From NCBI RefSeq assembly GCF_947500255.1, contig NZ_CANMRL010000002.1, positions 496,001 to 560,000 on the forward strand: a stretch of 64,000 bases of DNA, read 5' to 3'. The stretch's first letter is position 1, and each line of letters opens with the position of its first letter. Positions 1 through 64,000 of this stretch are shown one piece after another. A program made the translations under genes and the position numbers. The notes under the pieces were generated by a model. That model worked only from the letters and a program-made list of their open reading frames with translations, was not told where the DNA came from and did not search any database. The DNA is from an uncultured Psychroserpens sp. GTDB lineage: Bacteria; Bacteroidota; Bacteroidia; Flavobacteriales; Flavobacteriaceae.

Positions 1-2598
1 TCTGAAGCAAGACGTAAAGCCTATAAAGCAGATATTACCTACGGAACAAACAACGAATTTGGTTTCGATTACCTAAGAGATAATATGGCACATTCGCCAG
101 GAGATTTGGTACAGCGTCCACATCACTATGCGATTGTTGATGAGGTCGATTCTGTATTGGTCGATGATGCACGTACACCATTAATTATTTCTGGACCGAT
201 TCCACAAGGTGATCGTCACGAGTTTACAGAGCTTAAGCCAAAAGTCGATACGATTGTTAGTGCACAACGAAAAGAGCTTGTTGGCGTATTAGCTGAAGCT
301 AAAAAATTAATTGCAGAAGGTGATACCAAAGAAGGTGGGTTTTTATTATTGAGAGCCTACAGAGGTATTCCTAAAAATAAAGCTTTAATTAAATTCTTAA
401 GTGAAGAAGGGATTAAGGCCTTACTCCAAAAAACAGAGAATTTCTATATGCAAGATAACAACAGAGAAATGCCTAAAGTTGATGCAGAGCTCTACTACGT
501 TATCGAAGAAAAAAATAATCAGGTGGAGTTAACCGATAAAGGTGTTGAATTCTTATCTGGTAAAGAAAATCCAGACTTCTTCGTCATGCCAGAAATTGGT
601 ATGGAGATCTCAAAGATTGAAAGCAAAGGCTTATCTAAAGAAGAGGAAGCTGCCGAAAAAGAAGAGTTGTTTAGAGACTTCGGAATTAAATCGGAACGTA
701 TCCATACACTCAACCAATTATTAAAAGCATACGCTTTATTTGAAAAGGACATCCAATATGTGGTGATGGACAATAAGGTGATGATCGTTGATGAGCAAAC
801 GGGTCGTATTATGGATGGTCGTCGTTATAGTGACGGACTCCACCAAGCGATTGAAGCGAAAGAAAATGTAAAGATCGAAGATGCAACGCAAACCTTTGCT
901 ACAGTAACTTTACAAAACTACTTTAGAATGTATCGTAAGCTATCTGGTATGACAGGTACTGCGGTAACAGAAGCTGGTGAATTCTGGGAAATCTATAAAT
1001 TGGATGTGGTGGAAATTCCAACCAACCGACCAATTGCACGTGATGACCGTCAGGATTTAGTTTACAAAACAAAACGTGAAAAATACAATGCTGTTATCGA
1101 TGAGGTTACCAACTTATCTCAAGCAGGACGACCAGTATTGATTGGTACAACAAACGTTGAAATTTCCGAGCTTTTAGGAAAGATGTTATCGATTAGAAAA
1201 GTACCGCATAATGTACTTAACGCGAAACTCCATAAAAAAGAAGCCGATATTGTTGCCGAAGCTGGACAACCAGGACAGGTAACTATCGCAACCAACATGG
1301 CAGGTCGTGGTACCGATATTAAATTATCAGACGCCGTAAAAGAAGCAGGTGGTTTGGCCATCGTCGGTACAGAGCGTCATGATTCACGTCGTGTCGATCG
1401 CCAGTTACGTGGTCGTGCAGGACGTCAAGGAGATCCAGGAAGTTCACAGTTTTATGTGTCTTTAGAAGATAACCTCATGCGTTTATTTGGTAGTGAGCGT
1501 ATTGCCAAAATGATGGATAAAATGGGATTAAAGGAAGGTGAAGTGATTCAGCATTCTATGATCTCAAAATCGATTGAGCGTGCACAGAAAAAAGTAGAAG
1601 AAAACCAATTTGGTGTTCGTAAGCGTCTCTTAGAATATGATGATGTGATGAATGCACAGCGTGAAGTGGTGTACAAACGTCGTCGTCATGCCCTACATGG
1701 TGAGCGTCTTCGTGTAGACTTAGCAAATATGATCTACGATACCTCTGAAGGGATTGCAGAAAATAATAAAGCAGCTGAAGACTTCAAGAATTTCGAGTTT
1801 GAATTGATTAGATACTTCTCGATGAGCTCGCCTATTTCCGAAGCAGATTTTAAAAAGTTATCGGTTCAGGATATTGCTGGAAAAGTCTATAAATCTGCCT
1901 TTGAGCATTACAGAGAAAAAATGCAACGTAACGCCGAGTTGGCATTCCCAGTGATTGAGAATGTGTACTTGAATCAACGTGATAAATACAAGCGTATCGT
2001 GGTACCGTTTACCGATGGTGTGAAGAACTTACAAGTGGTAACAGACCTTGAAAAGGCTTATGAAACCAAAGGCACACAGTTAATCAACGATTTTGAAAAG
2101 AACATTACTTTGGCGATTGTTGATGATGCTTGGAAAACACATTTACGTAAAATGGATGAGTTAAAGCAGTCGGTACAATTAGCGGTTCACGAGCAAAAAG
2201 ATCCGTTATTAATCTATAAGTTTGAAGCTTTTGAGTTGTTCAAGGAAATGATTGACCAGGTGAATAAGGATGTAATCTCGTTCTTATTTAAAGGCGAATT
2301 ACCTTCGGAAACACAAAATAACATCCAGGAAGCAAAAGCACGTAAGCAAGAGAAGCTTGAAACGCAAAAGGACGAAATCCCTAATATGGATGAACGTGCT
2401 GCACAAAGTAGAGCTGCTGGTGCTGGTGCATCTCGCCAACAGCAACAAGTGGTTGAAACTATTGTTAGAGAGCAACCAAAAATTGGTCGTAATGATAAAG
2501 TTACGATTAAGCATGTGATGAGTGGCGAAAATAAAACGGTCAAGTATAAACAAGCCATTCCCTTAATAGCTAAAGGTGAATGGGTCTTAGTCGAGTAG
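1..2598 (+). CDS. secA: SecA preprotein translocase ATPase (5' truncated)
   Basis: This is the motor ATPase that drives unfolded preproteins through SecYEG at the inner membrane. The frame is open from the first base, so the gene starts before the window; 865 residues are visible and about the N-terminal quarter is missing. Visible landmarks, in order: [10 protein letters not shown] of nucleotide-binding domain 1, the Walker B-like [11 protein letters not shown] (about 139-171), the [10 protein letters not shown] motif and the [13 protein letters not shown] arginine-finger region (about 1400-1440), then the helical scaffold with [13 protein letters not shown]. The C-terminus ends in a short basic/aliphatic tail and has no CxC zinc motif, unlike E. 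coli SecA; I believe this is usual in Bacteroidetes. An internal ATG at position 85 is not the real start. A terminator follows at 2721-2748. Confidence 0.97.
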
Positions 2599-2700
2599 TC
2601 GCTAAGCGACATTTGACTTCTCACTCAGACGCAATGACGTTTGACAAGACTTGGTCAAACGACAAGCCGTATGTCACACTGAGCACAGTCGAAGTGTCTC
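2598..2700. repeat. Hairpin cluster with common flavobacterial intergenic repeat
   Basis: Three inverted repeats sit back to back after secA: GTCGC-TAA-GCGAC (2598-2610), CGTTTGAC with its complement GTCAAACG (2638-2661), and ACACT...AGTGT (2676-2697). The last encloses GAGCACAGTCGA, and together they read as the CACTGAGCnCAGTCGAAGTG type of repeat that I recognise as widely scattered between genes in Flavobacteriaceae. The function is unknown; it may stabilise or end transcripts. Confidence 0.6.
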
Positions 2701-2720
2701 ATAACAACATAAACATCAAA

Positions 2721-2748
2721 ATCCCGAGTATAACACTCGGGATTTTTT
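2721..2748 (+). terminator. Rho-independent terminator of secA
   Basis: A perfect 9-bp stem, ATCCCGAGT / ACTCGGGAT, has a 5-base loop and is followed by a run of T on the plus strand. It lies about 120 bases after the secA stop codon and separates secA from the accessory gene that follows. Confidence 0.85.
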
Positions 2749-2756
2749 ATTTGAAA

Positions 2757-2776
2757 TATACGTAGAACTACGTATA
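2757..2776. promoter_or_regulatory. Perfect palindrome upstream of the ROCO gene (putative operator)
   Basis: TATACGTAGAACTACGTATA is a 9+2+9 perfect inverted repeat. It ends 103 bases before the ROCO-TIR start codon. The identical 20-mer occurs only once more in the window, at 15080-15099, also in front of an accessory operon. A dimeric DNA-binding protein is the natural reader, but none is encoded next to it. Confidence 0.55.
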
Positions 2777-2879
2777 AATTGTACAGCTTATTGTTATAGC
2801 TTTATAAGCTATAAAATGGAACTTAATTTTTGTTTTTGGGAAGTATATTACCAAAAATAGGAACTTTTGTCTTCATATA

Positions 2880-5800
2880 ATGAGTTGGCAACAAGCGCTC
2901 ATAGAAGACAAGAAACAAATCAAAAAAAGACAAGGAATCATATTTACTATGAATAAATTTAAATGTAATCTTTATGTCCTTGGTAGTCCAGGAGTTGGAA
3001 AGACTTTTCTAATAAAGATTATTGAGGAATTCACTCAAATTAACAATCAATTAAAAAAAGATATACAGAAAGAGACTGATTGGATTATTAGAACAAAAAC
3101 TGATGAAATCAATGTAGAAATCAAAGAAAAAAGAAATATTGATTTAGTTGCGAAAGAACTAAATGATAAAAAAGTAAAAAACTTTATTATTTACATAGTT
3201 GAAGCTAAAAAAAATGGTTTAAATCCTGTAATAAATAGTAATCATATTGAGCAATTAAAAATTCTTTCGAAGAAATCAAAAATAATTGTTGGGTATCATT
3301 TTGGATTTGATCATTTTGATAGGAAAGTCAGTCATAGTCCTATAAAAAAATATTTTCCTTTTGTTGAGTATTTTCTACCTATTAATGGTTTGAATTTTCG
3401 TGAATATGAAGGATTATATCAATTAGGTCCTGTTCTAAGACAAATTATTATTAATTCTCTTTCAAATTCGCTTGAATATGCAAAAGGACTTATAAAATCA
3501 AATTTTGAAACAAAAGAGTTAACCTTGGATTTAGGGAACTGTGGCTTGACAAGTTTAAATGATATAAAAGAGTTATTTAATAATACACATCTAAAAACTT
3601 TGATTCTAAGCAACGAATGGGGAGAATACCTGAATGGAGCTTGGGTGAGAAAAACTAGCAATAATAAATTAGATTCAAATGTATTATTCAGTTTTCCATC
3701 AGAATTAAAATACTTAAAAAATCTAGAAGTCCTTATTTCGGGAGGAAATTGGAAAAATTCTTATAGAAGTAAAAGGTCTTTTATCTCAAATTGGAGTATT
3801 ACTGATATCAAACCATTATCTAATTTAAGAAAACTCTCAATCTTAAACATTAGTAATAACGAGATTAATGCAGTATCACCATTATCAAGATTATCCAATT
3901 TAACTAAACTGTACTTAAATAACAATTGCATAAGTCGTTTCTCAACTATTAATAAATTCCCAAATTTAAATGAGCTCTATTTAAGTAACAATAAAATAAA
4001 AAGTCTTATTTTTCTATCTTCTGAGTCGAACATTCAAACCATTGATTTGCACTCAAATCAGATAACTGACCTTTCTCCGATTAAAAATTTAATCTCAAGA
4101 ATTGATATTAAAGATTCAAGATGGGAGAACAACACAATTAGTATTGCAAGCAACCCTTTATCAATACCGCCAGCTGAAATAGTTGCAAAAGGTAAAAAAA
4201 GCGTGATGACATATTTTTCAAAGCTCGAATCTGAAAAAGAAATTCAGATTGAACCTTATATAAATGGAGACATTAAGCTCATAATGGTTGGTAATAGCAA
4301 TGTAGGTAAATCGACTTATGTTAATTGGTTAAAAACTGAAAAAGTAAATAAAAAAATAGCAACTACTGATTGGCTAGATTTTGGAATCTGGAAAGCACAA
4401 AAAAACTCTAAAAGCTACAATGTTAGAATTTTTGATTTCGGAGGACAGGAATATTACCATGACACTCATCATCTTTTTTTTACTAACAGAACTGCATATA
4501 TACTTTTATGGGAAAGTTCTTCTAATTATTTTGATGAATTAGAAATAAACCAACTCCAAAGTGATGGAAATAAAAAGAAAGTAAAAATTGAAACTTTTCC
4601 CATTGAATATTGGCTTGATTCAATCAGATATCATACACAAAAAAGAAAATTAACCCAAGTTGAAAAATCAATAACAAAAATTCTAGATGAGCGAGATCAG
4701 CAAATTGAAGAATCAGTTTTAAGTAATACAGAATGGACTAAACACGTCTTAGAATCTACTAACAAGTTATCTAAACCCATTGAAGATGAAGAGAATATAT
4801 TGGTGCTTCAAAATAAAGCAGATTCAAAAGAACTAAAATCATTTCTAAACGAGGCATCTATTAGAATTAATTATCCGAAAATATATGACTTCGATCAAGT
4901 TTCAGTATACAATAATAAAAGACTTGATCTATCAAAAGATATGTTATTTGATATTTTTGATAGTCTGGACGTTTTAAATCGACAGTATCTTGGAACTTGG
5001 AATTATATTAAACAGGATATTGAAAAAAGGGAATTTAAGAATCACTTTTCGATGGACGATTTTCTTAAATATTGTAATTCAATAATTGAAAAAATCCCTG
5101 AATTAAAAGGAAAGTCACAAAAACAGAAAAACACGATAATTTTCAATAAAGAAGATGCCCTAGTTTTTGCAAACTTTTTAGCAGATATAGGATTATGCCT
5201 CTATTATCCTGAAAGTAAAACCTTGAATAAAAAAGTGTTTTTGAATCAAAATCAAATACTTAAAGACTTGAATCAAGTACTTCTAAAAATAAATAAATCT
5301 ACTGGAGAAATTAAAAAATCTGAAATTATAAGTGCTTTAGGAAAAAACGAGTCAAGTAGTGAAGTTTCAGATTTAATTAATTTAATGCTTCATTTTAAAA
5401 TTCTTTTTAAGCATCCACTGGAATTAAAAAAATCTTTTGTTGCCCCACTTTATTTACCACAAAACCCACCTCAAAGTATAAGAATATTTAATTCACTTTT
5501 TAAAAGACCTGTTTATCGCTTTCAATATGAAACCTTTATTCATAAAAGTGTTATTCTTGATTTCTTTGCTGCTTACGGATCAAAAGCATTTAGCGAAACA
5601 AATGATGACTCCTTGTTTTATTTTTGGAGAAATGGTATTGTTATTAAGGATGAAAGCACCAATGAAATTGTGATGGTTAAGTTTATTCCTGGAAATAATA
5701 AAAGTAAATCCGCTTATCTAGATATTTATGCTGTAAATAATACTGATGACAAATTCATAAAAACAATTGTAGATTATATTGACTCAATAAATCAAGGTAT

Positions 5801-6506
5801 AAAAGTTAAAAAGCTAGTGCCAGTTGAAAATTCAACGGAATATATTCCATTGGAGACAATATATCAAAACGAAAAAAACAACAACTTAGTCTTTTACTAC
5901 GACAAGAAAATTTACCGATTAACGGAATTTAAAAAACATTTAAACACTCCAATGAAAATGAAAAAAATATTCATATCATATTCCAAACAAGATCTTCGAT
6001 TAGTGAATAAATTTATTGAGCATCTTTCTGCATTGAAAAGGGATGGCAAAGTTTCTCATTGGTATTGTAGCGAATTAGAAGCTGGATCTGTCTGGAGTGA
6101 TGAAATTCAAAAAAACCTAATGGAATCAGATATAATATGTTTTATGATTAGTCCAAACTTTATGAAAACAGATTATATTCATGAGCACGAAATAAAAAAA
6201 GCTTTTGAAAGAAAAGAAGAAGATCCAAGCTTTAAAATTGTACCAATTATTTTGAATTTTTGTCGATGGACAACTACTAAGAACAACTTAGGCTCTTTCA
6301 CAGGTCTACCCTACACTGCAAAACCAGTAATGGATTTTGATAACCAAGATATGGCATGGTATATAGTGGAGGAGTGTCTTCGTCTCATGATTGAGGATGA
6401 TCTTAATCCAATTGGAGATGATTTTTACAATGATAAGTTACCTGGAGATGTTTTGAAATTATATACGAGAATTATTGAGGGTAAAGTTGATAAAAATACC
6501 GATTAA
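2880..6506 (+). CDS. LRR-Roc-COR-TIR (ROCO family) signalling protein
   Basis: This 1208-residue multidomain protein is a putative intracellular sensor/effector. An N-terminal region has its own P-loop-like GSPGVGKT (residues 35-42). Internalin-type leucine-rich repeats follow (about 210-430). Next is a Roc GTPase with Walker A GNSNVGKST (471-479), DFGGQE (519-524) and NKAD (645-648), then a COR-like region. The protein ends in a TIR domain from about 1025 (KKIFISYSKQD), with candidate NADase glutamates E1102/E1104 in YIHEHEIKKAF. TIR domains often cleave NAD+, and bacterial LRR/TIR proteins are often immune proteins, so an anti-phage role is plausible but inferred. There is no signal peptide, so it is cytosolic. 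The start is uncertain: Met24 (2949) is an alternative just before the P-loop. The gene is AT-richer than secA and stands alone, suggesting horizontal acquisition. Confidence 0.88.
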   Translation: MSWQQALIEDKKQIKKRQGIIFTMNKFKCNLYVLGSPGVGKTFLIKIIEEFTQINNQLKKDIQKETDWIIRTKTDEINVEIKEKRNIDLVAKELNDKKVKNFIIYIVEAKKNGLNPVINSNHIEQLKILSKKSKIIVGYHFGFDHFDRKVSHSPIKKYFPFVEYFLPINGLNFREYEGLYQLGPVLRQIIINSLSNSLEYAKGLIKSNFETKELTLDLGNCGLTSLNDIKELFNNTHLKTLILSNEWGEYLNGAWVRKTSNNKLDSNVLFSFPSELKYLKNLEVLISGGNWKNSYRSKRSFISNWSITDIKPLSNLRKLSILNISNNEINAVSPLSRLSNLTKLYLNNNCISRFSTINKFPNLNELYLSNNKIKSLIFLSSESNIQTIDLHSNQITDLSPIKNLISRIDIKDSRWENNTISIASNPLSIPPAEIVAKGKKSVMTYFSKLESEKEIQIEPYINGDIKLIMVGNSNVGKSTYVNWLKTEKVNKKIATTDWLDFGIWKAQKNSKSYNVRIFDFGGQEYYHDTHHLFFTNRTAYILLWESSSNYFDELEINQLQSDGNKKKVKIETFPIEYWLDSIRYHTQKRKLTQVEKSITKILDERDQQIEESVLSNTEWTKHVLESTNKLSKPIEDEENILVLQNKADSKELKSFLNEASIRINYPKIYDFDQVSVYNNKRLDLSKDMLFDIFDSLDVLNRQYLGTWNYIKQDIEKREFKNHFSMDDFLKYCNSIIEKIPELKGKSQKQKNTIIFNKEDALVFANFLADIGLCLYYPESKTLNKKVFLNQNQILKDLNQVLLKINKSTGEIKKSEIISALGKNESSSEVSDLINLMLHFKILFKHPLELKKSFVAPLYLPQNPPQSIRIFNSLFKRPVYRFQYETFIHKSVILDFFAAYGSKAFSETNDDSLFYFWRNGIVIKDESTNEIVMVKFIPGNNKSKSAYLDIYAVNNTDDKFIKTIVDYIDSINQGIKVKKLVPVENSTEYIPLETIYQNEKNNNLVFYYDKKIYRLTEFKKHLNTPMKMKKIFISYSKQDLRLVNKFIEHLSALKRDGKVSHWYCSELEAGSVWSDEIQKNLMESDIICFMISPNFMKTDYIHEHEIKKAFERKEEDPSFKIVPIILNFCRWTTTKNNLGSFTGLPYTAKPVMDFDNQDMAWYIVEECLRLMIEDDLNPIGDDFYNDKLPGDVLKLYTRIIEGKVDKNTD

Positions 6507-6523
6507 TTATTAATGAAAAAATT

Positions 6524-6660
6524 CCAGCTGGTAACAATGAGTATAGTTAATAGTTACAGATGGCTAAGACGACAATCTTTGTGTCCTTTTTACTATATTA
6601 TATTGCGGAAAATAAGGCGTGTACTTTTCCGTAACAAATCATACACGAACACGTTAGACA
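6524..6660. repeat. Interspersed repeat, copy A (degenerate)
   Basis: The left edge, AACAATGAGTATAGTTAA, resembles the clearer left end at 10171. The right edge at 6636-6660 (AAATCATACACGAACACGTT followed by AGACA) matches the right end of copy B at 7563-7587, with two internal mismatches before the ends diverge. The left and right edges share an inverted CGTGTAT / ATACACG core. The element lies between two unrelated genes. Confidence 0.45.
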
Positions 6661-6677
6661 TAATTTAAATTTCACCT

Positions 6678-7445
6678 ATGAAAAAAACACTTTTAATAAT
6701 AACAATTGCTTTTTTTGCTATTTCTTGTCAATCAGAGTCGGAATTTAATAAAAAAGGGAAATTCTATAAAGGAATCGATGGTGAATTAGAATTATACTTG
6801 ACATTTATTAATGACACAATAGTCGCCATCAATTCAGATAGTTTAAAAATTTGCAGATGGAATTTTATGAAATTCAAGAATAGCTCTAACGGACTTTTTA
6901 AAACCAACGAATTAAAGACCGATACAACATGGTTTAAATCGAAAAACAAATATGTTGAATTGTATTTTGAAAATCAAAAAATAGAATTTAAAGAAACTGA
7001 AATACCAAAAAGCCATATTGAAAAAACAAAAAGAGAATTGGAATTCGTTCGTAAGTTTTCTGATAAGGGAATAACCTTTGAATGCGATTATAGCATAAAG
7101 CAAATTGGATATTTCTATGAGGAAGCAATTAAAGAAGTTAAAGATAATCTTAAGAATCCAAACACGGCAAAATTCAATGAGACATATATTCATAAATACA
7201 AAATGTTTAATGATGAAAATGAATACGTAAAAAGTAAAACTACTCTTGTGTCTTTGGAAATAGAGGCGAAAAATGGTTTTGGCAACTTTACAGAAGACAA
7301 GTATTATGTCTTTTTCACACCAATGGAAAAGGATGAATCAAAATACGATGTAAAGTTTAGTGATTCACCAATTTTAGAATATGATATAACAGAACGATAT
7401 AAAGAAATCATAGATGAATTAGGAGAATTAGAACTAGAAGAATAA
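6678..7445 (+). CDS. Orphan lipoprotein, unknown function
   Basis: This is a 255-residue protein with a type II signal peptide: MKKTLLI, a hydrophobic stretch, then a lipobox ending at Cys17 (AISCQ). It is therefore predicted to be a lipid-anchored envelope protein. The C-terminal part contains VKDNLKNPNTAKF and later EAKNGFGNF, a pattern I have seen in small bacterial exported proteins of unknown function. I do not recognise a named family. It stands alone between two repeat copies, with no operon partner. The start is supported by the clean signal peptide directly at the first Met, 17 bases after the repeat edge. Confidence 0.75.
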   Translation: MKKTLLIITIAFFAISCQSESEFNKKGKFYKGIDGELELYLTFINDTIVAINSDSLKICRWNFMKFKNSSNGLFKTNELKTDTTWFKSKNKYVELYFENQKIEFKETEIPKSHIEKTKRELEFVRKFSDKGITFECDYSIKQIGYFYEEAIKEVKDNLKNPNTAKFNETYIHKYKMFNDENEYVKSKTTLVSLEIEAKNGFGNFTEDKYYVFFTPMEKDESKYDVKFSDSPILEYDITERYKEIIDELGELELEE

Positions 7446-7457
7446 AACTATGCCTGA

Positions 7458-7587
7458 GAGCATATATAATTAATTGCTTGGTTCTAGACCACTCGGAAAA
7501 CCCTACCGATTCCCCTCTGGTTCGTTTTCTTTTACTAACTTAGTTCTTAACCATACACAACGAAATCATATACGAACATGTTAGCAT
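7458..7587. repeat. Interspersed repeat, copy B
   Basis: This copy contains TAATTGCTTGGTTCTAG near the left edge, CCTCTGGTTCGTTTTCTTT at 7514-7532 (identical in copy C at 8182-8200), a leader block ACTAACTTAGTTCT at about 7534-7547 shared with 9290-9304 and 11101-11114, and a right edge at 7563-7587 shared with copy A. It overlaps the apparent upstream ATG (7578) of the next reading frame, which argues for the later start. Confidence 0.55.
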
Positions 7588-7601
7588 CAATTTGTAAAAA
7601 C

Positions 7602-8084
7602 ATGAGACATAGACAAATATTAACCGTTTTTTTATTGTTCACTACAATCAATTTGAGTGGGCAAGATTTATTCTTTATAGGTGAAAAAAGTTATCCATGT
7701 ACTGAAACAATAGTCCTAATTTCAAATAAAGAAGACTCAGATGACTTGAAAATTCTTTTTGCGAAAGATGATTCTTCCAAATATGTTGCAGTTTTCACAA
7801 AACCAAAATTGAATTCTGATTTCACTGGAAAATTAATTATCTATCTTGATGATGGAACAGTCATAGCATGTGAGAATTTAATCGAATCTGATTTTGTTGA
7901 TGATATTGCTAAGGCAGTTTTTGTTTTAAACGAAAAAGACTTGAGTAAGTTAAAAAAAAGCAATATAAATACTGTTAGATTTACGCTAAGGGTATTAGAT
8001 CTAAAAGATGTTAATCATTCAGCCTCAAATAAAAATTCCCATAAAACCGATTTTATGAAGATTATTAATGAATTCTTTGATTAA
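7602..8084 (+). CDS. Orphan exported protein, unknown function
   Basis: This is a 160-residue protein with a type I signal peptide (MRHRQILTVFLLFTTINLSG, cleavage near SGQ-D), so it is periplasmic or surface-exposed. I start it at 7602 rather than the in-frame ATG at 7578 because the earlier codons lie inside the intergenic repeat and would put a charged extension before the signal peptide. The mature part is mostly beta-rich, with a KKSNINTVRF segment; no family is recognised. It is flanked on both sides by repeat copies, so it behaves like a single-gene unit. The lysine-rich tail shows no membrane anchor. Confidence 0.65.
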   Translation: MRHRQILTVFLLFTTINLSGQDLFFIGEKSYPCTETIVLISNKEDSDDLKILFAKDDSSKYVAVFTKPKLNSDFTGKLIIYLDDGTVIACENLIESDFVDDIAKAVFVLNEKDLSKLKKSNINTVRFTLRVLDLKDVNHSASNKNSHKTDFMKIINEFFD

Positions 8085-8098
8085 AAAACAGGTGCCAT

Positions 8099-8200
8099 CA
8101 ACGTGTATTGTCAATTGCTGATTCTGTGAGTACTCAGACACGAGCGTAGCAAACTGGCGCTAGCAAAATCCTACGGATTTTCCTCTGGTTCGTTTTCTTT
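8099..8200. repeat. Interspersed repeat, copy C
   Basis: Bases 8099-8158 align without gaps to 10173-10232 with 49 of 60 identical positions, including the exact 19-mer ACGAGCGTAGCAAACTGGC (8140-8158). Bases 8182-8200 are identical to 7514-7532 in copy B. It starts 15 bases after the stop of the upstream gene. Confidence 0.7.
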
Positions 8201-8283
8201 CTTTAAATTTAATGAATCAAAGAACAACTAACGCTTTGAGGTTAGTATTTCGTTTTTATGTAATCATTTAAGTATCTAAATCT

Positions 8284-8721
8284 ATGGACAAATTATTAGA
8301 GATTGACTTTTCACTCGTTCTTGCAACTGTTGCACTTATCATTTCCTTTATTTCATTCAAAAAGACGAAAGACTATAATTCTGCTAGTTTCTTTATGGAG
8401 TTAATAAGAGAATTCAGAAGCCCAGAATTTGTTGATCATCGTCTTTATGTGAAAAATCAGTTGTCCCAAGAAAATATAACTGTGCTTTCAAAAACTGGAC
8501 ATCATCATGTGATGCAACTCTGCCATTACTTTGATACCTTGGCGTTATTGGTTAACAATAAATTGATTAAAAAAAATATTGTAAAAAAGTTCTTGGGAAA
8601 AAGCATATACGAATACTGGGTTATTGTAGAACCTTATATAAAAGATCAGAGAGAAAAAAGAAACTTCCCAGACTATCAAGAAGAATTTGAGAAGCTAGCG
8701 TTAAGTTGCAAAAACTCTTAA
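8284..8721 (+). CDS. Small membrane-anchored protein, unknown (DUF4760-like)
   Basis: This is a 145-residue protein. The N-terminal 30 residues form one hydrophobic segment (FSLVLATVALIISFISF) followed by KKTKDYNSASFFMELIREFRSPEF. This layout, a single helix leading into a cytoplasmic helical domain, resembles small bacterial proteins grouped under DUF4760, but I cannot confirm the match. A HHHVMQLCHYFDTLALLVN stretch and a charged C-terminal helix follow. No catalytic motif is visible. It is another single gene in the repeat-separated stretch, with no co-directional neighbour closer than about 200 bases. Confidence 0.6.
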   Translation: MDKLLEIDFSLVLATVALIISFISFKKTKDYNSASFFMELIREFRSPEFVDHRLYVKNQLSQENITVLSKTGHHHVMQLCHYFDTLALLVNNKLIKKNIVKKFLGKSIYEYWVIVEPYIKDQREKRNFPDYQEEFEKLALSCKNS

Positions 8722-8795
8722 AAGAACAGATTTCTAATATCTCAACACTCTAATATTATCCTATTTATCATTCACCCATTATCAAACAATACAAC

Positions 8796-9182
8796 CTAAT
8801 TCTGCATCCTATAAACCACATAAGGCGCTATCGTGGTCCAAATCAGAACAAAGATCCAGACACGACCTTCGAGAATATTATAATCATTAAACAATTTGCT
8901 CCAAGAGTGACCTGCCACATAGTGTCCAAATAAAAACTCAAAAACAACAGTGCAGCCTAACCAAAAGACACCTAGTTGTAATGCCTCCTTAGCAGATTCT
9001 AGTTTTAAAAAACGCAGGAGGATCCAAACATAGATTCCAAATAAAACAATTAACGTCACTGTAGATAATTGATGTGCGACCAATTCTTTAAAACGACTTG
9101 CTAAAACTTTTTCACGAAACAATCCGTTTAAAATGGCAATGAATACCATAGGAATCCAAGCGAGTAGATATTTCCACATCAT
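8796..9182 (-). CDS. Small integral membrane protein, unknown
   Basis: This 128-residue protein has four predicted membrane helices (near residues 4-20, 42-62, 70-90 and 108-122) linked by short loops, including GHYVAGHSWSKLFNDYNILEGR between helices 3 and 4. I think similar proteins of this length occur in other Flavobacteriaceae, but I know of no assigned function. It is the only minus-strand gene in the stretch 2.9-13.3 kb. The start MMWKYLLAW fits an N-terminal helix; the second Met works equally well. Confidence 0.65.
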   Translation of the reverse strand: MMWKYLLAWIPMVFIAILNGLFREKVLASRFKELVAHQLSTVTLIVLFGIYVWILLRFLKLESAKEALQLGVFWLGCTVVFEFLFGHYVAGHSWSKLFNDYNILEGRVWIFVLIWTTIAPYVVYRMQN

Positions 9183-9273
9183 TGATAGAGTTGTATTATT
9201 ATACTAATTTACGACAAGCTATATTATAATTCATAGTTCAAATATCTTTTTAGAAAATCATGTGAGCTTCCCA

Positions 9274-9304
9274 ACATTTCAGTTTTATTTGTTAACTTAG
9301 TTCT
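9274..9304 (+). repeat. Leader block of the interspersed repeat, copy D (right part only)
   Basis: The 31-base block from ACATTTC to TTAGTTCT matches 11084-11114 at 25 of 31 positions and contains TAACTTAG, which resembles the Bacteroidetes -7 element TAnnTTTG. It ends 32 bases before the next start codon and may carry the promoter of that gene. Confidence 0.45.
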
Positions 9305-9336
9305 AACCAGCAATTAAGCACACACAAACACCTAAT

Positions 9337-10158
9337 ATGAATAAACTATACACACTTCTCATTTCCATATGCTTTTGTAGTCTATACACTTTTGGACAAA
9401 ACGAGGTTGAAAATTGGGAATCCTATATAGCATCATACGAAGAAAACAAACCTGGATCGACTACAGTTAGGATGGACATTTTCGATCAAACACCCTTACC
9501 AGAATATCCTTATGTATTGGTAACTGGAATAACATACGAAAGTAAAAGAGAAGACGGATTTCCCGAAGATGAAACCTTTCGATTATTACACAAGATTGGA
9601 GATGAACTTATTACATTAATCAATGAGAATTCTGAACATATATGTGTTGGCTCATTCATGTTTAATTACGAACGCCTCGAATACTTTTATCTTAAGAGCA
9701 GCAACGGAATTGAAAATAAACTAAAGGAATTCTATACATCAAACTACCCAAACTATGACTATTATATAAATCTTAAGGAAGACAAAAACTGGACTTATTA
9801 TAGAGAGTTTCTTTATCCAAATGAAGAAATCATCGAATATCTTGGAGATCAAAGTGTAGTTGAGACTCTAATAGAAGCTGGAGATAATTTGAGTAAAGCC
9901 AGACGTGTTGATCATTGGGCATACTTTGACGATGAATCAAAAATGGAATCCTTTAAAAAAGAAATTAAAAAATTGAAGTTTAAGGTTGAAAACTCTACAA
10001 AAATTGAGAATGAATCCAAACCATATGTCATCCGTTTTTATAGAACAGACAAAGTTGACCTTAATTCTATTTACACCATTACGTCCTCGCTAAGAAAATT
10101 AGCCATATCCTACGACGGTGATTACGACGGATGGGAAACTTCGGTTGAAAAAGAATAG
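9337..10158 (+). CDS. Orphan exported protein, unknown function
   Basis: This is a 273-residue protein with a clear type I signal peptide (MNKLYTLLISICFCSLYTFG, cleavage before QNEVENW). The mature region opens with ENWESYIASYEENKPGSTTVRMD and is acidic and aromatic-rich. It repeatedly shows RxD and DDES segments, reminiscent of the DUF695-type proteins of Bacteroidetes (ENWESY...YEENKPGS), but I treat this as tentative. The first about 110 residues and the last about 90 may be two related halves (VLVTGITYESKREDGFPEDE versus VIRFYRTDKVDLNSI), which is only an impression. It is a single gene between repeat copies. Confidence 0.65.
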   Translation: MNKLYTLLISICFCSLYTFGQNEVENWESYIASYEENKPGSTTVRMDIFDQTPLPEYPYVLVTGITYESKREDGFPEDETFRLLHKIGDELITLINENSEHICVGSFMFNYERLEYFYLKSSNGIENKLKEFYTSNYPNYDYYINLKEDKNWTYYREFLYPNEEIIEYLGDQSVVETLIEAGDNLSKARRVDHWAYFDDESKMESFKKEIKKLKFKVENSTKIENESKPYVIRFYRTDKVDLNSIYTITSSLRKLAISYDGDYDGWETSVEKE

Positions 10159-10170
10159 CTAAAAACATAT

Positions 10171-10232
10171 AACAACGTGTATAACTAATTGCTAGTTCTA
10201 TGCATACTCGGAAACGAGCGTAGCAAACTGGC
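10171..10232. repeat. Interspersed repeat, copy E (left part)
   Basis: This is the best-preserved left end: AACAACGTGTATAACTAA starts 12 bases after the upstream stop codon. Bases 10173-10232 match copy C (8099-8158) at 49 of 60 positions without gaps. The right-hand part seems lost, as the next gene's signal peptide starts 52 bases further on. Confidence 0.7.
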
Positions 10233-10284
10233 AAAGCAAATTATCAACGGAATGATATTTGATGCAACTCAGGAAACTCACATC

Positions 10285-11064
10285 ATGAAAAAAATTATCA
10301 TTCTTCTACTCTTGAGCTTGAGCTTCAACTCAGCCATTGCAGACTGTACATCCAACGGCATGTATTTCTTTCCCGAAACTAGGGAGATTAGCTTAAATTC
10401 AATGTTTATTATTCAAGGCTATGCCTTTAGTCAAAAAACAATAAACAGTTTTAAAGAGCGTACTATTTATCTGGAAAGTGAACATGGAGAGTTAATTGAG
10501 CTTCACCTCCAAGATATCTTAAAAGGGCAAATGCAATTAACACAAGCTATTTTTTGTCCTGTTTCCGAATTAAAACCCAATACAACCTACGTGCTTAAAT
10601 ACACAGACCAAACCAATAGTGAAGGCGCAGAAATGTCTAAATACAATCGTAAAAAAAAGAAAAGAGAAAAAGTCTATTGGACGACGACTGGCGATACATC
10701 AAGTACTCCACTCCATTCTAACCTAACACTTGAATTTAAAAATTCTGAAGTTGCTTATTATGGTTGCGGACCATCAGCACACGCGGTCTTCAAAATTAAG
10801 CATATGCCAGAATCTGAAGTTTGGTTTAAAACAGAAGTGGTTGAAGTGAGCACTAATACAAGCACGACATTTTACTTAATAGGAAGAGAAGACCAACTCT
10901 ATATTGGACACGGCATGTGTTCTGGAGCGTTTCGATTTAATGGAAAAGGCAAGTATAAAGTGAGGTTTACACCAATGAACATAGATGGGAAATCGCTAAC
11001 AACAACAGCATGGAAAACATTTGAAAGTCCGTTCGCGACTGCTAAAAATCCGTATGGGAATTAA
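10285..11064 (+). CDS. Orphan exported protein, unknown function
   Basis: This is a 259-residue protein with an ideal type I signal peptide (MKKIIILLLLSLSFNSAIA, cleavage before DCTS). The frame is open upstream to 10189, but those codons lie in repeat copy E and lack a signal sequence, so I start at 10285. The mature part begins DCTSNGMYFFPETREISLNSMFIIQGY, followed by a KYNRKKKKREKVYW linker and a C-terminal beta-rich part with YYGCGPSAHAVFKIKHMPESEVWFKTEVVE. The paired cysteines (GCGPS, GMCSG) may form a disulfide after export. No family is recognised. Confidence 0.68.
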   Translation: MKKIIILLLLSLSFNSAIADCTSNGMYFFPETREISLNSMFIIQGYAFSQKTINSFKERTIYLESEHGELIELHLQDILKGQMQLTQAIFCPVSELKPNTTYVLKYTDQTNSEGAEMSKYNRKKKKREKVYWTTTGDTSSTPLHSNLTLEFKNSEVAYYGCGPSAHAVFKIKHMPESEVWFKTEVVEVSTNTSTTFYLIGREDQLYIGHGMCSGAFRFNGKGKYKVRFTPMNIDGKSLTTTAWKTFESPFATAKNPYGN

Positions 11065-11083
11065 AACCCTTATGCATTTTCCT

Positions 11084-11114
11084 ACATTGTGGTTTTATTT
11101 ACTAATTTAGTTCT
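11084..11114 (+). repeat. Leader block of the interspersed repeat, copy F
   Basis: This 31-base block matches 9274-9304 at 25 of 31 positions and ends 17 bases before the next start codon. It contains TAATTTAG, a near match to the -7 element, in the same position as TAACTTAG in copies B and D. Confidence 0.45.
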
Positions 11115-11131
11115 GGTCAACACATCTAACA

Positions 11132-11623
11132 ATGAGATTACTGAATTTCTTTAAAAAAGATCCCAATATGCTGGTTAAAATGGTGGTGCTTTATGTGAGT
11201 TCCGAATTGAACTCGATCTTAATCGCTCCGCAATATGTTGATGAATCTTGGATACGATATGAACAAGAGGATATTGAGCAATTAGACTTTGACTGCACAG
11301 ATGAAAGCTTGGGTGAAGCGATCAAAAGAAATTTCGACAAGTTTGCGGTAAAAAACATGCCAAATACAAAAAGAACGACTAAAGACTGGCCTGCATATCA
11401 AGCCAGTAAATTAAAGACCGAGACGGAATTTGAACACCACTATTTCAAGATTTCCATTAATGGCGCTAACGACGCAAATATCATCATGGTGTTTGAAGCC
11501 GATATGAAATCGAAGCATGATATTAATGTGACTAGTTCTGTCTCTGCTCATGCTGAAAACCACAAACTAGGAAGACTCGTCAAACAATTACACGACATTC
11601 AAATTAACCGAACCATAGAATAA
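11132..11623 (+). CDS. Small cytoplasmic protein, unknown function
   Basis: This 163-residue protein has no signal peptide or membrane helix. It starts MRLLNFFKKDPNMLVKMVVLYVSSELNSILIAPQ and is acidic in the first half (EQEDIEQLDFDCTDESLGEAIKRNF). A central KRTTKDWPAYQASK and a C-terminal FKISINGANDANIIMVFEAD strand region suggest a small alpha/beta fold. Size and composition would suit an immunity-type protein, but there is no toxin partner in the neighbourhood, so I make no functional call. It is preceded by leader block F. Confidence 0.6.
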   Translation: MRLLNFFKKDPNMLVKMVVLYVSSELNSILIAPQYVDESWIRYEQEDIEQLDFDCTDESLGEAIKRNFDKFAVKNMPNTKRTTKDWPAYQASKLKTETEFEHHYFKISINGANDANIIMVFEADMKSKHDINVTSSVSAHAENHKLGRLVKQLHDIQINRTIE

Positions 11624-11677
11624 AAGTTAACCCATTTACATAAATTTAAATACAAACCAATCAAAAATCAATCGCAC

Positions 11678-12178
11678 ATGACACGAAAAATTACAGCTCT
11701 TTTTTTAGCAAGCATCATTTTATTTACAACCAGCTGCGCTAGTATTGTTAGTAAATCAAAGTATCCTATTTCCATTGACAGTTCTCCTTCGGGAGCAAAA
11801 ATTACGATTACGGATAAAAAAGGTAACGACGTCTACACTGGTAATACACCTGCAACCTTAAAATTAAAAGCAGGGAACGGTTATTTTTCTAAGGCCAGAT
11901 ATGAGGTGAAATTTGAAAAAGAAGGCTATGATGTTAAAATTGTTCCTGTTGAGTTCAAACTCGACGGTTGGTATTTTGGTAACATTCTTATTGGTGGATT
12001 GTTAGGAATGCTCATCATTGATCCAGCATCTGGAGCCATGTACAAGTTGGATACAGAATTCTTAAATGAAACGCTCACCCAATCTACTGCTAGCGTTGAG
12101 AAGGACGGATTAAAAGTGTATGCGCTTACCGATATTCCAAGTGAATGGAAAGCACATTTGGTGGCTTTAGATAAATAA
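11678..12178 (+). CDS. PEGA-domain lipoprotein
   Basis: This is a 166-residue lipoprotein with a type II signal peptide and lipobox TTSCA (Cys20). After CASIVSKSKYPISIDSSPSGAKITITDKKGNDVYTGNTPATLKLKAG comes the typical PEGA-like segment (SxPxGAxVxI..., G.TP..L.L..G), followed by YEVKFEKEGYDVK. A hydrophobic glycine-rich stretch (FGNILIGGLLGMLIIDPASGAMYKL) follows, as is common in lipoproteins of this group. PEGA domains are usually surface or cell-wall-associated beta folds; the precise role is unknown. It is a single gene whose neighbours are unrelated. Confidence 0.75.
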   Translation: MTRKITALFLASIILFTTSCASIVSKSKYPISIDSSPSGAKITITDKKGNDVYTGNTPATLKLKAGNGYFSKARYEVKFEKEGYDVKIVPVEFKLDGWYFGNILIGGLLGMLIIDPASGAMYKLDTEFLNETLTQSTASVEKDGLKVYALTDIPSEWKAHLVALDK

Positions 12179-12272
12179 ATCAAAAAGTTCAAACATCGCT
12201 TCAAAATAAAATTTTGGTCGACTAGCACTTATACAGTATCTTGAAAAGATTAATCAAAACACTTCTTCAATC

Positions 12273-12725
12273 ATGGACGATATTAATTGGCTTTCAATGA
12301 TTTTGGCGACACTAATGCCACTACTCATCGGATTTCTCTATTACCACAAAAATGTATTTGGTAATGTATGGATGGATTCGGTAGGTATGACCGAGAATCA
12401 AGCAAAAAAACCAAATGCGATAGTGACACTTATCGTCGCTATTGTGCTGTCTTTTTTTCTATCCTTTTTTCTTTTGAATTTTAATAACTCTGGTATTAAT
12501 CAGGAAGGTGATTTTGACACCTTTGCGCATGGTGCTTGGCATGGAACTTTTATTGCCATTACAACCGTTGCCCCTGTTATTGTAGTCCAAGGTTTTTTCG
12601 GACGCAGAAAATGGAAACATATGCTTATTAATATTCTCTATTGGATTATTACGCTTGTACTGATGGGCGGAATTTTGGATAGCATGAATCATTGGCAAAA
12701 CATTCCAATGCCAGATGGATTTTAG
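12273..12725 (+). CDS. DUF1761-family membrane protein
   Basis: This 150-residue protein has four membrane helices. The N-terminal MDDINWLSMILATLMPLLIGFLYYHK followed by GNVWMDSVGMTENQAKK matches the usual DUF1761 pattern (W...G..YY...FG..W....G). The remaining helices (VTLIVAIVLSFFLSFFLLNF, TFIAITTVAPVIVVQGFF, LINILYWIITLVLMGGILDSM) also fit. The function of the family is not known. Length and topology are normal for the family. It is separated by 34 bases from the following lipoprotein gene and may be co-transcribed with it. Confidence 0.78.
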   Translation: MDDINWLSMILATLMPLLIGFLYYHKNVFGNVWMDSVGMTENQAKKPNAIVTLIVAIVLSFFLSFFLLNFNNSGINQEGDFDTFAHGAWHGTFIAITTVAPVIVVQGFFGRRKWKHMLINILYWIITLVLMGGILDSMNHWQNIPMPDGF

Positions 12726-12759
12726 CGGAAGGAAAAACGCATACCAATAGCATATAATT

Positions 12760-13320
12760 ATGAAAAAAATACTAGTCGTAATATTTATCTCCATAGGTTT
12801 ACTATCGTGCTCAAAGACCGAAAATGAAGTGTTGAGTAGTGACATAGAGACATTTATTAAAGCTAATAATGAAAATGATTTTGAGACTTTGGTAGACTAT
12901 TATCCAGAATTCTTTTTTGACTCTATCTCTAAAAGCGAAGTCTTGGTCGAACTTAAAAAGTTTTATTCGGAAGACACAAAGAACAAAATGGTGTTGGATT
13001 CTGATTTTAAAATTGATACTATAATTTACAAGAACTCACGACATTATGCTCGTATCCAAAGCGGTCAAACCATAACTATGGATTTGACGGAATTTGAAGA
13101 TGAAAATGGAATGGATTATGCAGTTTCAATGGCCTATAATCTTTTTGTTAGTCAGTATGGTAAAGATAACGTGACATACAATAAAGGCGAATGGATATTT
13201 CATATTCGGTCTGAAAAACCACTCTATGGGATGAAAAATGAACATGACAATTGGAAATTTATAGAATCAAATCAAGACACGGGAAAACATATTCCGATTG
13301 AAATCATAACCTCCCAGTAA
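12760..13320 (+). CDS. Orphan lipoprotein, unknown function
   Basis: This is a 186-residue lipoprotein: MKKILVVIFISIGLLSCSK gives a short signal with lipobox LLSC (Cys17). The mature part opens with SSDIETFIKANNENDFETLVDYYPEFFF, which resembles the start of small NTF2-like or DUF4878-type domains where a helix plus ND(F)xxLVDYYP precedes a curved sheet. I regard that as a hint only. The C-terminus ends in a polar tail. The gene converges on the hydrolase gene at 13374, and a strong bidirectional terminator lies between them. Confidence 0.72.
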   Translation: MKKILVVIFISIGLLSCSKTENEVLSSDIETFIKANNENDFETLVDYYPEFFFDSISKSEVLVELKKFYSEDTKNKMVLDSDFKIDTIIYKNSRHYARIQSGQTITMDLTEFEDENGMDYAVSMAYNLFVSQYGKDNVTYNKGEWIFHIRSEKPLYGMKNEHDNWKFIESNQDTGKHIPIEIITSQ

Positions 13321-13331
13321 TTATAAACTAA

Positions 13332-13359
13332 AAAGCCTGATAGAAATTTATCAGGCTTT
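13332..13359. terminator. Bidirectional terminator
   Basis: A perfect 11-bp stem AAAGCCTGATA / TATCAGGCTTT with a 6-base loop sits in the 53 bases between two convergent stop codons. The A and T flanks give U-rich tails in both directions. Confidence 0.85.
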
Positions 13360-13373
13360 GGTTTTACTTATTT

Positions 13374-14342
13374 TTACTTTAAATTCTTCCTTAAGAATTT
13401 AGAAATATAGTTGGCAATTTCATCACCTTTCTCCTCCAAAGCAAAATGCCCAGTATCTAATAAATGAAACTCCACATTTTTCAAGTCTCTCTTATAAGGA
13501 TAAGCACCTTCAGCCGGAAAAATAATATCATTCTTTCCCCAAACAATTAATGTTGGTGGTTGGTGTTTTCTAAATAGCTTTTGCCACTTTGGGTATGAGC
13601 TTACATTAGTACGATAGTCATAAAACATGGCTAATTGAATTTCATTATTCTCTGGTCTACTGAGGTGTTGCAAATCAATATGCCAATTATCAGGACTCAC
13701 TTTAGAGATATCTTGCACGCCATGAGTATACTGCCATTTTAGACCTTCTAATGAATGAAACCCTTCTAATGCCTTTCCATTAGCTATAGTATAATCATTC
13801 CAATAGGTTCTTAAAGGATTCCAAAACTCTGTTAGTCCTTCTTTATAGGCATTCCCATTTTGTACAATAAAAGCTTCAACGCGCTCAGGATGCCTTTCAA
13901 AGATTCTGTATCCTATAGGAGCACCATAATCCATTAAATATAAACTATAAGTATCAACTTTAAGTTTCCCTAAAAATTTTTCTATAATGATAGACATATT
14001 TTCAAAAGTATAGTCAAAATCTTTCATTGCAGGTTGTGAACTTCTACCATATCCAGGGTAATCTGGTGCAATTAAATGATACTCTGATGACAGATCTTTC
14101 ATTAAATTACGGAACATGTGAGATGATGTTGGATAGCCATGTAGTAAGACTAAAGTAGGTGCATTTTTAGGGCCAGCTTCTCGATAAAAAATATCCAAAC
14201 CATCAACTTTCACAGTATTATAGCTGGTAGGATAGGTTTTCTTTGAATGGGTCTCTTTGTGTGATTGACCTTGAACTAAGATTGTACTTAGGGTCAAAAT
14301 AAAAATCATTGCATAAGTTTTCATTGTTTTCATTGTATTCAT
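13374..14342 (-). CDS. Exported alpha/beta hydrolase, epoxide hydrolase / haloalkane dehalogenase-like
   Basis: This 322-residue protein has a signal peptide (FILTLSTILVQG, then Q). The oxyanion motif HGYP is at 68-71, with DYPGYGRS after it. The nucleophile position in LMDYGAPIG is Asp138, not Ser, which points to epoxide hydrolase or dehalogenase chemistry through an ester on Asp. The acid Asp272 (GKNDIIF) and base His299 (DTGHF) complete the triad. The substrate is unknown. The start is ambiguous because the codons for Met1, Met4 and Met7 lie in a small repeat (MNTMKTMKT); a start at Met4 or Met7 gives a more typical signal peptide. A TetR-type operator lies 28 bases upstream of Met1, so the gene is likely controlled by the adjacent regulator. 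Confidence 0.85.
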   Translation of the reverse strand: MNTMKTMKTYAMIFILTLSTILVQGQSHKETHSKKTYPTSYNTVKVDGLDIFYREAGPKNAPTLVLLHGYPTSSHMFRNLMKDLSSEYHLIAPDYPGYGRSSQPAMKDFDYTFENMSIIIEKFLGKLKVDTYSLYLMDYGAPIGYRIFERHPERVEAFIVQNGNAYKEGLTEFWNPLRTYWNDYTIANGKALEGFHSLEGLKWQYTHGVQDISKVSPDNWHIDLQHLSRPENNEIQLAMFYDYRTNVSSYPKWQKLFRKHQPPTLIVWGKNDIIFPAEGAYPYKRDLKNVEFHLLDTGHFALEEKGDEIANYISKFLRKNLK

Positions 14343-14370
14343 TGTTTTTAGTAATTGTGATTATATTTAA

Positions 14371-14388
14371 TTACCGAACATTCGGTAA
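14371..14388. promoter_or_regulatory. TetR-type operator upstream of the hydrolase
   Basis: TTACCGAACATTCGGTAA is a perfect 8+2+8 inverted repeat located 28 bases before the hydrolase start. A matching copy (15 of 18 bases) lies 27 bases before the regulator's own start. The core ACCGAACnTTCGGT is typical of operators of AcrR/TetR regulators. Confidence 0.8.
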
Positions 14389-14407
14389 AATTTATATTTA
14401 AATTTTT

Positions 14408-14965
14408 TTAATGATATCTGTTTCTAATGTTATCTAGGATATTCATAAAAGGTTGTGTTGATCCAATCGATTTAGACATTACAAGACTACCTTGAATATC
14501 AATAAATGTTTGATTTGCTTTTTGTGTGGCTTCTTTTTTACTCATGCCTTTGTCCACACCAAAACTTATAAAACCATTGATCCAAAGATCTATCCCTTGT
14601 TTTATTTGATCTCCAAACAAAGAAATTCCAGAATCAAGGGAAAGTGATCGATACATACAAGTTTCAAGACCTCCATTATACATATCATTTATACTAGAAA
14701 GCACTGTATCAAGTCGTTCGCTATGTGATATATTCTCATCCACAAGTACTTTATAAATACTTCGTTTTACCATACTTTCCAAGTACGCAAGAACCGCAGA
14801 GGCCATATCTTTCTTTCCTCCTTCAAATCTATGATAAAGACTTGCTTTTTTTAATCCTGTAGCTTCAGATAACTCTTTAAGACTAGCACCATCATAACCT
14901 TTAGATCTCATAACAGACATTAGTCCGTTTAACATTTGTTCATCTTGTACTTTTTGTGGTCTCAT
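14408..14965 (-). CDS. TetR/AcrR-family transcriptional repressor
   Basis: This is a 185-residue regulator. The N-terminal helix-turn-helix (residues about 10-50) contains SLKELSEATGLKKASLYHRFEGGKKDM, the standard TetR recognition region (LY.HF.gK). The C-terminal helical domain has the pattern LETCMYRSLSLDSG...AFIDIQGSLV seen in LmrA/YxaF-like members, which would bind an unknown small ligand. It is encoded directly upstream of the hydrolase in the same direction with 65 bases between them, and both genes have the same operator at almost equal distance from their starts. It is therefore probably autoregulated and represses the hydrolase. Confidence 0.92.
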   Translation of the reverse strand: MRPQKVQDEQMLNGLMSVMRSKGYDGASLKELSEATGLKKASLYHRFEGGKKDMASAVLAYLESMVKRSIYKVLVDENISHSERLDTVLSSINDMYNGGLETCMYRSLSLDSGISLFGDQIKQGIDLWINGFISFGVDKGMSKKEATQKANQTFIDIQGSLVMSKSIGSTQPFMNILDNIRNRYH

Positions 14966-14992
14966 AGTGCAAATGTAAAATTATTTAATATT

Positions 14993-15010
14993 TTACCAAA
15001 CGTTCGGTTA
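14993..15010. promoter_or_regulatory. TetR-type operator upstream of the regulator
   Basis: TTACCAAACGTTCGGTTA matches the operator at 14371-14388 at 15 of 18 positions and lies 27 bases before the regulator start. Mismatches break the palindrome, so binding may be weaker here, as expected for an autoregulated repressor. Confidence 0.72.
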
Positions 15011-15079
15011 TTATTTAACATTTTATTAACTAACTACAACAACTAATACCTTTACAAAACAGGTAGATATACTCTTCAA

Positions 15080-15099
15080 TATACGTAGAACTACGTATA
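15080..15099. promoter_or_regulatory. Perfect palindrome upstream of the three-gene operon (putative operator)
   Basis: This is the same 20-base sequence as 2757-2776 (TATACGTAGAACTACGTATA), here ending 76 bases before the first gene of the unknown operon. The flanking bases differ between the two sites, so the shared part is restricted to the palindrome, as expected for a protein-binding site rather than a duplicated segment. Confidence 0.55.
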
Positions 15100-15175
15100 G
15101 GATATATATCTAAAATCCTCTATTTTTATTTTGTTAAATTAGAGCTCTTCTGAGAATAAAATCTAGTTCATCTTA

Positions 15176-15994
15176 ATGAAAAACTATACTATTACCGTTG
15201 ATAAAAAGCATTTAGAAGATACCTTGACGCATTGGTCAAGCCTTTCTAGTCATACCAAACAAATAGTTGAAAACATAAAAAATGAACATTTCTTAGAAGC
15301 GTCGGCAATGAACGATATACTTACTGAAATTGTCAATAACAAAGATGATTTAACATTACTAGAAAAAAAATTAACCGATTTTGTAAGAGCTAATTCACTT
15401 AGAAAAGGTGATGTTATAAAAAGAGATTGTCCAAATAAACTTGGTACAGTTATGCCTTTGAGTTCTTTCAAAAGACATTTGGATTCGTATTATCCAGATA
15501 GATTCATTACGTATACCATTGATGATTTCCTAACTGCATTGAAAGCAAATAAAATTAGAAGCAAGGATAAAGATCTAATGATCAAAGCTCCTAATAGGTC
15601 GATATGGTTTACTTGGAATGAAAATGAGTGTAGAGCAGATCCTTTTTCATTTATGGAAACAGAATTTGCAGAAGAAGCAAGACTTGCTCTCGGACTTGGC
15701 TACAATGACTATAAGACAACTAATTTTATAGCCTTTATTTTTAAAACAGATCTTAAAAAAACACTTTACAGGCCAACATTTGCAGATAGCGATTTGTCTG
15801 AATTTTTTCGTCCTACCGAATTAAAATTTAAAAATTATGGTAAAACTTATATTCTGAATGAGGGAAAATTCAGAACAAAAACCGTAGATTATAAAATTGA
15901 AAACGTATCGTATCTGCCTGAGGCTATAAATGTATCTCAGCTCTTCAAAATTGAAGATTTAGAATATGTTAAAATACTACATGCAATAAAATGA
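15176..15994 (+). CDS. Unknown protein, first gene of three-gene accessory operon
   Basis: This is a 272-residue soluble protein with no recognised family. The N-terminal about 90 residues are helical (MKNYTITVDKKHLEDTLTHW, then LTLLEKKLTDFVRANSL). The centre and C-terminus look alpha/beta, with KRDCPNKLG, SIWFTWNENECRADPF, ALGLGYNDYKTTNFIAFIFKTD and GKTYILNEGKFRTKTVDY. A folded enzyme-like domain is possible, but I cannot name a catalytic set. Its stop codon overlaps the start of the next gene by four bases (ATGA), implying translational coupling. The palindrome at 15080-15099 lies just upstream. Base composition is AT-rich compared with housekeeping neighbours. Confidence 0.7.
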   Translation: MKNYTITVDKKHLEDTLTHWSSLSSHTKQIVENIKNEHFLEASAMNDILTEIVNNKDDLTLLEKKLTDFVRANSLRKGDVIKRDCPNKLGTVMPLSSFKRHLDSYYPDRFITYTIDDFLTALKANKIRSKDKDLMIKAPNRSIWFTWNENECRADPFSFMETEFAEEARLALGLGYNDYKTTNFIAFIFKTDLKKTLYRPTFADSDLSEFFRPTELKFKNYGKTYILNEGKFRTKTVDYKIENVSYLPEAINVSQLFKIEDLEYVKILHAIK

Positions 15995-16824
15995 AAATTC
16001 AGGATATTCTTTCTAATAATTTAGATCCTTTCGAGGCACTTACTAATGATGAATTAGAAGCGTTTTTGACTATGATCTTAAGCAAACAAGACCATATTTT
16101 AGTCCAATGGTTTAGCTCAGATAAAGGTATAACTGCCTCAGACAAAGCAATTGATTACTTGCTTGAATTTCCAACATATAGTTTTGAAAAAAGAACGGAA
16201 CTCTTTGAATATATGTTCAATAATGAATTTTATAAAGATCAAGAATCAATCATTATTAAAGGCATCCTATTATTTTGCAGATCAAATAAAAGAGCGTTAA
16301 GCAATCATTATATCTATTCTAAATTGACATCGGCCAAAACATCGACCCAATTAAAAATGCAACTAGCATATATTTATTATCGGTTGAATAATAGAAAACT
16401 AAAAGAGTTAAATTATTTAAGTGATATACATAAGAAGGTAGTATTACCTCTTTTTATATCTAAGCATTCAAAATCGAATTTATCAGATATTGAAACCTTT
16501 GTTGACAAAATGGTCATTCCCGAAGATCAAGTAATAGATGAGTTATCTAATTATTATAAAACTAGCTTTTTTGATTTGTTTGAGTCATTAAATGAACAAA
16601 AGGATGCTTCAATAACTATTAAGTTAATTGAACGTTTTCAAAATTCAAAAGCTTTTAGCATTATTAATGAAATACTTGATTATGATGAGTTTAAAGATTT
16701 AAGAGAAAGAATAGATGAATTCGAAAATTTTATTGTGGAAACCAAAAAAATTGAAGAATTTAAAAAAGAAGCAGCTAATGTCATGAGTTTACCTGCCACA
16801 AAACATATTGCGTTTTATAATTAA
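15991..16824 (+). CDS. Unknown helical protein, second gene of three-gene operon
   Basis: This is a 277-residue, almost entirely helical, soluble protein. It opens MKIQDILSNNLDPFEALTNDELEAFLTMILSKQD and ends with a charged helix (FENFIVETKKIEEFKKEAANVM) and a short tail. The pattern of helix pairs suggests a HEAT/TPR-like scaffold or an adaptor. No catalytic or metal motif is visible and no family is recognised. The start overlaps the previous stop codon by four bases, and the next gene begins six bases after its stop, so the three products are likely made together and may form a complex. Confidence 0.7.
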   Translation: MKIQDILSNNLDPFEALTNDELEAFLTMILSKQDHILVQWFSSDKGITASDKAIDYLLEFPTYSFEKRTELFEYMFNNEFYKDQESIIIKGILLFCRSNKRALSNHYIYSKLTSAKTSTQLKMQLAYIYYRLNNRKLKELNYLSDIHKKVVLPLFISKHSKSNLSDIETFVDKMVIPEDQVIDELSNYYKTSFFDLFESLNEQKDASITIKLIERFQNSKAFSIINEILDYDEFKDLRERIDEFENFIVETKKIEEFKKEAANVMSLPATKHIAFYN

Positions 16825-16830
16825 ATTAAT

Positions 16831-19080
16831 ATGGAGAACATTACTTACCAATCAAAGTTAGATGAGATTCTGTACTATTATAGAATTCAAGATTCTGAAG
16901 ATTTAGATAAAGCGGAAAACAAGATTCAAATCAAATTGTATTTTGACACTTATGACATTATTACAATGATTCTTGGTTTATGTGCATTAAGTAAACCAAA
17001 TTCAATTGACATTAATGAATTTGATCAAAATGAATCCTTATTGATTTATGCTTCTGTCGTAAGAGGTTGGTTAGATAATATTCATCTTTTAAAATCACAT
17101 CAGGATGAATTTTTAATAAAATTAAATGACTCTGACCTTATGTTTACTAAAGATCAAATTGTAGAAGATTTGAAATTGGACTTCATAGGTAGAATAGATA
17201 TTGATAATATAAAAAACAATCTAAAAACTGCAGATTCGACCAAAAATTATTTTGAACAGATACAGGTTAATTGCGAATCATTATTCAAAATCAATTATCT
17301 TCTAAATCCTACGAAATGGATCGATCGATCAAAATTGTATTCTAATAATGTTATCTTTTTTAAAAAATATAAACTAACATATGAAGAGTTAGGAAAAACA
17401 GAAATATTTAAAGATGCATTAAGTATCTTAAATACTATTAGACCTAAAGTCAAACAAATTCGAAGTAACTATATTGATGCCATAGCTATTTCTCAATTAC
17501 AACAAGAACTTGATCTATTTAACTCGAAGAAAACTAAAACACTACCCCTTTTTTATAAATCAACTAGTACTCTTGGAAAAGCGCTAGACGAGCTTACGAA
17601 ATTAGAGAAAGATTATCTTACTTACAAAAGAGGCTCTGAGAAGATAAGTATATTTAGAGGATCAGATTATTATAAGATCGATTCCATTTTTAATGCTCTA
17701 AAAAAACAGGAGTCTTCAGAGATTATTGAAGATCTAGAAGCAATCAAAAACGAGATTAAAAACACGTTTAATAAAGAAGTAAGTGGTAATTCTCTAATCG
17801 ATGATCCTGAAAGAACATTAGAGCTTATAAAAAACGATATCAATATAAATTTTTATGAGAAAATTTGGTTTGATAATGATGGGTATAAAGAGATCTTGAA
17901 AACACTTTCTTCTCTTACTGAAAATAACAATAAGTTTAATAAAAAAGATGTCCAAACCATAATCTCAAGATATAAAAAAGAGGTTAGTAAAGAATACAAA
18001 AATGAAATTGAGTATCTAAAGAATCTAAATGATGTTTGGGATCAGTTCAAGCATATAGATTTTAACAAACTGAAAGATCTACTTCCAGAAAAAAGAGATA
18101 TTAATCTTTATACAGATTTTGCATTAACGCGATTTCCTCTTTCAAGCAAAGCCTATGATATCGTCACAGAAAGCATGGAAAATTTGTTTGGTAGTCTTGA
18201 GAAAAATGATAATCTAGAGTTTCAAACAAATATTATTAATGGTCTGGCTAATTGCTTATATGCAGAAAAAATTAGTGATAGACATGTTTCCTATTTTGTT
18301 ATTTTATGGATTTTAGGAGAATATGATTTAATCTGTAGCCTATTTAGTTTTATCATCAAAAAAAGAAAGTTACTTAAAACTAAACCTAACAAATGGAAAT
18401 TTGAAGAAATAGGTGTTCTTAGTATATATGGCGCATCATTGATTATGTGTTCCCCTCCTCAAAGAGATGAACTTATTGACCTTATCAACCTATTTAAACT
18501 AATAGATCAACCCAAAGATGATCTTTATAGGATACATATGCTTATTGCTTATTTTAGTTTTCAGGTTTGGGACAATGCCTCTAAAATAATTATCCCAGAA
18601 ATGACCAATAAAAAACTCGATGACATTCCATATCGAGCATTTTATGATAATGCTCTAGACTATGGTGAATTGACCAAGGATAAATTATCTACTTTAAAAG
18701 ATAAAGGTGAGGATAAATTATTCAAAGAACGAAAATATTATTATATGATAAATTCAATCCTATATTATACGACTAGAGGTGGAAATTTATCAGACTTTGA
18801 AAAATTAGATGTGTTGTATTTTGAATTGATAAGTATCCAAAATGAAAATTATTTATGGCAAGGAAGGTTTTGGGATACATTTGCATGGTATCATTTTAGA
18901 GAGGCGTATATTTTAAAACAAAAAGACGAAAACTATTCTAAAGAATTAAAACAAGCTTACGAATTTAATCAAAAGTGCTTTTCTTATCCAAATACCAAAA
19001 GAGAGTTAGGTATTTATAATAAATTAAGAACCCTAATACACAAAATCGACACTTATAATATCGTCCCACGAGTGTCTTAA
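16831..19080 (+). CDS. Unknown large helical-repeat protein, third gene of three-gene operon
   Basis: This is a 749-residue soluble protein, helical throughout. A coiled-coil-like middle section has many KN/EI repeats (LEAIKNEIKNTFNKEV, NKFNKKDVQTIISRYKKEVSKEYKNEIEYLKNL). The C-terminal third, with LWILGEYDLICSLFSFI, YRIHMLIAYFSFQVWDNA and YHFREAYILKQKDENYSKELKQAYEFNQK, looks like TPR-type repeats. No ATPase, nuclease or protease motif is visible, so a sensor or scaffold role for the operon is more likely than catalysis, but this is inference. It converges with the M23 peptidase gene; the two stop codons share the TTAA at 19077-19080. Confidence 0.7.
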   Translation: MENITYQSKLDEILYYYRIQDSEDLDKAENKIQIKLYFDTYDIITMILGLCALSKPNSIDINEFDQNESLLIYASVVRGWLDNIHLLKSHQDEFLIKLNDSDLMFTKDQIVEDLKLDFIGRIDIDNIKNNLKTADSTKNYFEQIQVNCESLFKINYLLNPTKWIDRSKLYSNNVIFFKKYKLTYEELGKTEIFKDALSILNTIRPKVKQIRSNYIDAIAISQLQQELDLFNSKKTKTLPLFYKSTSTLGKALDELTKLEKDYLTYKRGSEKISIFRGSDYYKIDSIFNALKKQESSEIIEDLEAIKNEIKNTFNKEVSGNSLIDDPERTLELIKNDININFYEKIWFDNDGYKEILKTLSSLTENNNKFNKKDVQTIISRYKKEVSKEYKNEIEYLKNLNDVWDQFKHIDFNKLKDLLPEKRDINLYTDFALTRFPLSSKAYDIVTESMENLFGSLEKNDNLEFQTNIINGLANCLYAEKISDRHVSYFVILWILGEYDLICSLFSFIIKKRKLLKTKPNKWKFEEIGVLSIYGASLIMCSPPQRDELIDLINLFKLIDQPKDDLYRIHMLIAYFSFQVWDNASKIIIPEMTNKKLDDIPYRAFYDNALDYGELTKDKLSTLKDKGEDKLFKERKYYYMINSILYYTTRGGNLSDFEKLDVLYFELISIQNENYLWQGRFWDTFAWYHFREAYILKQKDENYSKELKQAYEFNQKCFSYPNTKRELGIYNKLRTLIHKIDTYNIVPRVS

Positions 19081-19769
19081 TTAGAGTTCATGCTTAACCA
19101 TAATAAAGGATCTGGGCAGTTTTCAGCATAAAATTCTAAATCCAACTTAGAACACACACCAGGATAATCACCTTTATAACCTTGTAGATTTTTAATAATC
19201 TGAAAGTGTAAATGTGGTGGATAATCGCCATTCACACTTGCATCTCCAAGTGTCGCTATTTGTTCGCCTTGCTTGAATTGTTGTCCAACTTTTAGGTTTT
19301 GGATAGACGCTAAACTTAAATGTCCATAAAGCGTATAGAAGTCTATGCCTTTCACACGATGTTTTAATAATATTGTGGGACCATAATCACCAAAATTGGT
19401 ATTATTTTGAAAGCTATGCACTTCGGCATCCAGTGGTGCATAGATCGGCGTGTCTGCAGCAATCCATAAATCGAGTCCCAAATGAATATTGCGTTCGGTA
19501 TCAGGATTGGCATCTTTAAAATATGTACTCCTACTATAGATATTTCGGGTTTCGAGATAGCCACCATAAGCCACTTTTCCATGATGTTCTTTAATATGAG
19601 TATTGATGTAAGCACCTAAGGTTTCCGAAGAGGAAACATCAACAGTTTTTAGTGCTGCGTTGGTGACCGACAAATCCAAAGCCACATAATCTTGTTTCGT
19701 TATTGACGGGTCTAACACATGGCAGGCAGGCAAATTCTTTAAAAGGGTTTCCAGAGCTAATACCTCCAT
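19077..19769 (-). CDS. M23-family (LytM-like) metallopeptidase
   Basis: This 230-residue protein has a C-terminal peptidase M23 domain, the fold of zinc peptidoglycan endopeptidases. Zinc ligands are visible as H96-x3-D100 (HLGLDLW) and H188 of the HLHF motif (H186, H188), with LYGHLS between them. Related proteins cut peptide crossbridges of the cell wall. There is no obvious signal peptide at this start (MEVLALETLLKNLPACHVLD), so export is uncertain and the protein may act inside the cell or use another route. It follows the serine hydrolase gene by only three bases, so the two are probably one operon acting on cell-wall peptides. Confidence 0.85.
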   Translation of the reverse strand: MEVLALETLLKNLPACHVLDPSITKQDYVALDLSVTNAALKTVDVSSSETLGAYINTHIKEHHGKVAYGGYLETRNIYSRSTYFKDANPDTERNIHLGLDLWIAADTPIYAPLDAEVHSFQNNTNFGDYGPTILLKHRVKGIDFYTLYGHLSLASIQNLKVGQQFKQGEQIATLGDASVNGDYPPHLHFQIIKNLQGYKGDYPGVCSKLDLEFYAENCPDPLLWLSMNSN

Positions 19770-19772
19770 AAT

Positions 19773-21284
19773 CTATTCTCCAAACTTATAGGCAATTTCA
19801 AGAGCTTCTGCTTTATCCTTTGCATATTGCAAGGTACTATCCATTTCAAAACACTTTCTGTAGTTTTTTAAAGCGTTTAATGTATCTCCTTTTATAACTA
19901 GCGCATCGCCATAACTATCGTAAGGGTTTGCCGATTCTGGAAACTGTTCGGTATTGAGCTTAAATATTGCCACAGCAGCATCAACACGGTTTTCGTTGAG
20001 CAAACCGTAACCTAATATATTAAGTTCGGTCTCGGCAAAATTATAGGCGTCAGGACTATTAGATTTTAAGTTCTTATACTGCGCTATGGCCTTGTTAATG
20101 TTTTCCTCAAAGATTGTTTTGGCTAAAACATTTTTAATATTCGGTTTTGGTTTCTCATAAGCCTTACCCGATCTAATATTCGCAATACCTCTTAAAATAT
20201 CACCAAAATGTTCGGTAGAATTATTAGTAAGCACAATGAATCCGCTTTTGTCGTCCACTTCATTATGCAAAAAAGTTCCAAAACCTACCCATCCACCAGA
20301 ATGAAAAACAGTTTTGGGTTGCGTCTCATCTTGACCTAAAAACCATCCAAACCCATAGTTAGTCTCTTCTCCATTATTCAATTTTCCAGGTGTCCATGCT
20401 TCATCTAAATAGGACTTTGGTATGATGGTATGATTGGCTAATGCTAGATTCCACTTATATAAATCGTCCAATGTAGAATAGATACCACCATCACCTCTTA
20501 CATCATTAACGATATTATAATCATTAGCTACAAGGTCCGTTTGATTAAGGGTTTTTTGATAGCCAAATACACGATTTGGCATATTAGGGTCTGCCTCTAT
20601 TTGATAGTTATATAATAGTGTGTTAGACATGCCTACAGGATCTGTAATCTCATCTTTTAAGAACGTTCTAAAGTGTTGTCCTGAGATCTTTTCTACAATT
20701 GATGCCAATACCAAATAGCCTGTATTACTGTAATCCCACTTTTCTCCTGGTTGAAAATCGAGTTCTGGGTCGACACGATAAAAAATGTCTAAGATTTCAT
20801 TATTTCCCAAAATGTATTGTTTTGTCTCGTCTTCACGAACAAAATGCGAATCTACGATACGCTCATAATCTGTTAATCCAGAGGTATGATGCAGGAGCTG
20901 ACGAACTGTAATGTTATCATAAGGAAAGTCGGGCAAAATGGTATTTACATTTTGGTCATATTCTAATTTCCCTGCTTCTTTTAGTTTCATAATCGCCATT
21001 CCTGTAAACTGCTTGCTTACTGAAGCTAATCGAAACTGCGAATTTAAATCTAAAGAATCAATAGGTGTTATAGATCGCAGACCATTAGAACTTTTAAAAA
21101 CGATCTCGCCATTTTCATATACAAGGATATTTCCTGTAGGAATACCTTCAGCTGTCATAGTGCTAACAAACTCGGCAAATTCACTTGCAGTATCATCAAC
21201 GTTGGAGGTATTGGTTTCGTTTTTACATGAAAAAAAGCATGCCGAAATGAGACATACTAGTGCAAGTTGTTTTAAAGAAGTCAT
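19773..21284 (-). CDS. Beta-lactamase-like serine hydrolase lipoprotein (class C/PBP4* type) with TPR tail
   Basis: This is a 503-residue lipoprotein: the signal peptide ends in lipobox FFSC (Cys20). The beta-lactamase fold shows S88-x-x-K91 (SVSK), the YSN motif at 185-187 and HSGG near residue 342. Together these identify an active penicillin-recognising serine hydrolase, which could be a D-aminopeptidase, esterase or carboxypeptidase. The C-terminal about 110 residues (ANPYDSYGDALVIKGDTLNALKNYRKCFEMDS) form tetratricopeptide repeats, a common fusion in Bacteroidetes. It lies three bases upstream of the M23 peptidase gene. The exact substrate cannot be told. Confidence 0.9.
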   Translation of the reverse strand: MTSLKQLALVCLISACFFSCKNETNTSNVDDTASEFAEFVSTMTAEGIPTGNILVYENGEIVFKSSNGLRSITPIDSLDLNSQFRLASVSKQFTGMAIMKLKEAGKLEYDQNVNTILPDFPYDNITVRQLLHHTSGLTDYERIVDSHFVREDETKQYILGNNEILDIFYRVDPELDFQPGEKWDYSNTGYLVLASIVEKISGQHFRTFLKDEITDPVGMSNTLLYNYQIEADPNMPNRVFGYQKTLNQTDLVANDYNIVNDVRGDGGIYSTLDDLYKWNLALANHTIIPKSYLDEAWTPGKLNNGEETNYGFGWFLGQDETQPKTVFHSGGWVGFGTFLHNEVDDKSGFIVLTNNSTEHFGDILRGIANIRSGKAYEKPKPNIKNVLAKTIFEENINKAIAQYKNLKSNSPDAYNFAETELNILGYGLLNENRVDAAVAIFKLNTEQFPESANPYDSYGDALVIKGDTLNALKNYRKCFEMDSTLQYAKDKAEALEIAYKFGE

Positions 21285-21326
21285 TATGATATATTTAAAG
21301 TAGTTTTATATCATAAAAATAGGGTT

Positions 21327-22898
21327 TTAATTTTTAAGTACAATATCGCTAAACTTAGCATTAAGCACAATATTCTTCACATTGCGATTTCCATTTGGAT
21401 AAAATTCGATCGTTTTTTGACTAGTCATTTCATCATTTAAGCGCGAACGATTGCCTTTAAAATACACACTATAATCCGTTTTTGGTAATTTGATGATGGC
21501 TTCACTATTTTCTAAAACTACATTAAGATTCGTGAATGAATCTGTAATATTAGAAATAGATAGGTCTCCAAAGCTTCCATCAATAATAGCATTACCAGTA
21601 AGTTCATTAATATGCAAATCTGATGAATTGCTATTGAGTCTCAAAATACCCACTGTATTCAAATGCGCATCTTCAACATATTTTAAGTTGAGCTCGCCAT
21701 TACTCCAAGTCACTACATCAACTGGAGAATAAGACACACTGATGGAAGTCTCGCTTCCATCAATGTGATTTGCTACTAGTGTAGCGTGTGATATATCTGC
21801 TTTTAGGTTGTGAATTACCGAAGACATTTTTAACTCCCCATGTCTTACATTTAAATCCAATTTAGCATCTTTAGGCATTTTGATCTTGATCGTTCTTTTT
21901 ACCTTATCGCCTCTCATTTCTAATCGTCTTGCTAAGCTCTCACGACGTGCTTCATGTGCTTCTCTGCGTGCCTCATGTGCTTCTCTACGTGCTTCGTGAC
22001 GCTCTTCATGACGTTTCGCCAATTTTTCTCTACGCTTCTCCATCTCTTTTTCTCGTTTGGCCATACGCTTTTCAATCTCTTTACTTCTTTTTTCCATTTC
22101 TTTTCCATACTTCTCTCCCCATACTTCCATTTTCTTAGACCATTCTTTATCGAATTTCTTTTCAAATTCTTCGCCCCAAGCTTCCATTTTCTTAGCGTAG
22201 TCTTTACCAAACTTTTTTCCAAACTTCTCTCCCCATTCTTCCATGCGTTTTTCATAAGAAGAAAAATCAACTTTTGCCATTTTTCGACCCCAAGCTTTCA
22301 TTTTCTCACGGTCTTGAGCTGGATACTCTTGACTCCACTTTTCTAAATAAGCTTCACCATCTTTTTTATAAGCTTCGGTGTCAAAACTGATATTATTAAC
22401 ACCTTCTGGTAGTTCTGGTAATTCTGGTAACTCAGGCATTTCAGGAATTTCAACATTTGCAATTTCTGGCATTTCTGGTAAGTCTGGCATCACAGGCATT
22501 TCTGGCAAATCTTCTAAGTTTAGATCACCTAATACCTCTAAGGCTTCAAGTCCTTCTAAATTGATGTGCAGGTCTGCCAAACGGTCCCATGATCCATGCG
22601 ATCCGTGAGATGTAATCTTCACATTGCTTCCAGAACCTTCAACCTTCAAGTTCCAGTCTTCAAGTGCTTCTTGCAATTCTTCTTTAGATAATTTTTCACC
22701 TTCAATATAAGCTTCAACCTCTAGTGTGTTCTTATTCCATGTATCAATTTCTATTTGCACATAGCTGGTGTTTAAGTCGATAGTCACATCTTTAGTAACA
22801 TCAATTTTCTTAGACACTTTTGTTAACTTCTGTTGTGCTGAAACACTTATAGTGAAACAGAAAAACATTAGTAATAGTAGTTTAAATTTTGTTTTCAT
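21327..22898 (-). CDS. Exported DUF4097-like beta-solenoid protein with repeat-rich helical stalk
   Basis: This is a 523-residue protein starting at the Met of MKTKFKLLLLMFFCFTISVSAQ, a clear signal peptide; the frame continues 13 codons further upstream but without a signal. The N-terminal part is followed by a Pro/Glu-rich repeat (PEMPVMPDLPEMPEI, then PEMPELPELPELPEG). A long, strongly charged region is probably a single alpha helix, with repeated KKMEAWGE units and three tandem copies of HEARREA (about 21940-22010). The C-terminal about 170 residues resemble the putative adhesin DUF4097 beta-helix (LNVRHGELKMSSV, SGNAIIDGSFGDLSI-like rungs). It follows the ECF sigma and anti-sigma genes in the same direction and is likely part of that envelope-response operon. 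Confidence 0.75.
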   Translation of the reverse strand: MKTKFKLLLLMFFCFTISVSAQQKLTKVSKKIDVTKDVTIDLNTSYVQIEIDTWNKNTLEVEAYIEGEKLSKEELQEALEDWNLKVEGSGSNVKITSHGSHGSWDRLADLHINLEGLEALEVLGDLNLEDLPEMPVMPDLPEMPEIANVEIPEMPELPELPELPEGVNNISFDTEAYKKDGEAYLEKWSQEYPAQDREKMKAWGRKMAKVDFSSYEKRMEEWGEKFGKKFGKDYAKKMEAWGEEFEKKFDKEWSKKMEVWGEKYGKEMEKRSKEIEKRMAKREKEMEKRREKLAKRHEERHEARREAHEARREAHEARRESLARRLEMRGDKVKRTIKIKMPKDAKLDLNVRHGELKMSSVIHNLKADISHATLVANHIDGSETSISVSYSPVDVVTWSNGELNLKYVEDAHLNTVGILRLNSNSSDLHINELTGNAIIDGSFGDLSISNITDSFTNLNVVLENSEAIIKLPKTDYSVYFKGNRSRLNDEMTSQKTIEFYPNGNRNVKNIVLNAKFSDIVLKN

Positions 22899-22964
22899 TG
22901 TATTATGTTTTATTCTGAAATATGATGCTTTTGACACCTTGTAATTAACATTTCAGTATTAGGT

Positions 22965-23549
22965 TTATCCTTGATTTATAACTTCATCAGAAGCATTTAG
23001 ATCATGTAATTGTTCTTTTAAGCGATACAATAAATTAAGACGTAACTTTAAATTATCTATCAATGCACTTACCGTTAATTCATTAGGACCGTTATTGGTC
23101 AATTCTACCGACAAACGTTTGTACTCCTGATTTAACTCAGCAAGTCTTACAACATAACCATCAAACAATTCTTTGTTCTCAGGTGTTTGTTTCACTTTAG
23201 ATAATTCTAAGTTAATATTGGCCAGATAGTAATCTTCCACCTTTTTTAAATCGGGTGAAATATCACCTAAAGATTTAAGCTGCTCCTCTTTTGCAGGATC
23301 ATCATTGCTTACAACCGTATTTTCAATAGATTGTGGTTGATTAAAAAACTTATAAGCTCCAAATGCTAATCCAATTAGAATGACAATACTCGCTGCAATT
23401 TGTAGCATACTGAAACGTTTTTTGATCGTTTGTTGTTGCGGTAGTGCCTCATCTAATTTTTTAAGAAAACGTGCTTCATGACCTTCGCTCATTTTTAATT
23501 GCGACTGCTTCTGCTCTTCTTCAAATAAATTTCTAAGATCTTGTGCCAT
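22965..23549 (-). CDS. Anti-sigma factor-like membrane protein
   Basis: This is a 194-residue protein with one membrane helix (MLQIAASIVILIGLAFGAYKFF, around residues 44-65). The N-terminal cytosolic segment starts MAQDLRNLFEEEQKQSQLKMSEGHEARFLKKLDEALPQ, and the C-terminal domain is periplasmic and helical. This layout is that of an ECF anti-sigma factor, which holds its sigma at the membrane until an envelope signal arrives. Its start codon lies 17 bases inside the 3' end of the sigma gene, so the two are translationally coupled. Identification rests on context and topology rather than on a sequence motif. Confidence 0.82.
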   Translation of the reverse strand: MAQDLRNLFEEEQKQSQLKMSEGHEARFLKKLDEALPQQQTIKKRFSMLQIAASIVILIGLAFGAYKFFNQPQSIENTVVSNDDPAKEEQLKSLGDISPDLKKVEDYYLANINLELSKVKQTPENKELFDGYVVRLAELNQEYKRLSVELTNNGPNELTVSALIDNLKLRLNLLYRLKEQLHDLNASDEVINQG

Positions 23550-24090
23550 TTTTAATAGGTATTAACAGTTCTTTTAATTTCGATTTTCCCCTAGATAGTT
23601 GTGTACGAGATGCAATTTCTGTGATATTTAAAATTTCAGAAATCTCTTGATGATCGTATCCTTCGACCAGATATAACGTCACTACATAGCGATATTTGTC
23701 TGGTAACTTTTGAATTGCCTCTTTAATCTCATCTAAAGTCATTGTATCATCTACTAACCATTCGTTTTCATAACTCGAGTCGACTACTTTTAGGTGCACC
23801 TCATCCAATTCTTGCAAATGCTGTTTCTTGGATTTCAAACAGTCGATACTCTTATTAACTACGATACGTTTTAACCAAGCTCCAAAAGTCACTTCAGCTT
23901 TATACTGATTCAATTTTGCAAATGCTTTAATAAAGGCTTCTTGTACGATATCTTCAGCTTCCATAGAATCCTTTACAAATCGCATGGCAACTGTGTACAT
24001 ACCATCACAATATTGATTGTATAGTTTTAATTGCGCAGTTCGATTATTCTGCTTGCATTGCTCAATGATGTCAACTTGAAATGTATTCAA
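23533..24090 (-). CDS. ECF sigma factor (sigma-70 family)
   Basis: This is a 185-residue alternative sigma factor that would direct RNA polymerase to a small regulon. Region 2 is visible at DGMYTVAMRFVKDSMEAEDIVQEAFIKAFAKL...FGAWLKRIVVNKSID (residues about 29-80). Region 4 is visible at LPDKYRYVVTLYLVEGYDHQEISEILNITEIASRTQLSRGKSKLKELL (about 130-178), with the HTH in IASRTQLSRGKSKL. Regions 1 and 3 are absent, as in all ECF members. The overlapping anti-sigma gene and the DUF4097-like gene that follow are its likely partner and target. An upstream region of 178 bases separates it from the divergent DUF2911 gene. Confidence 0.95.
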   Translation of the reverse strand: MNTFQVDIIEQCKQNNRTAQLKLYNQYCDGMYTVAMRFVKDSMEAEDIVQEAFIKAFAKLNQYKAEVTFGAWLKRIVVNKSIDCLKSKKQHLQELDEVHLKVVDSSYENEWLVDDTMTLDEIKEAIQKLPDKYRYVVTLYLVEGYDHQEISEILNITEIASRTQLSRGKSKLKELLIPIKNGTRS

Positions 24091-24206
24091 ATCTCTTTTG
24101 GTTTGGTTGAGTTCACTTTAAAGACGATACAAAAAAGTGAGTGTTGCAAAATTTGCATGATTTTTTTAAAAATAATAAGAAATTTATACAATTTCCCGTT
24201 AAGTAG

Positions 24207-24237
24207 TTACTTAAGATTTCAATTTAATTTATCTTTG
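24207..24237 (+). promoter_or_regulatory. Candidate promoter of the DUF2911 gene
   Basis: TATCTTTG at 24230-24237 is an exact match to the Bacteroidetes -7 element TAnnTTTG and ends 31 bases before the start codon. The -33 element is weak (TTA at 24207-24209 instead of TTG). Confidence 0.4.
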
Positions 24238-24268
24238 ATACTTATTTTAGTTTCAATCTTGTTTTGCT

Positions 24269-24841
24269 ATGAATACCTTTTTAAAACGCCTACTTGTTAC
24301 ATTATCTATAGTTGCCGTTGGCCTCTTTTTATATTCTTATTTTGTTGAGGATATTTTTTCTAAACGTTTGAGTCCGAAAGACACCGTCGAGTTTAGACTC
24401 AACGATCTTAAGCTCGAAGTATTCTATAATAGACCATCTAAGAAAGGTCGTGAGATTTTTGGCGCTCTAGTGCCCTATAATAAAGTTTGGCGAACTGGTG
24501 CCAATGAAGCTACCACTTTTCAAACGAATAAAGCTTTAATGATACAAGGTATTTATTTACCCCAAGGAAAATATACTTTATGGACAGTTCCTAAAGATTC
24601 TGTTTGGAATGTCATTTTTAACGAAAAACAGTATCCGTGGGGAGTTGATGAAGAAATGCAAGTGATGTGGGATCCTAACTATGACATTTTAGAAATTGAT
24701 GTTCCCGTTGAAAAAATAGATACCACAGTTGAACAGTTTACTATCGCCTTTGATAACTCAACAGATAATCTCAAACTTACTATGGCTTGGGATAATACAA
24801 AAATAGCAGTACCTTTAAGTGTATTAAAAGACAAAAAATAA
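24269..24841 (+). CDS. DUF2911-family exported protein
   Basis: This is a 190-residue protein with an N-terminal membrane anchor or signal (LLVTLSIVAVGLFLYSYF), so it is exported. The mature domain matches DUF2911: LEVFYNRPSKKGREIFGALVPYNKVWRTGANEATTF, then GKYTLWTVP and WNVIFN, and a C-terminal LTMAWDNTKIAVPL strand. The family is beta-rich, common in Bacteroidetes, and of unknown function. The gene is followed after seven bases by meaB in the same direction, but the two proteins have no evident functional link. Confidence 0.88.
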   Translation: MNTFLKRLLVTLSIVAVGLFLYSYFVEDIFSKRLSPKDTVEFRLNDLKLEVFYNRPSKKGREIFGALVPYNKVWRTGANEATTFQTNKALMIQGIYLPQGKYTLWTVPKDSVWNVIFNEKQYPWGVDEEMQVMWDPNYDILEIDVPVEKIDTTVEQFTIAFDNSTDNLKLTMAWDNTKIAVPLSVLKDKK

Positions 24842-24848
24842 ACGAAGT

Positions 24849-25928
24849 TTGTCAAAAAAATCTAAATCGTCTGCTTTACATGAAAACGATGGTGTTTCGC
24901 AATCTGATATCACCAATGCATCCTCTATAAAAACAATTCAGAAGAAAAGACGCCTCCAACCTAGTACTCAAGATTTAGTTTCTGAAATTTTAAACGGAAA
25001 TATTACTTCGCTAAGTAGAGCAATCACTTTAGTTGAAAGTGCTAACCCAAAGCATTTAGAAAAGGCGCATGACATTATAACACAGTGTTTACCATATGCC
25101 AACAAATCGGTTCGTATTGGAATCACTGGTGTTCCAGGTGTTGGAAAAAGCACATTTATTGAAGCCTTAGGTATGCATCTTACTGCTATTGATAAAAAAG
25201 TGGCTGTATTGGCCGTTGATCCAAGTAGTAGTTTGAGCAAAGGCAGTATTTTGGGTGATAAAACACGTATGGAAGATCTTGTAAAAAACGAGAACGCCTT
25301 TATTAGACCTTCCCCTTCTGGCACATCACTTGGTGGTGTGGCTCGTAAAACGCGTGAGACTATTATTCTTTGTGAAGCTGCAGGTTTTGATACGATTATT
25401 ATAGAAACGGTTGGTGTTGGACAAAGTGAAACGGCTGTTCATAGCATGGTCGACTTCTTTTTATTACTCAAAATTGCTGGTGCAGGAGATGAGCTTCAAG
25501 GTATCAAACGCGGTATTATTGAAATGGCTGATGCTATTGCTATCAACAAAGCAGATGGTGAAAATTTAAAGGCAGCAAAACTTGCCAAAGTTGAATTTAA
25601 TAGAGCCTTACATCTCTATCCGCAAAAAGATTCTGAATGGCAACCTAAAGTAACGCTTTGTAGTGCTTTACAACGTGAAGGCATTGATGACTTGTGGACG
25701 TTGATTTCAGAATATATGACGCATACAAAGTCTAATGGCTTTTTTGAACACAACAGAACAGAGCAAAATAAGTTTTGGTTGCTTCAAACCATTGAGGAGC
25801 GTTTAAAATCTGATTTTTTCAATCAGCCAACCATAAAAAAAGAACTCAAGGCACAATTACAATTGATTGAAGAGGGAAAAACAACGCCTTTTGTTGCTGC
25901 AGAATATTTATTCACACTTAAAAATTAG
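24849..25928 (+). CDS. meaB: MeaB-type GTPase, chaperone of methylmalonyl-CoA mutase
   Basis: This 359-residue G3E-type GTPase loads and protects the adenosylcobalamin cofactor of methylmalonyl-CoA mutase. Walker A GVPGVGKS is near residue 100. VAVLAVDPSS, the Walker B-like ETVGVGQSE and the base-recognition INKADGEN are all present, as is the GxTRMED segment usual in MeaB/ArgK. The start is TTG (24849), since the first ATG in frame lies past the conserved region. The start lies seven bases after the DUF2911 stop. The mutase genes are not in this window. The 3' end overlaps the convergent epimerase gene by 11 bases. Confidence 0.95.
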   Translation: MSKKSKSSALHENDGVSQSDITNASSIKTIQKKRRLQPSTQDLVSEILNGNITSLSRAITLVESANPKHLEKAHDIITQCLPYANKSVRIGITGVPGVGKSTFIEALGMHLTAIDKKVAVLAVDPSSSLSKGSILGDKTRMEDLVKNENAFIRPSPSGTSLGGVARKTRETIILCEAAGFDTIIIETVGVGQSETAVHSMVDFFLLLKIAGAGDELQGIKRGIIEMADAIAINKADGENLKAAKLAKVEFNRALHLYPQKDSEWQPKVTLCSALQREGIDDLWTLISEYMTHTKSNGFFEHNRTEQNKFWLLQTIEERLKSDFFNQPTIKKELKAQLQLIEEGKTTPFVAAEYLFTLKN

Positions 25929-26856
25929 CCTTATACCATTCTACCTGCTGCTTTACGGCTTCTAACAATGTTGTTTGCGGGTTATAATCTAATAATCGCT
26001 TAGCCTTATCAATATTAGCCTTTGTACGTGATTGATCACCAGGACGTTTAGGAATAACATTAATTGCTATAGACTTTCCTAAAACAGCTTCTACAGTTTC
26101 GATGCCTTCTTTAGTGGTATGCTCTACTTCTGTTCCTAAATTAATAATCTCACCTTCAACTTTTATTTCATTATCGATCACACTTACCACACCATCAACA
26201 ATATCATCTACATAGGTAAAACTTCGTAAATGTTTGTCGCTACCTTCAAATAGTGGAAACGCCTCATCTTTTAAACCTAAAGCAATTAATTTTGTATACA
26301 TTTTTTCTGGACGTTCTCGAGGGCCGATTACCGAATATAAACGTAATGAACACGCTGGTAATTTTTTCTCTCTGCTTTTTTGAAGTACTAATTGCTCGGC
26401 TGCTAATTTAGTGACACCATAATGTGATGCTGGTTTAGGCACATAGTCTTCGGGAAACGTCGCCTCAAGTCCATAAATGGAAGAAGTACCAATATTGACA
26501 AATAATTTCAGGTCTTTACATCGTTCTGCAAAATCAATCAAATGCTTTGTTGCAATAATATTATTGCTAAAATAATCTTCAAAAGTAGAGGATTGTGAAA
26601 TCCCTGGTTGTGCCGCAAAATGAAAAATATAGTCAATGTCTTTTGGTAAAACACTAGCTAAATCATCGTCACGCAAATCTTTTTTTAAGATGGTAATTCC
26701 TTTTTGGCTCAAGGCTACGGCATTGAGTTGTTTTAGTTCTAAACTGTAATAGTCACTAAAATTGTCTAAACCAATAACATCATGTCCAAGACTTTGTAAA
26801 CGTTCTGCTGTATGAGAACCTATAAAACCAACTGCTCCAGTAACGAGTATTTTCAT
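25918..26856 (-). CDS. NAD-dependent nucleotide-sugar epimerase/dehydratase (extended SDR)
   Basis: This is a 312-residue cytosolic enzyme. The NAD-binding GAVGFIGSH is at residues 7-15 and the catalytic YxxxK is Y146-x3-K150 (HYGVTK), with Ser125/126 (TSSIYG) before it. HFAAQPGISQSSTFEDYFSNNI is like UDP-glucuronate or UDP-galactose 4-epimerases. It probably interconverts nucleotide sugars for a polysaccharide or glycolipid, together with the neighbouring glycosyltransferase at 26955. The exact substrate cannot be read from the sequence. It is convergent with meaB, and the two genes share 11 bases. Confidence 0.9.
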   Translation of the reverse strand: MKILVTGAVGFIGSHTAERLQSLGHDVIGLDNFSDYYSLELKQLNAVALSQKGITILKKDLRDDDLASVLPKDIDYIFHFAAQPGISQSSTFEDYFSNNIIATKHLIDFAERCKDLKLFVNIGTSSIYGLEATFPEDYVPKPASHYGVTKLAAEQLVLQKSREKKLPACSLRLYSVIGPRERPEKMYTKLIALGLKDEAFPLFEGSDKHLRSFTYVDDIVDGVVSVIDNEIKVEGEIINLGTEVEHTTKEGIETVEAVLGKSIAINVIPKRPGDQSRTKANIDKAKRLLDYNPQTTLLEAVKQQVEWYKANF

Positions 26857-26954
26857 TGATACGAATTGAAGTCACAAAATAACAATTTTTAAATCAAACC
26901 AAATCAACAGCAAGCAGATTAAAAAGAATATTTTTGTAAGACTAACTTTTAGTA

Positions 26955-27671
26955 ATGGATTATACATTTACCATAATTGTTCCTGTCTTTAATGAGGAAG
27001 CTAATCTTATTCGTTTAGAAAAAGAGCTGATATCGTATCTAAACAATACTTCGGTAAAGACCAAGGTGCTTTTTGTAAATGATTGTTCTACTGATAACAG
27101 TCAGTCCATGATAGAATCTATTTGCCATACAAACGTCGCTTTTGATTATCTCCTGTTTTCAGATAACAAAGGCTTAAGTGCTGCGCTAAAAGCTGGTTTT
27201 GATCATATCGATACACCTTTAATTGGGTATATTGATGCCGACTTACAAACATCTCCAGACGATTTTAATTTGCTACTCGAATATATAGAAGATTATGACC
27301 TCGTTACAGGTGTTAGAATAGATAGACAAGATAGTTTGATAAAAAAACTATCCTCAAAAATAGCCAATCGTATTAGAAGAGTATTTACTAATGATGGCAT
27401 GCAAGATACTGGTTGTCCACTAAAGGTGATTAGAACAGATTATGCCAAACGAATTCCAATGTTTAAGGGTTTACATCGTTTTTTACCTGCTATGATTTTA
27501 CTTCAAAAAGGTACAGTAAAACAAGTCCCTGTAAACCATTTCCCAAGACTAGCAGGCACTTCCAAATTTGGCTTACGCAAACGATTACTATCTCCTTTGA
27601 CTGATTGCTTTGCCTATCTTTGGATGAAAAGAAAAACTATAGATTATACGATTAAAAAGAAAAGTTTTTAA
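26955..27671 (+). CDS. Family 2 glycosyltransferase, polyprenyl-phosphate sugar transferase type
   Basis: This is a 238-residue GT2 enzyme: TIIVPVFNEEANL at the N-terminus, VLFVNDCSTDNS, and the DxD-type metal site DADLQTSPDDF near residue 95. DPM-synthase-like features are DTGCPLKVIRTDYAKRIP and HFPRLAGTSKFG...RKRLLSPLTDCFAYLW. No membrane helices follow, so it is the soluble type that would transfer a sugar onto a polyprenyl phosphate at the inner face of the membrane. Its 5' neighbour on the opposite strand is the sugar epimerase; the 3' neighbour is a convergent PAP2 phosphatase two bases away. Confidence 0.9.
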   Translation: MDYTFTIIVPVFNEEANLIRLEKELISYLNNTSVKTKVLFVNDCSTDNSQSMIESICHTNVAFDYLLFSDNKGLSAALKAGFDHIDTPLIGYIDADLQTSPDDFNLLLEYIEDYDLVTGVRIDRQDSLIKKLSSKIANRIRRVFTNDGMQDTGCPLKVIRTDYAKRIPMFKGLHRFLPAMILLQKGTVKQVPVNHFPRLAGTSKFGLRKRLLSPLTDCFAYLWMKRKTIDYTIKKKSF

Positions 27672-27673
27672 AG

Positions 27674-28249
27674 TTATTTCAGCTGATATTTAGTTTGTAA
27701 ATATTTATCCAACTTATAGAATAGAAGTCCTGAGAACGCACCAAATAGCATTCCGCTAAGTACATCTAATGGATAATGCACACCAATATAAATACGACTA
27801 TACCCCATTGCTATTGCCCAGATTATCATAATGTACGGCAAAAACCTATATTTTGATTTTAGCATAAAACTAGTAAATACTGCTACAGCCATAGAATTAG
27901 AGGCATGACCAGAAAAATAACCATATTGACCACCACAATAACTTTTCACGAGCCTGAAGAGTCCATCAATATCTTCGTTATGACATGGTCTTAATCTCAT
28001 TACCAGCACTTTTTTAAACAGATTAGTCATTTGATCTGTGAATGTAATCATTAATGCAATGACCAATAAAGTGAGTAAAAACATCTTGGTATTAAGACGC
28101 TTATACATTAAATACGCCAAGACGGCATAAAATGGAATCCAATTGAATTTGGTCGTATAAAACATCCAAAATCCGTCCCAGGCTTCTGTCCCAAGGTTAT
28201 TAAGGTAGATGAATAATTCGGTATCTAGTCTTGCTAATTCTTCTATCAT
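27674..28249 (-). CDS. PAP2-family membrane phosphatase
   Basis: This is a 191-residue integral membrane protein with the three phosphatase signature motifs: K-x6-RP in KKVLVMRLRPCHN, GHAS in YFSGHASNSMA (His is the catalytic base) and SR-x5-H-x3-D in YSRIYIGVHYPLDVL. Members act on lipid phosphates such as undecaprenyl diphosphate or phosphatidate. The substrate is not clear, but recycling of undecaprenyl diphosphate would be consistent. Its start overlaps the stop of the preceding 75-residue gene by one base (TAATG), so it sits at the end of a MATE - small protein - PAP2 operon. Confidence 0.92.
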   Translation of the reverse strand: MIEELARLDTELFIYLNNLGTEAWDGFWMFYTTKFNWIPFYAVLAYLMYKRLNTKMFLLTLLVIALMITFTDQMTNLFKKVLVMRLRPCHNEDIDGLFRLVKSYCGGQYGYFSGHASNSMAVAVFTSFMLKSKYRFLPYIMIIWAIAMGYSRIYIGVHYPLDVLSGMLFGAFSGLLFYKLDKYLQTKYQLK

Positions 28250-28476
28250 TACTCGTCGTATCGCGCTACTTCTCTGTCATAGAAGTCTGTTGCTGCCTGA
28301 ATTAAATTTTCGGCCTCACTTTCAATTTCTCTTTGATCTTGTTCGTCAAACTCTTCAAACCATTCCACATCATCATCTTCGAGGTTTATGATAAATCTAG
28401 GAAATTCGGTATGAATGACATAGATCGCATTTGGATGGTCTGTATTATCGCCTAATATGAATTTTGGTAGTTCCAT
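28249..28476 (-). CDS. Small acidic conserved protein, unknown function
   Basis: This is a 75-residue cytosolic protein with a very acidic centre and C-terminus (NLEDDDVEWFEEFDEQDQREIESEAENLIQ). It begins MELPKFILGDNTDHPNAIYVIHTEFPRFIIN. I believe this is a conserved short gene of Flavobacteriaceae of unknown role. It lies one base after the MATE stop and overlaps the PAP2 start by one base, which strongly supports translation as part of that operon. No motif for metal or nucleotide binding can be seen. Confidence 0.82.
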   Translation of the reverse strand: MELPKFILGDNTDHPNAIYVIHTEFPRFIINLEDDDVEWFEEFDEQDQREIESEAENLIQAATDFYDREVARYDE

Positions 28477-28477
28477 G

Positions 28478-29866
28478 TTATTCTAAGTCGTTAGTATTTG
28501 ACAAAATTAACTTTTTCGTGAGATAATTGAATCTAATAAATAATAATATTGCAGCAGTTGTTAAACCTGCCAATAAACCTAACCAAATCCCAAAGCTTCC
28601 ATACGCCTCTTCTTTTCCGAGGAAATAACTAATAGGAAACCCAACTAGCCAATAAGAAATAAACGTGATAATGGTAGGTATTTTTACATCCTGAAGACCT
28701 CTTAATGCTCCTAAAACAACCACCTGAATACCATCACTTATCTGAAATATGGCAGCAGCAATCATCAATTTTGCAGCTATTGAAACCACTTCTGTATTAT
28801 CTAACAAATTTTCACTATCGTTAAAATCTACATATAATTTTGGGAGTTCGTCATGAAATAAAAAGAAAATAGCCCCAAAACATACAGCTAATAGTATGGC
28901 TAATAAGAAAATAGAAAATGCAATTCGTCGCAGTTCAAAATACTTATGAAGTCCTTTTTGGTTTCCAACTCTAATCATAGATGCTACACTCAATCCCATC
29001 GCTACCATAAAAGTCATTGAAGATAAGTTAAGTGCTATTTGATTTGCAGCTTGAGGGTTTTTTCCCAGTAAACCACTTAACCAAATCGCAGCTGTAAAAA
29101 TGGCTACCTCAAAAAACATCTGCATCGCACTAGGCAGGCCTAAATTGATAATTTTCCGAAGCATTAATTTCTCTAAAACAAAAAACTTAATATTGGTCAC
29201 ATAAGCTTTTGACTTTTCTTTTTTTGTCAACAACCACCAAAGATATATCACCATAATAAACCTTGAAGCTAAAGTACCATAAGCGGCTCCAACAATACCA
29301 AGTTCTGGAAAACCAAATTTTCCAAATATCAACACATAATTTAAAATAACATTGACAATATTTGCTATAATAGTTGCATACATAGGATATCGCGTCATCG
29401 ACAATCCATCACTAAACTGTTTAAACGCTTGAAATACAATAAGCGGAATAAGCGAAAAAGCAACCAAATTTAAATAAGGTAACGCTAACTCAACCACTTC
29501 AACAGGTTGCTTCATAAAGTACAGTAATGGTTTTGCAACAAATACAGATAGAAACAATACAACTCCTAGAACTGTACATAGAAATAATCCATGCTTGAAT
29601 GAAGATTTTCCTTCTGAAAAATGGTCTGCTGCATCAGCTTCGGCTACTAAAGGTGTGATTGCTGTAGAAAAACCAATACCTATAGACATTGCTATAAACA
29701 TAAAGCTGTTTCCTAAAGAAACTGCTGCCAACTCGGCAGTTCCCAATTGTCCTACCATGATGTTATCAATAAAGCTAACAAAAGTATGACCAAGCATCCC
29801 AAGAATAACAGGAGCTGCTAACTTAAAATTATAGTTGAATTCTTTTGTGTACTGTGATAAAACCAA
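28478..29866 (-). CDS. MATE-family multidrug efflux transporter (NorM-like)
   Basis: This is a 462-residue transporter with twelve predicted membrane helices in two related halves. The N-terminal half opens PVILGMLGHTFVSFIDNIMVGQLGTAELAAVSLGNSFMFIAMSIGIGFSTAITPLVAEA, a textbook MATE start, and the second half repeats NLGLPSAMQMFFEVAIFTAAIWLSGLLG. Members export cationic drugs or metabolites in exchange for Na+ or H+. The gene leads an operon with the small acidic protein and PAP2 phosphatase. A -7-like TAACTTTG lies on the minus strand at 29886-29893, but no TTG is correctly spaced. Confidence 0.95.
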   Translation of the reverse strand: MVLSQYTKEFNYNFKLAAPVILGMLGHTFVSFIDNIMVGQLGTAELAAVSLGNSFMFIAMSIGIGFSTAITPLVAEADAADHFSEGKSSFKHGLFLCTVLGVVLFLSVFVAKPLLYFMKQPVEVVELALPYLNLVAFSLIPLIVFQAFKQFSDGLSMTRYPMYATIIANIVNVILNYVLIFGKFGFPELGIVGAAYGTLASRFIMVIYLWWLLTKKEKSKAYVTNIKFFVLEKLMLRKIINLGLPSAMQMFFEVAIFTAAIWLSGLLGKNPQAANQIALNLSSMTFMVAMGLSVASMIRVGNQKGLHKYFELRRIAFSIFLLAILLAVCFGAIFFLFHDELPKLYVDFNDSENLLDNTEVVSIAAKLMIAAAIFQISDGIQVVVLGALRGLQDVKIPTIITFISYWLVGFPISYFLGKEEAYGSFGIWLGLLAGLTTAAILLFIRFNYLTKKLILSNTNDLE

Positions 29867-30188
29867 GTGATTATTTTTAAAGTGCCAAAGTTAATGCATT
29901 TGAATTGCCTATAGTCTAAGCACTGGTAATTTTAGCAATATAAAATTCAATTGTTTGATTTCTATAAAGTTATAAACTTAAATTGTTAATAAGTTGACTA
30001 GAAAATTAATGAGATAATTGGCTTAAAAACTTATTTTTATTCCCGACAAATATCTTATTGTAGTAGGTTAGGTATTTGGGGTAGAAACTTTTTTAGCTAT
30101 TATTTTAGAGGGATTTAAAAATTTTTTTGTTAAAAAACGTTTCACGCAAAAAGAGGACTCGTCCTCTTTTTGCCGTTTATACACCTTT
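29867..30188. other. 322-base intergenic region without a gene
   Basis: I find no open frame with a credible start here. It holds the upstream region of the MATE gene (minus strand), an AT-rich middle without clear structure, and a perfect 13-bp inverted repeat at 30146-30173 that serves as terminator for the ATP-grasp gene. Confidence 0.7.
30146..30173 (-). terminator. Terminator after the ATP-grasp gene
   Basis: The perfect inverted repeat GCAAAAAGAGGAC / GTCCTCTTTTTGC, separated by two bases, lies 15 bases after the stop codon of the minus-strand ATP-grasp gene. The stem includes A5/T5 arms that provide the U-run. Confidence 0.75.
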
Positions 30189-31295
30189 TTAAAATTGTCT
30201 ACCTAACCATTCTCTAAACTTATAGACTGTTGGCAGTGGATCTTTTAAAAACATATTAACTTCAGTATTATTTAAAAGAAATTTTCTTTTGAAAATAAAC
30301 CAAGGACGTCGTTTAATGCATTTAAGAACACCTTTTAGACGCATATAATTAATCTCATCAAATGTAGTGGCACTAATGGTTTTACTTAGTGCTAGCTGAA
30401 TTGATAAATGCGGAAAGTTTATTCCTGCAGAACGAGAAGCATCTACACTTCCCCAAAAACGCGCATTAATTTCTATAAGTTTAAATGTATGAGTGTTGTT
30501 GTCAAACCTGAGATCTAAGTGCGCAACACCAGACCAATTGAGTAAAGCCATGGTGTTTTTCGTAACTGTTAGCACTTCATCATTCTTTAAAAAATCAAAA
30601 CCCAACTGTGGAGCAAATTCGTTATGCCCTTTTAAATTTCCTTTTTGAATGGTATACGCCAAAATCTTACCATTAAGACACAGCACACTGCAATCTATAT
30701 CATAACCTTCAATAAACTCTTGAATAAATAAAGGTGAATCTTTTACGTCTAAACGCATAGGGAAATTAGACTTTGAACTTACTTTTAGTATACCATCACC
30801 ACCCTTCTGACTTAAAGGTTTTATTAAAATTGGAAAGCGTATATGAGTCAATAGTTCTTGCCTTTCTTTTTCTGAAGACACAAAAAAAGACTTTGGGTGC
30901 GCAATCGTATGACTATTTGAAAAATCACTAAGCTTATGTTTATTCGTGGCTGTTTCAAAATCTTTTAGATCTGGTAAAGGAATTACCTTTGCTAGTTGTG
31001 ATATCCTATGCTTATAATTAATAAAGAATAAAGTCTCGACTTCGGCAACAGGAAGTATAACATCAATCGCATTTTTTTCTATTTCAGAATTGATAATTCT
31101 TAGCCAAGACTCATCATTTGATCGCTCATAAAATGCATAGTAGAATGTATATTTTGAAAACTTTGTAGCCGTTCTTTTCTCGTTAGATAAAACAAACAGT
31201 TTGTAATTGTCTATATGAGATAAGCACTGTATAACAGACAGCGCCCAAGTGCTATTGCCGTCTGGAATTAGAACGTTCAATTTAGAACTCATCAA
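30189..31295 (-). CDS. ATP-grasp family ligase, unknown substrate
   Basis: This is a 368-residue ATP-grasp enzyme. An N-terminal Rossmann-like domain (LNVLIPDGNSTWALSVIQCL) is followed by the ATP-binding region with FPILIKPLSQKGGDGI (residues about 155-170) and LFIQEFIEGYDIDCSVLC. A metal-binding region follows, HTFKLIEINARFWGSVDASRSAG (about 275-300), where Glu and Asn bind Mg2+. This resembles carbamoyl-phosphate-synthase-like ATP-grasp proteins of polysaccharide or peptide tailoring, which couple an amine or carboxylate to an acyl phosphate. The product is unknown. It is followed by a strong terminator and preceded by the nitronate monooxygenase gene with 42 bases between. Confidence 0.88.
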   Translation of the reverse strand: MMSSKLNVLIPDGNSTWALSVIQCLSHIDNYKLFVLSNEKRTATKFSKYTFYYAFYERSNDESWLRIINSEIEKNAIDVILPVAEVETLFFINYKHRISQLAKVIPLPDLKDFETATNKHKLSDFSNSHTIAHPKSFFVSSEKERQELLTHIRFPILIKPLSQKGGDGILKVSSKSNFPMRLDVKDSPLFIQEFIEGYDIDCSVLCLNGKILAYTIQKGNLKGHNEFAPQLGFDFLKNDEVLTVTKNTMALLNWSGVAHLDLRFDNNTHTFKLIEINARFWGSVDASRSAGINFPHLSIQLALSKTISATTFDEINYMRLKGVLKCIKRRPWFIFKRKFLLNNTEVNMFLKDPLPTVYKFREWLGRQF

Positions 31296-31337
31296 TTAAT
31301 AAGGGTCATTATTAATAGTATTAAATATACTATTTTT

Positions 31338-32285
31338 TTAAAGTCTAATCTTCTGGGTAATCTTTTGAGCCTCTTTAAACTCGGTAATCATATCGTCAAC
31401 AATCTGAGCAGCAGGTTTGATATCATGTATTAATCCTGCAATCTGGCCTATTTCTAATTCGCCATCTTCTAAATCACCTTCAAACATCCCTCTTTTAGCT
31501 CTGGCTCTTCCTAAAAGTTCTTTCAATTCTTCAACTGTAGGTCCAGATTTATAGAGTTCTTGCACTTCATTATAGAACTTATTTTTTATCAATCTAACTG
31601 GTGCTAATTCTTTTAATGTTAATTGAGTATCGCCTTCTTTTGCATTGACTACAACCTCTTTAAAAGCTTGATGTGCTGAAGATTCTTCACTAGCTACAAA
31701 ACGACTTCCAACTTGAACCGCATCTGCGCCTAGAATCATGACTGCTAACATAATTTGCCCGTTAGCAATTCCACCAGCTGCAATTAGAGGAATATCTAAT
31801 TGCTCTTTCACCATTGGTATTAATGTTAAGGTTGTTGTTTCTTCTCTTCCATTGTGCCCACCAGCTTCAAAGCCTTCGGCGACCACAGCATCAACTCCAG
31901 CGTCTTGTGCTTTTAATGCAAACTTTACACTGCTCACAACATGTACAACTGTTATTCCCTTTTCTTTTAGCCAATTGGTCCAAGTTTTTGGGTTTCCCGC
32001 AGATGTAAACACAATTTTTACGCCCTCTTCAACAATGATATTCATAATGTCTTCAATGTTGGGATATAGCATGGGTACATTAACACCAAACGGTTTATTT
32101 GTTGCTTTTTTACATTTCTGAATATGTTCACGCAAGACATCGGGATACATAGAGCCTGCTCCTATTAAACCTAAAGCACCTGCATTACTGGCTGCAGAGG
32201 CTAATCTCCAACCGCTATTCCAAATCATTCCAGCTTGAATGATTGGGTATTTTATATTGAAGAGTTCGGTAATTTTATTTCCCAT
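31338..32285 (-). CDS. Nitronate monooxygenase-like FMN oxidoreductase
   Basis: This is a 315-residue TIM-barrel flavoprotein of the 2-nitropropane dioxygenase family. Visible features are ELFNIKYPIIQAGMIWNSGWRLASAASNAGALGLIGAG at the N-terminus, GFEAGGHNGREET (the catalytic His region) and LIAAGGIANGQIMLAVMILGADAVQVGSRFVASEES, the FMN phosphate-binding site. Members oxidise alkyl nitronates or act as quinone reductases, and this one could be either. Its ATG follows directly on the stop codon of the subtilase gene with no spacer, so both are probably co-transcribed. Confidence 0.93.
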   Translation of the reverse strand: MGNKITELFNIKYPIIQAGMIWNSGWRLASAASNAGALGLIGAGSMYPDVLREHIQKCKKATNKPFGVNVPMLYPNIEDIMNIIVEEGVKIVFTSAGNPKTWTNWLKEKGITVVHVVSSVKFALKAQDAGVDAVVAEGFEAGGHNGREETTTLTLIPMVKEQLDIPLIAAGGIANGQIMLAVMILGADAVQVGSRFVASEESSAHQAFKEVVVNAKEGDTQLTLKELAPVRLIKNKFYNEVQELYKSGPTVEELKELLGRARAKRGMFEGDLEDGELEIGQIAGLIHDIKPAAQIVDDMITEFKEAQKITQKIRL

Positions 32286-33893
32286 TTAAGATTTTATGAG
32301 TTTGATTGTTTTTGAGGCTTCTCCTGATTGAAATGACATAATGTAAACTCCTGCAGACATTGAAGACACATCCAATTGATGCGTTGATTGCATGATTTGT
32401 TGTTCTAAAACTGTCTTTCCAAGAATATCATAAATTCGAAGTGTTGTGGTATCATTTGCTGAAGGTACCTGAATGTTCAATATATCTACAGCTGGATTAG
32501 GAAACACTTTGAATTCAAATAATTCTTCTTCCTGTACAGATAGACCAATATCTAATGCTAATTGAAGATCTGGTATCCCGTAACCTAAAAAATAATCTGG
32601 TGTATCATATTGAGAAGCCGATAATCTTACGTAATGCTTAATCTCTTCATGTGTTGCATTAGGTAAGGCCTGCCAAAGCGATGCGATACCACCTGCCATG
32701 ATCGGCGAGCTAAAAGAGGTCCCATTATTGGAGATAATGGTATTAGTATCAGCAACAACAAAACTTCCGCTTCCTTGTGCAACAACATCGGGTTTTTGTG
32801 TTGGTTGTATGGCACTTCCCTGAGAGCTAAAGATGGCATAAGCTCCATTATTATCTACAGCTCCAATACTTAAAACACCGGCAGCATCTGCAGGAGCTCC
32901 TAGTCCACTAGCGCCAGAATTTCCAGCGGATGTCACTACTAAAATTCCTTTTTCATTAGCAATGTTTGCTCCTCTAGTTATAAAGGCAGTAAGACCATCT
33001 AAATCTTCATTTGCATAACTGTAGTTGGCATTTTGATAGGTCTTGTATCCTAACGAACTATTAATCATATGCACACCAAGACTATCAGAGCGTTCAGCAG
33101 CTTCTACCCAATAAGCTTCTTCAACTGGTGTTTCACTTCCTACATCTTCTGTTCTAAACAAATAGTATGACGCATCTGGGGCTGTACCTACAAATTGATC
33201 TTGTATAAAACCAGCCATATCGCTCAGTACTCTTGTTCCGTGATCATTTGTTGTAAATTCATATACATTATCATTTCTATCAACAAAATCATAACCTCCT
33301 AGCAAATCGCCATTATCTCTCAATCGCTGAAAGGCTCCCATAGTATCTACATTAGAAAATCCTGAATCTAAAACTGCTATAATAATACCTTCACCTGTAA
33401 AATCATCGAGATGTAGCATATGTGCATTAATCATTTCAACTTGATTTTCAGCATCTCCATAATTAAAAGTAACTGTATTATTTTCTACTAAAAATTTATC
33501 GTTAACCGCAGCAAATCTTGTAGATGCATCTAAACTATTGTCTGCAAAATCAACATATTCTACAAAATCGAAATCATCGACCAAGGCATTAATTTCAGCT
33601 TCACTACCGCGAACATAAACGGCATTAAACCATTTTGACTTTGCAAAAACAGTAACACCTGTTTCGGGTGCTTTCAGCATAGAAATATAAGATTCATTTA
33701 CAGGAACATCGCGTTCATCAATCGCAATACCATGTGCATTTTTGCGATCAATGGCTTGTTGTGTTAAAATTGAAATTGGATTATCTAACGACGCTTGAAC
33801 ATTTTCTTTGGCATTAAAAAACACCCAGGCATCTTGTTGTGCAAAGGCATTGTACTGACATAGTACAATACAAACGAGTAGGACTTTTTTCAT
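32286..33893 (-). CDS. Secreted subtilisin-like (S8) protease with T9SS sorting domain
   Basis: This 535-residue secreted protease has a signal peptide beginning MKKVLLVCIVLCQYNAFA, and I start it there (33893) although the frame continues 15 codons upstream. The S8 catalytic triad is visible: Asp in AVLDSGF, His in NDHGTRVL and Ser in GTSFSSP. The C-terminal about 75 residues (FKVFPNPAVDILNIQV, LRIYDILGKTVLEQQI, LDVSSMSAGVYIMSF) form a type A T9SS sorting domain. The enzyme should thus be exported by the machinery that includes PorU and PorV, encoded at 49-54 kb. It lies directly upstream of the nitronate monooxygenase gene. Confidence 0.96.
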   Translation of the reverse strand: MKKVLLVCIVLCQYNAFAQQDAWVFFNAKENVQASLDNPISILTQQAIDRKNAHGIAIDERDVPVNESYISMLKAPETGVTVFAKSKWFNAVYVRGSEAEINALVDDFDFVEYVDFADNSLDASTRFAAVNDKFLVENNTVTFNYGDAENQVEMINAHMLHLDDFTGEGIIIAVLDSGFSNVDTMGAFQRLRDNGDLLGGYDFVDRNDNVYEFTTNDHGTRVLSDMAGFIQDQFVGTAPDASYYLFRTEDVGSETPVEEAYWVEAAERSDSLGVHMINSSLGYKTYQNANYSYANEDLDGLTAFITRGANIANEKGILVVTSAGNSGASGLGAPADAAGVLSIGAVDNNGAYAIFSSQGSAIQPTQKPDVVAQGSGSFVVADTNTIISNNGTSFSSPIMAGGIASLWQALPNATHEEIKHYVRLSASQYDTPDYFLGYGIPDLQLALDIGLSVQEEELFEFKVFPNPAVDILNIQVPSANDTTTLRIYDILGKTVLEQQIMQSTHQLDVSSMSAGVYIMSFQSGEASKTIKLIKS

Positions 33894-33962
33894 AGTAATT
33901 AATATTTCATTTAAAAACATTGTCGTTTTTAAAAGCAATAATTAAGATTTCTTTCTTGCAAT

Positions 33963-35150
33963 TTAAGAAATTACTCCCGAACCTACTAATTCGTCACCAA
34001 GGTACCAAGCGACAAACTGACCTTCTGTAATGGCAGATTGCACATTTTCAAATTCTACAAAAAGACCATTATCAACTTTATACAATTTAGCTTTTTCCAG
34101 AGCTTGTCGATATCTGATTCGTGCATTTACCACCATAGTCTCATTTATATCTAAGGCTAAATCCTCACGAATCCAGTGGAGTTCGTCATTACTAACAAAC
34201 AATGCTCTTTTCAATAATCCAGGGTGTAGTTTCCCTTGACCAGTATAAATCACATTTTCATCAACATCAGTCTCTATAACAAACAACGGTTCTACGGTTC
34301 CACCAACAGCCAAGCCTTTTCGTTGCCCTTTAGTAAAGTAATGTGCGCCTTGATGTTTACCTACAATAGTGCCATCTGCAATAGCATAATCAATCTTTTT
34401 TGTTAGATATTGAAGTTCTTTTTCTTTAGAATCAAATACAGGCATATCTAAATTATAGAGCTCTTTTTCTTTAGGTATCTCAACAATAACGCCTTCTTTA
34501 GGCTTTAGTTTTTGCTGAAGAAATTCTGGTAATCTCACTTTTCCTATAAAGCAAAGTCCTTGAGAGTCCTTTTTATCTGCAGTAACCAAATCTAATTTAG
34601 TTGCAATATCGCGCACTTGAGGTTTGGTCAATTCTCCAATAGGAAACAATGCTTTTGACAATTGCTCTTGCGATAATTGGCATAAAAAATAAGATTGATC
34701 TTTGTTAGTATCAACACCTGCAAGCAGTTGATAGATTTGTTTTCCGTCTTTTTCTATCGTTCCTTTTCTACAATAGTGACCTGTAGCAACATAATCTGCG
34801 CCAAGTTCTAAAGCAATTTTCATAAAAACATCAAACTTGATCTCCCTATTACAAAGAACATCCGGATTAGGCGTTCGTCCTTTTTGATATTCATCAAACA
34901 TATAATCGACAATACGCTCTTTATACTGTTCGCTTAAGTCTACAGTTTGAAAAGGGATACCTAGCTTATCTGCTACTAACATAGCATCGTTACTATCATC
35001 TAACCATGGGCACTCATCTGAAATTGTAACAGAATCATCATGCCAATTTTTCATAAATAAGCCAATTACTTCATAACCTTGCTCTTTTAATAAATAAGCT
35101 GCAACGCTTGAATCAACACCACCTGAAAGTCCGACTATTACTCTTTTCAT
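33963..35150 (-). CDS. mnmA: tRNA-specific 2-thiouridylase MnmA
   Basis: This is a 395-residue enzyme that thiolates uridine-34 of tRNA Lys, Glu and Gln. Visible features are the PP-loop SGGVDSS at residues 9-15, the catalytic cysteines in [12 protein letters not shown] and [14 protein letters not shown], the tRNA-binding segment ATGHYCRKG, and the C-terminal [13 protein letters not shown] domain. Length is normal (typically 360-400). The gene stands alone, with a terminator-like hairpin upstream belonging to the next gene and a 69-base gap to the subtilase. An exact TAnnTTTG (TAATTTTG) lies just upstream on the minus strand at 35155-35162, but the -33 element is unclear. Confidence 0.97.
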
Positions 35151-35171
35151 ACTGCAAAATTAATAAATAAA

Positions 35172-35198
35172 AATAGCAACATGATATCTGTTGCTATT
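35172..35198 (-). terminator. Terminator after the YwqK-like gene
   Basis: A 9-bp stem AATAGCAAC / GTTGCTATT with a 9-base loop, read on the minus strand, is followed by TTTTATTTATT. It lies 30 bases after the stop codon of the YwqK-like gene and just before mnmA. Confidence 0.7.
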
Positions 35199-35228
35199 AT
35201 AATTAACTATATAATGTATTGACTTTGA

Positions 35229-35930
35229 CTATTGTTTTTTAGGATTTTTACTTCGCTTTGTATGGTCTTTACTATTTACGAGTTTTCCGTTTTCATAATA
35301 GTTCCAAACTCCATGTTTAAGTCCGTCCCTATAGGTTCCCTCTGCTTTGATATTTCCATCAGCATCATAATACTTTGACACACCATTGAGTTCATCATTT
35401 TGATACTCAAATATTTTTAAGGGTTTTCCGTTTTCTGCATACCATGTTGATGTGCCTTCAAGTTTACCACTAGAGTAATTGGAGTGTTCGGCTAATTTTC
35501 CATTTGGATAATACACCATTTTTTCGCCTTCAAGTTCTCCTCTATTATTATAAAACTCAGTAGATAGAATTCCATCGGTTTTATTATGATAATACATCCA
35601 TTTACCGATGTAAAGCTTACCATTCATTTGTCCTTCACTAATGAGCTTTCCTTTTGACGACATAAACTTCACAACAGCCTTATTATCAGAAGTATTAAAC
35701 TCTTTTGTAGCACTCAAAACGCTTTTACCTTTATTAAGTGTGTAGAATTTAAATGTACCGACTTCCTTACCATGATTAAACTGCCCCTCATAACGCAATT
35801 GTTTAGTCTTATCAAAGTACTTTTTCCATACACCGTGCCTTTTTCCGTTGCTATCAAATTGATTTACAGAATCTTGAGCATAAGAACTTAAACAAACAAC
35901 TGTTAAAATATATATAAAAAAATGTCGCAT
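35229..35930 (-). CDS. Exported YwqK/MORN-repeat protein
   Basis: This is a 233-residue exported protein. The signal peptide MRHFFIYILTVVCLSSYA ends before QDSVNQ; I start at 35930 although the frame is open 67 codons further upstream, because those codons overlap the divergent fasciclin gene. The mature part is made of MORN-like repeats of the YwqK type: GKRHGVWKKYFDKTKQLRYEGQFNHGKEVGTFKFY, GELEGEKMVYYPNGKLAEHSNYSSGKLEGTS, and ADGNIKAEGTYRDGLKHGVWNYYENGKLV. These form beta-hairpin arrays, sometimes annotated as antitoxins, but the function in Bacteroidetes is not known. A terminator follows. Confidence 0.85.
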   Translation of the reverse strand: MRHFFIYILTVVCLSSYAQDSVNQFDSNGKRHGVWKKYFDKTKQLRYEGQFNHGKEVGTFKFYTLNKGKSVLSATKEFNTSDNKAVVKFMSSKGKLISEGQMNGKLYIGKWMYYHNKTDGILSTEFYNNRGELEGEKMVYYPNGKLAEHSNYSSGKLEGTSTWYAENGKPLKIFEYQNDELNGVSKYYDADGNIKAEGTYRDGLKHGVWNYYENGKLVNSKDHTKRSKNPKKQ

Positions 35931-36015
35931 TTTATTATTTTGTTTAATCATTTCATAGATTTGTTGAACAAAATTATTTATTATCAGTAATGTTGAACAA
36001 CAAAAACTCAAAAAA

Positions 36016-37431
36016 ATGAAAATTATTTCAAAAACATTCAAAATTTTACCTTTATTTTTATTGGCTTTGGTATTCACATCATGTAGTGATGACGATGACA
36101 ATACAATAATGAACCCACAACCGATGAACATTGTGGAAATTGCCCTTGGAAACTCTGACTTAACAAGTTTAGTAGCAGCTTTACAAGCGGCAGATGGAGA
36201 TTTAGTAAACGTATTAAGTGGTAGTGGTCCATTTACAGTTTTAGCTCCTACAAATGACGCTTTTGCAACGTTTTTAAATGCTAACGGGTTTTCTCAATTA
36301 AGCGATGTACCAACAGATGTATTATCTCAAATTTTATTGAATCATGTTATTTCTGCAGATTTAGCTGCTTCTGATCTTGTTGGATTAGGCGCTGGATATA
36401 CAAGCACAAATGCTCTAGGAGCAGACGGACGAAACATGAGCATCTATTTTAACACCTCTAGCGGTGTAGAGTTTAATGGAATCTCATCAGTAACTGCAGA
36501 TGGTGCAGATATCGATGCTTCAAACGGAACAATTCATATTGTAGATGCTGTAATAGGCTTACCAAGTATTGTAGATCACGCCTTAGCTAATCCAGGGTTT
36601 AGCAATTTAGTTGCTGCTTTAGGAGCTGCAGATGGGAACCTAGTTGATGTTTTAAGTGGCGCTGGACCTTTTACAGTATTAGCTCCAGATGATGCAGCAT
36701 TTGCTACGTTCTTAGACGGAACACCTCTTGGAGATGTACCAACCGATGCTTTAGCTAATATACTATTAAACCATGTGATTACTGGAAATGTTGCATCAAG
36801 CACACTCATAGCTGGTGGAGCGGGTTATGCAAATACAAACGCAACTGGACCAAATGATAATAGCTTAAGTTTATACTACAATACTAGTGATGGTGTAAGA
36901 TTTAATGGTGTGTCTTCTGTTGCTCAAGCTGATGTTATTGGAACAAATGGAATTATTCACGCTGTAGATGCTGTTATCGATATTCCTTCGATAGTAACTT
37001 TTGCAACTGCAGATCCTAATTTTTCAACATTAGTTACTGCATTAACAACATTAACACCTGCAACAGATTTTGTAGCTACATTATCTACTGCTAATGGAAC
37101 AAGTCCTGCACCTTTTACAGTATTTGCACCAACCAATGATGCTTTTGATGCCTTAGCTGCGATTCCTGCAGAAGATGTATTAACGCAAGTATTACTACAT
37201 CACGTATTAGGAGATGCTAATGTGCAGTCAGGTGATTTAACTGATGGTATATCTCCATCAATGTTAAATGGTCAAGCTATTACTATAAACTTGCCAGGAG
37301 CTGGAGATAATATTGCAGATGTTACTGATGGTGCTGGAAATTCTGATGTTGGAATTGTAGCCGTTGATGTTCAAGCCGGAAATGGTGTAATACATGTACT
37401 AAATAAAGTAATGTTACCTGCTGATGAATGA
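36016..37431 (+). CDS. Lipoprotein with three fasciclin (FAS1) domains
   Basis: This is a 471-residue surface lipoprotein (signal peptide then LVFTSCSDDDDN; Cys23). Three FAS1 domains can be read from their shared pattern: an N-terminal region (DLTSLVAALQAADGDLVNVLSGSGPFTVLAPTNDAFATFL), a second near residue 195 (NLVAALGAADGNLVDVLSGAGPFTVLAPDDAAFATFL) and a third near 335 (VTALTTLTPATDFVATL...PFTVFAPTNDAFDAL). The LNHVI/LHHVL and GIIHAVDAVI motifs mark each domain's end. The first two are nearly identical, implying recent duplication. FAS1 domains mediate adhesion. The short Asp-rich stretch after the lipidated Cys is common for Bacteroidetes surface lipoproteins. The gene is divergent to the YwqK-like gene. 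Confidence 0.95.
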   Translation: MKIISKTFKILPLFLLALVFTSCSDDDDNTIMNPQPMNIVEIALGNSDLTSLVAALQAADGDLVNVLSGSGPFTVLAPTNDAFATFLNANGFSQLSDVPTDVLSQILLNHVISADLAASDLVGLGAGYTSTNALGADGRNMSIYFNTSSGVEFNGISSVTADGADIDASNGTIHIVDAVIGLPSIVDHALANPGFSNLVAALGAADGNLVDVLSGAGPFTVLAPDDAAFATFLDGTPLGDVPTDALANILLNHVITGNVASSTLIAGGAGYANTNATGPNDNSLSLYYNTSDGVRFNGVSSVAQADVIGTNGIIHAVDAVIDIPSIVTFATADPNFSTLVTALTTLTPATDFVATLSTANGTSPAPFTVFAPTNDAFDALAAIPAEDVLTQVLLHHVLGDANVQSGDLTDGISPSMLNGQAITINLPGAGDNIADVTDGAGNSDVGIVAVDVQAGNGVIHVLNKVMLPADE

Positions 37432-37497
37432 TTCATATAAAAGATAAGTTCATTGGGAATTGATTAATAGCATAATATAATTTATATGAACTTAACG

Positions 37498-37533
37498 AAA
37501 AGAGCCTTTAGAATGTGATCTAAAGGCTCTTTT
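37498..37533. terminator. Bidirectional terminator between fasciclin gene and yidC
   Basis: A perfect 15-bp stem, AAAAGAGCCTTTAGA / TCTAAAGGCTCTTTT, with a 6-base loop sits between the convergent stop codons at 37431 and 37560. The A and T arms give U-runs on both strands. Confidence 0.9.
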
Positions 37534-37559
37534 TATTTATAAAGTAATTGTCTAATTAA

Positions 37560-39470
37560 TTACTTTTTCTTTCTTTTCTGTTGCGCCTGTTTTTGCTGCT
37601 CGGCCTGTTCCATCATGTCTGCCATTCGCTTCTGAAATTTATTCTGCTTTTTAGGTTTCGCCTTATTCACTTGAATTTGTGCATGTATCTTATCTTCATC
37701 TAAAATGTAGTTTTTGATCACTAGCATAATTCCGATACTAATTAAGTTAGAAATGAAATAATACAAACTTAATCCAGAAGCATACTGGTTAAAGAACACC
37801 AACATTAATATTGGTGAAAAATAAATCATATACTTCATCATCTTACTCATATCTGGCATACCTTCTTGCGTAGGTTGAGATGCCATTTGCTGACCAGTAG
37901 TCATCTTCATATAAAAGAAAATGGCGATTGCTGCTAAAATTGGAAACAAACTCACATGATCTCCATAGAATGGTATATTAAAAGGTAGTTCAGCTATCGC
38001 ATCATAAGATGATAAATCATCTGCCCAAAGGAAACTTTTTTGACGTAAATCAAACGCTGTTGGGAAAAACATGAATAAAGCATAAAACACTGGCAATTGA
38101 ATCAAACCTGGTAAACATCCTGCTAACGGACTTGCACCTGCTTTGTTTTGAAGTGCCATTGTCTCTTGTTGCGCCTTCATCTTATTATCCTTATACTTTG
38201 CTCTAATCGCATCCAATTCGGGTTTTAACACCTTCATTTTAGCTTGTGATAAGAATTGCTTGTACTGCACAAATGACATCATTAATTTAATAAGAACAGT
38301 CATAACAATAATCGCAATACCATAAGGTAAGAAACCACTTAAGAATGCAAATAATGGAATAAATAATGCTTTGTTAATCCATCCAAAAATTCCCCACCCA
38401 AATGGTATACTTTCTTCCAGATCATAATCATATTGCTTTAAGACCTTACTATCTGTAGGCCCAAAGTATAATTGAAAGTTGTTATTTGCATCACCATTTG
38501 TAAACGTTAATGGTAGTTTAGATGAAAACTGCTTCGTAAATACGGTATCAACTGCTTCATCTTCTATAAGATTCTTTGTCGCAATAGTTGCATTTTTGAA
38601 AGGTTTATCTGCAACGAGAATAGAACTAAAGAAGTGTTGCCTATACGATAGCCAACGTGCATCTGTAATGAGTTCTTCATCATCACCCATTTGGCCTAAT
38701 TTATCAATTTTATCCTCTTCATGCATATATGTTAATCGCGTGTAACGATTTTCATACGTAATACTCTGGTCATGACGAAATGCCTTTAATGACCAATCTA
38801 AGTTAATCTCTTGAGAACTATTGATCACATTACTCAACCCTTCAGAACGAATTGAAAAATCGATCATATAGTTATCAGGCTTTAACTCATAGCGATACTC
38901 TAAAAATTGAGATTCAGACGCCTTAAATTTCATAGAGACCACAGTATTATCACCATTTTTAGTTACTGTTGGTTGAAAATACTTGTCTTCTGTATTAAGA
39001 ATTCTGTTGTCTGAGGTTTGGAAATTGATATTGAAGGATGTATTTCCATCTTGAATTAAAGCAATTGGAATTGAATCGTAGTCTACAAACTCTTTTAATA
39101 TAACTTCGGAAAGAAATCCTCCTTTGTTACTAAACTTCAAATCAAGTACATCGGTTTGCACTGTTGTATACGCATCTGTTGCTGATGGCAAAGTTGATGA
39201 ATAAGCAAACGCTCCTAATTTGTTTTTTAAATCGGCTAGTCGTGTAGAGTCTCCTGGTTGTACAGCTGAAAAATCTTCAGCAGTAGTTACCTTAGTTGAA
39301 TCTTTAGCTGTTTCAACAGCTTCTTTTTTATCAGCTTCAATTTGCGCTTGTTTCTCTTGTTCTTCTAATTCTTCAGGAGTGGGCTTTTGTTGCCACATCA
39401 TATAGAGTAAAATTCCGAAGATAAGAACGAATCCTATAATGGAGTTGAGATCAAATTTTTTTTCTTCCAT
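37560..39470 (-). CDS. yidC: Membrane protein insertase YidC
   Basis: This is a 636-residue inner-membrane insertase that inserts and folds membrane proteins with or without SecYEG. The first helix is near residues 11-25 (IIGFVLIFGILLYMMWQQ). A large periplasmic domain follows (to about residue 355), then the conserved 60-kDa IMP domain of five helices, with YGIAIIVMTVLIKLMMSFVQYKQFLSQAKMKVLKPELDAIRAKYKDN, PLAGCLPGLIQLPVFYALFMFFP and FNQYASGLSLYYFISNLIS. The basic tail KKQNKFQKRMADMMEQAEQQKQ follows. This size is typical for Bacteroidetes. It is downstream of pyrG with 70 bases between the two genes, in the same direction. Confidence 0.98.
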   Translation of the reverse strand: MEEKKFDLNSIIGFVLIFGILLYMMWQQKPTPEELEEQEKQAQIEADKKEAVETAKDSTKVTTAEDFSAVQPGDSTRLADLKNKLGAFAYSSTLPSATDAYTTVQTDVLDLKFSNKGGFLSEVILKEFVDYDSIPIALIQDGNTSFNINFQTSDNRILNTEDKYFQPTVTKNGDNTVVSMKFKASESQFLEYRYELKPDNYMIDFSIRSEGLSNVINSSQEINLDWSLKAFRHDQSITYENRYTRLTYMHEEDKIDKLGQMGDDEELITDARWLSYRQHFFSSILVADKPFKNATIATKNLIEDEAVDTVFTKQFSSKLPLTFTNGDANNNFQLYFGPTDSKVLKQYDYDLEESIPFGWGIFGWINKALFIPLFAFLSGFLPYGIAIIVMTVLIKLMMSFVQYKQFLSQAKMKVLKPELDAIRAKYKDNKMKAQQETMALQNKAGASPLAGCLPGLIQLPVFYALFMFFPTAFDLRQKSFLWADDLSSYDAIAELPFNIPFYGDHVSLFPILAAIAIFFYMKMTTGQQMASQPTQEGMPDMSKMMKYMIYFSPILMLVFFNQYASGLSLYYFISNLISIGIMLVIKNYILDEDKIHAQIQVNKAKPKKQNKFQKRMADMMEQAEQQKQAQQKRKKK

Positions 39471-39540
39471 GGGTATAATTTAGTTTCTCCGATTGGTTAG
39501 GGAGAGGATGCCTCCTCAATATCAAAAAGTTATCCAAGTA

Positions 39541-41190
<1,650 letters not shown>

Positions 41191-41400
41191 TTAAACGCAG
41201 GCAAATTTACAAAATTTAAATAGTTATTGTTGTATAGTTATAGGGTTTAATTATTAACAGTTGAAATCACTGACTATGAACAAGATATACTTAATCTCGG
41301 TATTGGATATATTAAAAAAATAAACGACCTTCGTTTAACACTTGATGTGAGTCATTCATATCAGTGAAAATTGACAAATTATTTTTAGAGTCTAAGTACA

Positions 41401-41790
41401 ATGAACCACCTTATCACCATACTTCTTATTACCATCTCAAGTTTTCAAGCCAAGCAAGAACAAAGTTTAGATGACTGGATCAAAGCGGTTGTTAATGATA
41501 TGGTAGAATTAAATGATTTAGATAAATATAGTGATAGATCTATTTCTTCTGATATTGAGATTAATTTCATTTTAGTACAATCTACTAAGGATATCACCAT
41601 AAAAGACGATAGTATTACCATGCTCATAAATAATGGAAAAGGGACGTATTGTACACAATTAAAATTTAGATATACTCAAAAAGACGGTCAGTTTTATTTG
41701 GTTTTTCCAGAACCATATAAAACGACCATCTTAGGTCAAGAGCGTTTGTTTGTTAACCCTTGGATTGAGAAAACCAATATTTGCGAGTAA
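41401..41790 (+). CDS. Small exported protein, unknown function
   Basis: This is a 129-residue protein with a short hydrophobic N-terminus (MNHLITILLITISSFQA, then KQEQSLDDWIKAVVNDMVELNDLD), so it is probably exported. The rest is beta-rich: EINFILVQSTKDITIKDDSITMLINNGKGTYCTQLKFRY and QFYLVFPEPYKTTILGQERLFVNPWIEKTNICE. No family is recognised, and there is no cofactor or catalytic motif; the two cysteines may form a disulfide. It converges on the DUF4349 gene with eight bases between the two stops. The 219 bases upstream include a possible gene remnant (41251-41368). Confidence 0.6.
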   Translation: MNHLITILLITISSFQAKQEQSLDDWIKAVVNDMVELNDLDKYSDRSISSDIEINFILVQSTKDITIKDDSITMLINNGKGTYCTQLKFRYTQKDGQFYLVFPEPYKTTILGQERLFVNPWIEKTNICE

Positions 41791-41798
41791 TAAACAGA

Positions 41799-42668
41799 TT
41801 AGGCTTTTCTATTTTTAATTTTCTTTTTAACTACAAAAAACACAATCACACCAATAATTACCAATGGCCATATATAGATTAATCCTAGAATAAAACTTTC
41901 TATAATAGTCCATCCATTGTTCAAACCTTCTTTTCCTTTAGCGAAAAAGGTTTTAGAGTAGCTTTCTGGCTCTTCAGTATATTCGACGGTTTCATACAAA
42001 TCAATTTGAATGGTACTATATGACACCTTATTTGTTAAATATTTTAAGCGTCCTTGAGCCGATTCGATTTCTTCTTGGATAATGCGTAGTTTATCTTCAG
42101 TTGCTAGAATATCTTCAACAGTAATCGCATTTTTTCGTAAAATGGATTCGTAACGTGTTTTCACTTCTTTTTTTGTTTCTAGTCGTGTTTGGATATCGAT
42201 ATACTCTTCAGTTACATCTTTTGTAGTTATGTTTTCGTACTCTACAAATTCTACCATAAAACCGATAGAATCCATCATGGTGTCAAAATACTGCTGTGGA
42301 ATTTTAATGGTAAATCTGTTTTCCTTTTGGTACAGATTATTTTCAAACCGTAAATCGGAAATATAAGCACCATATTTTTGAGCGATGTGCTTTATTTTTC
42401 TGGTTGTTGTTTTGACGTCCTTAACTTTATATCTCGCATTTGCAGATTTAATTATTTTAAGATCGGCTGGCACCTGATTCATTCCAACTTCAGATTTTAG
42501 CGCCTTATCATTGCCGTCATAAACGGCTTCATAATCTTCATCGATATCAGCTGTAGTTACTTGTACACTCTCTTTATACTTGCTATCCATAGAGCAAGCC
42601 ACACAAAAAAACAGTAGTACAAAAAGAATAAGAAATTTAATTTTTGATTTCACTAAGATTACATTCAT
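41799..42668 (-). CDS. DUF4349-domain lipoprotein with C-terminal membrane helix
   Basis: This is a 289-residue protein. The N-terminus has a lipobox ending VACSMD (Cys25). The DUF4349 domain runs from about residue 70, with KIIKSANARYKVKDVKTTTRKIKHIAQKYGAYISDLRFEN, FTIKIPQQYFDTMMDSI, and a long coiled-coil RLETKKEVKTRYESILRKNAITVEDILATEDKLRIIQEEIESAQGRLKYL, ending in YSTIQIDLYE. A final membrane helix (IIESFILGLIYIWPLVIIGVIVFFVV) is followed by a basic tail. This order is typical for the family, whose role in the envelope is unknown. An 11-bp-phased repeat lies 56-99 bases upstream of the start. Confidence 0.9.
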   Translation of the reverse strand: MNVILVKSKIKFLILFVLLFFCVACSMDSKYKESVQVTTADIDEDYEAVYDGNDKALKSEVGMNQVPADLKIIKSANARYKVKDVKTTTRKIKHIAQKYGAYISDLRFENNLYQKENRFTIKIPQQYFDTMMDSIGFMVEFVEYENITTKDVTEEYIDIQTRLETKKEVKTRYESILRKNAITVEDILATEDKLRIIQEEIESAQGRLKYLTNKVSYSTIQIDLYETVEYTEEPESYSKTFFAKGKEGLNNGWTIIESFILGLIYIWPLVIIGVIVFFVVKKKIKNRKA

Positions 42669-42723
42669 AATTTTATATTTTTAATGATTATGAAACAAAT
42701 CTAGAGTGCGAGAACACTTGAGG

Positions 42724-42767
42724 CTTGTAAAGCTCTTGTAAACCTTTTGTAAATTAATTTACAATTT
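42724..42767. promoter_or_regulatory. Phased 11-bp repeats, putative operator between divergent genes
   Basis: TTGTAAA occurs at 42725, 42736 and 42747, exactly 11 bases apart, and its reverse complement TTTACAA at 42758 keeps the same spacing. The element lies in the 132-base space between the DUF4349 gene (minus) and the gene at 42801 (plus). One-helical-turn spacing suggests cooperative binding by a regulator, for example of the LytTR type; the regulator is not known. Confidence 0.5.
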
Positions 42768-42800
42768 GCAAACACCTAAAAATAAGACAACTACATCTAT

Positions 42801-43688
42801 TTGAATTCTAAAGATACATATCAATTCAATAAGCTGAAATCGGCAGTAATCTCTAAATTCTTGGAAAAACACAGTGCATCTTCAGATGTTAAAAATTGGA
42901 ATGGTGATGATATTGGATTGTTTCAGGAGGATTTGTTTTCAGAAGTAAAAGCTAAAGTAAGTGAGAAATGGTTTTACACGTATTTTAAAAATGAAGCTTC
43001 AAAATTGCCACGAATTGACATGCTTAATTTATTGAGTAGTTATACAGGTTTTGAAAATTGGAACGCGTTTAAATCTGCTCATATTTCCGAAGAAAAAAAC
43101 AAAAAGAAGCGAACATTTCTATGGCCAGTTATTTTTATACCGATAGCCATCATTTTTTTGGTGACTATGAATTCGAAAAATGAATTTACGTTTTGTTTTC
43201 AAGATGATCTAAATACAAAAATTGTATCTGAATTGGATATTAAAATACTTCAAGATAACCAATCGCCTTTATATTTTAAAACGGATAGTGTTGGATGTTT
43301 TAATTACAAAACCGAAAAAGATAAGATTACATTTGTCGTATCTTCTCCATATTATAAAACGGACACTATCATTAGGTCTATTGACAGAAATGAGCATTAC
43401 AGGATAAAACTTAAAAGTGATGATTATGCGCTAATTTTAAAGTATTATACCAGTGGAAATGTAAAAGACTGGTCAAGTCATAAGCAAAAGATAGAAAATA
43501 TCATTCATGATGATGCAAGAATTTATAGACATTATCATAAGAATATGGGAGTAGAGATTTATTCAAAGAAAGAATTTGTTAGGCTTTTAACAATACCAAC
43601 TTCATCATTAGACCGAATAAGAATATTGAATAAAGATTTTGATTACAATAAAAATCAAATCATAACATTACATTTTATAGTAGATTGA
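42801..43688 (+). CDS. Single-pass membrane protein, unknown, TTG start
   Basis: This is a 295-residue protein: an N-terminal cytosolic helical domain (about 1-105; FNKLKSAVISKFLEKHSASSDVKNWNGDDIGLFQEDLF, then LLSSYTGFENWNAFKSAHI), one membrane helix (FLWPVIFIPIAIIFLVTM, about 106-123) and an extracytoplasmic domain of about 170 residues. I believe the SYTGFENWNAFK type of N-terminus recurs in other Flavobacteriaceae proteins, but its role is unknown. The start is TTG, as no ATG lies near the beginning of the conserved part. The stop codon overlaps the TTG start of the next gene by four bases (TTGA), so the two are co-translated. Confidence 0.72.
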   Translation: MNSKDTYQFNKLKSAVISKFLEKHSASSDVKNWNGDDIGLFQEDLFSEVKAKVSEKWFYTYFKNEASKLPRIDMLNLLSSYTGFENWNAFKSAHISEEKNKKKRTFLWPVIFIPIAIIFLVTMNSKNEFTFCFQDDLNTKIVSELDIKILQDNQSPLYFKTDSVGCFNYKTEKDKITFVVSSPYYKTDTIIRSIDRNEHYRIKLKSDDYALILKYYTSGNVKDWSSHKQKIENIIHDDARIYRHYHKNMGVEIYSKKEFVRLLTIPTSSLDRIRILNKDFDYNKNQIITLHFIVD

Positions 43689-44167
43689 AAAAGATAATAT
43701 ACATAGTGTTCTTGGCCTTGATTATATCATGTAAAAATGATAATCAAATGTTTGCAGACAAAGAAATAGAGGCTACCGCTGACATTGAACTTGAAGTTGC
43801 ACCAGAATCTTTATTGAGAATAAGCACGCAGAAATTAAATGAATATGTCGAACTCCTTAAACTAAAACAGGAACACCCCGAATTTGAAAGCGAGATTAAT
43901 GCTCAACTCTTAAGTTTTACTTCAGATAGTTTAACTTTATCTAACTATCCTAGAGAATTTTCCATTTCAGATATACATCAAATTGGAGATACTAGAACTG
44001 AAGGAGATAGCTTAGAGTTATTTACTTTAGGCTTTACAGTTCATACAGATTTTGACACATTCAAGGATTCGGTTTTAACTAGCGTAAGCAGCAGGTCAGA
44101 CTATACGCAATACGCAGAGGCTGTGATGATAAAAAAGGTCACGTTTTTGAAATTTAATAGTAATTAG
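43685..44167 (+). CDS. Orphan lipoprotein, unknown, TTG start
   Basis: This is a 160-residue lipoprotein: KKIIYIVFLALIISCKND gives a short signal with lipobox IISC (Cys16). After that comes an acidic segment (ADKEIEATADIELEVAPESLLRISTQKLNEYVELLKLKQEHPEFESEINAQLL) and a beta-rich C-terminal part. The start is TTG, sharing four bases with the stop of the preceding membrane-protein gene, which supports a functional pair. There is no recognised domain. It converges with the SDR gene (nine bases between stops). Confidence 0.72.
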   Translation: MKKIIYIVFLALIISCKNDNQMFADKEIEATADIELEVAPESLLRISTQKLNEYVELLKLKQEHPEFESEINAQLLSFTSDSLTLSNYPREFSISDIHQIGDTRTEGDSLELFTLGFTVHTDFDTFKDSVLTSVSSRSDYTQYAEAVMIKKVTFLKFNSN

Positions 44168-44176
44168 AAAAATCAA

Positions 44177-44860
44177 TTAAGGCGTCGAATTAGACACCTG
44201 TAACACCTTTCCGTTGTAGTATTTATTTCCGTTGAGTGCAAAGTCATGAATATACTCGGCCATTTCTAAAGCCGTGGTTGGTGCCTGATAATCAGGGAAA
44301 GCTTCTTTTAGCATTTCGGTTTGCACAGCACCCAAAGCCAACACATTAAATTGAGGACCTGTTTCTTTGTATTCTTCGGCCAACAACTCCGTTAACGTAA
44401 TAACTGCACCTTTACTAGAACTATAGGCTGCTAATCCTGGGAACTTCATACTCCCTTGAATACCTCCCATACTACTAATGGTAATAACGTGGGCATCATT
44501 TTTCATATATGGCAATACAATTCGTGTGAGTTCAGAAACACCAAAGACATTTGTTTCGTATACCTTCGAAAAATCTTTAAATGTAGTTTCAGCAAATGGC
44601 TTATTGAGCAACATTCCAGCATTGTTAATTAATATATCCACATGCTTAAACTCATTGACAATGAATTGCTCTACTTTTTGGTAATCATCTTCTTCACATA
44701 AATCAAAAGCAAAAGACGAAATATTATCGAAATGTAGATTATTTACGGGTTGAGCATTTCTAGATAATGCTAACACATTATGCCCTTGGTTTGCAAACAA
44801 ATGAACCAATTCAAAGCCAATACCGCGACTTGTACCTGTAATGATAATATTTTTACTCAT
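44177..44860 (-). CDS. Short-chain dehydrogenase/reductase
   Basis: This is a 227-residue classical SDR. NAD(P) binding is seen in NIIITGTSRGIGFELVHLF (residues 4-22), then NAGMLLNKPF, and the active site in ITISSMGG and AYSSSKGAVITL (Tyr-x3-Lys). The substrate is not predictable. Its start lies eight bases inside the 3' end of the M28 peptidase gene, so the pair is co-transcribed from the peptidase side, although no functional link is evident. Length is slightly short for the family (usually about 240-260). Confidence 0.93.
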   Translation of the reverse strand: MSKNIIITGTSRGIGFELVHLFANQGHNVLALSRNAQPVNNLHFDNISSFAFDLCEEDDYQKVEQFIVNEFKHVDILINNAGMLLNKPFAETTFKDFSKVYETNVFGVSELTRIVLPYMKNDAHVITISSMGGIQGSMKFPGLAAYSSSKGAVITLTELLAEEYKETGPQFNVLALGAVQTEMLKEAFPDYQAPTTALEMAEYIHDFALNGNKYYNGKVLQVSNSTP

Positions 44861-45836
44861 CGTTTAAAAGGACTTCTTTAGTTGGTGCATTCATCATGCC
44901 TTCTAAAGCAGGAATCATTTTATTTATAAAGTTTGCCATGTGCTCATAATCCATTTTATCAGCCTCATCATCTACGTGATGATAATAGTCAAAATTTGTA
45001 AAATCAAATGTAGAAATGGCATGTGCAGGTATATTAAATTCTTTAAAAAACGGAAAATTGTCCGATCTCATAAATAAATTAAAGTCTTTTGCCTTCGGAA
45101 AAAAGCCTACAATCTCTTCACCTGCATATTTATTTAAAGTAGGTGCAAAGTTAGAACGATCATAACCACTCATATATGACATGGATTTTCCATCTTCTCT
45201 TGGAACACCAATCATTTCAAAATTTATCATTGTATAGGCTTTCATTCCTTTTTCTTTCAAACGTTTTGCCAAATGCGCCGAACCTTTTAAACCCATTTCC
45301 TCTGCATCATATAATGTAATTAAAATGCTACGCTTATTACTTTTAGATTTTGAAAAATAACGACCAAACTCCATAGCTGCAATGGTACCTGAAGCATCAT
45401 CATTAGCTCCATTAGCTATACTATCACCATCAACAACTTTACCTTTACCTATATGATCGTAGTGACCTCCCAATATGATAAATTCATCTTTCAAATTTGG
45501 GTCATTCCCTTCTATCATTCCAACGACGTTGTATCCTGTAATATTCCCAAGTTGAAATGAATCACGATAAGATTCAAAATAAGGTTGTATCCCATTCTTC
45601 TTGAAGAAGTTTTCTATAAAAGTGGCAGCCTTCTCGCTACCTTCACTTCCTGTTGCTCTACCAGCTAGTTCATCTGAAGCTAAATACTCCATACTCTTTT
45701 TTACATCATCTATAGATATTGTAATTATCTCTGGTGTTTGTCCATCTTTTCCTGGTTGACCATCTCTACCTTTTAATTTTGCACTGCACGAAAGCAAAAA
45801 CAGACATGCGACTAAAGACGTAATAATTTTATTCAT
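44853..45836 (-). CDS. M28-family zinc aminopeptidase lipoprotein
   Basis: This is a 327-residue lipoprotein (signal peptide, lipobox LLSC, Cys17). Directly after it is a short Gly-x-y stretch, GRDGQPGKDGQTP, of collagen-like pattern. The peptidase M28 domain has the zinc ligands in GGHYDHIG (His), NGANDDASG (Asp) and LYDAEEMGLKGS (Glu pair), and a late ligand in DYYHHVDDEADKMDYEHM. It would remove N-terminal residues from peptides in the envelope. It overlaps the SDR gene by eight bases. A terminator for pdhC lies between it and the pyruvate dehydrogenase genes. Confidence 0.93.
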   Translation of the reverse strand: MNKIITSLVACLFLLSCSAKLKGRDGQPGKDGQTPEIITISIDDVKKSMEYLASDELAGRATGSEGSEKAATFIENFFKKNGIQPYFESYRDSFQLGNITGYNVVGMIEGNDPNLKDEFIILGGHYDHIGKGKVVDGDSIANGANDDASGTIAAMEFGRYFSKSKSNKRSILITLYDAEEMGLKGSAHLAKRLKEKGMKAYTMINFEMIGVPREDGKSMSYMSGYDRSNFAPTLNKYAGEEIVGFFPKAKDFNLFMRSDNFPFFKEFNIPAHAISTFDFTNFDYYHHVDDEADKMDYEHMANFINKMIPALEGMMNAPTKEVLLNDE

Positions 45837-45866
45837 TTGATATATTTTAAGTAAGGTTTAAAGATA

Positions 45867-45901
45867 AAAAAAACCTGATTCAAAAAAATGAAACAGGCTT
45901 T
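45867..45901 (-). terminator. Terminator after pdhC
   Basis: Read on the minus strand, AGCCTGTTTCA...TGAATCAGGTT forms a stem with one internal mismatch and ends in a run of T. It lies 26 bases after the pdhC stop and just before the M28 peptidase start. Confidence 0.65.
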
Positions 45902-45926
45902 TATATTATATATTACAAACATGCAA

Positions 45927-47555
45927 TTATACTAACATTGTTATTGGGTTTTCGATATAACCTTTTAATGTTTGTAAGAATTGTGCTCCAGTGGCGCCAT
46001 CTACAGTTCTGTGATCACAAGCCATGGTTAATTTCATTGTATTTCCAGCAACTACTTGTCCGTTTTTAACCACAGGTTTAGACACTATAGCTCCTACTGA
46101 TAAAATAGCTGAATTTGGTTGATTAATAATAGATGTAAAACTTTCAATACCAAACATTCCTAAGTTAGAAATCGTAAAGGTACTACCTTCCATTTCATCA
46201 AGGGTTAATTTCTTATTTCTAGCTCTACCAGCATAATCTTTTACAGCAGCTCCAATTTGTGGCAAGCTTTGTTCATTTGCAAAACGCACTACAGGCACTA
46301 CTAATCCATCTGGCACTGCAACAGCAACACCAATATGTACATGATTATTTAATTGCATTCTATCGTCAAACCATTGCGAATTAACTTGAGGATGTTGTTT
46401 TAAAGCTAAAGCGCAAGCCTTAACGATCATATCATTATACGATATTTTTGTGTCAGGTAACGAATTGTACTGCGCTCGGAATGCTATGGCATTTTCCATA
46501 TCAAACTCCACATTTAAGTAGTAATGTGGTGCAGAGAACTTAGATTTCGCTAAGTTTTTAGCAATAGCTTTACGCATATTAGAATTTGGTACCTCATCAA
46601 AATCTTCTTGACCAGTTGGTACAAATTTACCTACCGCTGCTCCTTGCGCTGCTGGTGTGAAGTTCTCAATATCACGTTTTATGATTCTACCATTTTCTCC
46701 AGTACCATTAACTTGAGATAAGTTGATTCCTTTTTCTTCAGCCATTTTTTTAGCTAATGGCGACACAAACACTCTACCGTTTGGTGAACTACTATTTGTA
46801 GTCGCTTTAGGTGTTTCTTTTTTTGGTTCTGATTTTAATACTTCTGCGGGTTTGGATTCCTTTTTAGGCGCTTCTTCTTGTTTTGCTTCGGAAGTAGTTC
46901 CTTCAACTTTAAAGTTTTTGGCTACACTAGAAACGTCTGTTCCAGCAGGTCCAATTATAGCTAATAAAGCATCTACCTTTGCAGATTCTCCTTCTTCTAA
47001 GCCAATATGTAATAGGGTACCGGACTGAAACGATTCAAACTCCATCGTTGCTTTATCAGTTTCAATTTCAGCAAGAATATCTCCTTCCTCAACCTCTTCT
47101 CCAACTTTTTTCAACCACGTTGCAACAGTTCCCTCTTCCATAGTATCACTCAAACGAGGCATAGTAACCACAATCACACCTTCAGGTATTTCTTGAGCTT
47201 CAGAAGCAACTTCTTTGGTTTCCGATTTAGTTTCTGATAATATTTTTGTCTCTTCGGAAACCTCTATTTCAGGCGTTTCAGGTGCTTTTCCATTTAACAG
47301 TCCAGAAATATCTTCACCTTCATCTCCAATAATAGCTAAAAGCGTATCTACTTTAGCAGTTTCACCTTCTTGAATCCCAATATGCAATAACGTTCCTTCA
47401 TTGAATGACTCAAACTCCATGGTTGCCTTATCGGTTTCAATTTCAGCTAAAATATCACCTTCTTCAACCTTGTCTCCTACTTTTTTCAACCAAGCAGCGA
47501 CAGTTCCTTCTTCCATGGTGTCGCTCAAACGAGGCATGTTAATTACTTCTGCCAT
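45927..47555 (-). CDS. pdhC: Pyruvate dehydrogenase E2, dihydrolipoyl acetyltransferase
   Basis: This is a 542-residue core subunit of the pyruvate dehydrogenase complex, which transfers the acetyl group from E1 to CoA. Two lipoyl domains have lipoylated lysines at K43 and K168 in the twice-repeated ETDKATMEFES. A Pro/Ala/Lys linker follows, then the peripheral subunit-binding domain (VFVSPLAKKMAEEKGINLSQV...GRIIKRDIENF). The C-terminal catalytic domain has the essential DHRTVDG near the end. Its start is three bases after the pdhA stop. The E1-beta gene is not adjacent, as in other Flavobacteriaceae. Confidence 0.97.
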   Translation of the reverse strand: MAEVINMPRLSDTMEEGTVAAWLKKVGDKVEEGDILAEIETDKATMEFESFNEGTLLHIGIQEGETAKVDTLLAIIGDEGEDISGLLNGKAPETPEIEVSEETKILSETKSETKEVASEAQEIPEGVIVVTMPRLSDTMEEGTVATWLKKVGEEVEEGDILAEIETDKATMEFESFQSGTLLHIGLEEGESAKVDALLAIIGPAGTDVSSVAKNFKVEGTTSEAKQEEAPKKESKPAEVLKSEPKKETPKATTNSSSPNGRVFVSPLAKKMAEEKGINLSQVNGTGENGRIIKRDIENFTPAAQGAAVGKFVPTGQEDFDEVPNSNMRKAIAKNLAKSKFSAPHYYLNVEFDMENAIAFRAQYNSLPDTKISYNDMIVKACALALKQHPQVNSQWFDDRMQLNNHVHIGVAVAVPDGLVVPVVRFANEQSLPQIGAAVKDYAGRARNKKLTLDEMEGSTFTISNLGMFGIESFTSIINQPNSAILSVGAIVSKPVVKNGQVVAGNTMKLTMACDHRTVDGATGAQFLQTLKGYIENPITMLV

Positions 47556-47558
47556 AGC

Positions 47559-48557
47559 TTATAATTTGTGTTGTATGAATGGATAATCTTCTTGTTCGTA
47601 GACAGCGTCATACATGACGTTCTTTTCAGGGTATGGTGATTCTTCAGCAAATGTCTCACATTCTTTCACCAAATCTTTAACACGCTTATCGATAACTTTT
47701 ATCTCATCTTCTGTCGCGTATTTTTTATCTAAAATAATATCTTTTACCTGAGTAATTGGATCTATTTTCTTGTATTCTTCTACTTCTTCTTTTGTTCGGT
47801 AGTGTTGCGCATCAGACATTGAATGCCCTCTATAACGATACGTTTTTACTTCTAAAAATGTTGGACCACCACCTGTTCTTGCCCTTGTAATAGCTTCATC
47901 AAAAGCCTCAGCAACCTTAATTGGGTTCATACCATCTACTGGTCCAGAAGGCATTTCATAACCACGACCTAACTTCCAGATATCGGTATGGTTTGCAGTA
48001 CGCTCAACAGAAGTTCCCATAGCATAGCCATTATTTTCACAAACGAAAACAACAGGTAAGTTCCATAGCATAGCTAAATTAAATGTTTCATGAAGAGATC
48101 CCTGTCTTGCTGCTCCATCTCCAAAGCAACAAATGGTAACAGCGTCCACATTGTGATATTTATCACCAAATGCAATTCCTGCTCCTAAAGGAATTTGACC
48201 ACCAACAATACCATGACCACCATAAAATCGATGTTCTTTAGAAAAAATATGCATAGAACCTCCTAATCCATTTGATGTTCCTGTGGCTTTACCGTATAAC
48301 TCAGCCATAACACGTTTGGGATCAACTCCCATACCAATAGGTTGTACGTGATTTCTGTATGCAGTAATCATTTTATCTTTAGTCAGATCCATCGCATGAA
48401 GCGCACCTGCTAGTACTGCTTCCTGACCATTATATAGGTGAAGAAATCCTCTTACTTTTTGTTGAATATAAACTGCAGCAAGTTTGTCTTCAAACTTTCT
48501 CCAGAACAACATATCCTCATACCATTTAAGGTAAACTTCTTTTGTGATTTTTTGCAT
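47559..48557 (-). CDS. pdhA: Pyruvate dehydrogenase E1 alpha subunit
   Basis: This is a 332-residue thiamine-diphosphate-dependent subunit that decarboxylates pyruvate. Visible features are GFLHLYNGQEAVLAGALHAM, HGIVGGQIPLGAGIAFGDKY, and the TPP/Mg2+ site GDGAARQGSLHETFNLAMLWNLPVVFVCENNGYAMGT. The regulated loop region RTKTYRYRGHSMSDAQHYRTKEEVEEYK is also present. The length is typical for separate E1 alpha proteins. It is upstream of pdhC with three bases between. The E1-beta partner must lie outside the window. Confidence 0.97.
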   Translation of the reverse strand: MQKITKEVYLKWYEDMLFWRKFEDKLAAVYIQQKVRGFLHLYNGQEAVLAGALHAMDLTKDKMITAYRNHVQPIGMGVDPKRVMAELYGKATGTSNGLGGSMHIFSKEHRFYGGHGIVGGQIPLGAGIAFGDKYHNVDAVTICCFGDGAARQGSLHETFNLAMLWNLPVVFVCENNGYAMGTSVERTANHTDIWKLGRGYEMPSGPVDGMNPIKVAEAFDEAITRARTGGGPTFLEVKTYRYRGHSMSDAQHYRTKEEVEEYKKIDPITQVKDIILDKKYATEDEIKVIDKRVKDLVKECETFAEESPYPEKNVMYDAVYEQEDYPFIQHKL

Positions 48558-48646
48558 TGTTGGCGTTAATTATTTAAACGAATAACAAAAGTAACACTTT
48601 AGTTAGTAATGAAAAAACCGAAAATCGTAAATTTATTACGAAAACG

Positions 48647-49129
48647 TTATAGAAAACTTCTATCGAATCCTAGCGGCAATAAATTAGCTAGTGATGCAGA
48701 TTTTACAATCTTTCCTGTTTCACCCATAAAATAGATCTCAATAGGCGACTCTTGCTTCACTTCATATTCGGCAATAGCTTGTCTACAAGCTCCACAAGGA
48801 GGTATAGGTGATACTGTTTGCTGCGTTTGTGATCCTGCTGTAAGTGCCATCTTCACAATTTTGGCTTTAGGAAATTGAGCTCCAGCATAATATATTGCTG
48901 TGCGCTCAGCACATAAGCCTGAAGGGTATGACGCATTCTCTTGATTATTACCAGTAATCACTTCTCCATTGTCTAATAAAATAGCTGCGCCTACTAAAAA
49001 TTTTGAATACGGTGCATAGGCTTTGAGTCTTGCTTCTGATGCTTTGTTCATTAAGCTAACAATATCCTTTGGCAACTCGTCAAAGTTTTCAAAAACAGTT
49101 AATGTAGATTCTATTTTTACATCTTTCAT
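48647..49129 (-). CDS. cdd: Cytidine deaminase
   Basis: This is a 160-residue zinc enzyme of pyrimidine salvage that converts cytidine and deoxycytidine to uridine forms. The catalytic H/C-A-E motif is seen as LCAERTAIYYAG (Cys ligand, Glu proton shuttle), and the second zinc-binding part as PIPPCGACRQAIAEYE. APYSKFLVGAAILLDNGEVITGNNQENASYPSGLCAER is the usual substrate-binding N-terminal half. It is a tetrameric-type enzyme by length. It lies between pdhA and porV in the same direction, an arrangement I recognise from other Flavobacteriaceae. Confidence 0.96.
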   Translation of the reverse strand: MKDVKIESTLTVFENFDELPKDIVSLMNKASEARLKAYAPYSKFLVGAAILLDNGEVITGNNQENASYPSGLCAERTAIYYAGAQFPKAKIVKMALTAGSQTQQTVSPIPPCGACRQAIAEYEVKQESPIEIYFMGETGKIVKSASLANLLPLGFDRSFL

Positions 49130-49146
49130 TAGATAGGTATTTAGAC

Positions 49147-49182
49147 AAAAAAACTATTGCTTTTTGAGAAACAATAGTTTTT
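49147..49182 (-). terminator. Terminator after porV
   Basis: An 11-bp stem AAAAACTATTG / CAATAGTTTTT encloses a 12-base loop; on the minus strand it is followed by more T. It lies 22 bases after the porV stop codon and ahead of cdd. Confidence 0.8.
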
Positions 49183-49203
49183 AGTTTTAAATGATATTAA
49201 CGA

Positions 49204-50451
49204 CTAATATTCGTCATACGTTCCATCTCCAAAATTAAACGTTAGAGAAAAGCGCAATGTGTTTTCTAACGGACTCTGAACTTTCGATGCAGAGAACAAA
49301 TAAGATAAGTCGATATTAATTGTTGTGTATTTAAATCCTGCTCCCAATGCGAAAAATTTTCTCGCCCCTTTTTCGTCACTTTCATTAAAGTAACCTGCTC
49401 TAAATGCAAATGACTCTTGGTATAAGTATTCTGCTCCTAAGGCCCAAGTAAATTCTTTAAGTTCTTCGCTAAAACCACCTGGTGCATCACCAAAAGATTG
49501 TAACGCTCCAGATAAGAAACTCACATCATTAGTTTGTCCTCCAGTAATAATTGTTGGCTCACTTTCATCAATATCTGGGGTTGATGCATCATCCGATGTT
49601 TGCTCACCGTCACCGTTAGTATCTACAAAACCAAATAAAGGTGGTGTTGGCACTAAAAGTTTAGTCACTTCGGCAGTAATTCCTAATTTGTTATACTCGT
49701 CAAAGATAAAATCAAAACCAGCTCCAACTCGTAGGTTGGTTGGTAAGAAATTTTCTCTTCCGCCATCATCATATTTAATTTTCGGGCCTAAATTTTGAAT
49801 AGCAAAACCTAAACGAGTTCTACCATTAAAATTATTGTAAGCCTCTTCTTCACTTTGGTAAAATCCAGAGATATCTACACCGAATGATCCTGCAGCTTGT
49901 GCATTAGCATCTACTGCTTGAATTCTTAAATCTGATCGCAAATATCGTAACGCAACAGACATTGCAAACTGATCTGCTAAACGCAACGAGTAAGACGCAT
50001 CTACAGTAAACTCATTAGGCTTTTCTATTAATGGTTCAGAAAATTCGTCAGGACGAATTTCAATTTCACCCAAACCAAAGTATTTAAAACTGAACCCAAA
50101 AGAGCTTCTATCATCAATTCTATTAAAATAGGTAAGGTAAGCGATAGAAATATCGTTAACTAGCTTACTTAAGTAAGGTGTATAACTTACTGCAATTCCT
50201 GATTTCGCTTCAGAAAATGTGTATTTCGCTGCATTCCATTGTTGTGAATATGCATCTACCGAAGTCGCGACTCCTATATCTCCCATACCTGCTGAACGCG
50301 CATCTGGCGCAATGAGCATGAATGGAACACCAGTTGTAATTACTGTAGACTGGTTAGGAAATGTAATCGTTTCTTGGGCATTTGATAGGTTAAACACCGA
50401 CAATGTAATAAGGGCTAAAATGTATTTTTTCATCTGTAATTTCATGTTCAT
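49204..50451 (-). CDS. porV: T9SS outer-membrane protein PorV (LptO)
   Basis: This is a 415-residue outer-membrane beta-barrel of the FadL-like type that collects T9SS cargo and hands it to the PorU attachment complex. After a signal peptide (YILALITLSVFNLSNAQ), ITFPNQSTVITTGVPFMLIAPDARSAGMGDIGVATSVDAYSQQWNAAKY is the family's characteristic N-terminus. Many amphipathic strands follow, ending FSLTFNFGDGTYDEY. An Asp-rich loop, FGFVDTNGDGEQTSDDASTPDIDESEP, is likely a surface or periplasmic insertion. The gene follows porU by 47 bases in the same direction. Confidence 0.96.
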   Translation of the reverse strand: MNMKLQMKKYILALITLSVFNLSNAQETITFPNQSTVITTGVPFMLIAPDARSAGMGDIGVATSVDAYSQQWNAAKYTFSEAKSGIAVSYTPYLSKLVNDISIAYLTYFNRIDDRSSFGFSFKYFGLGEIEIRPDEFSEPLIEKPNEFTVDASYSLRLADQFAMSVALRYLRSDLRIQAVDANAQAAGSFGVDISGFYQSEEEAYNNFNGRTRLGFAIQNLGPKIKYDDGGRENFLPTNLRVGAGFDFIFDEYNKLGITAEVTKLLVPTPPLFGFVDTNGDGEQTSDDASTPDIDESEPTIITGGQTNDVSFLSGALQSFGDAPGGFSEELKEFTWALGAEYLYQESFAFRAGYFNESDEKGARKFFALGAGFKYTTINIDLSYLFSASKVQSPLENTLRFSLTFNFGDGTYDEY

Positions 50452-50498
50452 ATCAATGCATCTCTACATTGAATATATTAGGCAAATATAAATCTTTA

Positions 50499-53400
50499 TT
50501 ATAGTATGACAAGTTTTTCGATTTTTTCAACTTGTTTATTTAAACGGTTAGATCTCACTTTTAGTTTATATACGTAGACACCTTTTCCGATTTTATCACC
50601 AAAATCGTCTCTTCCATCCCATACAATATCCTTAGAAAGTGAACTGGTTACTTTACTTCCTCCGGCTGTTTGGCCATTTAGAGTTCTTACCAGTTTTCCT
50701 GACACAGTAAATATCTGTACTGAAACGTCTAAAACATCTGAACTATTGTGATTGAACCAAAATTCGGTATAATCGATAAACGGATTAGGGTAATTTAAAA
50801 CGTTACTAATCACTAATTCTTCATCTTTATCTCTTACTAAAAACTCTATTTCGGCTGTAGAAGAGTTATTATACACATCCCAAGCTTTTAAAGTAAGCGT
50901 ATGTAATCCAGGTTCTAGGTCTCTAAACGGATAGCTCAATGTGCCTCGCTGATAATCGTCAACATCGGCTTGATAATAATCGTTTAACACAAATGGATTG
51001 GTTTCATCTCCATCAATTATTGCAGTAATATCGTGACCAATACCACTAGCTGTATTTATACCGTTATCATCTTGTAACTTAGCAAGTAATGTTGGTTGTT
51101 CATTGGTAATTCCACCAGAAACAAAATTTTCATCATTCATAAAGAGATTGATCACTGGGCCTATATTATCTTCTTCGGCATTCTCATTAATACCTCCAAC
51201 TTCAAAGTCGAAATTATATCCTGACTTGTCATCTAAAATATTATCCTGTTTAGAATAAAAACTTACTTTTCCAGCGCCAACAGGAATACCAATATCTCTA
51301 GGCACAACAAATTCAAAATCAAATCGACCTTCTGTAACTGTTGCTTGGCCTTTAAAAATAGTTTCGCCCAAGGTTTTGAAATTTAATATGATAAGTTGAC
51401 CATTATCAGTAGTACCATCGTTACCTAACGTTTGTCTATCGATTAGTTTATCTAAAACAGTTGCAGTTAAAACACCATTGTAATTTGATAAAAAGTTACC
51501 AGCTGTATCATAAACCTCGCCAGACATTTTTACGCGATCTAAAGCCTTTAATGGTTCGTTAAATTGATCTAAAGGTGTATCATTTATTTGTGTTAACCTT
51601 ACTTCTGGTCTAGCAAATGCTAATTTCATAGCGGGATCTCCGATGTAGAATACCAGAGTTTTTTGTGGGTTTCCAGCTAAGGCTGGGTCATTTTTTGTAA
51701 GTCGCAATGCTTCGGCCATCGTAGGATAGTCGTTTGAACCATAATTAAATAAATATTCATCTAAAACAACATTATAACCAACACCAGCTGTCACAAAAAT
51801 CTGTCGAGTTGTAGTTATCAATGCAATAGCACCTCCTTCTTTATTCCAATATGTAAATTCTCCAGCAGTCGCTCTTTGAGGGTTGTCAAATTTGGTATAT
51901 TCACAAGTTACGGTAACAAAAAGCGTAAACTTGCATACATTTTTTATGTCTTGAGCATCTACCTTAGTAAAGATACGTTCACCAGCTAAACCGTCTTCAC
52001 CTCCATGGCCAAAATAATTAACAACTAATGCACCAACTTCTAATGCATCTTTAATTGTTTTATTAACTTCTGGATAACGTTCTCCGCTAGCGGTAGATTG
52101 TTGTTGAAATGCGTCTGTATGCACTTTAAAAACATTCATAAATGGTTTTTCTTGAGTTACCTCATCTCCTATTTCATCAGTAGTATTCTGCAAAATTTTC
52201 TCCCATGATAGATTAACATCATCAGATATGGTTACAAAATTATTTCTCCAACTTCCAAAAGCTTCTTCACCATAATAGCCTTCAACTTTATCAACAAGTT
52301 CTTTTGCTCGCTGAGGCGTATCGGCAAGCATTCTTCCAACTGCTATATCCAGACGATCTCCACTATTCAAGTCGCCTTCATCTTCATCCATCATTCCGTA
52401 GAAATCATCAGAAATAAATGACGATGTCAAATTAAAGCTTTGATAAGAACTCCAGATAGGTATAATGTTAGTATTATTTGAAACTCTATCTTTATAATCA
52501 TAAGATGCATCTCCAAAAAGACACAAATACCTTAATCTTTTATTTGGGCTACTTGCATTTTCGTAGACATATCTTACCATATTTCTAATGGCAGCGATAT
52601 CTTGGTTTCCAGAACTAAACTCGTTGAATATTGATTCAAGCTCTACTACTTTTACAGTTAAGTTATATTGGTCTCTATTAATTTGAGCTAAGCGTTCTGC
52701 TTGATTAAGATAGTTGGCTCGGGCAACAATAATATAGTCTATATCTTCAAATTCGCCTTGAGCATTTTGAAAAATAGTTCCTTTAATATTTTGATTGTTA
52801 ACCGACGTATTAGCATCTCTTAGCGGTTCAAAGTAATCCAAATTCGTAACTGTAACATATTTTTTACTTGAACCGGCTACATCTTTAAAGCTCAAGTTTT
52901 GATTTGAATCTGAATTTATAATAGTTTGAACATTAAATTTATCGGTAATGTCCCAAATTTCTTGAACATTGCCTGCATTACTCATTGTATATTGAGCAAT
53001 TCCAGGGTTTACAGTCACTTCATTATTTTTAAATACTAGTTGTGTGCCTTCGAAGTTAAGGCCTCGGGTAGCTTCAATTGAAATATAATCTAAATAGGCA
53101 GTTGCAGAAGGATTTCCATTATTATTAAAAATCAAGTCTATTGCAACATCCTGTGATGTCAAACTTACGTCTTCATCAAAAGTACTTCCAGAAGCCAGTA
53201 CAGGGTCATCAATAGGATTGAATCCCTGAGTACTTATTAAGTTACCATTTAATACGATTTGCATATTAGTAGGTATATTTTCACTAACACCAGCAGTTAA
53301 AATCCTTACTTTAGCAGGCTCAGTAGTTACAAGATTTGGGAATGTAAAATTAAATGTTCTTTCGTTTTCAACATCAAAACGCTCTCCAAACCAGCGACGA

Positions 53401-54347
53401 CCAATTTTAGCTATACTATTTTCATCTAGTTCATGAAACTGATAGTCTTGAAACGTATTGACTTCAATAGTAGGCTCATCTTCAGGTTGATTTAATACTT
53501 GAATGCGTTTTCCAGAAGCACCGTCAGTATTTATAAAATAATAAGATCGATCAGTATATGCGTTGATATTAGTATCACTTTCTTCACTATACTCTGTGGG
53601 TCCTTCGGCATAAAACAAAATATAATCGTCGTTATTAAATACGCCATCTTCTTCACCAACAAACTTTATGGCATTTTCAGTTAGGTCAAGAGGATAGAAC
53701 TCACTATTTAGAAAAGGTAGCATTGCTCCTCCGTTTCCATAGACCTTTATAGTTCTAGGATCTACATTTGTATTAACTCCTATAGAATTTAAAAACCCTT
53801 TAGTTAATCTAAAAACACCTGATTTATCAACATAAAACTTATGCCATGAGCCAGAGCTAAGTACAGAATTAGTAATCTCTTGATTATTTAAACCATTTCT
53901 ATTTAAAGCTTCATATTGGTAAGTGACAGTAAACGATGTAATTTTTTTGTAAACGCCTCGATCATTAATTATTGGTGTGATTTCCAGATATGCCGAAACT
54001 TTATCTCTATCTACAGCATTATATAATAATACCTTTGGACTACTTGGTATTGTAGATAAAGGTAAATCTCTAAGTTCTGTGGCACTAATATTTTGATAAG
54101 AAACTTGACTTAATTCAACAGAGTTTTTATTTACATAAGATGTTTCTTCCCATTGAGCGTAAAACACTAGACCGTTATCTCTAAGAAAGCTTAAATGCTT
54201 TTTATCAAAACTAGGAATTTCAATTGTTGAATTTTCAGTTTCTAAAATAATTGGTTCATTCCAAGAGATATCAAATTGCTTTTGTTGGGAATAACCAAAA
54301 AATGAAGCTAATATTAAAAGTAAAAGTAAATATTTTTTCATAGTCAA
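50499..54347 (-). CDS. porU: T9SS C-terminal signal peptidase PorU
   Basis: This is a 1282-residue gingipain-like (C25) cysteine protease that cuts the C-terminal sorting domain from T9SS cargo and attaches the protein to the surface. A signal peptide (MKKYLLLLLILASFFGYSQQ) and a long N-terminal region are followed by the C25 domain. The catalytic His is in NYFGHGGEDGLAGERIFT (about 51990-52020 on the plus strand), and the catalytic Cys is in VTVTCEYTKFDNP (about 51900). A C-terminal sorting-like domain (VLNYPNPFIDYTEFWF, VYVYKLKVRSN, EKLVIL) keeps PorU itself on the surface. It lies upstream of porV and divergent from gldJ; a good promoter is at 54394-54423. Confidence 0.97.
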   Translation of the reverse strand: MTMKKYLLLLLILASFFGYSQQKQFDISWNEPIILETENSTIEIPSFDKKHLSFLRDNGLVFYAQWEETSYVNKNSVELSQVSYQNISATELRDLPLSTIPSSPKVLLYNAVDRDKVSAYLEITPIINDRGVYKKITSFTVTYQYEALNRNGLNNQEITNSVLSSGSWHKFYVDKSGVFRLTKGFLNSIGVNTNVDPRTIKVYGNGGAMLPFLNSEFYPLDLTENAIKFVGEEDGVFNNDDYILFYAEGPTEYSEESDTNINAYTDRSYYFINTDGASGKRIQVLNQPEDEPTIEVNTFQDYQFHELDENSIAKIGRRWFGERFDVENERTFNFTFPNLVTTEPAKVRILTAGVSENIPTNMQIVLNGNLISTQGFNPIDDPVLASGSTFDEDVSLTSQDVAIDLIFNNNGNPSATAYLDYISIEATRGLNFEGTQLVFKNNEVTVNPGIAQYTMSNAGNVQEIWDITDKFNVQTIINSDSNQNLSFKDVAGSSKKYVTVTNLDYFEPLRDANTSVNNQNIKGTIFQNAQGEFEDIDYIIVARANYLNQAERLAQINRDQYNLTVKVVELESIFNEFSSGNQDIAAIRNMVRYVYENASSPNKRLRYLCLFGDASYDYKDRVSNNTNIIPIWSSYQSFNLTSSFISDDFYGMMDEDEGDLNSGDRLDIAVGRMLADTPQRAKELVDKVEGYYGEEAFGSWRNNFVTISDDVNLSWEKILQNTTDEIGDEVTQEKPFMNVFKVHTDAFQQQSTASGERYPEVNKTIKDALEVGALVVNYFGHGGEDGLAGERIFTKVDAQDIKNVCKFTLFVTVTCEYTKFDNPQRATAGEFTYWNKEGGAIALITTTRQIFVTAGVGYNVVLDEYLFNYGSNDYPTMAEALRLTKNDPALAGNPQKTLVFYIGDPAMKLAFARPEVRLTQINDTPLDQFNEPLKALDRVKMSGEVYDTAGNFLSNYNGVLTATVLDKLIDRQTLGNDGTTDNGQLIILNFKTLGETIFKGQATVTEGRFDFEFVVPRDIGIPVGAGKVSFYSKQDNILDDKSGYNFDFEVGGINENAEEDNIGPVINLFMNDENFVSGGITNEQPTLLAKLQDDNGINTASGIGHDITAIIDGDETNPFVLNDYYQADVDDYQRGTLSYPFRDLEPGLHTLTLKAWDVYNNSSTAEIEFLVRDKDEELVISNVLNYPNPFIDYTEFWFNHNSSDVLDVSVQIFTVSGKLVRTLNGQTAGGSKVTSSLSKDIVWDGRDDFGDKIGKGVYVYKLKVRSNRLNKQVEKIEKLVIL

Positions 54348-54393
54348 ATAACGTCTATAAACTCGCTATATTATAGAGTCTCAATTTTTTATT

Positions 54394-54423
54394 CAAAATT
54401 ACAACAATAATTGATTTATTCAA
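54394..54423 (-). promoter_or_regulatory. Promoter of porU-porV
   Basis: On the minus strand, TTG (54423-54421), a 19-base spacer and TAATTTTG (54401-54394) match the Bacteroidetes consensus TTG-N19-TAnnTTTG exactly. It lies 46 bases before the porU start codon. Confidence 0.7.
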
Positions 54424-54529
54424 CCGTTATTAAAGACAAAATACATCGATAAACTGACCAAAAATCCGTTATTGTGTACAAAAAAGAGGATGAAATGCAA
54501 CTTTTTTTGCAGGATTTTCGCAAAAAATG

Positions 54530-54558
54530 TTGTTAGTTTACCTTTAATTACTATATTG
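54530..54558 (+). promoter_or_regulatory. Promoter of gldJ
   Basis: TTG (54530-54532), a 19-base spacer and TATATTG (54552-54558), one base short of TAnnTTTG. It lies 34 bases before the gldJ start codon and is arranged back to back with the porU promoter, with about 105 bases between. Confidence 0.55.
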
Positions 54559-54592
54559 CGTCTCTAAAATTTAATTAGCTTACTTAAAAAGT

Positions 54593-56275
54593 ATGGATAT
54601 GAAAAACGTCTTAAATCTAAGGATACTAATAGCCCTAGTACTATCCTTAACAATTGTTAGCTGTAGTAGAAACACTTCAAAGAACACTTCTAGAGCTACG
54701 GGATGGAAAATCAACGATAAAAATGGTGGTTTTCAGTATAATGACAAATTCGAAGAGCAAGAAACTGGTCCTGGATTAGTTTTTATTGAAGGTGGTACCT
54801 TTACCATGGGAAAAGTTCAAGATGATGTTATGCATGATTGGAACAATTCTCCAAACCAACAACACGTTCAGTCTTTTTATATGGATGAAAGTGAGGTAAC
54901 AAACAAAATGTATACTGAATACCTTGATTGGATAAAAAGAACTTATCCACCAGAAGAAGAAAATTATAGACTTATTTACGAAGGTGCACTTCCAGATACA
55001 CTAGTATGGAGAAACCGTTTAGGTTACGCCGAAATGATGACAGAAAACTATTTACGTCATCCAGGTTATGGAGAGTACCCAGTTGTAGGTGTTAGCTGGA
55101 TTCAAGCAGTTGAATTTGCTAGCTGGAGGACAGATAGAGTTGCAGAAATGGATTTACAAAACGCTGGATACCTTGAAAGAGATTCGCACTTAACGTCTTC
55201 TGCGGAGAGTAATTTTAATGTAGACACTTACATTAATGCTCCAACAAAAACATATGGTGGTAATGATTCAATCATTAACCCAGAAAAATCTAGACGTAGA
55301 GTACAAACTACAGCTGCTGGTGATACTATAAATACATATGCTCGTAGAGAGTCTGGTATTTTCTCACCTGATTACAGATTACCTACAGAGGCTGAATGGG
55401 AATATGCTGCATTAGGTTTAAGTGAATTAAGAAGTTATAATGTTTACAGAGGTCGTAAAAAATACCCTTGGGATGGACAATATACACGTTCTGGTAAAAG
55501 AAAAACCAGAGGTGATCAAATGGCCAATTTCAAACAAGGAAAAGGAGATTACGGTGGAATTGCTGGGTGGTCTGATGATGGTGCAGATATTACAGCGCAA
55601 GTAATGTCTTACCAACCTAACGACTATGGTTTATACGATATGGCTGGAAATGTTGCTGAATGGGTAGCTGATGTATACCGACCAATCGTTGATGATGAAT
55701 TTAACGACTTTAACTATACCAGAGGAAACGTATATTACAAGAATGCAATCAACGAAGATGGTACTGTTAAGATCATTACTCCTGAAGAGATTGTTTACGA
55801 TACATTAAGTAATGGTAGAATTGTTGCAAGAAACCTTCCAGGTGAAATTGCTTTAATACCAGTTGATGAAAATGAAACATACTTAAGAACTAACTTCGAT
55901 AAGAGTGACAACAGAAACTTTAGAGATGGTGATGTAAGATCTTCACGTCAATATGCTGATAATTTTGATGAAGAAGAAGGTGAAGGAGCAGATGATAATA
56001 ATACACGAAAAATGTATAATTCACCAAGACACAATGTTGAAAAAGATTCTACAGGCGCTATTATTAAAGAATATGATACGTCTAACGATAGAACATCATT
56101 AATTAATGATGAGGTTAGAGTTTACAAAGGTGGTTCTTGGAGAGATAGAGCTTACTGGATTGATCCTGCTCAACGTAGATATTTCCCACAAGATATGGCA
56201 ACCGACTATATCGGATTTAGATGTGCAATGTCTAGAGTTGGTTCTAAATCTCAAGGAAAGAAGAAAAGAAACTAA
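54593..56275 (+). CDS. gldJ: Gliding motility lipoprotein GldJ
   Basis: This is a 560-residue lipoprotein required for gliding and for stability of the T9SS motor. The signal peptide ends in lipobox IVSC, followed by SRNTSKNTSRATGWKINDKNGGFQ. The main domain is a formylglycine-generating-enzyme (SUMF1-like) fold: GLVFIEGGTFTMG, YMDESEVTNKMYTEYLDW, FRLPTEAEWEYAA-type RLPTEAEWEYAA, YGLYDMAGNVAEWVADVYRP, and VYKGGSWRDRAYWIDPAQRRYFPQ...IGFRCAM at the end. It is likely structural rather than enzymatic. The start could be Met1 or Met3 (MDMKN). It is divergent from porU-porV, as I recognise from other Flavobacteriaceae, and followed by murF after a terminator. Confidence 0.97.
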   Translation: MDMKNVLNLRILIALVLSLTIVSCSRNTSKNTSRATGWKINDKNGGFQYNDKFEEQETGPGLVFIEGGTFTMGKVQDDVMHDWNNSPNQQHVQSFYMDESEVTNKMYTEYLDWIKRTYPPEEENYRLIYEGALPDTLVWRNRLGYAEMMTENYLRHPGYGEYPVVGVSWIQAVEFASWRTDRVAEMDLQNAGYLERDSHLTSSAESNFNVDTYINAPTKTYGGNDSIINPEKSRRRVQTTAAGDTINTYARRESGIFSPDYRLPTEAEWEYAALGLSELRSYNVYRGRKKYPWDGQYTRSGKRKTRGDQMANFKQGKGDYGGIAGWSDDGADITAQVMSYQPNDYGLYDMAGNVAEWVADVYRPIVDDEFNDFNYTRGNVYYKNAINEDGTVKIITPEEIVYDTLSNGRIVARNLPGEIALIPVDENETYLRTNFDKSDNRNFRDGDVRSSRQYADNFDEEEGEGADDNNTRKMYNSPRHNVEKDSTGAIIKEYDTSNDRTSLINDEVRVYKGGSWRDRAYWIDPAQRRYFPQDMATDYIGFRCAMSRVGSKSQGKKKRN

Positions 56276-56297
56276 TTATTTTTTTTGATATAAAAAT

Positions 56298-56329
56298 AAA
56301 GTCCTAGTCGTAAAGATTAGGACTTTTTT
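56298..56329 (+). terminator. Terminator after gldJ
   Basis: AAAGTCCTA / TAGGACTTT, extended inward by three more pairs (one G-T), encloses a 5-base loop and is followed by T. It lies 22 bases after the gldJ stop and 15 bases before murF. Confidence 0.8.
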
Positions 56330-56343
56330 ATTACATTTATTTT

Positions 56344-57609
56344 ATGACAATAGACACTATCTATCAGCATTTTTTAAAGTGCAATACTGTTAGTACAGAC
56401 ACAAGGAAAATTACTAAAGACTGCATGTTTTTTGCTCTTAAAGGCGGCAATTTCAACGGTAACACCTTTGCTAAAAACGCTATAGAAAATGGAGCATTAT
56501 TTGCAGTTATTGACGAGGAAGAATTTCAATTTAGCAATCGGTATATATTAGTAGATGACGTTTTAAAGACATTACAGGATTTAGCAACCCTGCATAGAAA
56601 AACTTTAAACATTCCTATTATTTCTCTTACTGGAAGCAATGGTAAAACAACAACCAAAGAGCTTATTAATAGTGTCCTTTCAAAAAAATACCATACTACA
56701 GCAACGGTTGGAAACTTGAACAACCATATAGGCGTACCATTAACTTTGCTCTCTATGACAAATACAACTGAAATAGGCATAGTTGAAATGGGAGCAAATC
56801 ATCAAAAAGAAATTGAATTTCTTACAAATATTGCATTACCTGATTATGGTCTTATAACTAATTTTGGAAAAGCTCACCTCGAAGGTTTTGGTGGTATTCA
56901 AGGTGTGATTAAAGGGAAGTCTGAATTATATGATCATTTAAAAATGCATGGTAAAACTATTTTTGTAAATATAGATGACGCTTTACAAGTCAAACAAGTT
57001 GGAGACTATGAAAAAGTAGTACTATTTGGTTCAGATACCAAGTTACAGGAATCTCAGCCCTATGTGAACCTAAAATTTAAGAATCATATTATTAAAACAC
57101 ATCTCACAGGTGCTTACAATTATAATAATGTATCTGTAGCTATTGCCATAGGCCAGTATTTCAAAGTCTCAGATGAGCATATAGCAGCCGCTATTGAGCA
57201 CTATATCCCAAATAACAATCGATCACAGATTATTGAAAAAAATGGTCATCATATTATACTAGACGCTTATAATGCAAATCCGAGTAGTATGACTGCCGCT
57301 TTAAACAATTTCAATCAACTTGATGGTGTTAACAAAGTAGCTATTTTAGGTGATATGTTCGAATTAGGTAAAGATGCTAAAATTGAACATCAAACTATTG
57401 CTGATTATGCAAATCAACTAGGCTTAAAGCACGTCATCTTAGTTGGTGAAAATTTCTATGCTATAAATTCTAAAGCTGATAATACCTCGTATTTTAAATC
57501 ATTTGAAGCATTAAAAAACACCTTTAAAATGTTTCAGTTTAAAAGCAATATGTTTTTAATAAAAGGTTCAAGAGGCATGGCTTTAGAACGTATTTTAGAC
57601 CTGCTCTAA
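56344..57609 (+). CDS. murF: UDP-N-acetylmuramoyl-tripeptide--D-alanyl-D-alanine ligase
   Basis: This is a 421-residue Mur ligase that adds D-Ala-D-Ala to the peptidoglycan precursor in the cytoplasm. The N-terminal domain has STDTRKITKDCMFFALKGGNFNGN. The central ATPase has LTGSNGKTTTKELI (P-loop), VGNLNNHIGVPLTLL and GIVEMGANHQKEIEFLTNIA. The C-terminal domain has HIILDAYNANPSSMTAALNNF...VAILGDMFELGK. Length is slightly short of the E. coli enzyme (452), as is usual in Bacteroidetes. It follows gldJ in the same direction but behind a terminator. Confidence 0.97.
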   Translation: MTIDTIYQHFLKCNTVSTDTRKITKDCMFFALKGGNFNGNTFAKNAIENGALFAVIDEEEFQFSNRYILVDDVLKTLQDLATLHRKTLNIPIISLTGSNGKTTTKELINSVLSKKYHTTATVGNLNNHIGVPLTLLSMTNTTEIGIVEMGANHQKEIEFLTNIALPDYGLITNFGKAHLEGFGGIQGVIKGKSELYDHLKMHGKTIFVNIDDALQVKQVGDYEKVVLFGSDTKLQESQPYVNLKFKNHIIKTHLTGAYNYNNVSVAIAIGQYFKVSDEHIAAAIEHYIPNNNRSQIIEKNGHHIILDAYNANPSSMTAALNNFNQLDGVNKVAILGDMFELGKDAKIEHQTIADYANQLGLKHVILVGENFYAINSKADNTSYFKSFEALKNTFKMFQFKSNMFLIKGSRGMALERILDLL

Positions 57610-57655
57610 AGACGTAAGGTCTAGGCTTGATCACATATTTAATTTATAAAACAAA

Positions 57656-57681
57656 AAAATCCACACTTGCGTGTGGATTTT
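57656..57681. terminator. Bidirectional terminator beyond murF (part of duplicated tRNA scar)
   Basis: AAAATCCACAC-TTGC-GTGTGGATTTT is a perfect hairpin with a T-run on the minus strand and T4 on the plus strand. It is the same design as the tRNA terminator at 57817-57842 and is followed by the same tRNA-end sequence, so it belongs to the duplicated unit. Confidence 0.8.
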
Positions 57682-57707
57682 CTGCGTGTTGTGGGCGCGA
57701 AGGGATT
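57674..57707. repeat. 34-base direct repeat, copy 1: orphan tRNA-Val 3' end
   Basis: This is identical to 57836-57869. It contains the last 15 bases of the tRNA-Val gene (acceptor 3' strand, part of the T stem, and discriminator) plus the trailer up to the terminator arm, but the tRNA body is missing: at 57708 the sequence diverges into unrelated DNA. It is a pseudo-tRNA remnant or attachment-site-like scar. Confidence 0.75.
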
Positions 57708-57816
57708 GTATATACCTTATGCTTCCCCTTTTGCAAATAGAAAATCTAAATGCAAGTGCATTTCTTTTTTTATTTCTACAAACATTCAAATTTTGAATTT
57801 GAGTTTATTGAAATAA

Positions 57817-57842
57817 AAAAATCCATACTTTCGTATGGATTT
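57817..57842 (-). terminator. Terminator of tRNA-Val
   Basis: AAAATCCATAC-TTTC-GTATGGATTTT forms a perfect 11-bp stem with a 4-base loop. On the minus strand it is followed by a run of T. It begins 11 bases past the 3' end of the tRNA gene. Confidence 0.8.
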
Positions 57843-57853
57843 TCTGCGTGTTG

Positions 57854-57928
57854 TGGGCGCGAAGGGATTCGAACCCCTGACCCCTTGGGTGTAAACCAAG
57901 TGCTCTGAACCAACTGAGCTACGCGCCC
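57854..57928 (-). tRNA. trnV: tRNA-Val (anticodon TAC)
   Basis: This is a 75-base gene including the discriminator A. The acceptor GGGCGCG pairs with CGCGCCC. The D arm is GCTC...GAGC. The anticodon stem CTTGG/CCAAG encloses TTTACAC with anticodon TAC, and the T loop is TTCGAAT. CCA is not encoded. It is read on the minus strand; a terminator follows and a promoter lies just upstream. Confidence 0.97.
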
Positions 57929-57942
57929 TAAATATTGGACTG

Positions 57943-57971
57943 CAAATATAGTCTAGATTTTTAATTACCAA
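57943..57971 (-). promoter_or_regulatory. Promoter of tRNA-Val
   Basis: On the minus strand, TTG (57971-57969), an 18-base spacer and TATATTTG (57950-57943) match TTG-N18-TAnnTTTG. The -7 element ends 14 bases before the mature tRNA 5' end. Confidence 0.65.
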
Positions 57972-58087
57972 AAGCTTTTTTGAAAAAAAATGAAATAATT
58001 TTTTTAAGCAATTAAATACCAAAAAAATAGTCTTAATAATACTGTTCTAATTTATTTTGATATTTTTAAGTCTTATAAAAATTCAAT

Positions 58088-59596
58088 TTGAAATACATCT
58101 CATTTATTGACCAATTAGATATTGATATTGAGGCATTATCTCATATCGATTCTAATGGAATTATTAAACTTCAAAAGCAGCTTAAAGCAAAAGCTATGCT
58201 TGGCGATGCCAATAATTTAGGTGAAGTTGCTAATCTTATTGAAAAGTTGAAAGATGAAAGTATTAGACAACATCATATTTTTGTTGAAAAGCACATCTGG
58301 TTGAAACAACTTATTTCTGGAGATTATAAGTCCATCAAGCAAAGCGAAATTACTGTTGACAAATCTCTGATTAACAATTTAGACGACCTAAAGTATTTTC
58401 TCGCTCCTTTCTTAAAGGAAAATTTGAAAGTGTTTTTATCTGAATCACTCAGTAAAGGTAAATATGTACTTATGCTGAAAGTCCTCATTGAAAACCATCT
58501 CTTTTCTGAAGAAAACAATCAATTGGTAATTAATTTCTTTAAGGCACGACTTAATTATGCTGCCGTATATTTGAGAGAAAATCGTTTGAAAGACAAAGAG
58601 TACCCAATAAGTTTTATTACCAACAAAGTATTTATTAATTGTCTTAATGAATATCCCGATTGCTTTAATGAAGAAATACAAGAACTCAATTCGGAAGTTA
58701 TAGACGTGTATAATTCTAAACGTAGAAACATAGACAATAAACAATTTAGATTTACTGCAAAAGCCATGGTAGCTTTTTCTATACTGGACACTTCAAATAT
58801 ATTTCTAGAAGAAACCTTAAAATCTAATGCCAGTATTGCTAGAGAATATACGTATCCTTCGAGGTCAAGCCGAAAAACTGGATCTGGATATGGAGCTTGG
58901 AGTGTATTTGTAATTATTATGATTGTGCTTAGAATTATTTTTTGGGTAGCTAGAGATAGTAATCGTCCTACTATTAGTAGTTATCCATCCTCCAATAGTG
59001 GTATTAGTTGGATGTCTGATCTAGGTAAAAATAATATTATTGAATTAAATAATATCTTATCGGTATATCCTAGAATAAGTAAGAACAAGCCTACGGTACC
59101 TTTATATCAAAAACTCTATGATAATCCTTATCACCCTAAGTTCCATAAGTTTTACCCTCCAAAGTCTGAAGGAGATATTTCAAAATTTGACACTTATGTT
59201 ACCAATAAAACCGATAAAGATCTCATTATGTTCATGCTATACAAGAATAATGACAAGTCTATTTATATTCCAAAGGGAGAACAAGCACCATTACAAATTA
59301 GTGCTCGAGATACTATAGTATTCTATTCTGGAAACGACTTTGTGAATTTTTCAAAGTCATCGCGATTTTTTAAATCTGATGCGCATATGAGTAACCTTTT
59401 AATCATTGACAGCATTCAGTTTACTAAAGAACACTTTATAGATATCTTCCCTGAGAATACAAAAGTAACTCTGGCAGGTACTGAAGTTATTACACAAAAA
59501 GTAGATTCTATATATTCAAAAAACGTTTTCTATAAAAAGATTGGACTTCTCGCTGCGCGAAACAAAGCCTTTATGGATGCCATACGCTCTAACTAA
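58088..59596 (+). CDS. Membrane protein of unknown function, TTG start
   Basis: This is a 502-residue protein with a helical cytoplasmic N-terminal domain (1-260), ending in a Ser/Arg-rich linker (YPSRSSRKTGSGYG). One membrane helix (about 271-288, WSVFVIIMIVLRIIFWVA) is followed by a beta-rich C-terminal domain with DKDLIMFMLYKNNDKSIYIPKGEQAPLQISARDTIVFYSG. No family is recognised. The start is TTG (58088), as the first ATG in frame is 36 codons later, inside the helical domain. The 3' end overlaps the Hsp70-like gene by eight bases (convergent). A role with that chaperone is possible but rests only on position. Confidence 0.7.
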   Translation: MKYISFIDQLDIDIEALSHIDSNGIIKLQKQLKAKAMLGDANNLGEVANLIEKLKDESIRQHHIFVEKHIWLKQLISGDYKSIKQSEITVDKSLINNLDDLKYFLAPFLKENLKVFLSESLSKGKYVLMLKVLIENHLFSEENNQLVINFFKARLNYAAVYLRENRLKDKEYPISFITNKVFINCLNEYPDCFNEEIQELNSEVIDVYNSKRRNIDNKQFRFTAKAMVAFSILDTSNIFLEETLKSNASIAREYTYPSRSSRKTGSGYGAWSVFVIIMIVLRIIFWVARDSNRPTISSYPSSNSGISWMSDLGKNNIIELNNILSVYPRISKNKPTVPLYQKLYDNPYHPKFHKFYPPKSEGDISKFDTYVTNKTDKDLIMFMLYKNNDKSIYIPKGEQAPLQISARDTIVFYSGNDFVNFSKSSRFFKSDAHMSNLLIIDSIQFTKEHFIDIFPENTKVTLAGTEVITQKVDSIYSKNVFYKKIGLLAARNKAFMDAIRSN

Positions 59597-62081
59597 GCCC
59601 TGTTCTACTATCATCTTTGAAGTTTTTCTGCTTTTCCTTTTCATAATCTGGTAGTAAAGCAGACAACCCATATACGATGTGACGCAAGGATTTGTAATCC
59701 TGTTTTTCCATAGCTTGGTCACCTTGCTTGAATAGTCGATCTGCTTTCCGTTGATTAGAAAAATCTGTGCAAAATTTAAGATTCAAGAAATACGAAATAA
59801 AGTTTTCATCACTTGATTGAACAATGGCATCATATAACTCATCTAATTCTTTGATTTTTGATCGGATTAAATATTTATTTCCTGAATTGATAACTTCTCG
59901 TTCATTTTTTATAATTCGAGCATATTTTTCTTGGAAACGCTCATTCTCTTCTTTGTTTAAATGGTATTCCAAGCTTGACTTTGTATCTCTGTACTCTTCA
60001 ATTTCATTGGCAATAACCTTATTACGAGTTAAATCGTCAAAATCCTGAATGAGTTTTCTCTTTTTATCATCAAGCTGAAATTTAGTATCAGAAACATCAT
60101 TGTCATCTATTAACGACGCAGCAATTTGTGTTTCAATTAACCCTACCCTTATTGTTTCTAACTGTTGAGAATACTCAAAATTCTCATCAGAATTATTAGA
60201 TTTTATTAAGTCTTCGACGTCACCTAAAACTGTATTTATTTCCATATTGATCTTACCAATACTTATGGCTCTTTCAGACTCACTAAACACATTTTTAAAT
60301 TCTTGATCACAAGACTGCAAAAACACGTTAATCTTCAAATCACGGGATTCTGTCACTTCAATCTCTATTTCAATATCTGTTCCTTTAATCAAATCTTCTT
60401 CAAGATCTTTCCCAGATATTTCTATGTAACCAATACTTAAACCCGAACTTGGTAATCCTTTAGACTTTCCTTCAATAATATTAATAATCAAATTTGATTT
60501 TGATTGTTGTAATATCGTTTTAGATGCTGTTTTATATATTTTCTTTTTGAGTGGTAAAATACTACCCTTAGCAAATACCTTTTCGAGTCGTGTTGCAGAA
60601 GCATCTAAATCATCAACTTCCATACAGATATCATTAGGCAAAGGTTGCCCCTGAACATTATAGCTTCCTTGGTTTATGGCCACAGAATCTAGTGTCTTAA
60701 TAACATCAAGAGCTGAATTTAACAGCTGAATTTTAAATTGATTTAATCTTCCCTCAAGTAACGGAACAAACTCAGAAAAACCGCCATCTTCAATAGTCTT
60801 AACTCCAGAATCGTAACCACCATCTTTTCTCATAATCCTGAAACTATTTGCTACATCAGAATTGATCTTTCCGGTAATAAGTTCTTCTAAATCTCTAGTA
60901 TTTTGCTCATAAAAGAGTCTTACATCTGGCTCGTTGTCTTCAATAATTTCTTTTTCAATTTCAACTTCAGATACTGAAGCTGGTTTTGAACCTGCATAGT
61001 AGGCAGCACCATGAACTACTGCTGATGTTGGGTCTATACTAGAGTTTACTTCAACACCAATAGCTTCTGCTATTCGCTTTTTTATTAATGGCACATATGT
61101 ACTACCGCCAATTAATATCACGCGCTCTATTTGAGAGTTTAACAATTGATTATTTTTTATAACATCTTGAATAAATGTTATTGTTTGTTCAACTTTTGGG
61201 GAAATTAAACCTTCAAATTGCTCACGCTTTATAACAAACTGATCATAGAAATTATCATCATTAATATCGATGTCAAGTTCAATTTCGGTTTCTTCGTAAT
61301 GCGACAGTTCTTTTTTTGCTTCCTCAGCAATTTTAAGCAATTCAAAATAGAGACCTTTATAACTAGTTTCTTTAGATTTAAGGTCTCGCCATAGGTTTGT
61401 AAGCCCTAGTTTGTCTTCAATAAATGGAACAATGATATGCTCAACTATAAGATTATCAAAATCTGCACCTCCAAGATAATTATCACCAAGGTTATCAGTA
61501 ACCTTTAGTTCTCTATCATTAACCTCAACTAAGGCGACATCAAATGTTCCACCTCCAAAATCGTAAACAATCCAGTTTTGTTTATTGGTTACTTCAATGG
61601 CTGATGTATTAGCAAATGCAAGACATGCTGCAATAGGCTCCTGTAATAAGACGACTTCTTTAAAACCTGCCATATATCCTGCTTTTTTTGTAGCATTGGA
61701 TTGTATTGTATCAAATGATGCGGGAATTGTGATGACCACAGAATTGAGTGTGTCTTTGTCGTTTACAAAATTTTTGAGCTCTTTCAGTATTAATGAGGAT
61801 AACTCTATAGGAGACATCTCTTTGTTGATTGAAGGCACAAAATAAGTGTCTTGTGTTCCCATTTTTCGTTTAAAGAGCATACAAATATTCTCGGCATCTT
61901 TCTCTAAATAATCAAGTGCTTTATCGCCAATAACGGTTCTATTTCCGCGAAAAGCTATACATGATGGTAAGGTTTGTTTTAATCCTAAGGGATTATTATA
62001 AATCTTGATATTTCCATCATCATATTTAGCAATGAGGCTGTTAGTTGTCCCTAAATCTATAGCAAAGTTTATTGTTTTCAT
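59589..62081 (-). CDS. Divergent Hsp70 (DnaK-like) chaperone
   Basis: This is an 830-residue Hsp70-like protein, about 200 residues longer than DnaK. The nucleotide-binding domain (1-385) is well conserved, with AIDLGTTNSLIAKYDDG, SFDTIQSNATKKAGYMAGF, VLLQEPIAACLAF, VYDFGGGTFDVALVEV and VILIGGSTYVPLIKKRIAEAI. The following part (about 400-830) departs from DnaK: the substrate-binding beta domain is replaced by other beta segments and a long charged coiled-coil. There is no EEVD-like or DnaK-type acidic tail. It is thus not the housekeeping DnaK. It lies six bases after a GrpE-like gene, pointing to a dedicated two-part chaperone system. Clients are unknown. Confidence 0.88.
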   Translation of the reverse strand: MKTINFAIDLGTTNSLIAKYDDGNIKIYNNPLGLKQTLPSCIAFRGNRTVIGDKALDYLEKDAENICMLFKRKMGTQDTYFVPSINKEMSPIELSSLILKELKNFVNDKDTLNSVVITIPASFDTIQSNATKKAGYMAGFKEVVLLQEPIAACLAFANTSAIEVTNKQNWIVYDFGGGTFDVALVEVNDRELKVTDNLGDNYLGGADFDNLIVEHIIVPFIEDKLGLTNLWRDLKSKETSYKGLYFELLKIAEEAKKELSHYEETEIELDIDINDDNFYDQFVIKREQFEGLISPKVEQTITFIQDVIKNNQLLNSQIERVILIGGSTYVPLIKKRIAEAIGVEVNSSIDPTSAVVHGAAYYAGSKPASVSEVEIEKEIIEDNEPDVRLFYEQNTRDLEELITGKINSDVANSFRIMRKDGGYDSGVKTIEDGGFSEFVPLLEGRLNQFKIQLLNSALDVIKTLDSVAINQGSYNVQGQPLPNDICMEVDDLDASATRLEKVFAKGSILPLKKKIYKTASKTILQQSKSNLIINIIEGKSKGLPSSGLSIGYIEISGKDLEEDLIKGTDIEIEIEVTESRDLKINVFLQSCDQEFKNVFSESERAISIGKINMEINTVLGDVEDLIKSNNSDENFEYSQQLETIRVGLIETQIAASLIDDNDVSDTKFQLDDKKRKLIQDFDDLTRNKVIANEIEEYRDTKSSLEYHLNKEENERFQEKYARIIKNEREVINSGNKYLIRSKIKELDELYDAIVQSSDENFISYFLNLKFCTDFSNQRKADRLFKQGDQAMEKQDYKSLRHIVYGLSALLPDYEKEKQKNFKDDSRTGLS

Positions 62082-62087
62082 TCGAGG

Positions 62088-62381
62088 CTATTCTACAATT
62101 ACGATTCCTTTTTGAAGCAGTATAGTTTCATTATTCTCAACTTGGTAAATTACAGGTTTTAACACTTTAGTAATTTTAGAGTGTCTATTTAAATCTCCTA
62201 ATATATTTGCATCAACATCTGTCATTTCATTGCGGTAAGATTTCCCAATTGGGTTAACAATTTGAAATCCCATAGTTTCAAACTCGTGATAAATACGATC
62301 CAAATATCGATTTGCACTCTCATTACTGTCCTTTTTCATTTTTAAATCTAGTGCAAATATTTGATTAATAATTTCTGTCAT
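62088..62381 (-). CDS. GrpE-like nucleotide exchange factor (minimal)
   Basis: This is a 97-residue protein. I start it at the Met of MTEIINQIFALDLKMKKDS (62381); the frame is open 11 codons further up without good support. The C-terminal half matches the GrpE beta domain pattern: FETMGFQIVNPIGKSYRNEMTDVDANIL (compare GxxxIxPxGxxFDPxxHEAV) and KPVIYQVENNETILLQKGIVIVE (compare the final GYxxxGKVLRPAxVxV). The long N-terminal helix of true GrpE is reduced to about 30 residues. It lies six bases before the Hsp70-like gene and so is likely that protein's exchange factor. This identification is by pattern and position. Confidence 0.72.
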   Translation of the reverse strand: MTEIINQIFALDLKMKKDSNESANRYLDRIYHEFETMGFQIVNPIGKSYRNEMTDVDANILGDLNRHSKITKVLKPVIYQVENNETILLQKGIVIVE

Positions 62382-62425
62382 TTTAAAAAATTGAATTGAA
62401 TTTGAAAGATACAATTTTTTACAGT

Positions 62426-63643
62426 TTATACGACTTCAGCCACAACAAATGTACTGCCGCCAACATATATAATATCTTCCATTGATGCTGCTCTTTTTGC
62501 AGCATTCAAGGCATCCATTACATTTGGATAGGTGTGTCCATTATACCCTTTTGTTACAAAATAAGATTGCAAAATTTCGGCCTCAAGACCACGAAATACA
62601 TTTGGTTTGCAAAAATAGTAGATGGCATTCTTGGGAAGTATTGATATAATCGTATCTAAATTTTTATCGCTTACCACTCCAAAAACGATGTGCAATTTAT
62701 TATAGCGTTCTTCTTTTAGTTGATTGATGACATAAGATAATCCTTCTTTATTATGAGCCGTATCACAAATAATTTTTGGGCGGTTTTGTAATAGTTGCCA
62801 ACGACCATTAAGGCCTGTATTTTTAACTACATTTTGCAATCCGTTTTTTATATGCTGATCTAAAACTTGAAACTTTTTTTTATTGAGCAATACTAGTGTC
62901 TTTAGTGTTGTTTTAATATTATGTTTTTGATAATTTCCTTTAAGATCACTTTTATATAATGGTAAGTTACATTGATCTGCAAAATAAATTTCAGAGTTGT
63001 TTTGAGTTGCAACATTTAAAAATACGTTCTCTGTCTCTATTTGTGTTTCACCAATAACAACAGGGATTTTTGGCTTAATAATGCCTGCTTTTTCTCGTGC
63101 AATAGCGTCATAAGTATCACCTAAAAACTGCATATGATCAAAGCCAATATTAGTAATAACGGAAATTTCTGGAGTAATTATATTGGTTGAATCCAATCGT
63201 CCACCAAGTCCAACTTCTATGACGGCAATATCTACTTTTTTCCTAGTAAAATAATCGAAGGCCATACCAACAGTCATTTCAAAAAAGGATAGTTTGTTAG
63301 ATTCAAAAAAGGAGAAGTTACGCTCAATAAAACCAATAACAAATTGCTTACTAATTTCTTTACCATTAATTTTTATACGTTCTCTAAAATCTTTTAAATG
63401 CGGTGAAGTATACAAGCCTACTTTATAACCAGCTTCTTGTAATATTGAGGCTAGCATATGACTCGTAGAACCTTTACCATTGGTACCAGCTACATGAATA
63501 CTTTTAAATTTGTGCTGTGGGTGATTTAAATGATCTGCAAGAAGTAACGTATTGGATAGATCTGTTTTATACGCTGATTTACCTTGATTTTGATACATAG
63601 GTAACTGCTTAAACATCCAGTTGACTGTATCGAGATAGTTCAT
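62426..63643 (-). CDS. folC: Bifunctional folylpolyglutamate / dihydrofolate synthase
   Basis: This is a 405-residue Mur-ligase-type enzyme that adds glutamate to folates. The ATP-binding loop is in SIHVAGTNGKGSTSHMLASILQEAG, with LYTSPHLKDFRERIKING, VDIAVIEVGLGGRLDSTNII, TNIGFDHMQFLGDTYDAIAREKAGIIKP and a C-terminal domain with RPKIICDTAHNKEGL, all as expected. Length is near the family mean. The ATG follows directly on the stop of the TonB-like gene with no spacer (TAAATG). The GrpE-like gene starts 44 bases after its stop. Confidence 0.96.
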   Translation of the reverse strand: MNYLDTVNWMFKQLPMYQNQGKSAYKTDLSNTLLLADHLNHPQHKFKSIHVAGTNGKGSTSHMLASILQEAGYKVGLYTSPHLKDFRERIKINGKEISKQFVIGFIERNFSFFESNKLSFFEMTVGMAFDYFTRKKVDIAVIEVGLGGRLDSTNIITPEISVITNIGFDHMQFLGDTYDAIAREKAGIIKPKIPVVIGETQIETENVFLNVATQNNSEIYFADQCNLPLYKSDLKGNYQKHNIKTTLKTLVLLNKKKFQVLDQHIKNGLQNVVKNTGLNGRWQLLQNRPKIICDTAHNKEGLSYVINQLKEERYNKLHIVFGVVSDKNLDTIISILPKNAIYYFCKPNVFRGLEAEILQSYFVTKGYNGHTYPNVMDALNAAKRAASMEDIIYVGGSTFVVAEVV

Positions 63644-64000
63644 TTAATTTCCTAGGCTAAAGTCTATTTTAACCCATCCAATTTGCGTAGTAGGTGCTTT
63701 AGAATCTGCAGGCCATTTATGAGTAAGAGCTGTTTTACGAGCTGCTTCATATAAGCATGAACCTCCTGTTGTTCCTCGTTTACCTGGTATGGCTTTCACC
63801 ACTTTACCTGATCGATTCACATGAATTTCCACAACTACACGACCTTCTTCTTCACAATCTGGAAGCACTTTAGAATAGGTTGCACTTCCTCTACCATTGA
63901 GTCCGTAACCAGTTCCTCCAGATCCATCTCCTGGTCTTCCAAAATAACTTGGAGCATATGGGTCTCCATCTAACTGACCTTTATCTCCTGGACCATCTCC
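63644..64000 (-). CDS. TonB C-terminal-domain energy transducer (5' truncated)
   Basis: Only the last 118 residues are in the window; the frame continues past base 64000. A Gly/Asp/Pro-rich linker (GDGPGDKGQLDGDPYAPSYFGRPGDGSGG) leads to a TonB C-terminal-like domain with LPDCEEEGRVVVEIHVNRSGKVVKAIPGKRGTTGGSCLYEAARKTALTHKWP and the ending IGWVKIDFSLGN. The GTG at 63868 is not a real start. TonB proteins couple proton-motive force to outer-membrane receptors. In other Flavobacteriaceae such a gene follows exbB/exbD and precedes folC, as here. Confidence 0.85.
   Translation of the reverse strand, partial: GDGPGDKGQLDGDPYAPSYFGRPGDGSGGTGYGLNGRGSATYSKVLPDCEEEGRVVVEIHVNRSGKVVKAIPGKRGTTGGSCLYEAARKTALTHKWPADSKAPTTQIGWVKIDFSLGN

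Follow-up and report, generated by a model that had tools for sequence, protein, structure and literature searches.

The 64,000 nt window analysed here (NZ_CANMRL010000002.1, positions 496,001-560,000 of the forward strand, from an uncultured Psychroserpens sp., Flavobacteriaceae) carries the same 20-bp sequence, TATACGTAGAACTACGTATA, in front of two different accessory loci, which raises the question of what the site does and which protein reads it. Operator 1 is located at 2757-2776 and operator 2 at 15080-15099, both on the + strand, as reported in the preliminary description, and each contains the 16-base core TACGTAGAACTACGTA (2759-2774 and 15082-15097). There are no further copies of TATACGTAGAACTACGTATA in the window at up to 3 mismatches, and 100 shuffles of the window gave a mean of 0.02 matches per shuffle. 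The site had been described as a perfect palindrome, but the reverse strand reads TATACGTAGTTCTACGTATA, with 2 mismatches. As 2 of the 20 positions break the symmetry and 18 retain it, TATACGTAGAACTACGTATA consists of a central AA between 9-base arms that mirror each other without mismatch. The distances originally given are correct, with operator 1 lying 103 bases upstream of the ATG at 2880 and operator 2 lying 76 bases upstream of the ATG at 15176. The flanks of the two operators differ, so a duplicated segment was rejected as their origin and the earlier view that the site itself is shared holds.

Operator 1 precedes a single gene (2880-6506, + strand) for a 1208 aa LRR-Roc-COR-TIR protein with the Pfam domains LRR_4, Roc, COR-A, COR-B and TIR_2. 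Bacterial Roco proteins with a TIR domain are a known class which this protein resembles in its domains, and the new feature relative to that class is the operator in front of the gene. Only the TIR part matches PADLOC models (ThsB TIR-like, 1.9e-23; SAVED_TIR, 1.6e-6), and there is no whole-system match. Operator 2 precedes an operon of three genes on the + strand, at 15176-15994 (272 aa), 15991-16824 (277 aa) and 16831-19080 (749 aa). None of the three products has a Pfam match or matches a PADLOC model at E≤0.001, and the operon was not assigned to a known system. The 272 aa protein has no relatives in PDB, plasmids or viral contigs, and the 749 aa protein was found in its own genome only among 395 genomes of the order, and not in plasmids or viral contigs.

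A scan of the whole genome, as proposed in the preliminary description, found nine exact copies of TACGTAGAACTACGTA and one each of the variants TACGTAAAGCTACGTA and TACGTAAAACTACGTA. Four of the nine exact cores are clustered at C1:1452825-1453434, adjacent to an orphan response regulator gene of the LuxR/NarL type (C1:1453431-1454063, outside the window), here luxR. The predicted 211 aa protein includes a Response_reg domain (2.1e-26) and a GerE domain (5.5e-15), the receiver and DNA-binding parts that define the NarL/FixJ class, and its relatives in PDB include DesR, VraR and NarL. Psychroserpens luteolus XSD401 encodes a luxR product with 100% identity to it. Among Psychroserpens and its kin, the exact core is present in 22 of 23 genomes, whereas the reversed control gave 0 matches. 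When any 4-base centre was allowed, the core was found at 149 places in the 23 genomes versus 12 for the control. The only genus genome that lacks the exact core, G011, is also the only one that lacks the regulator, a count that rests on one genome. Of 100 exact genus sites, 57 are within 900 bases 3′ of luxR, spread over 21 of the 22 genomes that carry luxR, and the operator overlaps the luxR stop codon in 16 genomes. In a wider survey of 299 genomes of the family, a match to the regulator at E≤1e-30 was found in 29 of 30 genomes with the exact core versus 114 of 269 without it (p 2.5e-9, with kinship ignored).

The reader is therefore most likely one LuxR-type regulator of marine Flavobacteriaceae. 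LuxR-like and TetR-like proteins had both been named as candidates, and the first appears to be right. A different reader is improbable, one candidate being the product of the TetR gene at 14408-14965, which is divergent from the three-gene operon with operator 2 located between the two. A predicted promoter box is present at operator 2 on the operon side only, with none of this kind on the TetR-gene side, and no tblastn match to the TetR protein at E≤1e-10 was found in 35 loci fetched around genus sites (L113-L147), whereas luxR flanks sites in nearly all genomes that carry it. TetR was accordingly set aside. Two genomes, G062 and G218, retain the exact core and the small-RNA-like units described below but lack luxR at that place, which is the pattern that another reader could produce. 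In a further two, G080 and G122, the regulator is present together with one exact core that is not linked to it.

The way in which such a regulator might act is suggested by the promoter that follows the site. Predicted -7 boxes, with the consensus taken from PMC6847099, are located on the + strand at 2797-2804 (TAGCTTTA), 22 bases past the core of operator 1, and at 15121-15128 (TATTTTTA), 23 bases past the core of operator 2, placing the putative +1 positions at 2809 and 15133. For the 101 sites outside the retrieved luxR clusters, orientation was taken from the adjacent genes alone, which avoids circularity but leaves out 34 sites that cannot be oriented in this way. A -7-like box is present 22-24 bases past the core in 52 of the remaining 67 and missing from 15, compared with 2 matches on the opposite side of the core and 7.4% of random positions. 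An orientation fitted to the sites themselves is circular and was kept out of the evidence; it gives GAAC at the centre in 42 of 65 sites and GTTC in 19 of 65, and a fixed orientation of the central GAAC was rejected.

At this one fixed spacing, the core ends approximately 36 bases upstream of the predicted +1, in the position of the -33 element. A site upstream at fixed spacing in this region is expected of an activator that touches the polymerase. A site so close to the promoter could also obstruct polymerase, but given this placement it is unlikely that the regulator is a repressor. We are fairly confident that the site is an activator operator of the conserved orphan LuxR/NarL-type regulator, serving both tandem small RNA genes and scattered accessory cargo. 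On receiving its signal, the regulator would presumably be phosphorylated and bind as a dimer to the 16-base core, centred near -43.5, where it would replace a weak -33 element and aid RNA polymerase at the -7 box 22-24 bases downstream. It would turn on the small RNA genes that lie in tandem immediately on the 3′ side of luxR, as well as single promoters scattered over the chromosome, each upstream of a different cargo; the two loci in the window would be two cargos of one regulator.

In the tandem units 3′ of luxR, an operator is followed by a -7 box at the fixed distance, by GCTATTAAT where the +1 is predicted, and by a terminator hairpin. Of 66 cluster units, 43 have GCTATTAAT at exactly this position, and compensatory changes are found at 13 of 14 pairs of the hairpins (29 units). 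In sequence, the units look like small RNA genes, with predicted transcripts of approximately 60-75 nt that start GCUAUUAAU. Rfam searches at the gathering score detected only tRNAs in six loci of the own genome and in the window, and at E≤1 only sub-threshold matches, besides a tRNA, in four other clusters. The predicted RNAs may act on targets, but pairing of their bodies with cargo leaders did not stand out in 52 pairs from three genomes, where z reached -2.7 at its most extreme. The preliminary description did not include the regulator gene, these adjoining units, the constant distance to the promoter or the swapping of cargo.

Response regulators that feed multicopy sRNAs are known from GacA-RsmXYZ and LuxO-Qrr. 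The present arrangement is similar in its response regulator and its predicted multicopy sRNA genes, but differs in that scattered operators here precede accessory protein genes. CiaR is another type of regulator from those with a GerE domain, and CiaRH further differs from the present case in phylum and in that the cargo here is strongly species-variable. In PMC3091779, the streptococcal csRNA genes were predicted from the regulator promoter and a terminator, and one response regulator serves other promoters in addition to several short sRNA genes that end in a terminator, an arrangement matched here, at the level of sequence, by several putative sRNA genes behind regulator-site promoters. 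As described in PMC11697453, FopS of Bacteroides thetaiotaomicron is a multicopy family of paralogous, RbpB-bound sRNAs with canonical promoters and no known regulator. It belongs to the same phylum and is likened here by description, not by sequence, and the present units differ in lying behind a regulator operator. No description of the operator, the regulator or the sRNA family was found in the portions of the literature searched, which cover few subscription journals. The family adds sRNA-like genes whose position is known, and whose start and terminator are predicted, to a phylum with few understood sRNAs.

Sites outside the luxR clusters precede accessory genes, and the cargo varies from species to species, in some cases at one and the same chromosomal position. 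In the window genome, the 3′ side of secA (85-2598, + strand; Pfam SecA domains), a conserved neighbour, carries the LRR-Roc-COR-TIR gene, but in G019 a different cargo is directly behind it. Similarity between the two continues through a terminator-like hairpin (2721-2749, + strand) upstream of operator 1 and into the operator, behind which the cargo changes. Differing cargo was also found at two further chromosomal places; G005 was left out of the same-place count because secA is approximately 3 kb from the operator (L119). The switch immediately behind the operator, and a leader hairpin common to unrelated cargos, could be produced by a mobile repeat or recombination site with no regulator. 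A mere repeat would need neither a -7 box at fixed spacing, nor GCTATTAAT at the predicted +1, nor terminators, and this explanation is very improbable. Further, none of the 101 sites lies inside an ORF of ≥80 aa, and the scatter within genes that the preliminary description had named as the mark of a common repeat was not seen.

The purpose of the regulon is less clear than its control. The cargo includes LRR-Roc-COR-TIR (found twice), TIR, OLD-like, AriAB-like and restriction-type proteins, as well as many lipoproteins with no assigned function and membrane proteins. At E≤1e-5, PADLOC models match 8 of 41 cargo genes versus 4 of 40 neighbours, and phage defence as the purpose is therefore only partly supported. 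The co-regulated defence set proposed at the outset stands in so far as both loci share an operator and one predicted regulator, while its defence character applies to part of the cargo. Response regulators with sRNAs commonly respond to envelope stress. An envelope-stress or competition response, with defence-like genes as part of a varied set, is a serious alternative, though judged somewhat short of even. It would retain the regulator and operator as proposed and would fit the frequency of lipobox-like starts (14 of 81 for cargo genes versus 1 of 40 for neighbours), the small PADLOC difference and the many cargo proteins with no Pfam or PADLOC match. Against it are the repeated LRR-Roc-COR-TIR architecture and strong matches to PDC-M49A (8e-291), PDC-S06 (7e-71) and AriAB (1.1e-65), although the family proteins scanned singly had been chosen for their defence-like appearance.

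Recurrence of the operator and promoter with cargo that varies between species suggests that new effectors join an existing circuit. More tentatively, the orphan regulator and tandem sRNAs may form an alarm circuit widespread in Flavobacteriaceae, with operator-promoter modules at fixed places behind which immune or competition effectors are swapped. Each species would then control its own arsenal through a single common switch, in loose analogy to an interferon regulon. The coordination of numerous unrelated genes for defence and competition in bacteria is still poorly understood. The combination of a single operator with a predicted regulator and a defined promoter spacing makes it possible to list the full set of a species by pattern search. 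Such a search flags effector candidates that domain searches would miss, such as the three-gene operon in the window.

Altered cores were also seen. The variant sites of the own genome (L031 and L032) have no fitting -7 box, which counts against the proposed reading, and in the L076 cluster all three cores are altered in the same way, which counts in its favour.

The preliminary description placed a 20-mer at 2757-2776 and 15080-15099 of the window, and a pattern search recovered both copies, with the downstream ATGs (2880 and 15176) at the distances claimed. No further copy with up to 3 mismatches occurs elsewhere in the window (0.02 expected by chance). The site is not the perfect palindrome it was said to be, consisting of two 9-base arms around AA. 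The genome-wide scan that had been proposed found the core, TACGTAGAACTACGTA, 9 times in the source genome (4.0 Mb, 13 contigs), as well as two variants with other centres. Four of the 9 cores are grouped within 610 bases on contig C1, and the others, located by exact core search, are the two window sites, C2:411324, C6:79784 and C7:196576.

Immediately 3′ of the gene luxR (C1:1453431-1454063) is the C1 cluster. The luxR product (211 aa) has receiver and GerE domains and is an orphan response regulator of the NarL/LuxR type; the neighbours scanned include no kinase gene. In the genus set (23 genomes of Psychroserpens and its near kin, a genus assignment made from protein matches), the exact core is present in 22 genomes, and the reversed pattern gave 0 matches in all 23. 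Of 100 exact genus sites, 57 are within 900 bases 3′ of luxR. Such linked sites occur in 21 of the 22 genomes possessing luxR, the exception being G019, and in 16 genomes an operator overlaps the luxR stop codon. The exact core was detected in 30 of 299 Flavobacteriaceae genomes, and a regulator match (E<=1e-30) in 29 of those 30 versus 114 of the 269 without the core. Reading the coordinates of both lists, a site is located about 500 bases or less 3′ of the regulator in 26 of the 30. Among the exceptions, G062 and G218 have the core and sRNA units with no luxR at that place (the G218 match is elsewhere and 46% identical), while G080 and G122 have the regulator and an unlinked core. G011, the sole genus genome with no regulator match at E<=1e-20, has 0 exact cores and a single TACGTAnnnnTACGTA (reversed control, 3), which adjoins leftover sRNA units flanked by genes for an acyltransferase and an aspartyl-protease-like protein; the remaining 22 carry 3 to 12 TACGTAnnnnTACGTA each. 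G011 points in the expected direction, as one genome. In locus L076, all three cluster cores carry TACGTAAAGTTACGTA, a uniform change that also fits a common reader.

Downstream of the cluster operators come a -7 box, a short body and a hairpin resembling a terminator. The -7 consensus of Flavobacterium johnsoniae, TAHHTTTG at -12 to -5 (PMC6847099), allows the +1 of each unit to be predicted. GCTATTAAT starts exactly at this predicted +1 in 43 of 66 cluster units. In 29 units of the GGGA-hairpin type, picked by eye from the 66, compensatory changes affect 13 of 14 terminator pairs. A covariance model built from these 29 matches all 23 genus genomes at E<=0.01 (some supplied the model), and by coordinates the best match of every genome falls in the luxR cluster or what remains of it. 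Weaker matches elsewhere may be chance terminators, and across the order 23 of 196 genomes match at E<=0.001, mostly weakly. At the Rfam gathering score, six loci of the source genome and the window gave tRNAs alone, and four clusters gave one tRNA alone. A different palindrome, AGGTAAATATACCT, possibly the target of a second regulator, stands before an extra sRNA-like unit inside the clusters at L067:4630-4897 and L070:4630-4897. A small ORF 3′ of the last L067 unit (after 5222) predicts a 36 aa hydrophobic protein conserved in the Psychroserpens clusters inspected. An sRNA-like sequence is also found in the source genome 3′ of glutamine synthetase, far from a variant operator (L032:6900-7600).

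Outside the fetched luxR clusters, 101 distinct TACGTAnnnnTACGTA sites (47 genus, 54 family) make up a scattered set that includes a few leftover or contig-end clusters (e.g. L198, L207, L228). None of the 101 is inside an ORF of at least 80 aa. Direction was assigned purely by the side with a start codon within 260 bases, leaving 67 sites in use and 34 out. The motif [TGC]AnnTT is found 22-24 bases past the core in 52 of the 67 versus 2 matches on the opposite side, and at 7.4% of random positions at the same spacing (binomial p ~2e-45, ignoring kinship). The window sites have TAGCTTTA 22 bases and TATTTTTA 23 bases past the core, respectively. The median distance from scattered operators to the start codon is 105. 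The core centre would fall at about -43.5 relative to the predicted +1, as for a class II activator. The most probable mechanism is joint activation of sRNAs and cargo by the phosphorylated regulator, with binding, direction and signal all putative. The operator regulon would work like the CiaR regulon with its csRNAs (PMC3091779), but is not classed as a member. Three operators in 6 kb of G008 (L123:4184-9783) have near-identical promoters and precede successive small secreted-type genes in a tandem-array-like arrangement.

A leader hairpin follows many operators. In 14 sequences, chosen for a common GATAT-like motif, it has 9 pairs (90.6% paired) and 17 double-sided cells, where shuffling gives 5.5 and sliding no more than 6. 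All 4 exact genus copies of the motif are just after an operator, and one of these operators has a mismatch; when 3 mismatches are allowed the motif occurs at 18 genus places, and the reversed control at a similar number. In four genera, the covarying hairpin immediately follows the operator promoters in front of unrelated cargos (e.g. L188:4107-4150, + strand; L137:4012-4055, + strand).

Equivalent locations carry different cargo. Directly behind secA, with the operator ~160 bases after it, the source genome has the LRR-Roc-COR-TIR gene whereas G019 has a 170 aa gene; a third cargo is found ~3 kb after secA in G005. The likeness between the window and G019 spans the terminator into the operator and ends there, whereas that with G005 covers the leader instead. 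One and the same 358 aa gene is followed by the gene for a 6-TM protein in L121 and L140, and by that for a lipoprotein in L122. L133 and L145, which have a long ATPase gene in common, differ in the cargo next to it. An additional gene intervenes in L030 and L144, and L134 and L146 have the neighbourhood alone in common. Relatives of LRR-Roc-COR-TIR (E<=1e-40) occur in 3 other genomes among the 299. All three lack both the exact core and a regulator match (E<=1e-30), so membership of this gene family does not entail having the operator. For the three-gene operon, Pfam found no known domain in the products, and the 749 aa product has no relative in 395 order genomes, plasmids or viral contigs; the operator is the best present clue to its role.

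Cargo genes are mostly singletons, with few common families by all-against-all BLAST. By Pfam, LRR-Roc-COR-TIR occurs twice, in the window and L120 (~31% identical over the longest segment). Other genus cargo includes TIR (L137), putative AbiC and AAA_13 (L118), AAA_15 with Toprim (L131), caspase (L129), DUF4231 (L114), WYL (L116), metallo-beta-lactamase (L135; L194 is 27% identical) and haem peroxidase (L133), and family-set cargo includes methylase, Mrr_cat, PLD, DUF4062, PHP and AAA domains. PADLOC (E<=1e-5) matches 8 of 41 genus cargo genes (window:2880, L116, L118:6997, L120, L131, L135, L137 and L145:1944), to which, scanned singly, all 50 families of the pooled scan were traced. Counted among the 41 are some second and third genes; excluded are three orthologues of the L030 protein, the L032 genes, certain other second genes and any site with no clear ORF. 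Among the nearest genes on the opposite side, 4 of 40 match: two 943-960 aa ATPases at one locus, which we read as UvrA-like, a protein of Mg-chelatase type and a mad2 match. In the family set, which has no control, 10 of 40 genes were selected for their defence-like look and scanned singly, a choice that allows no rate to be derived; 7 matched, and these include PDC-M49A (8e-291), AriAB (1.1e-65), PDC-S37 (2.5e-53) and ATPase-Toprim_I-B (1.5e-37), the weakest being 2.3e-6. Defence as the purpose of the regulon is a hypothesis we regard as somewhat doubtful. Lipobox-like starts were seen in 14 of 81 cargo genes versus 1 of 40 neighbours. Two species each encode a curlin-repeat-like protein close to an operator or a site resembling one (L205:1917-3422 and L214:1530-3026; 29% identical).
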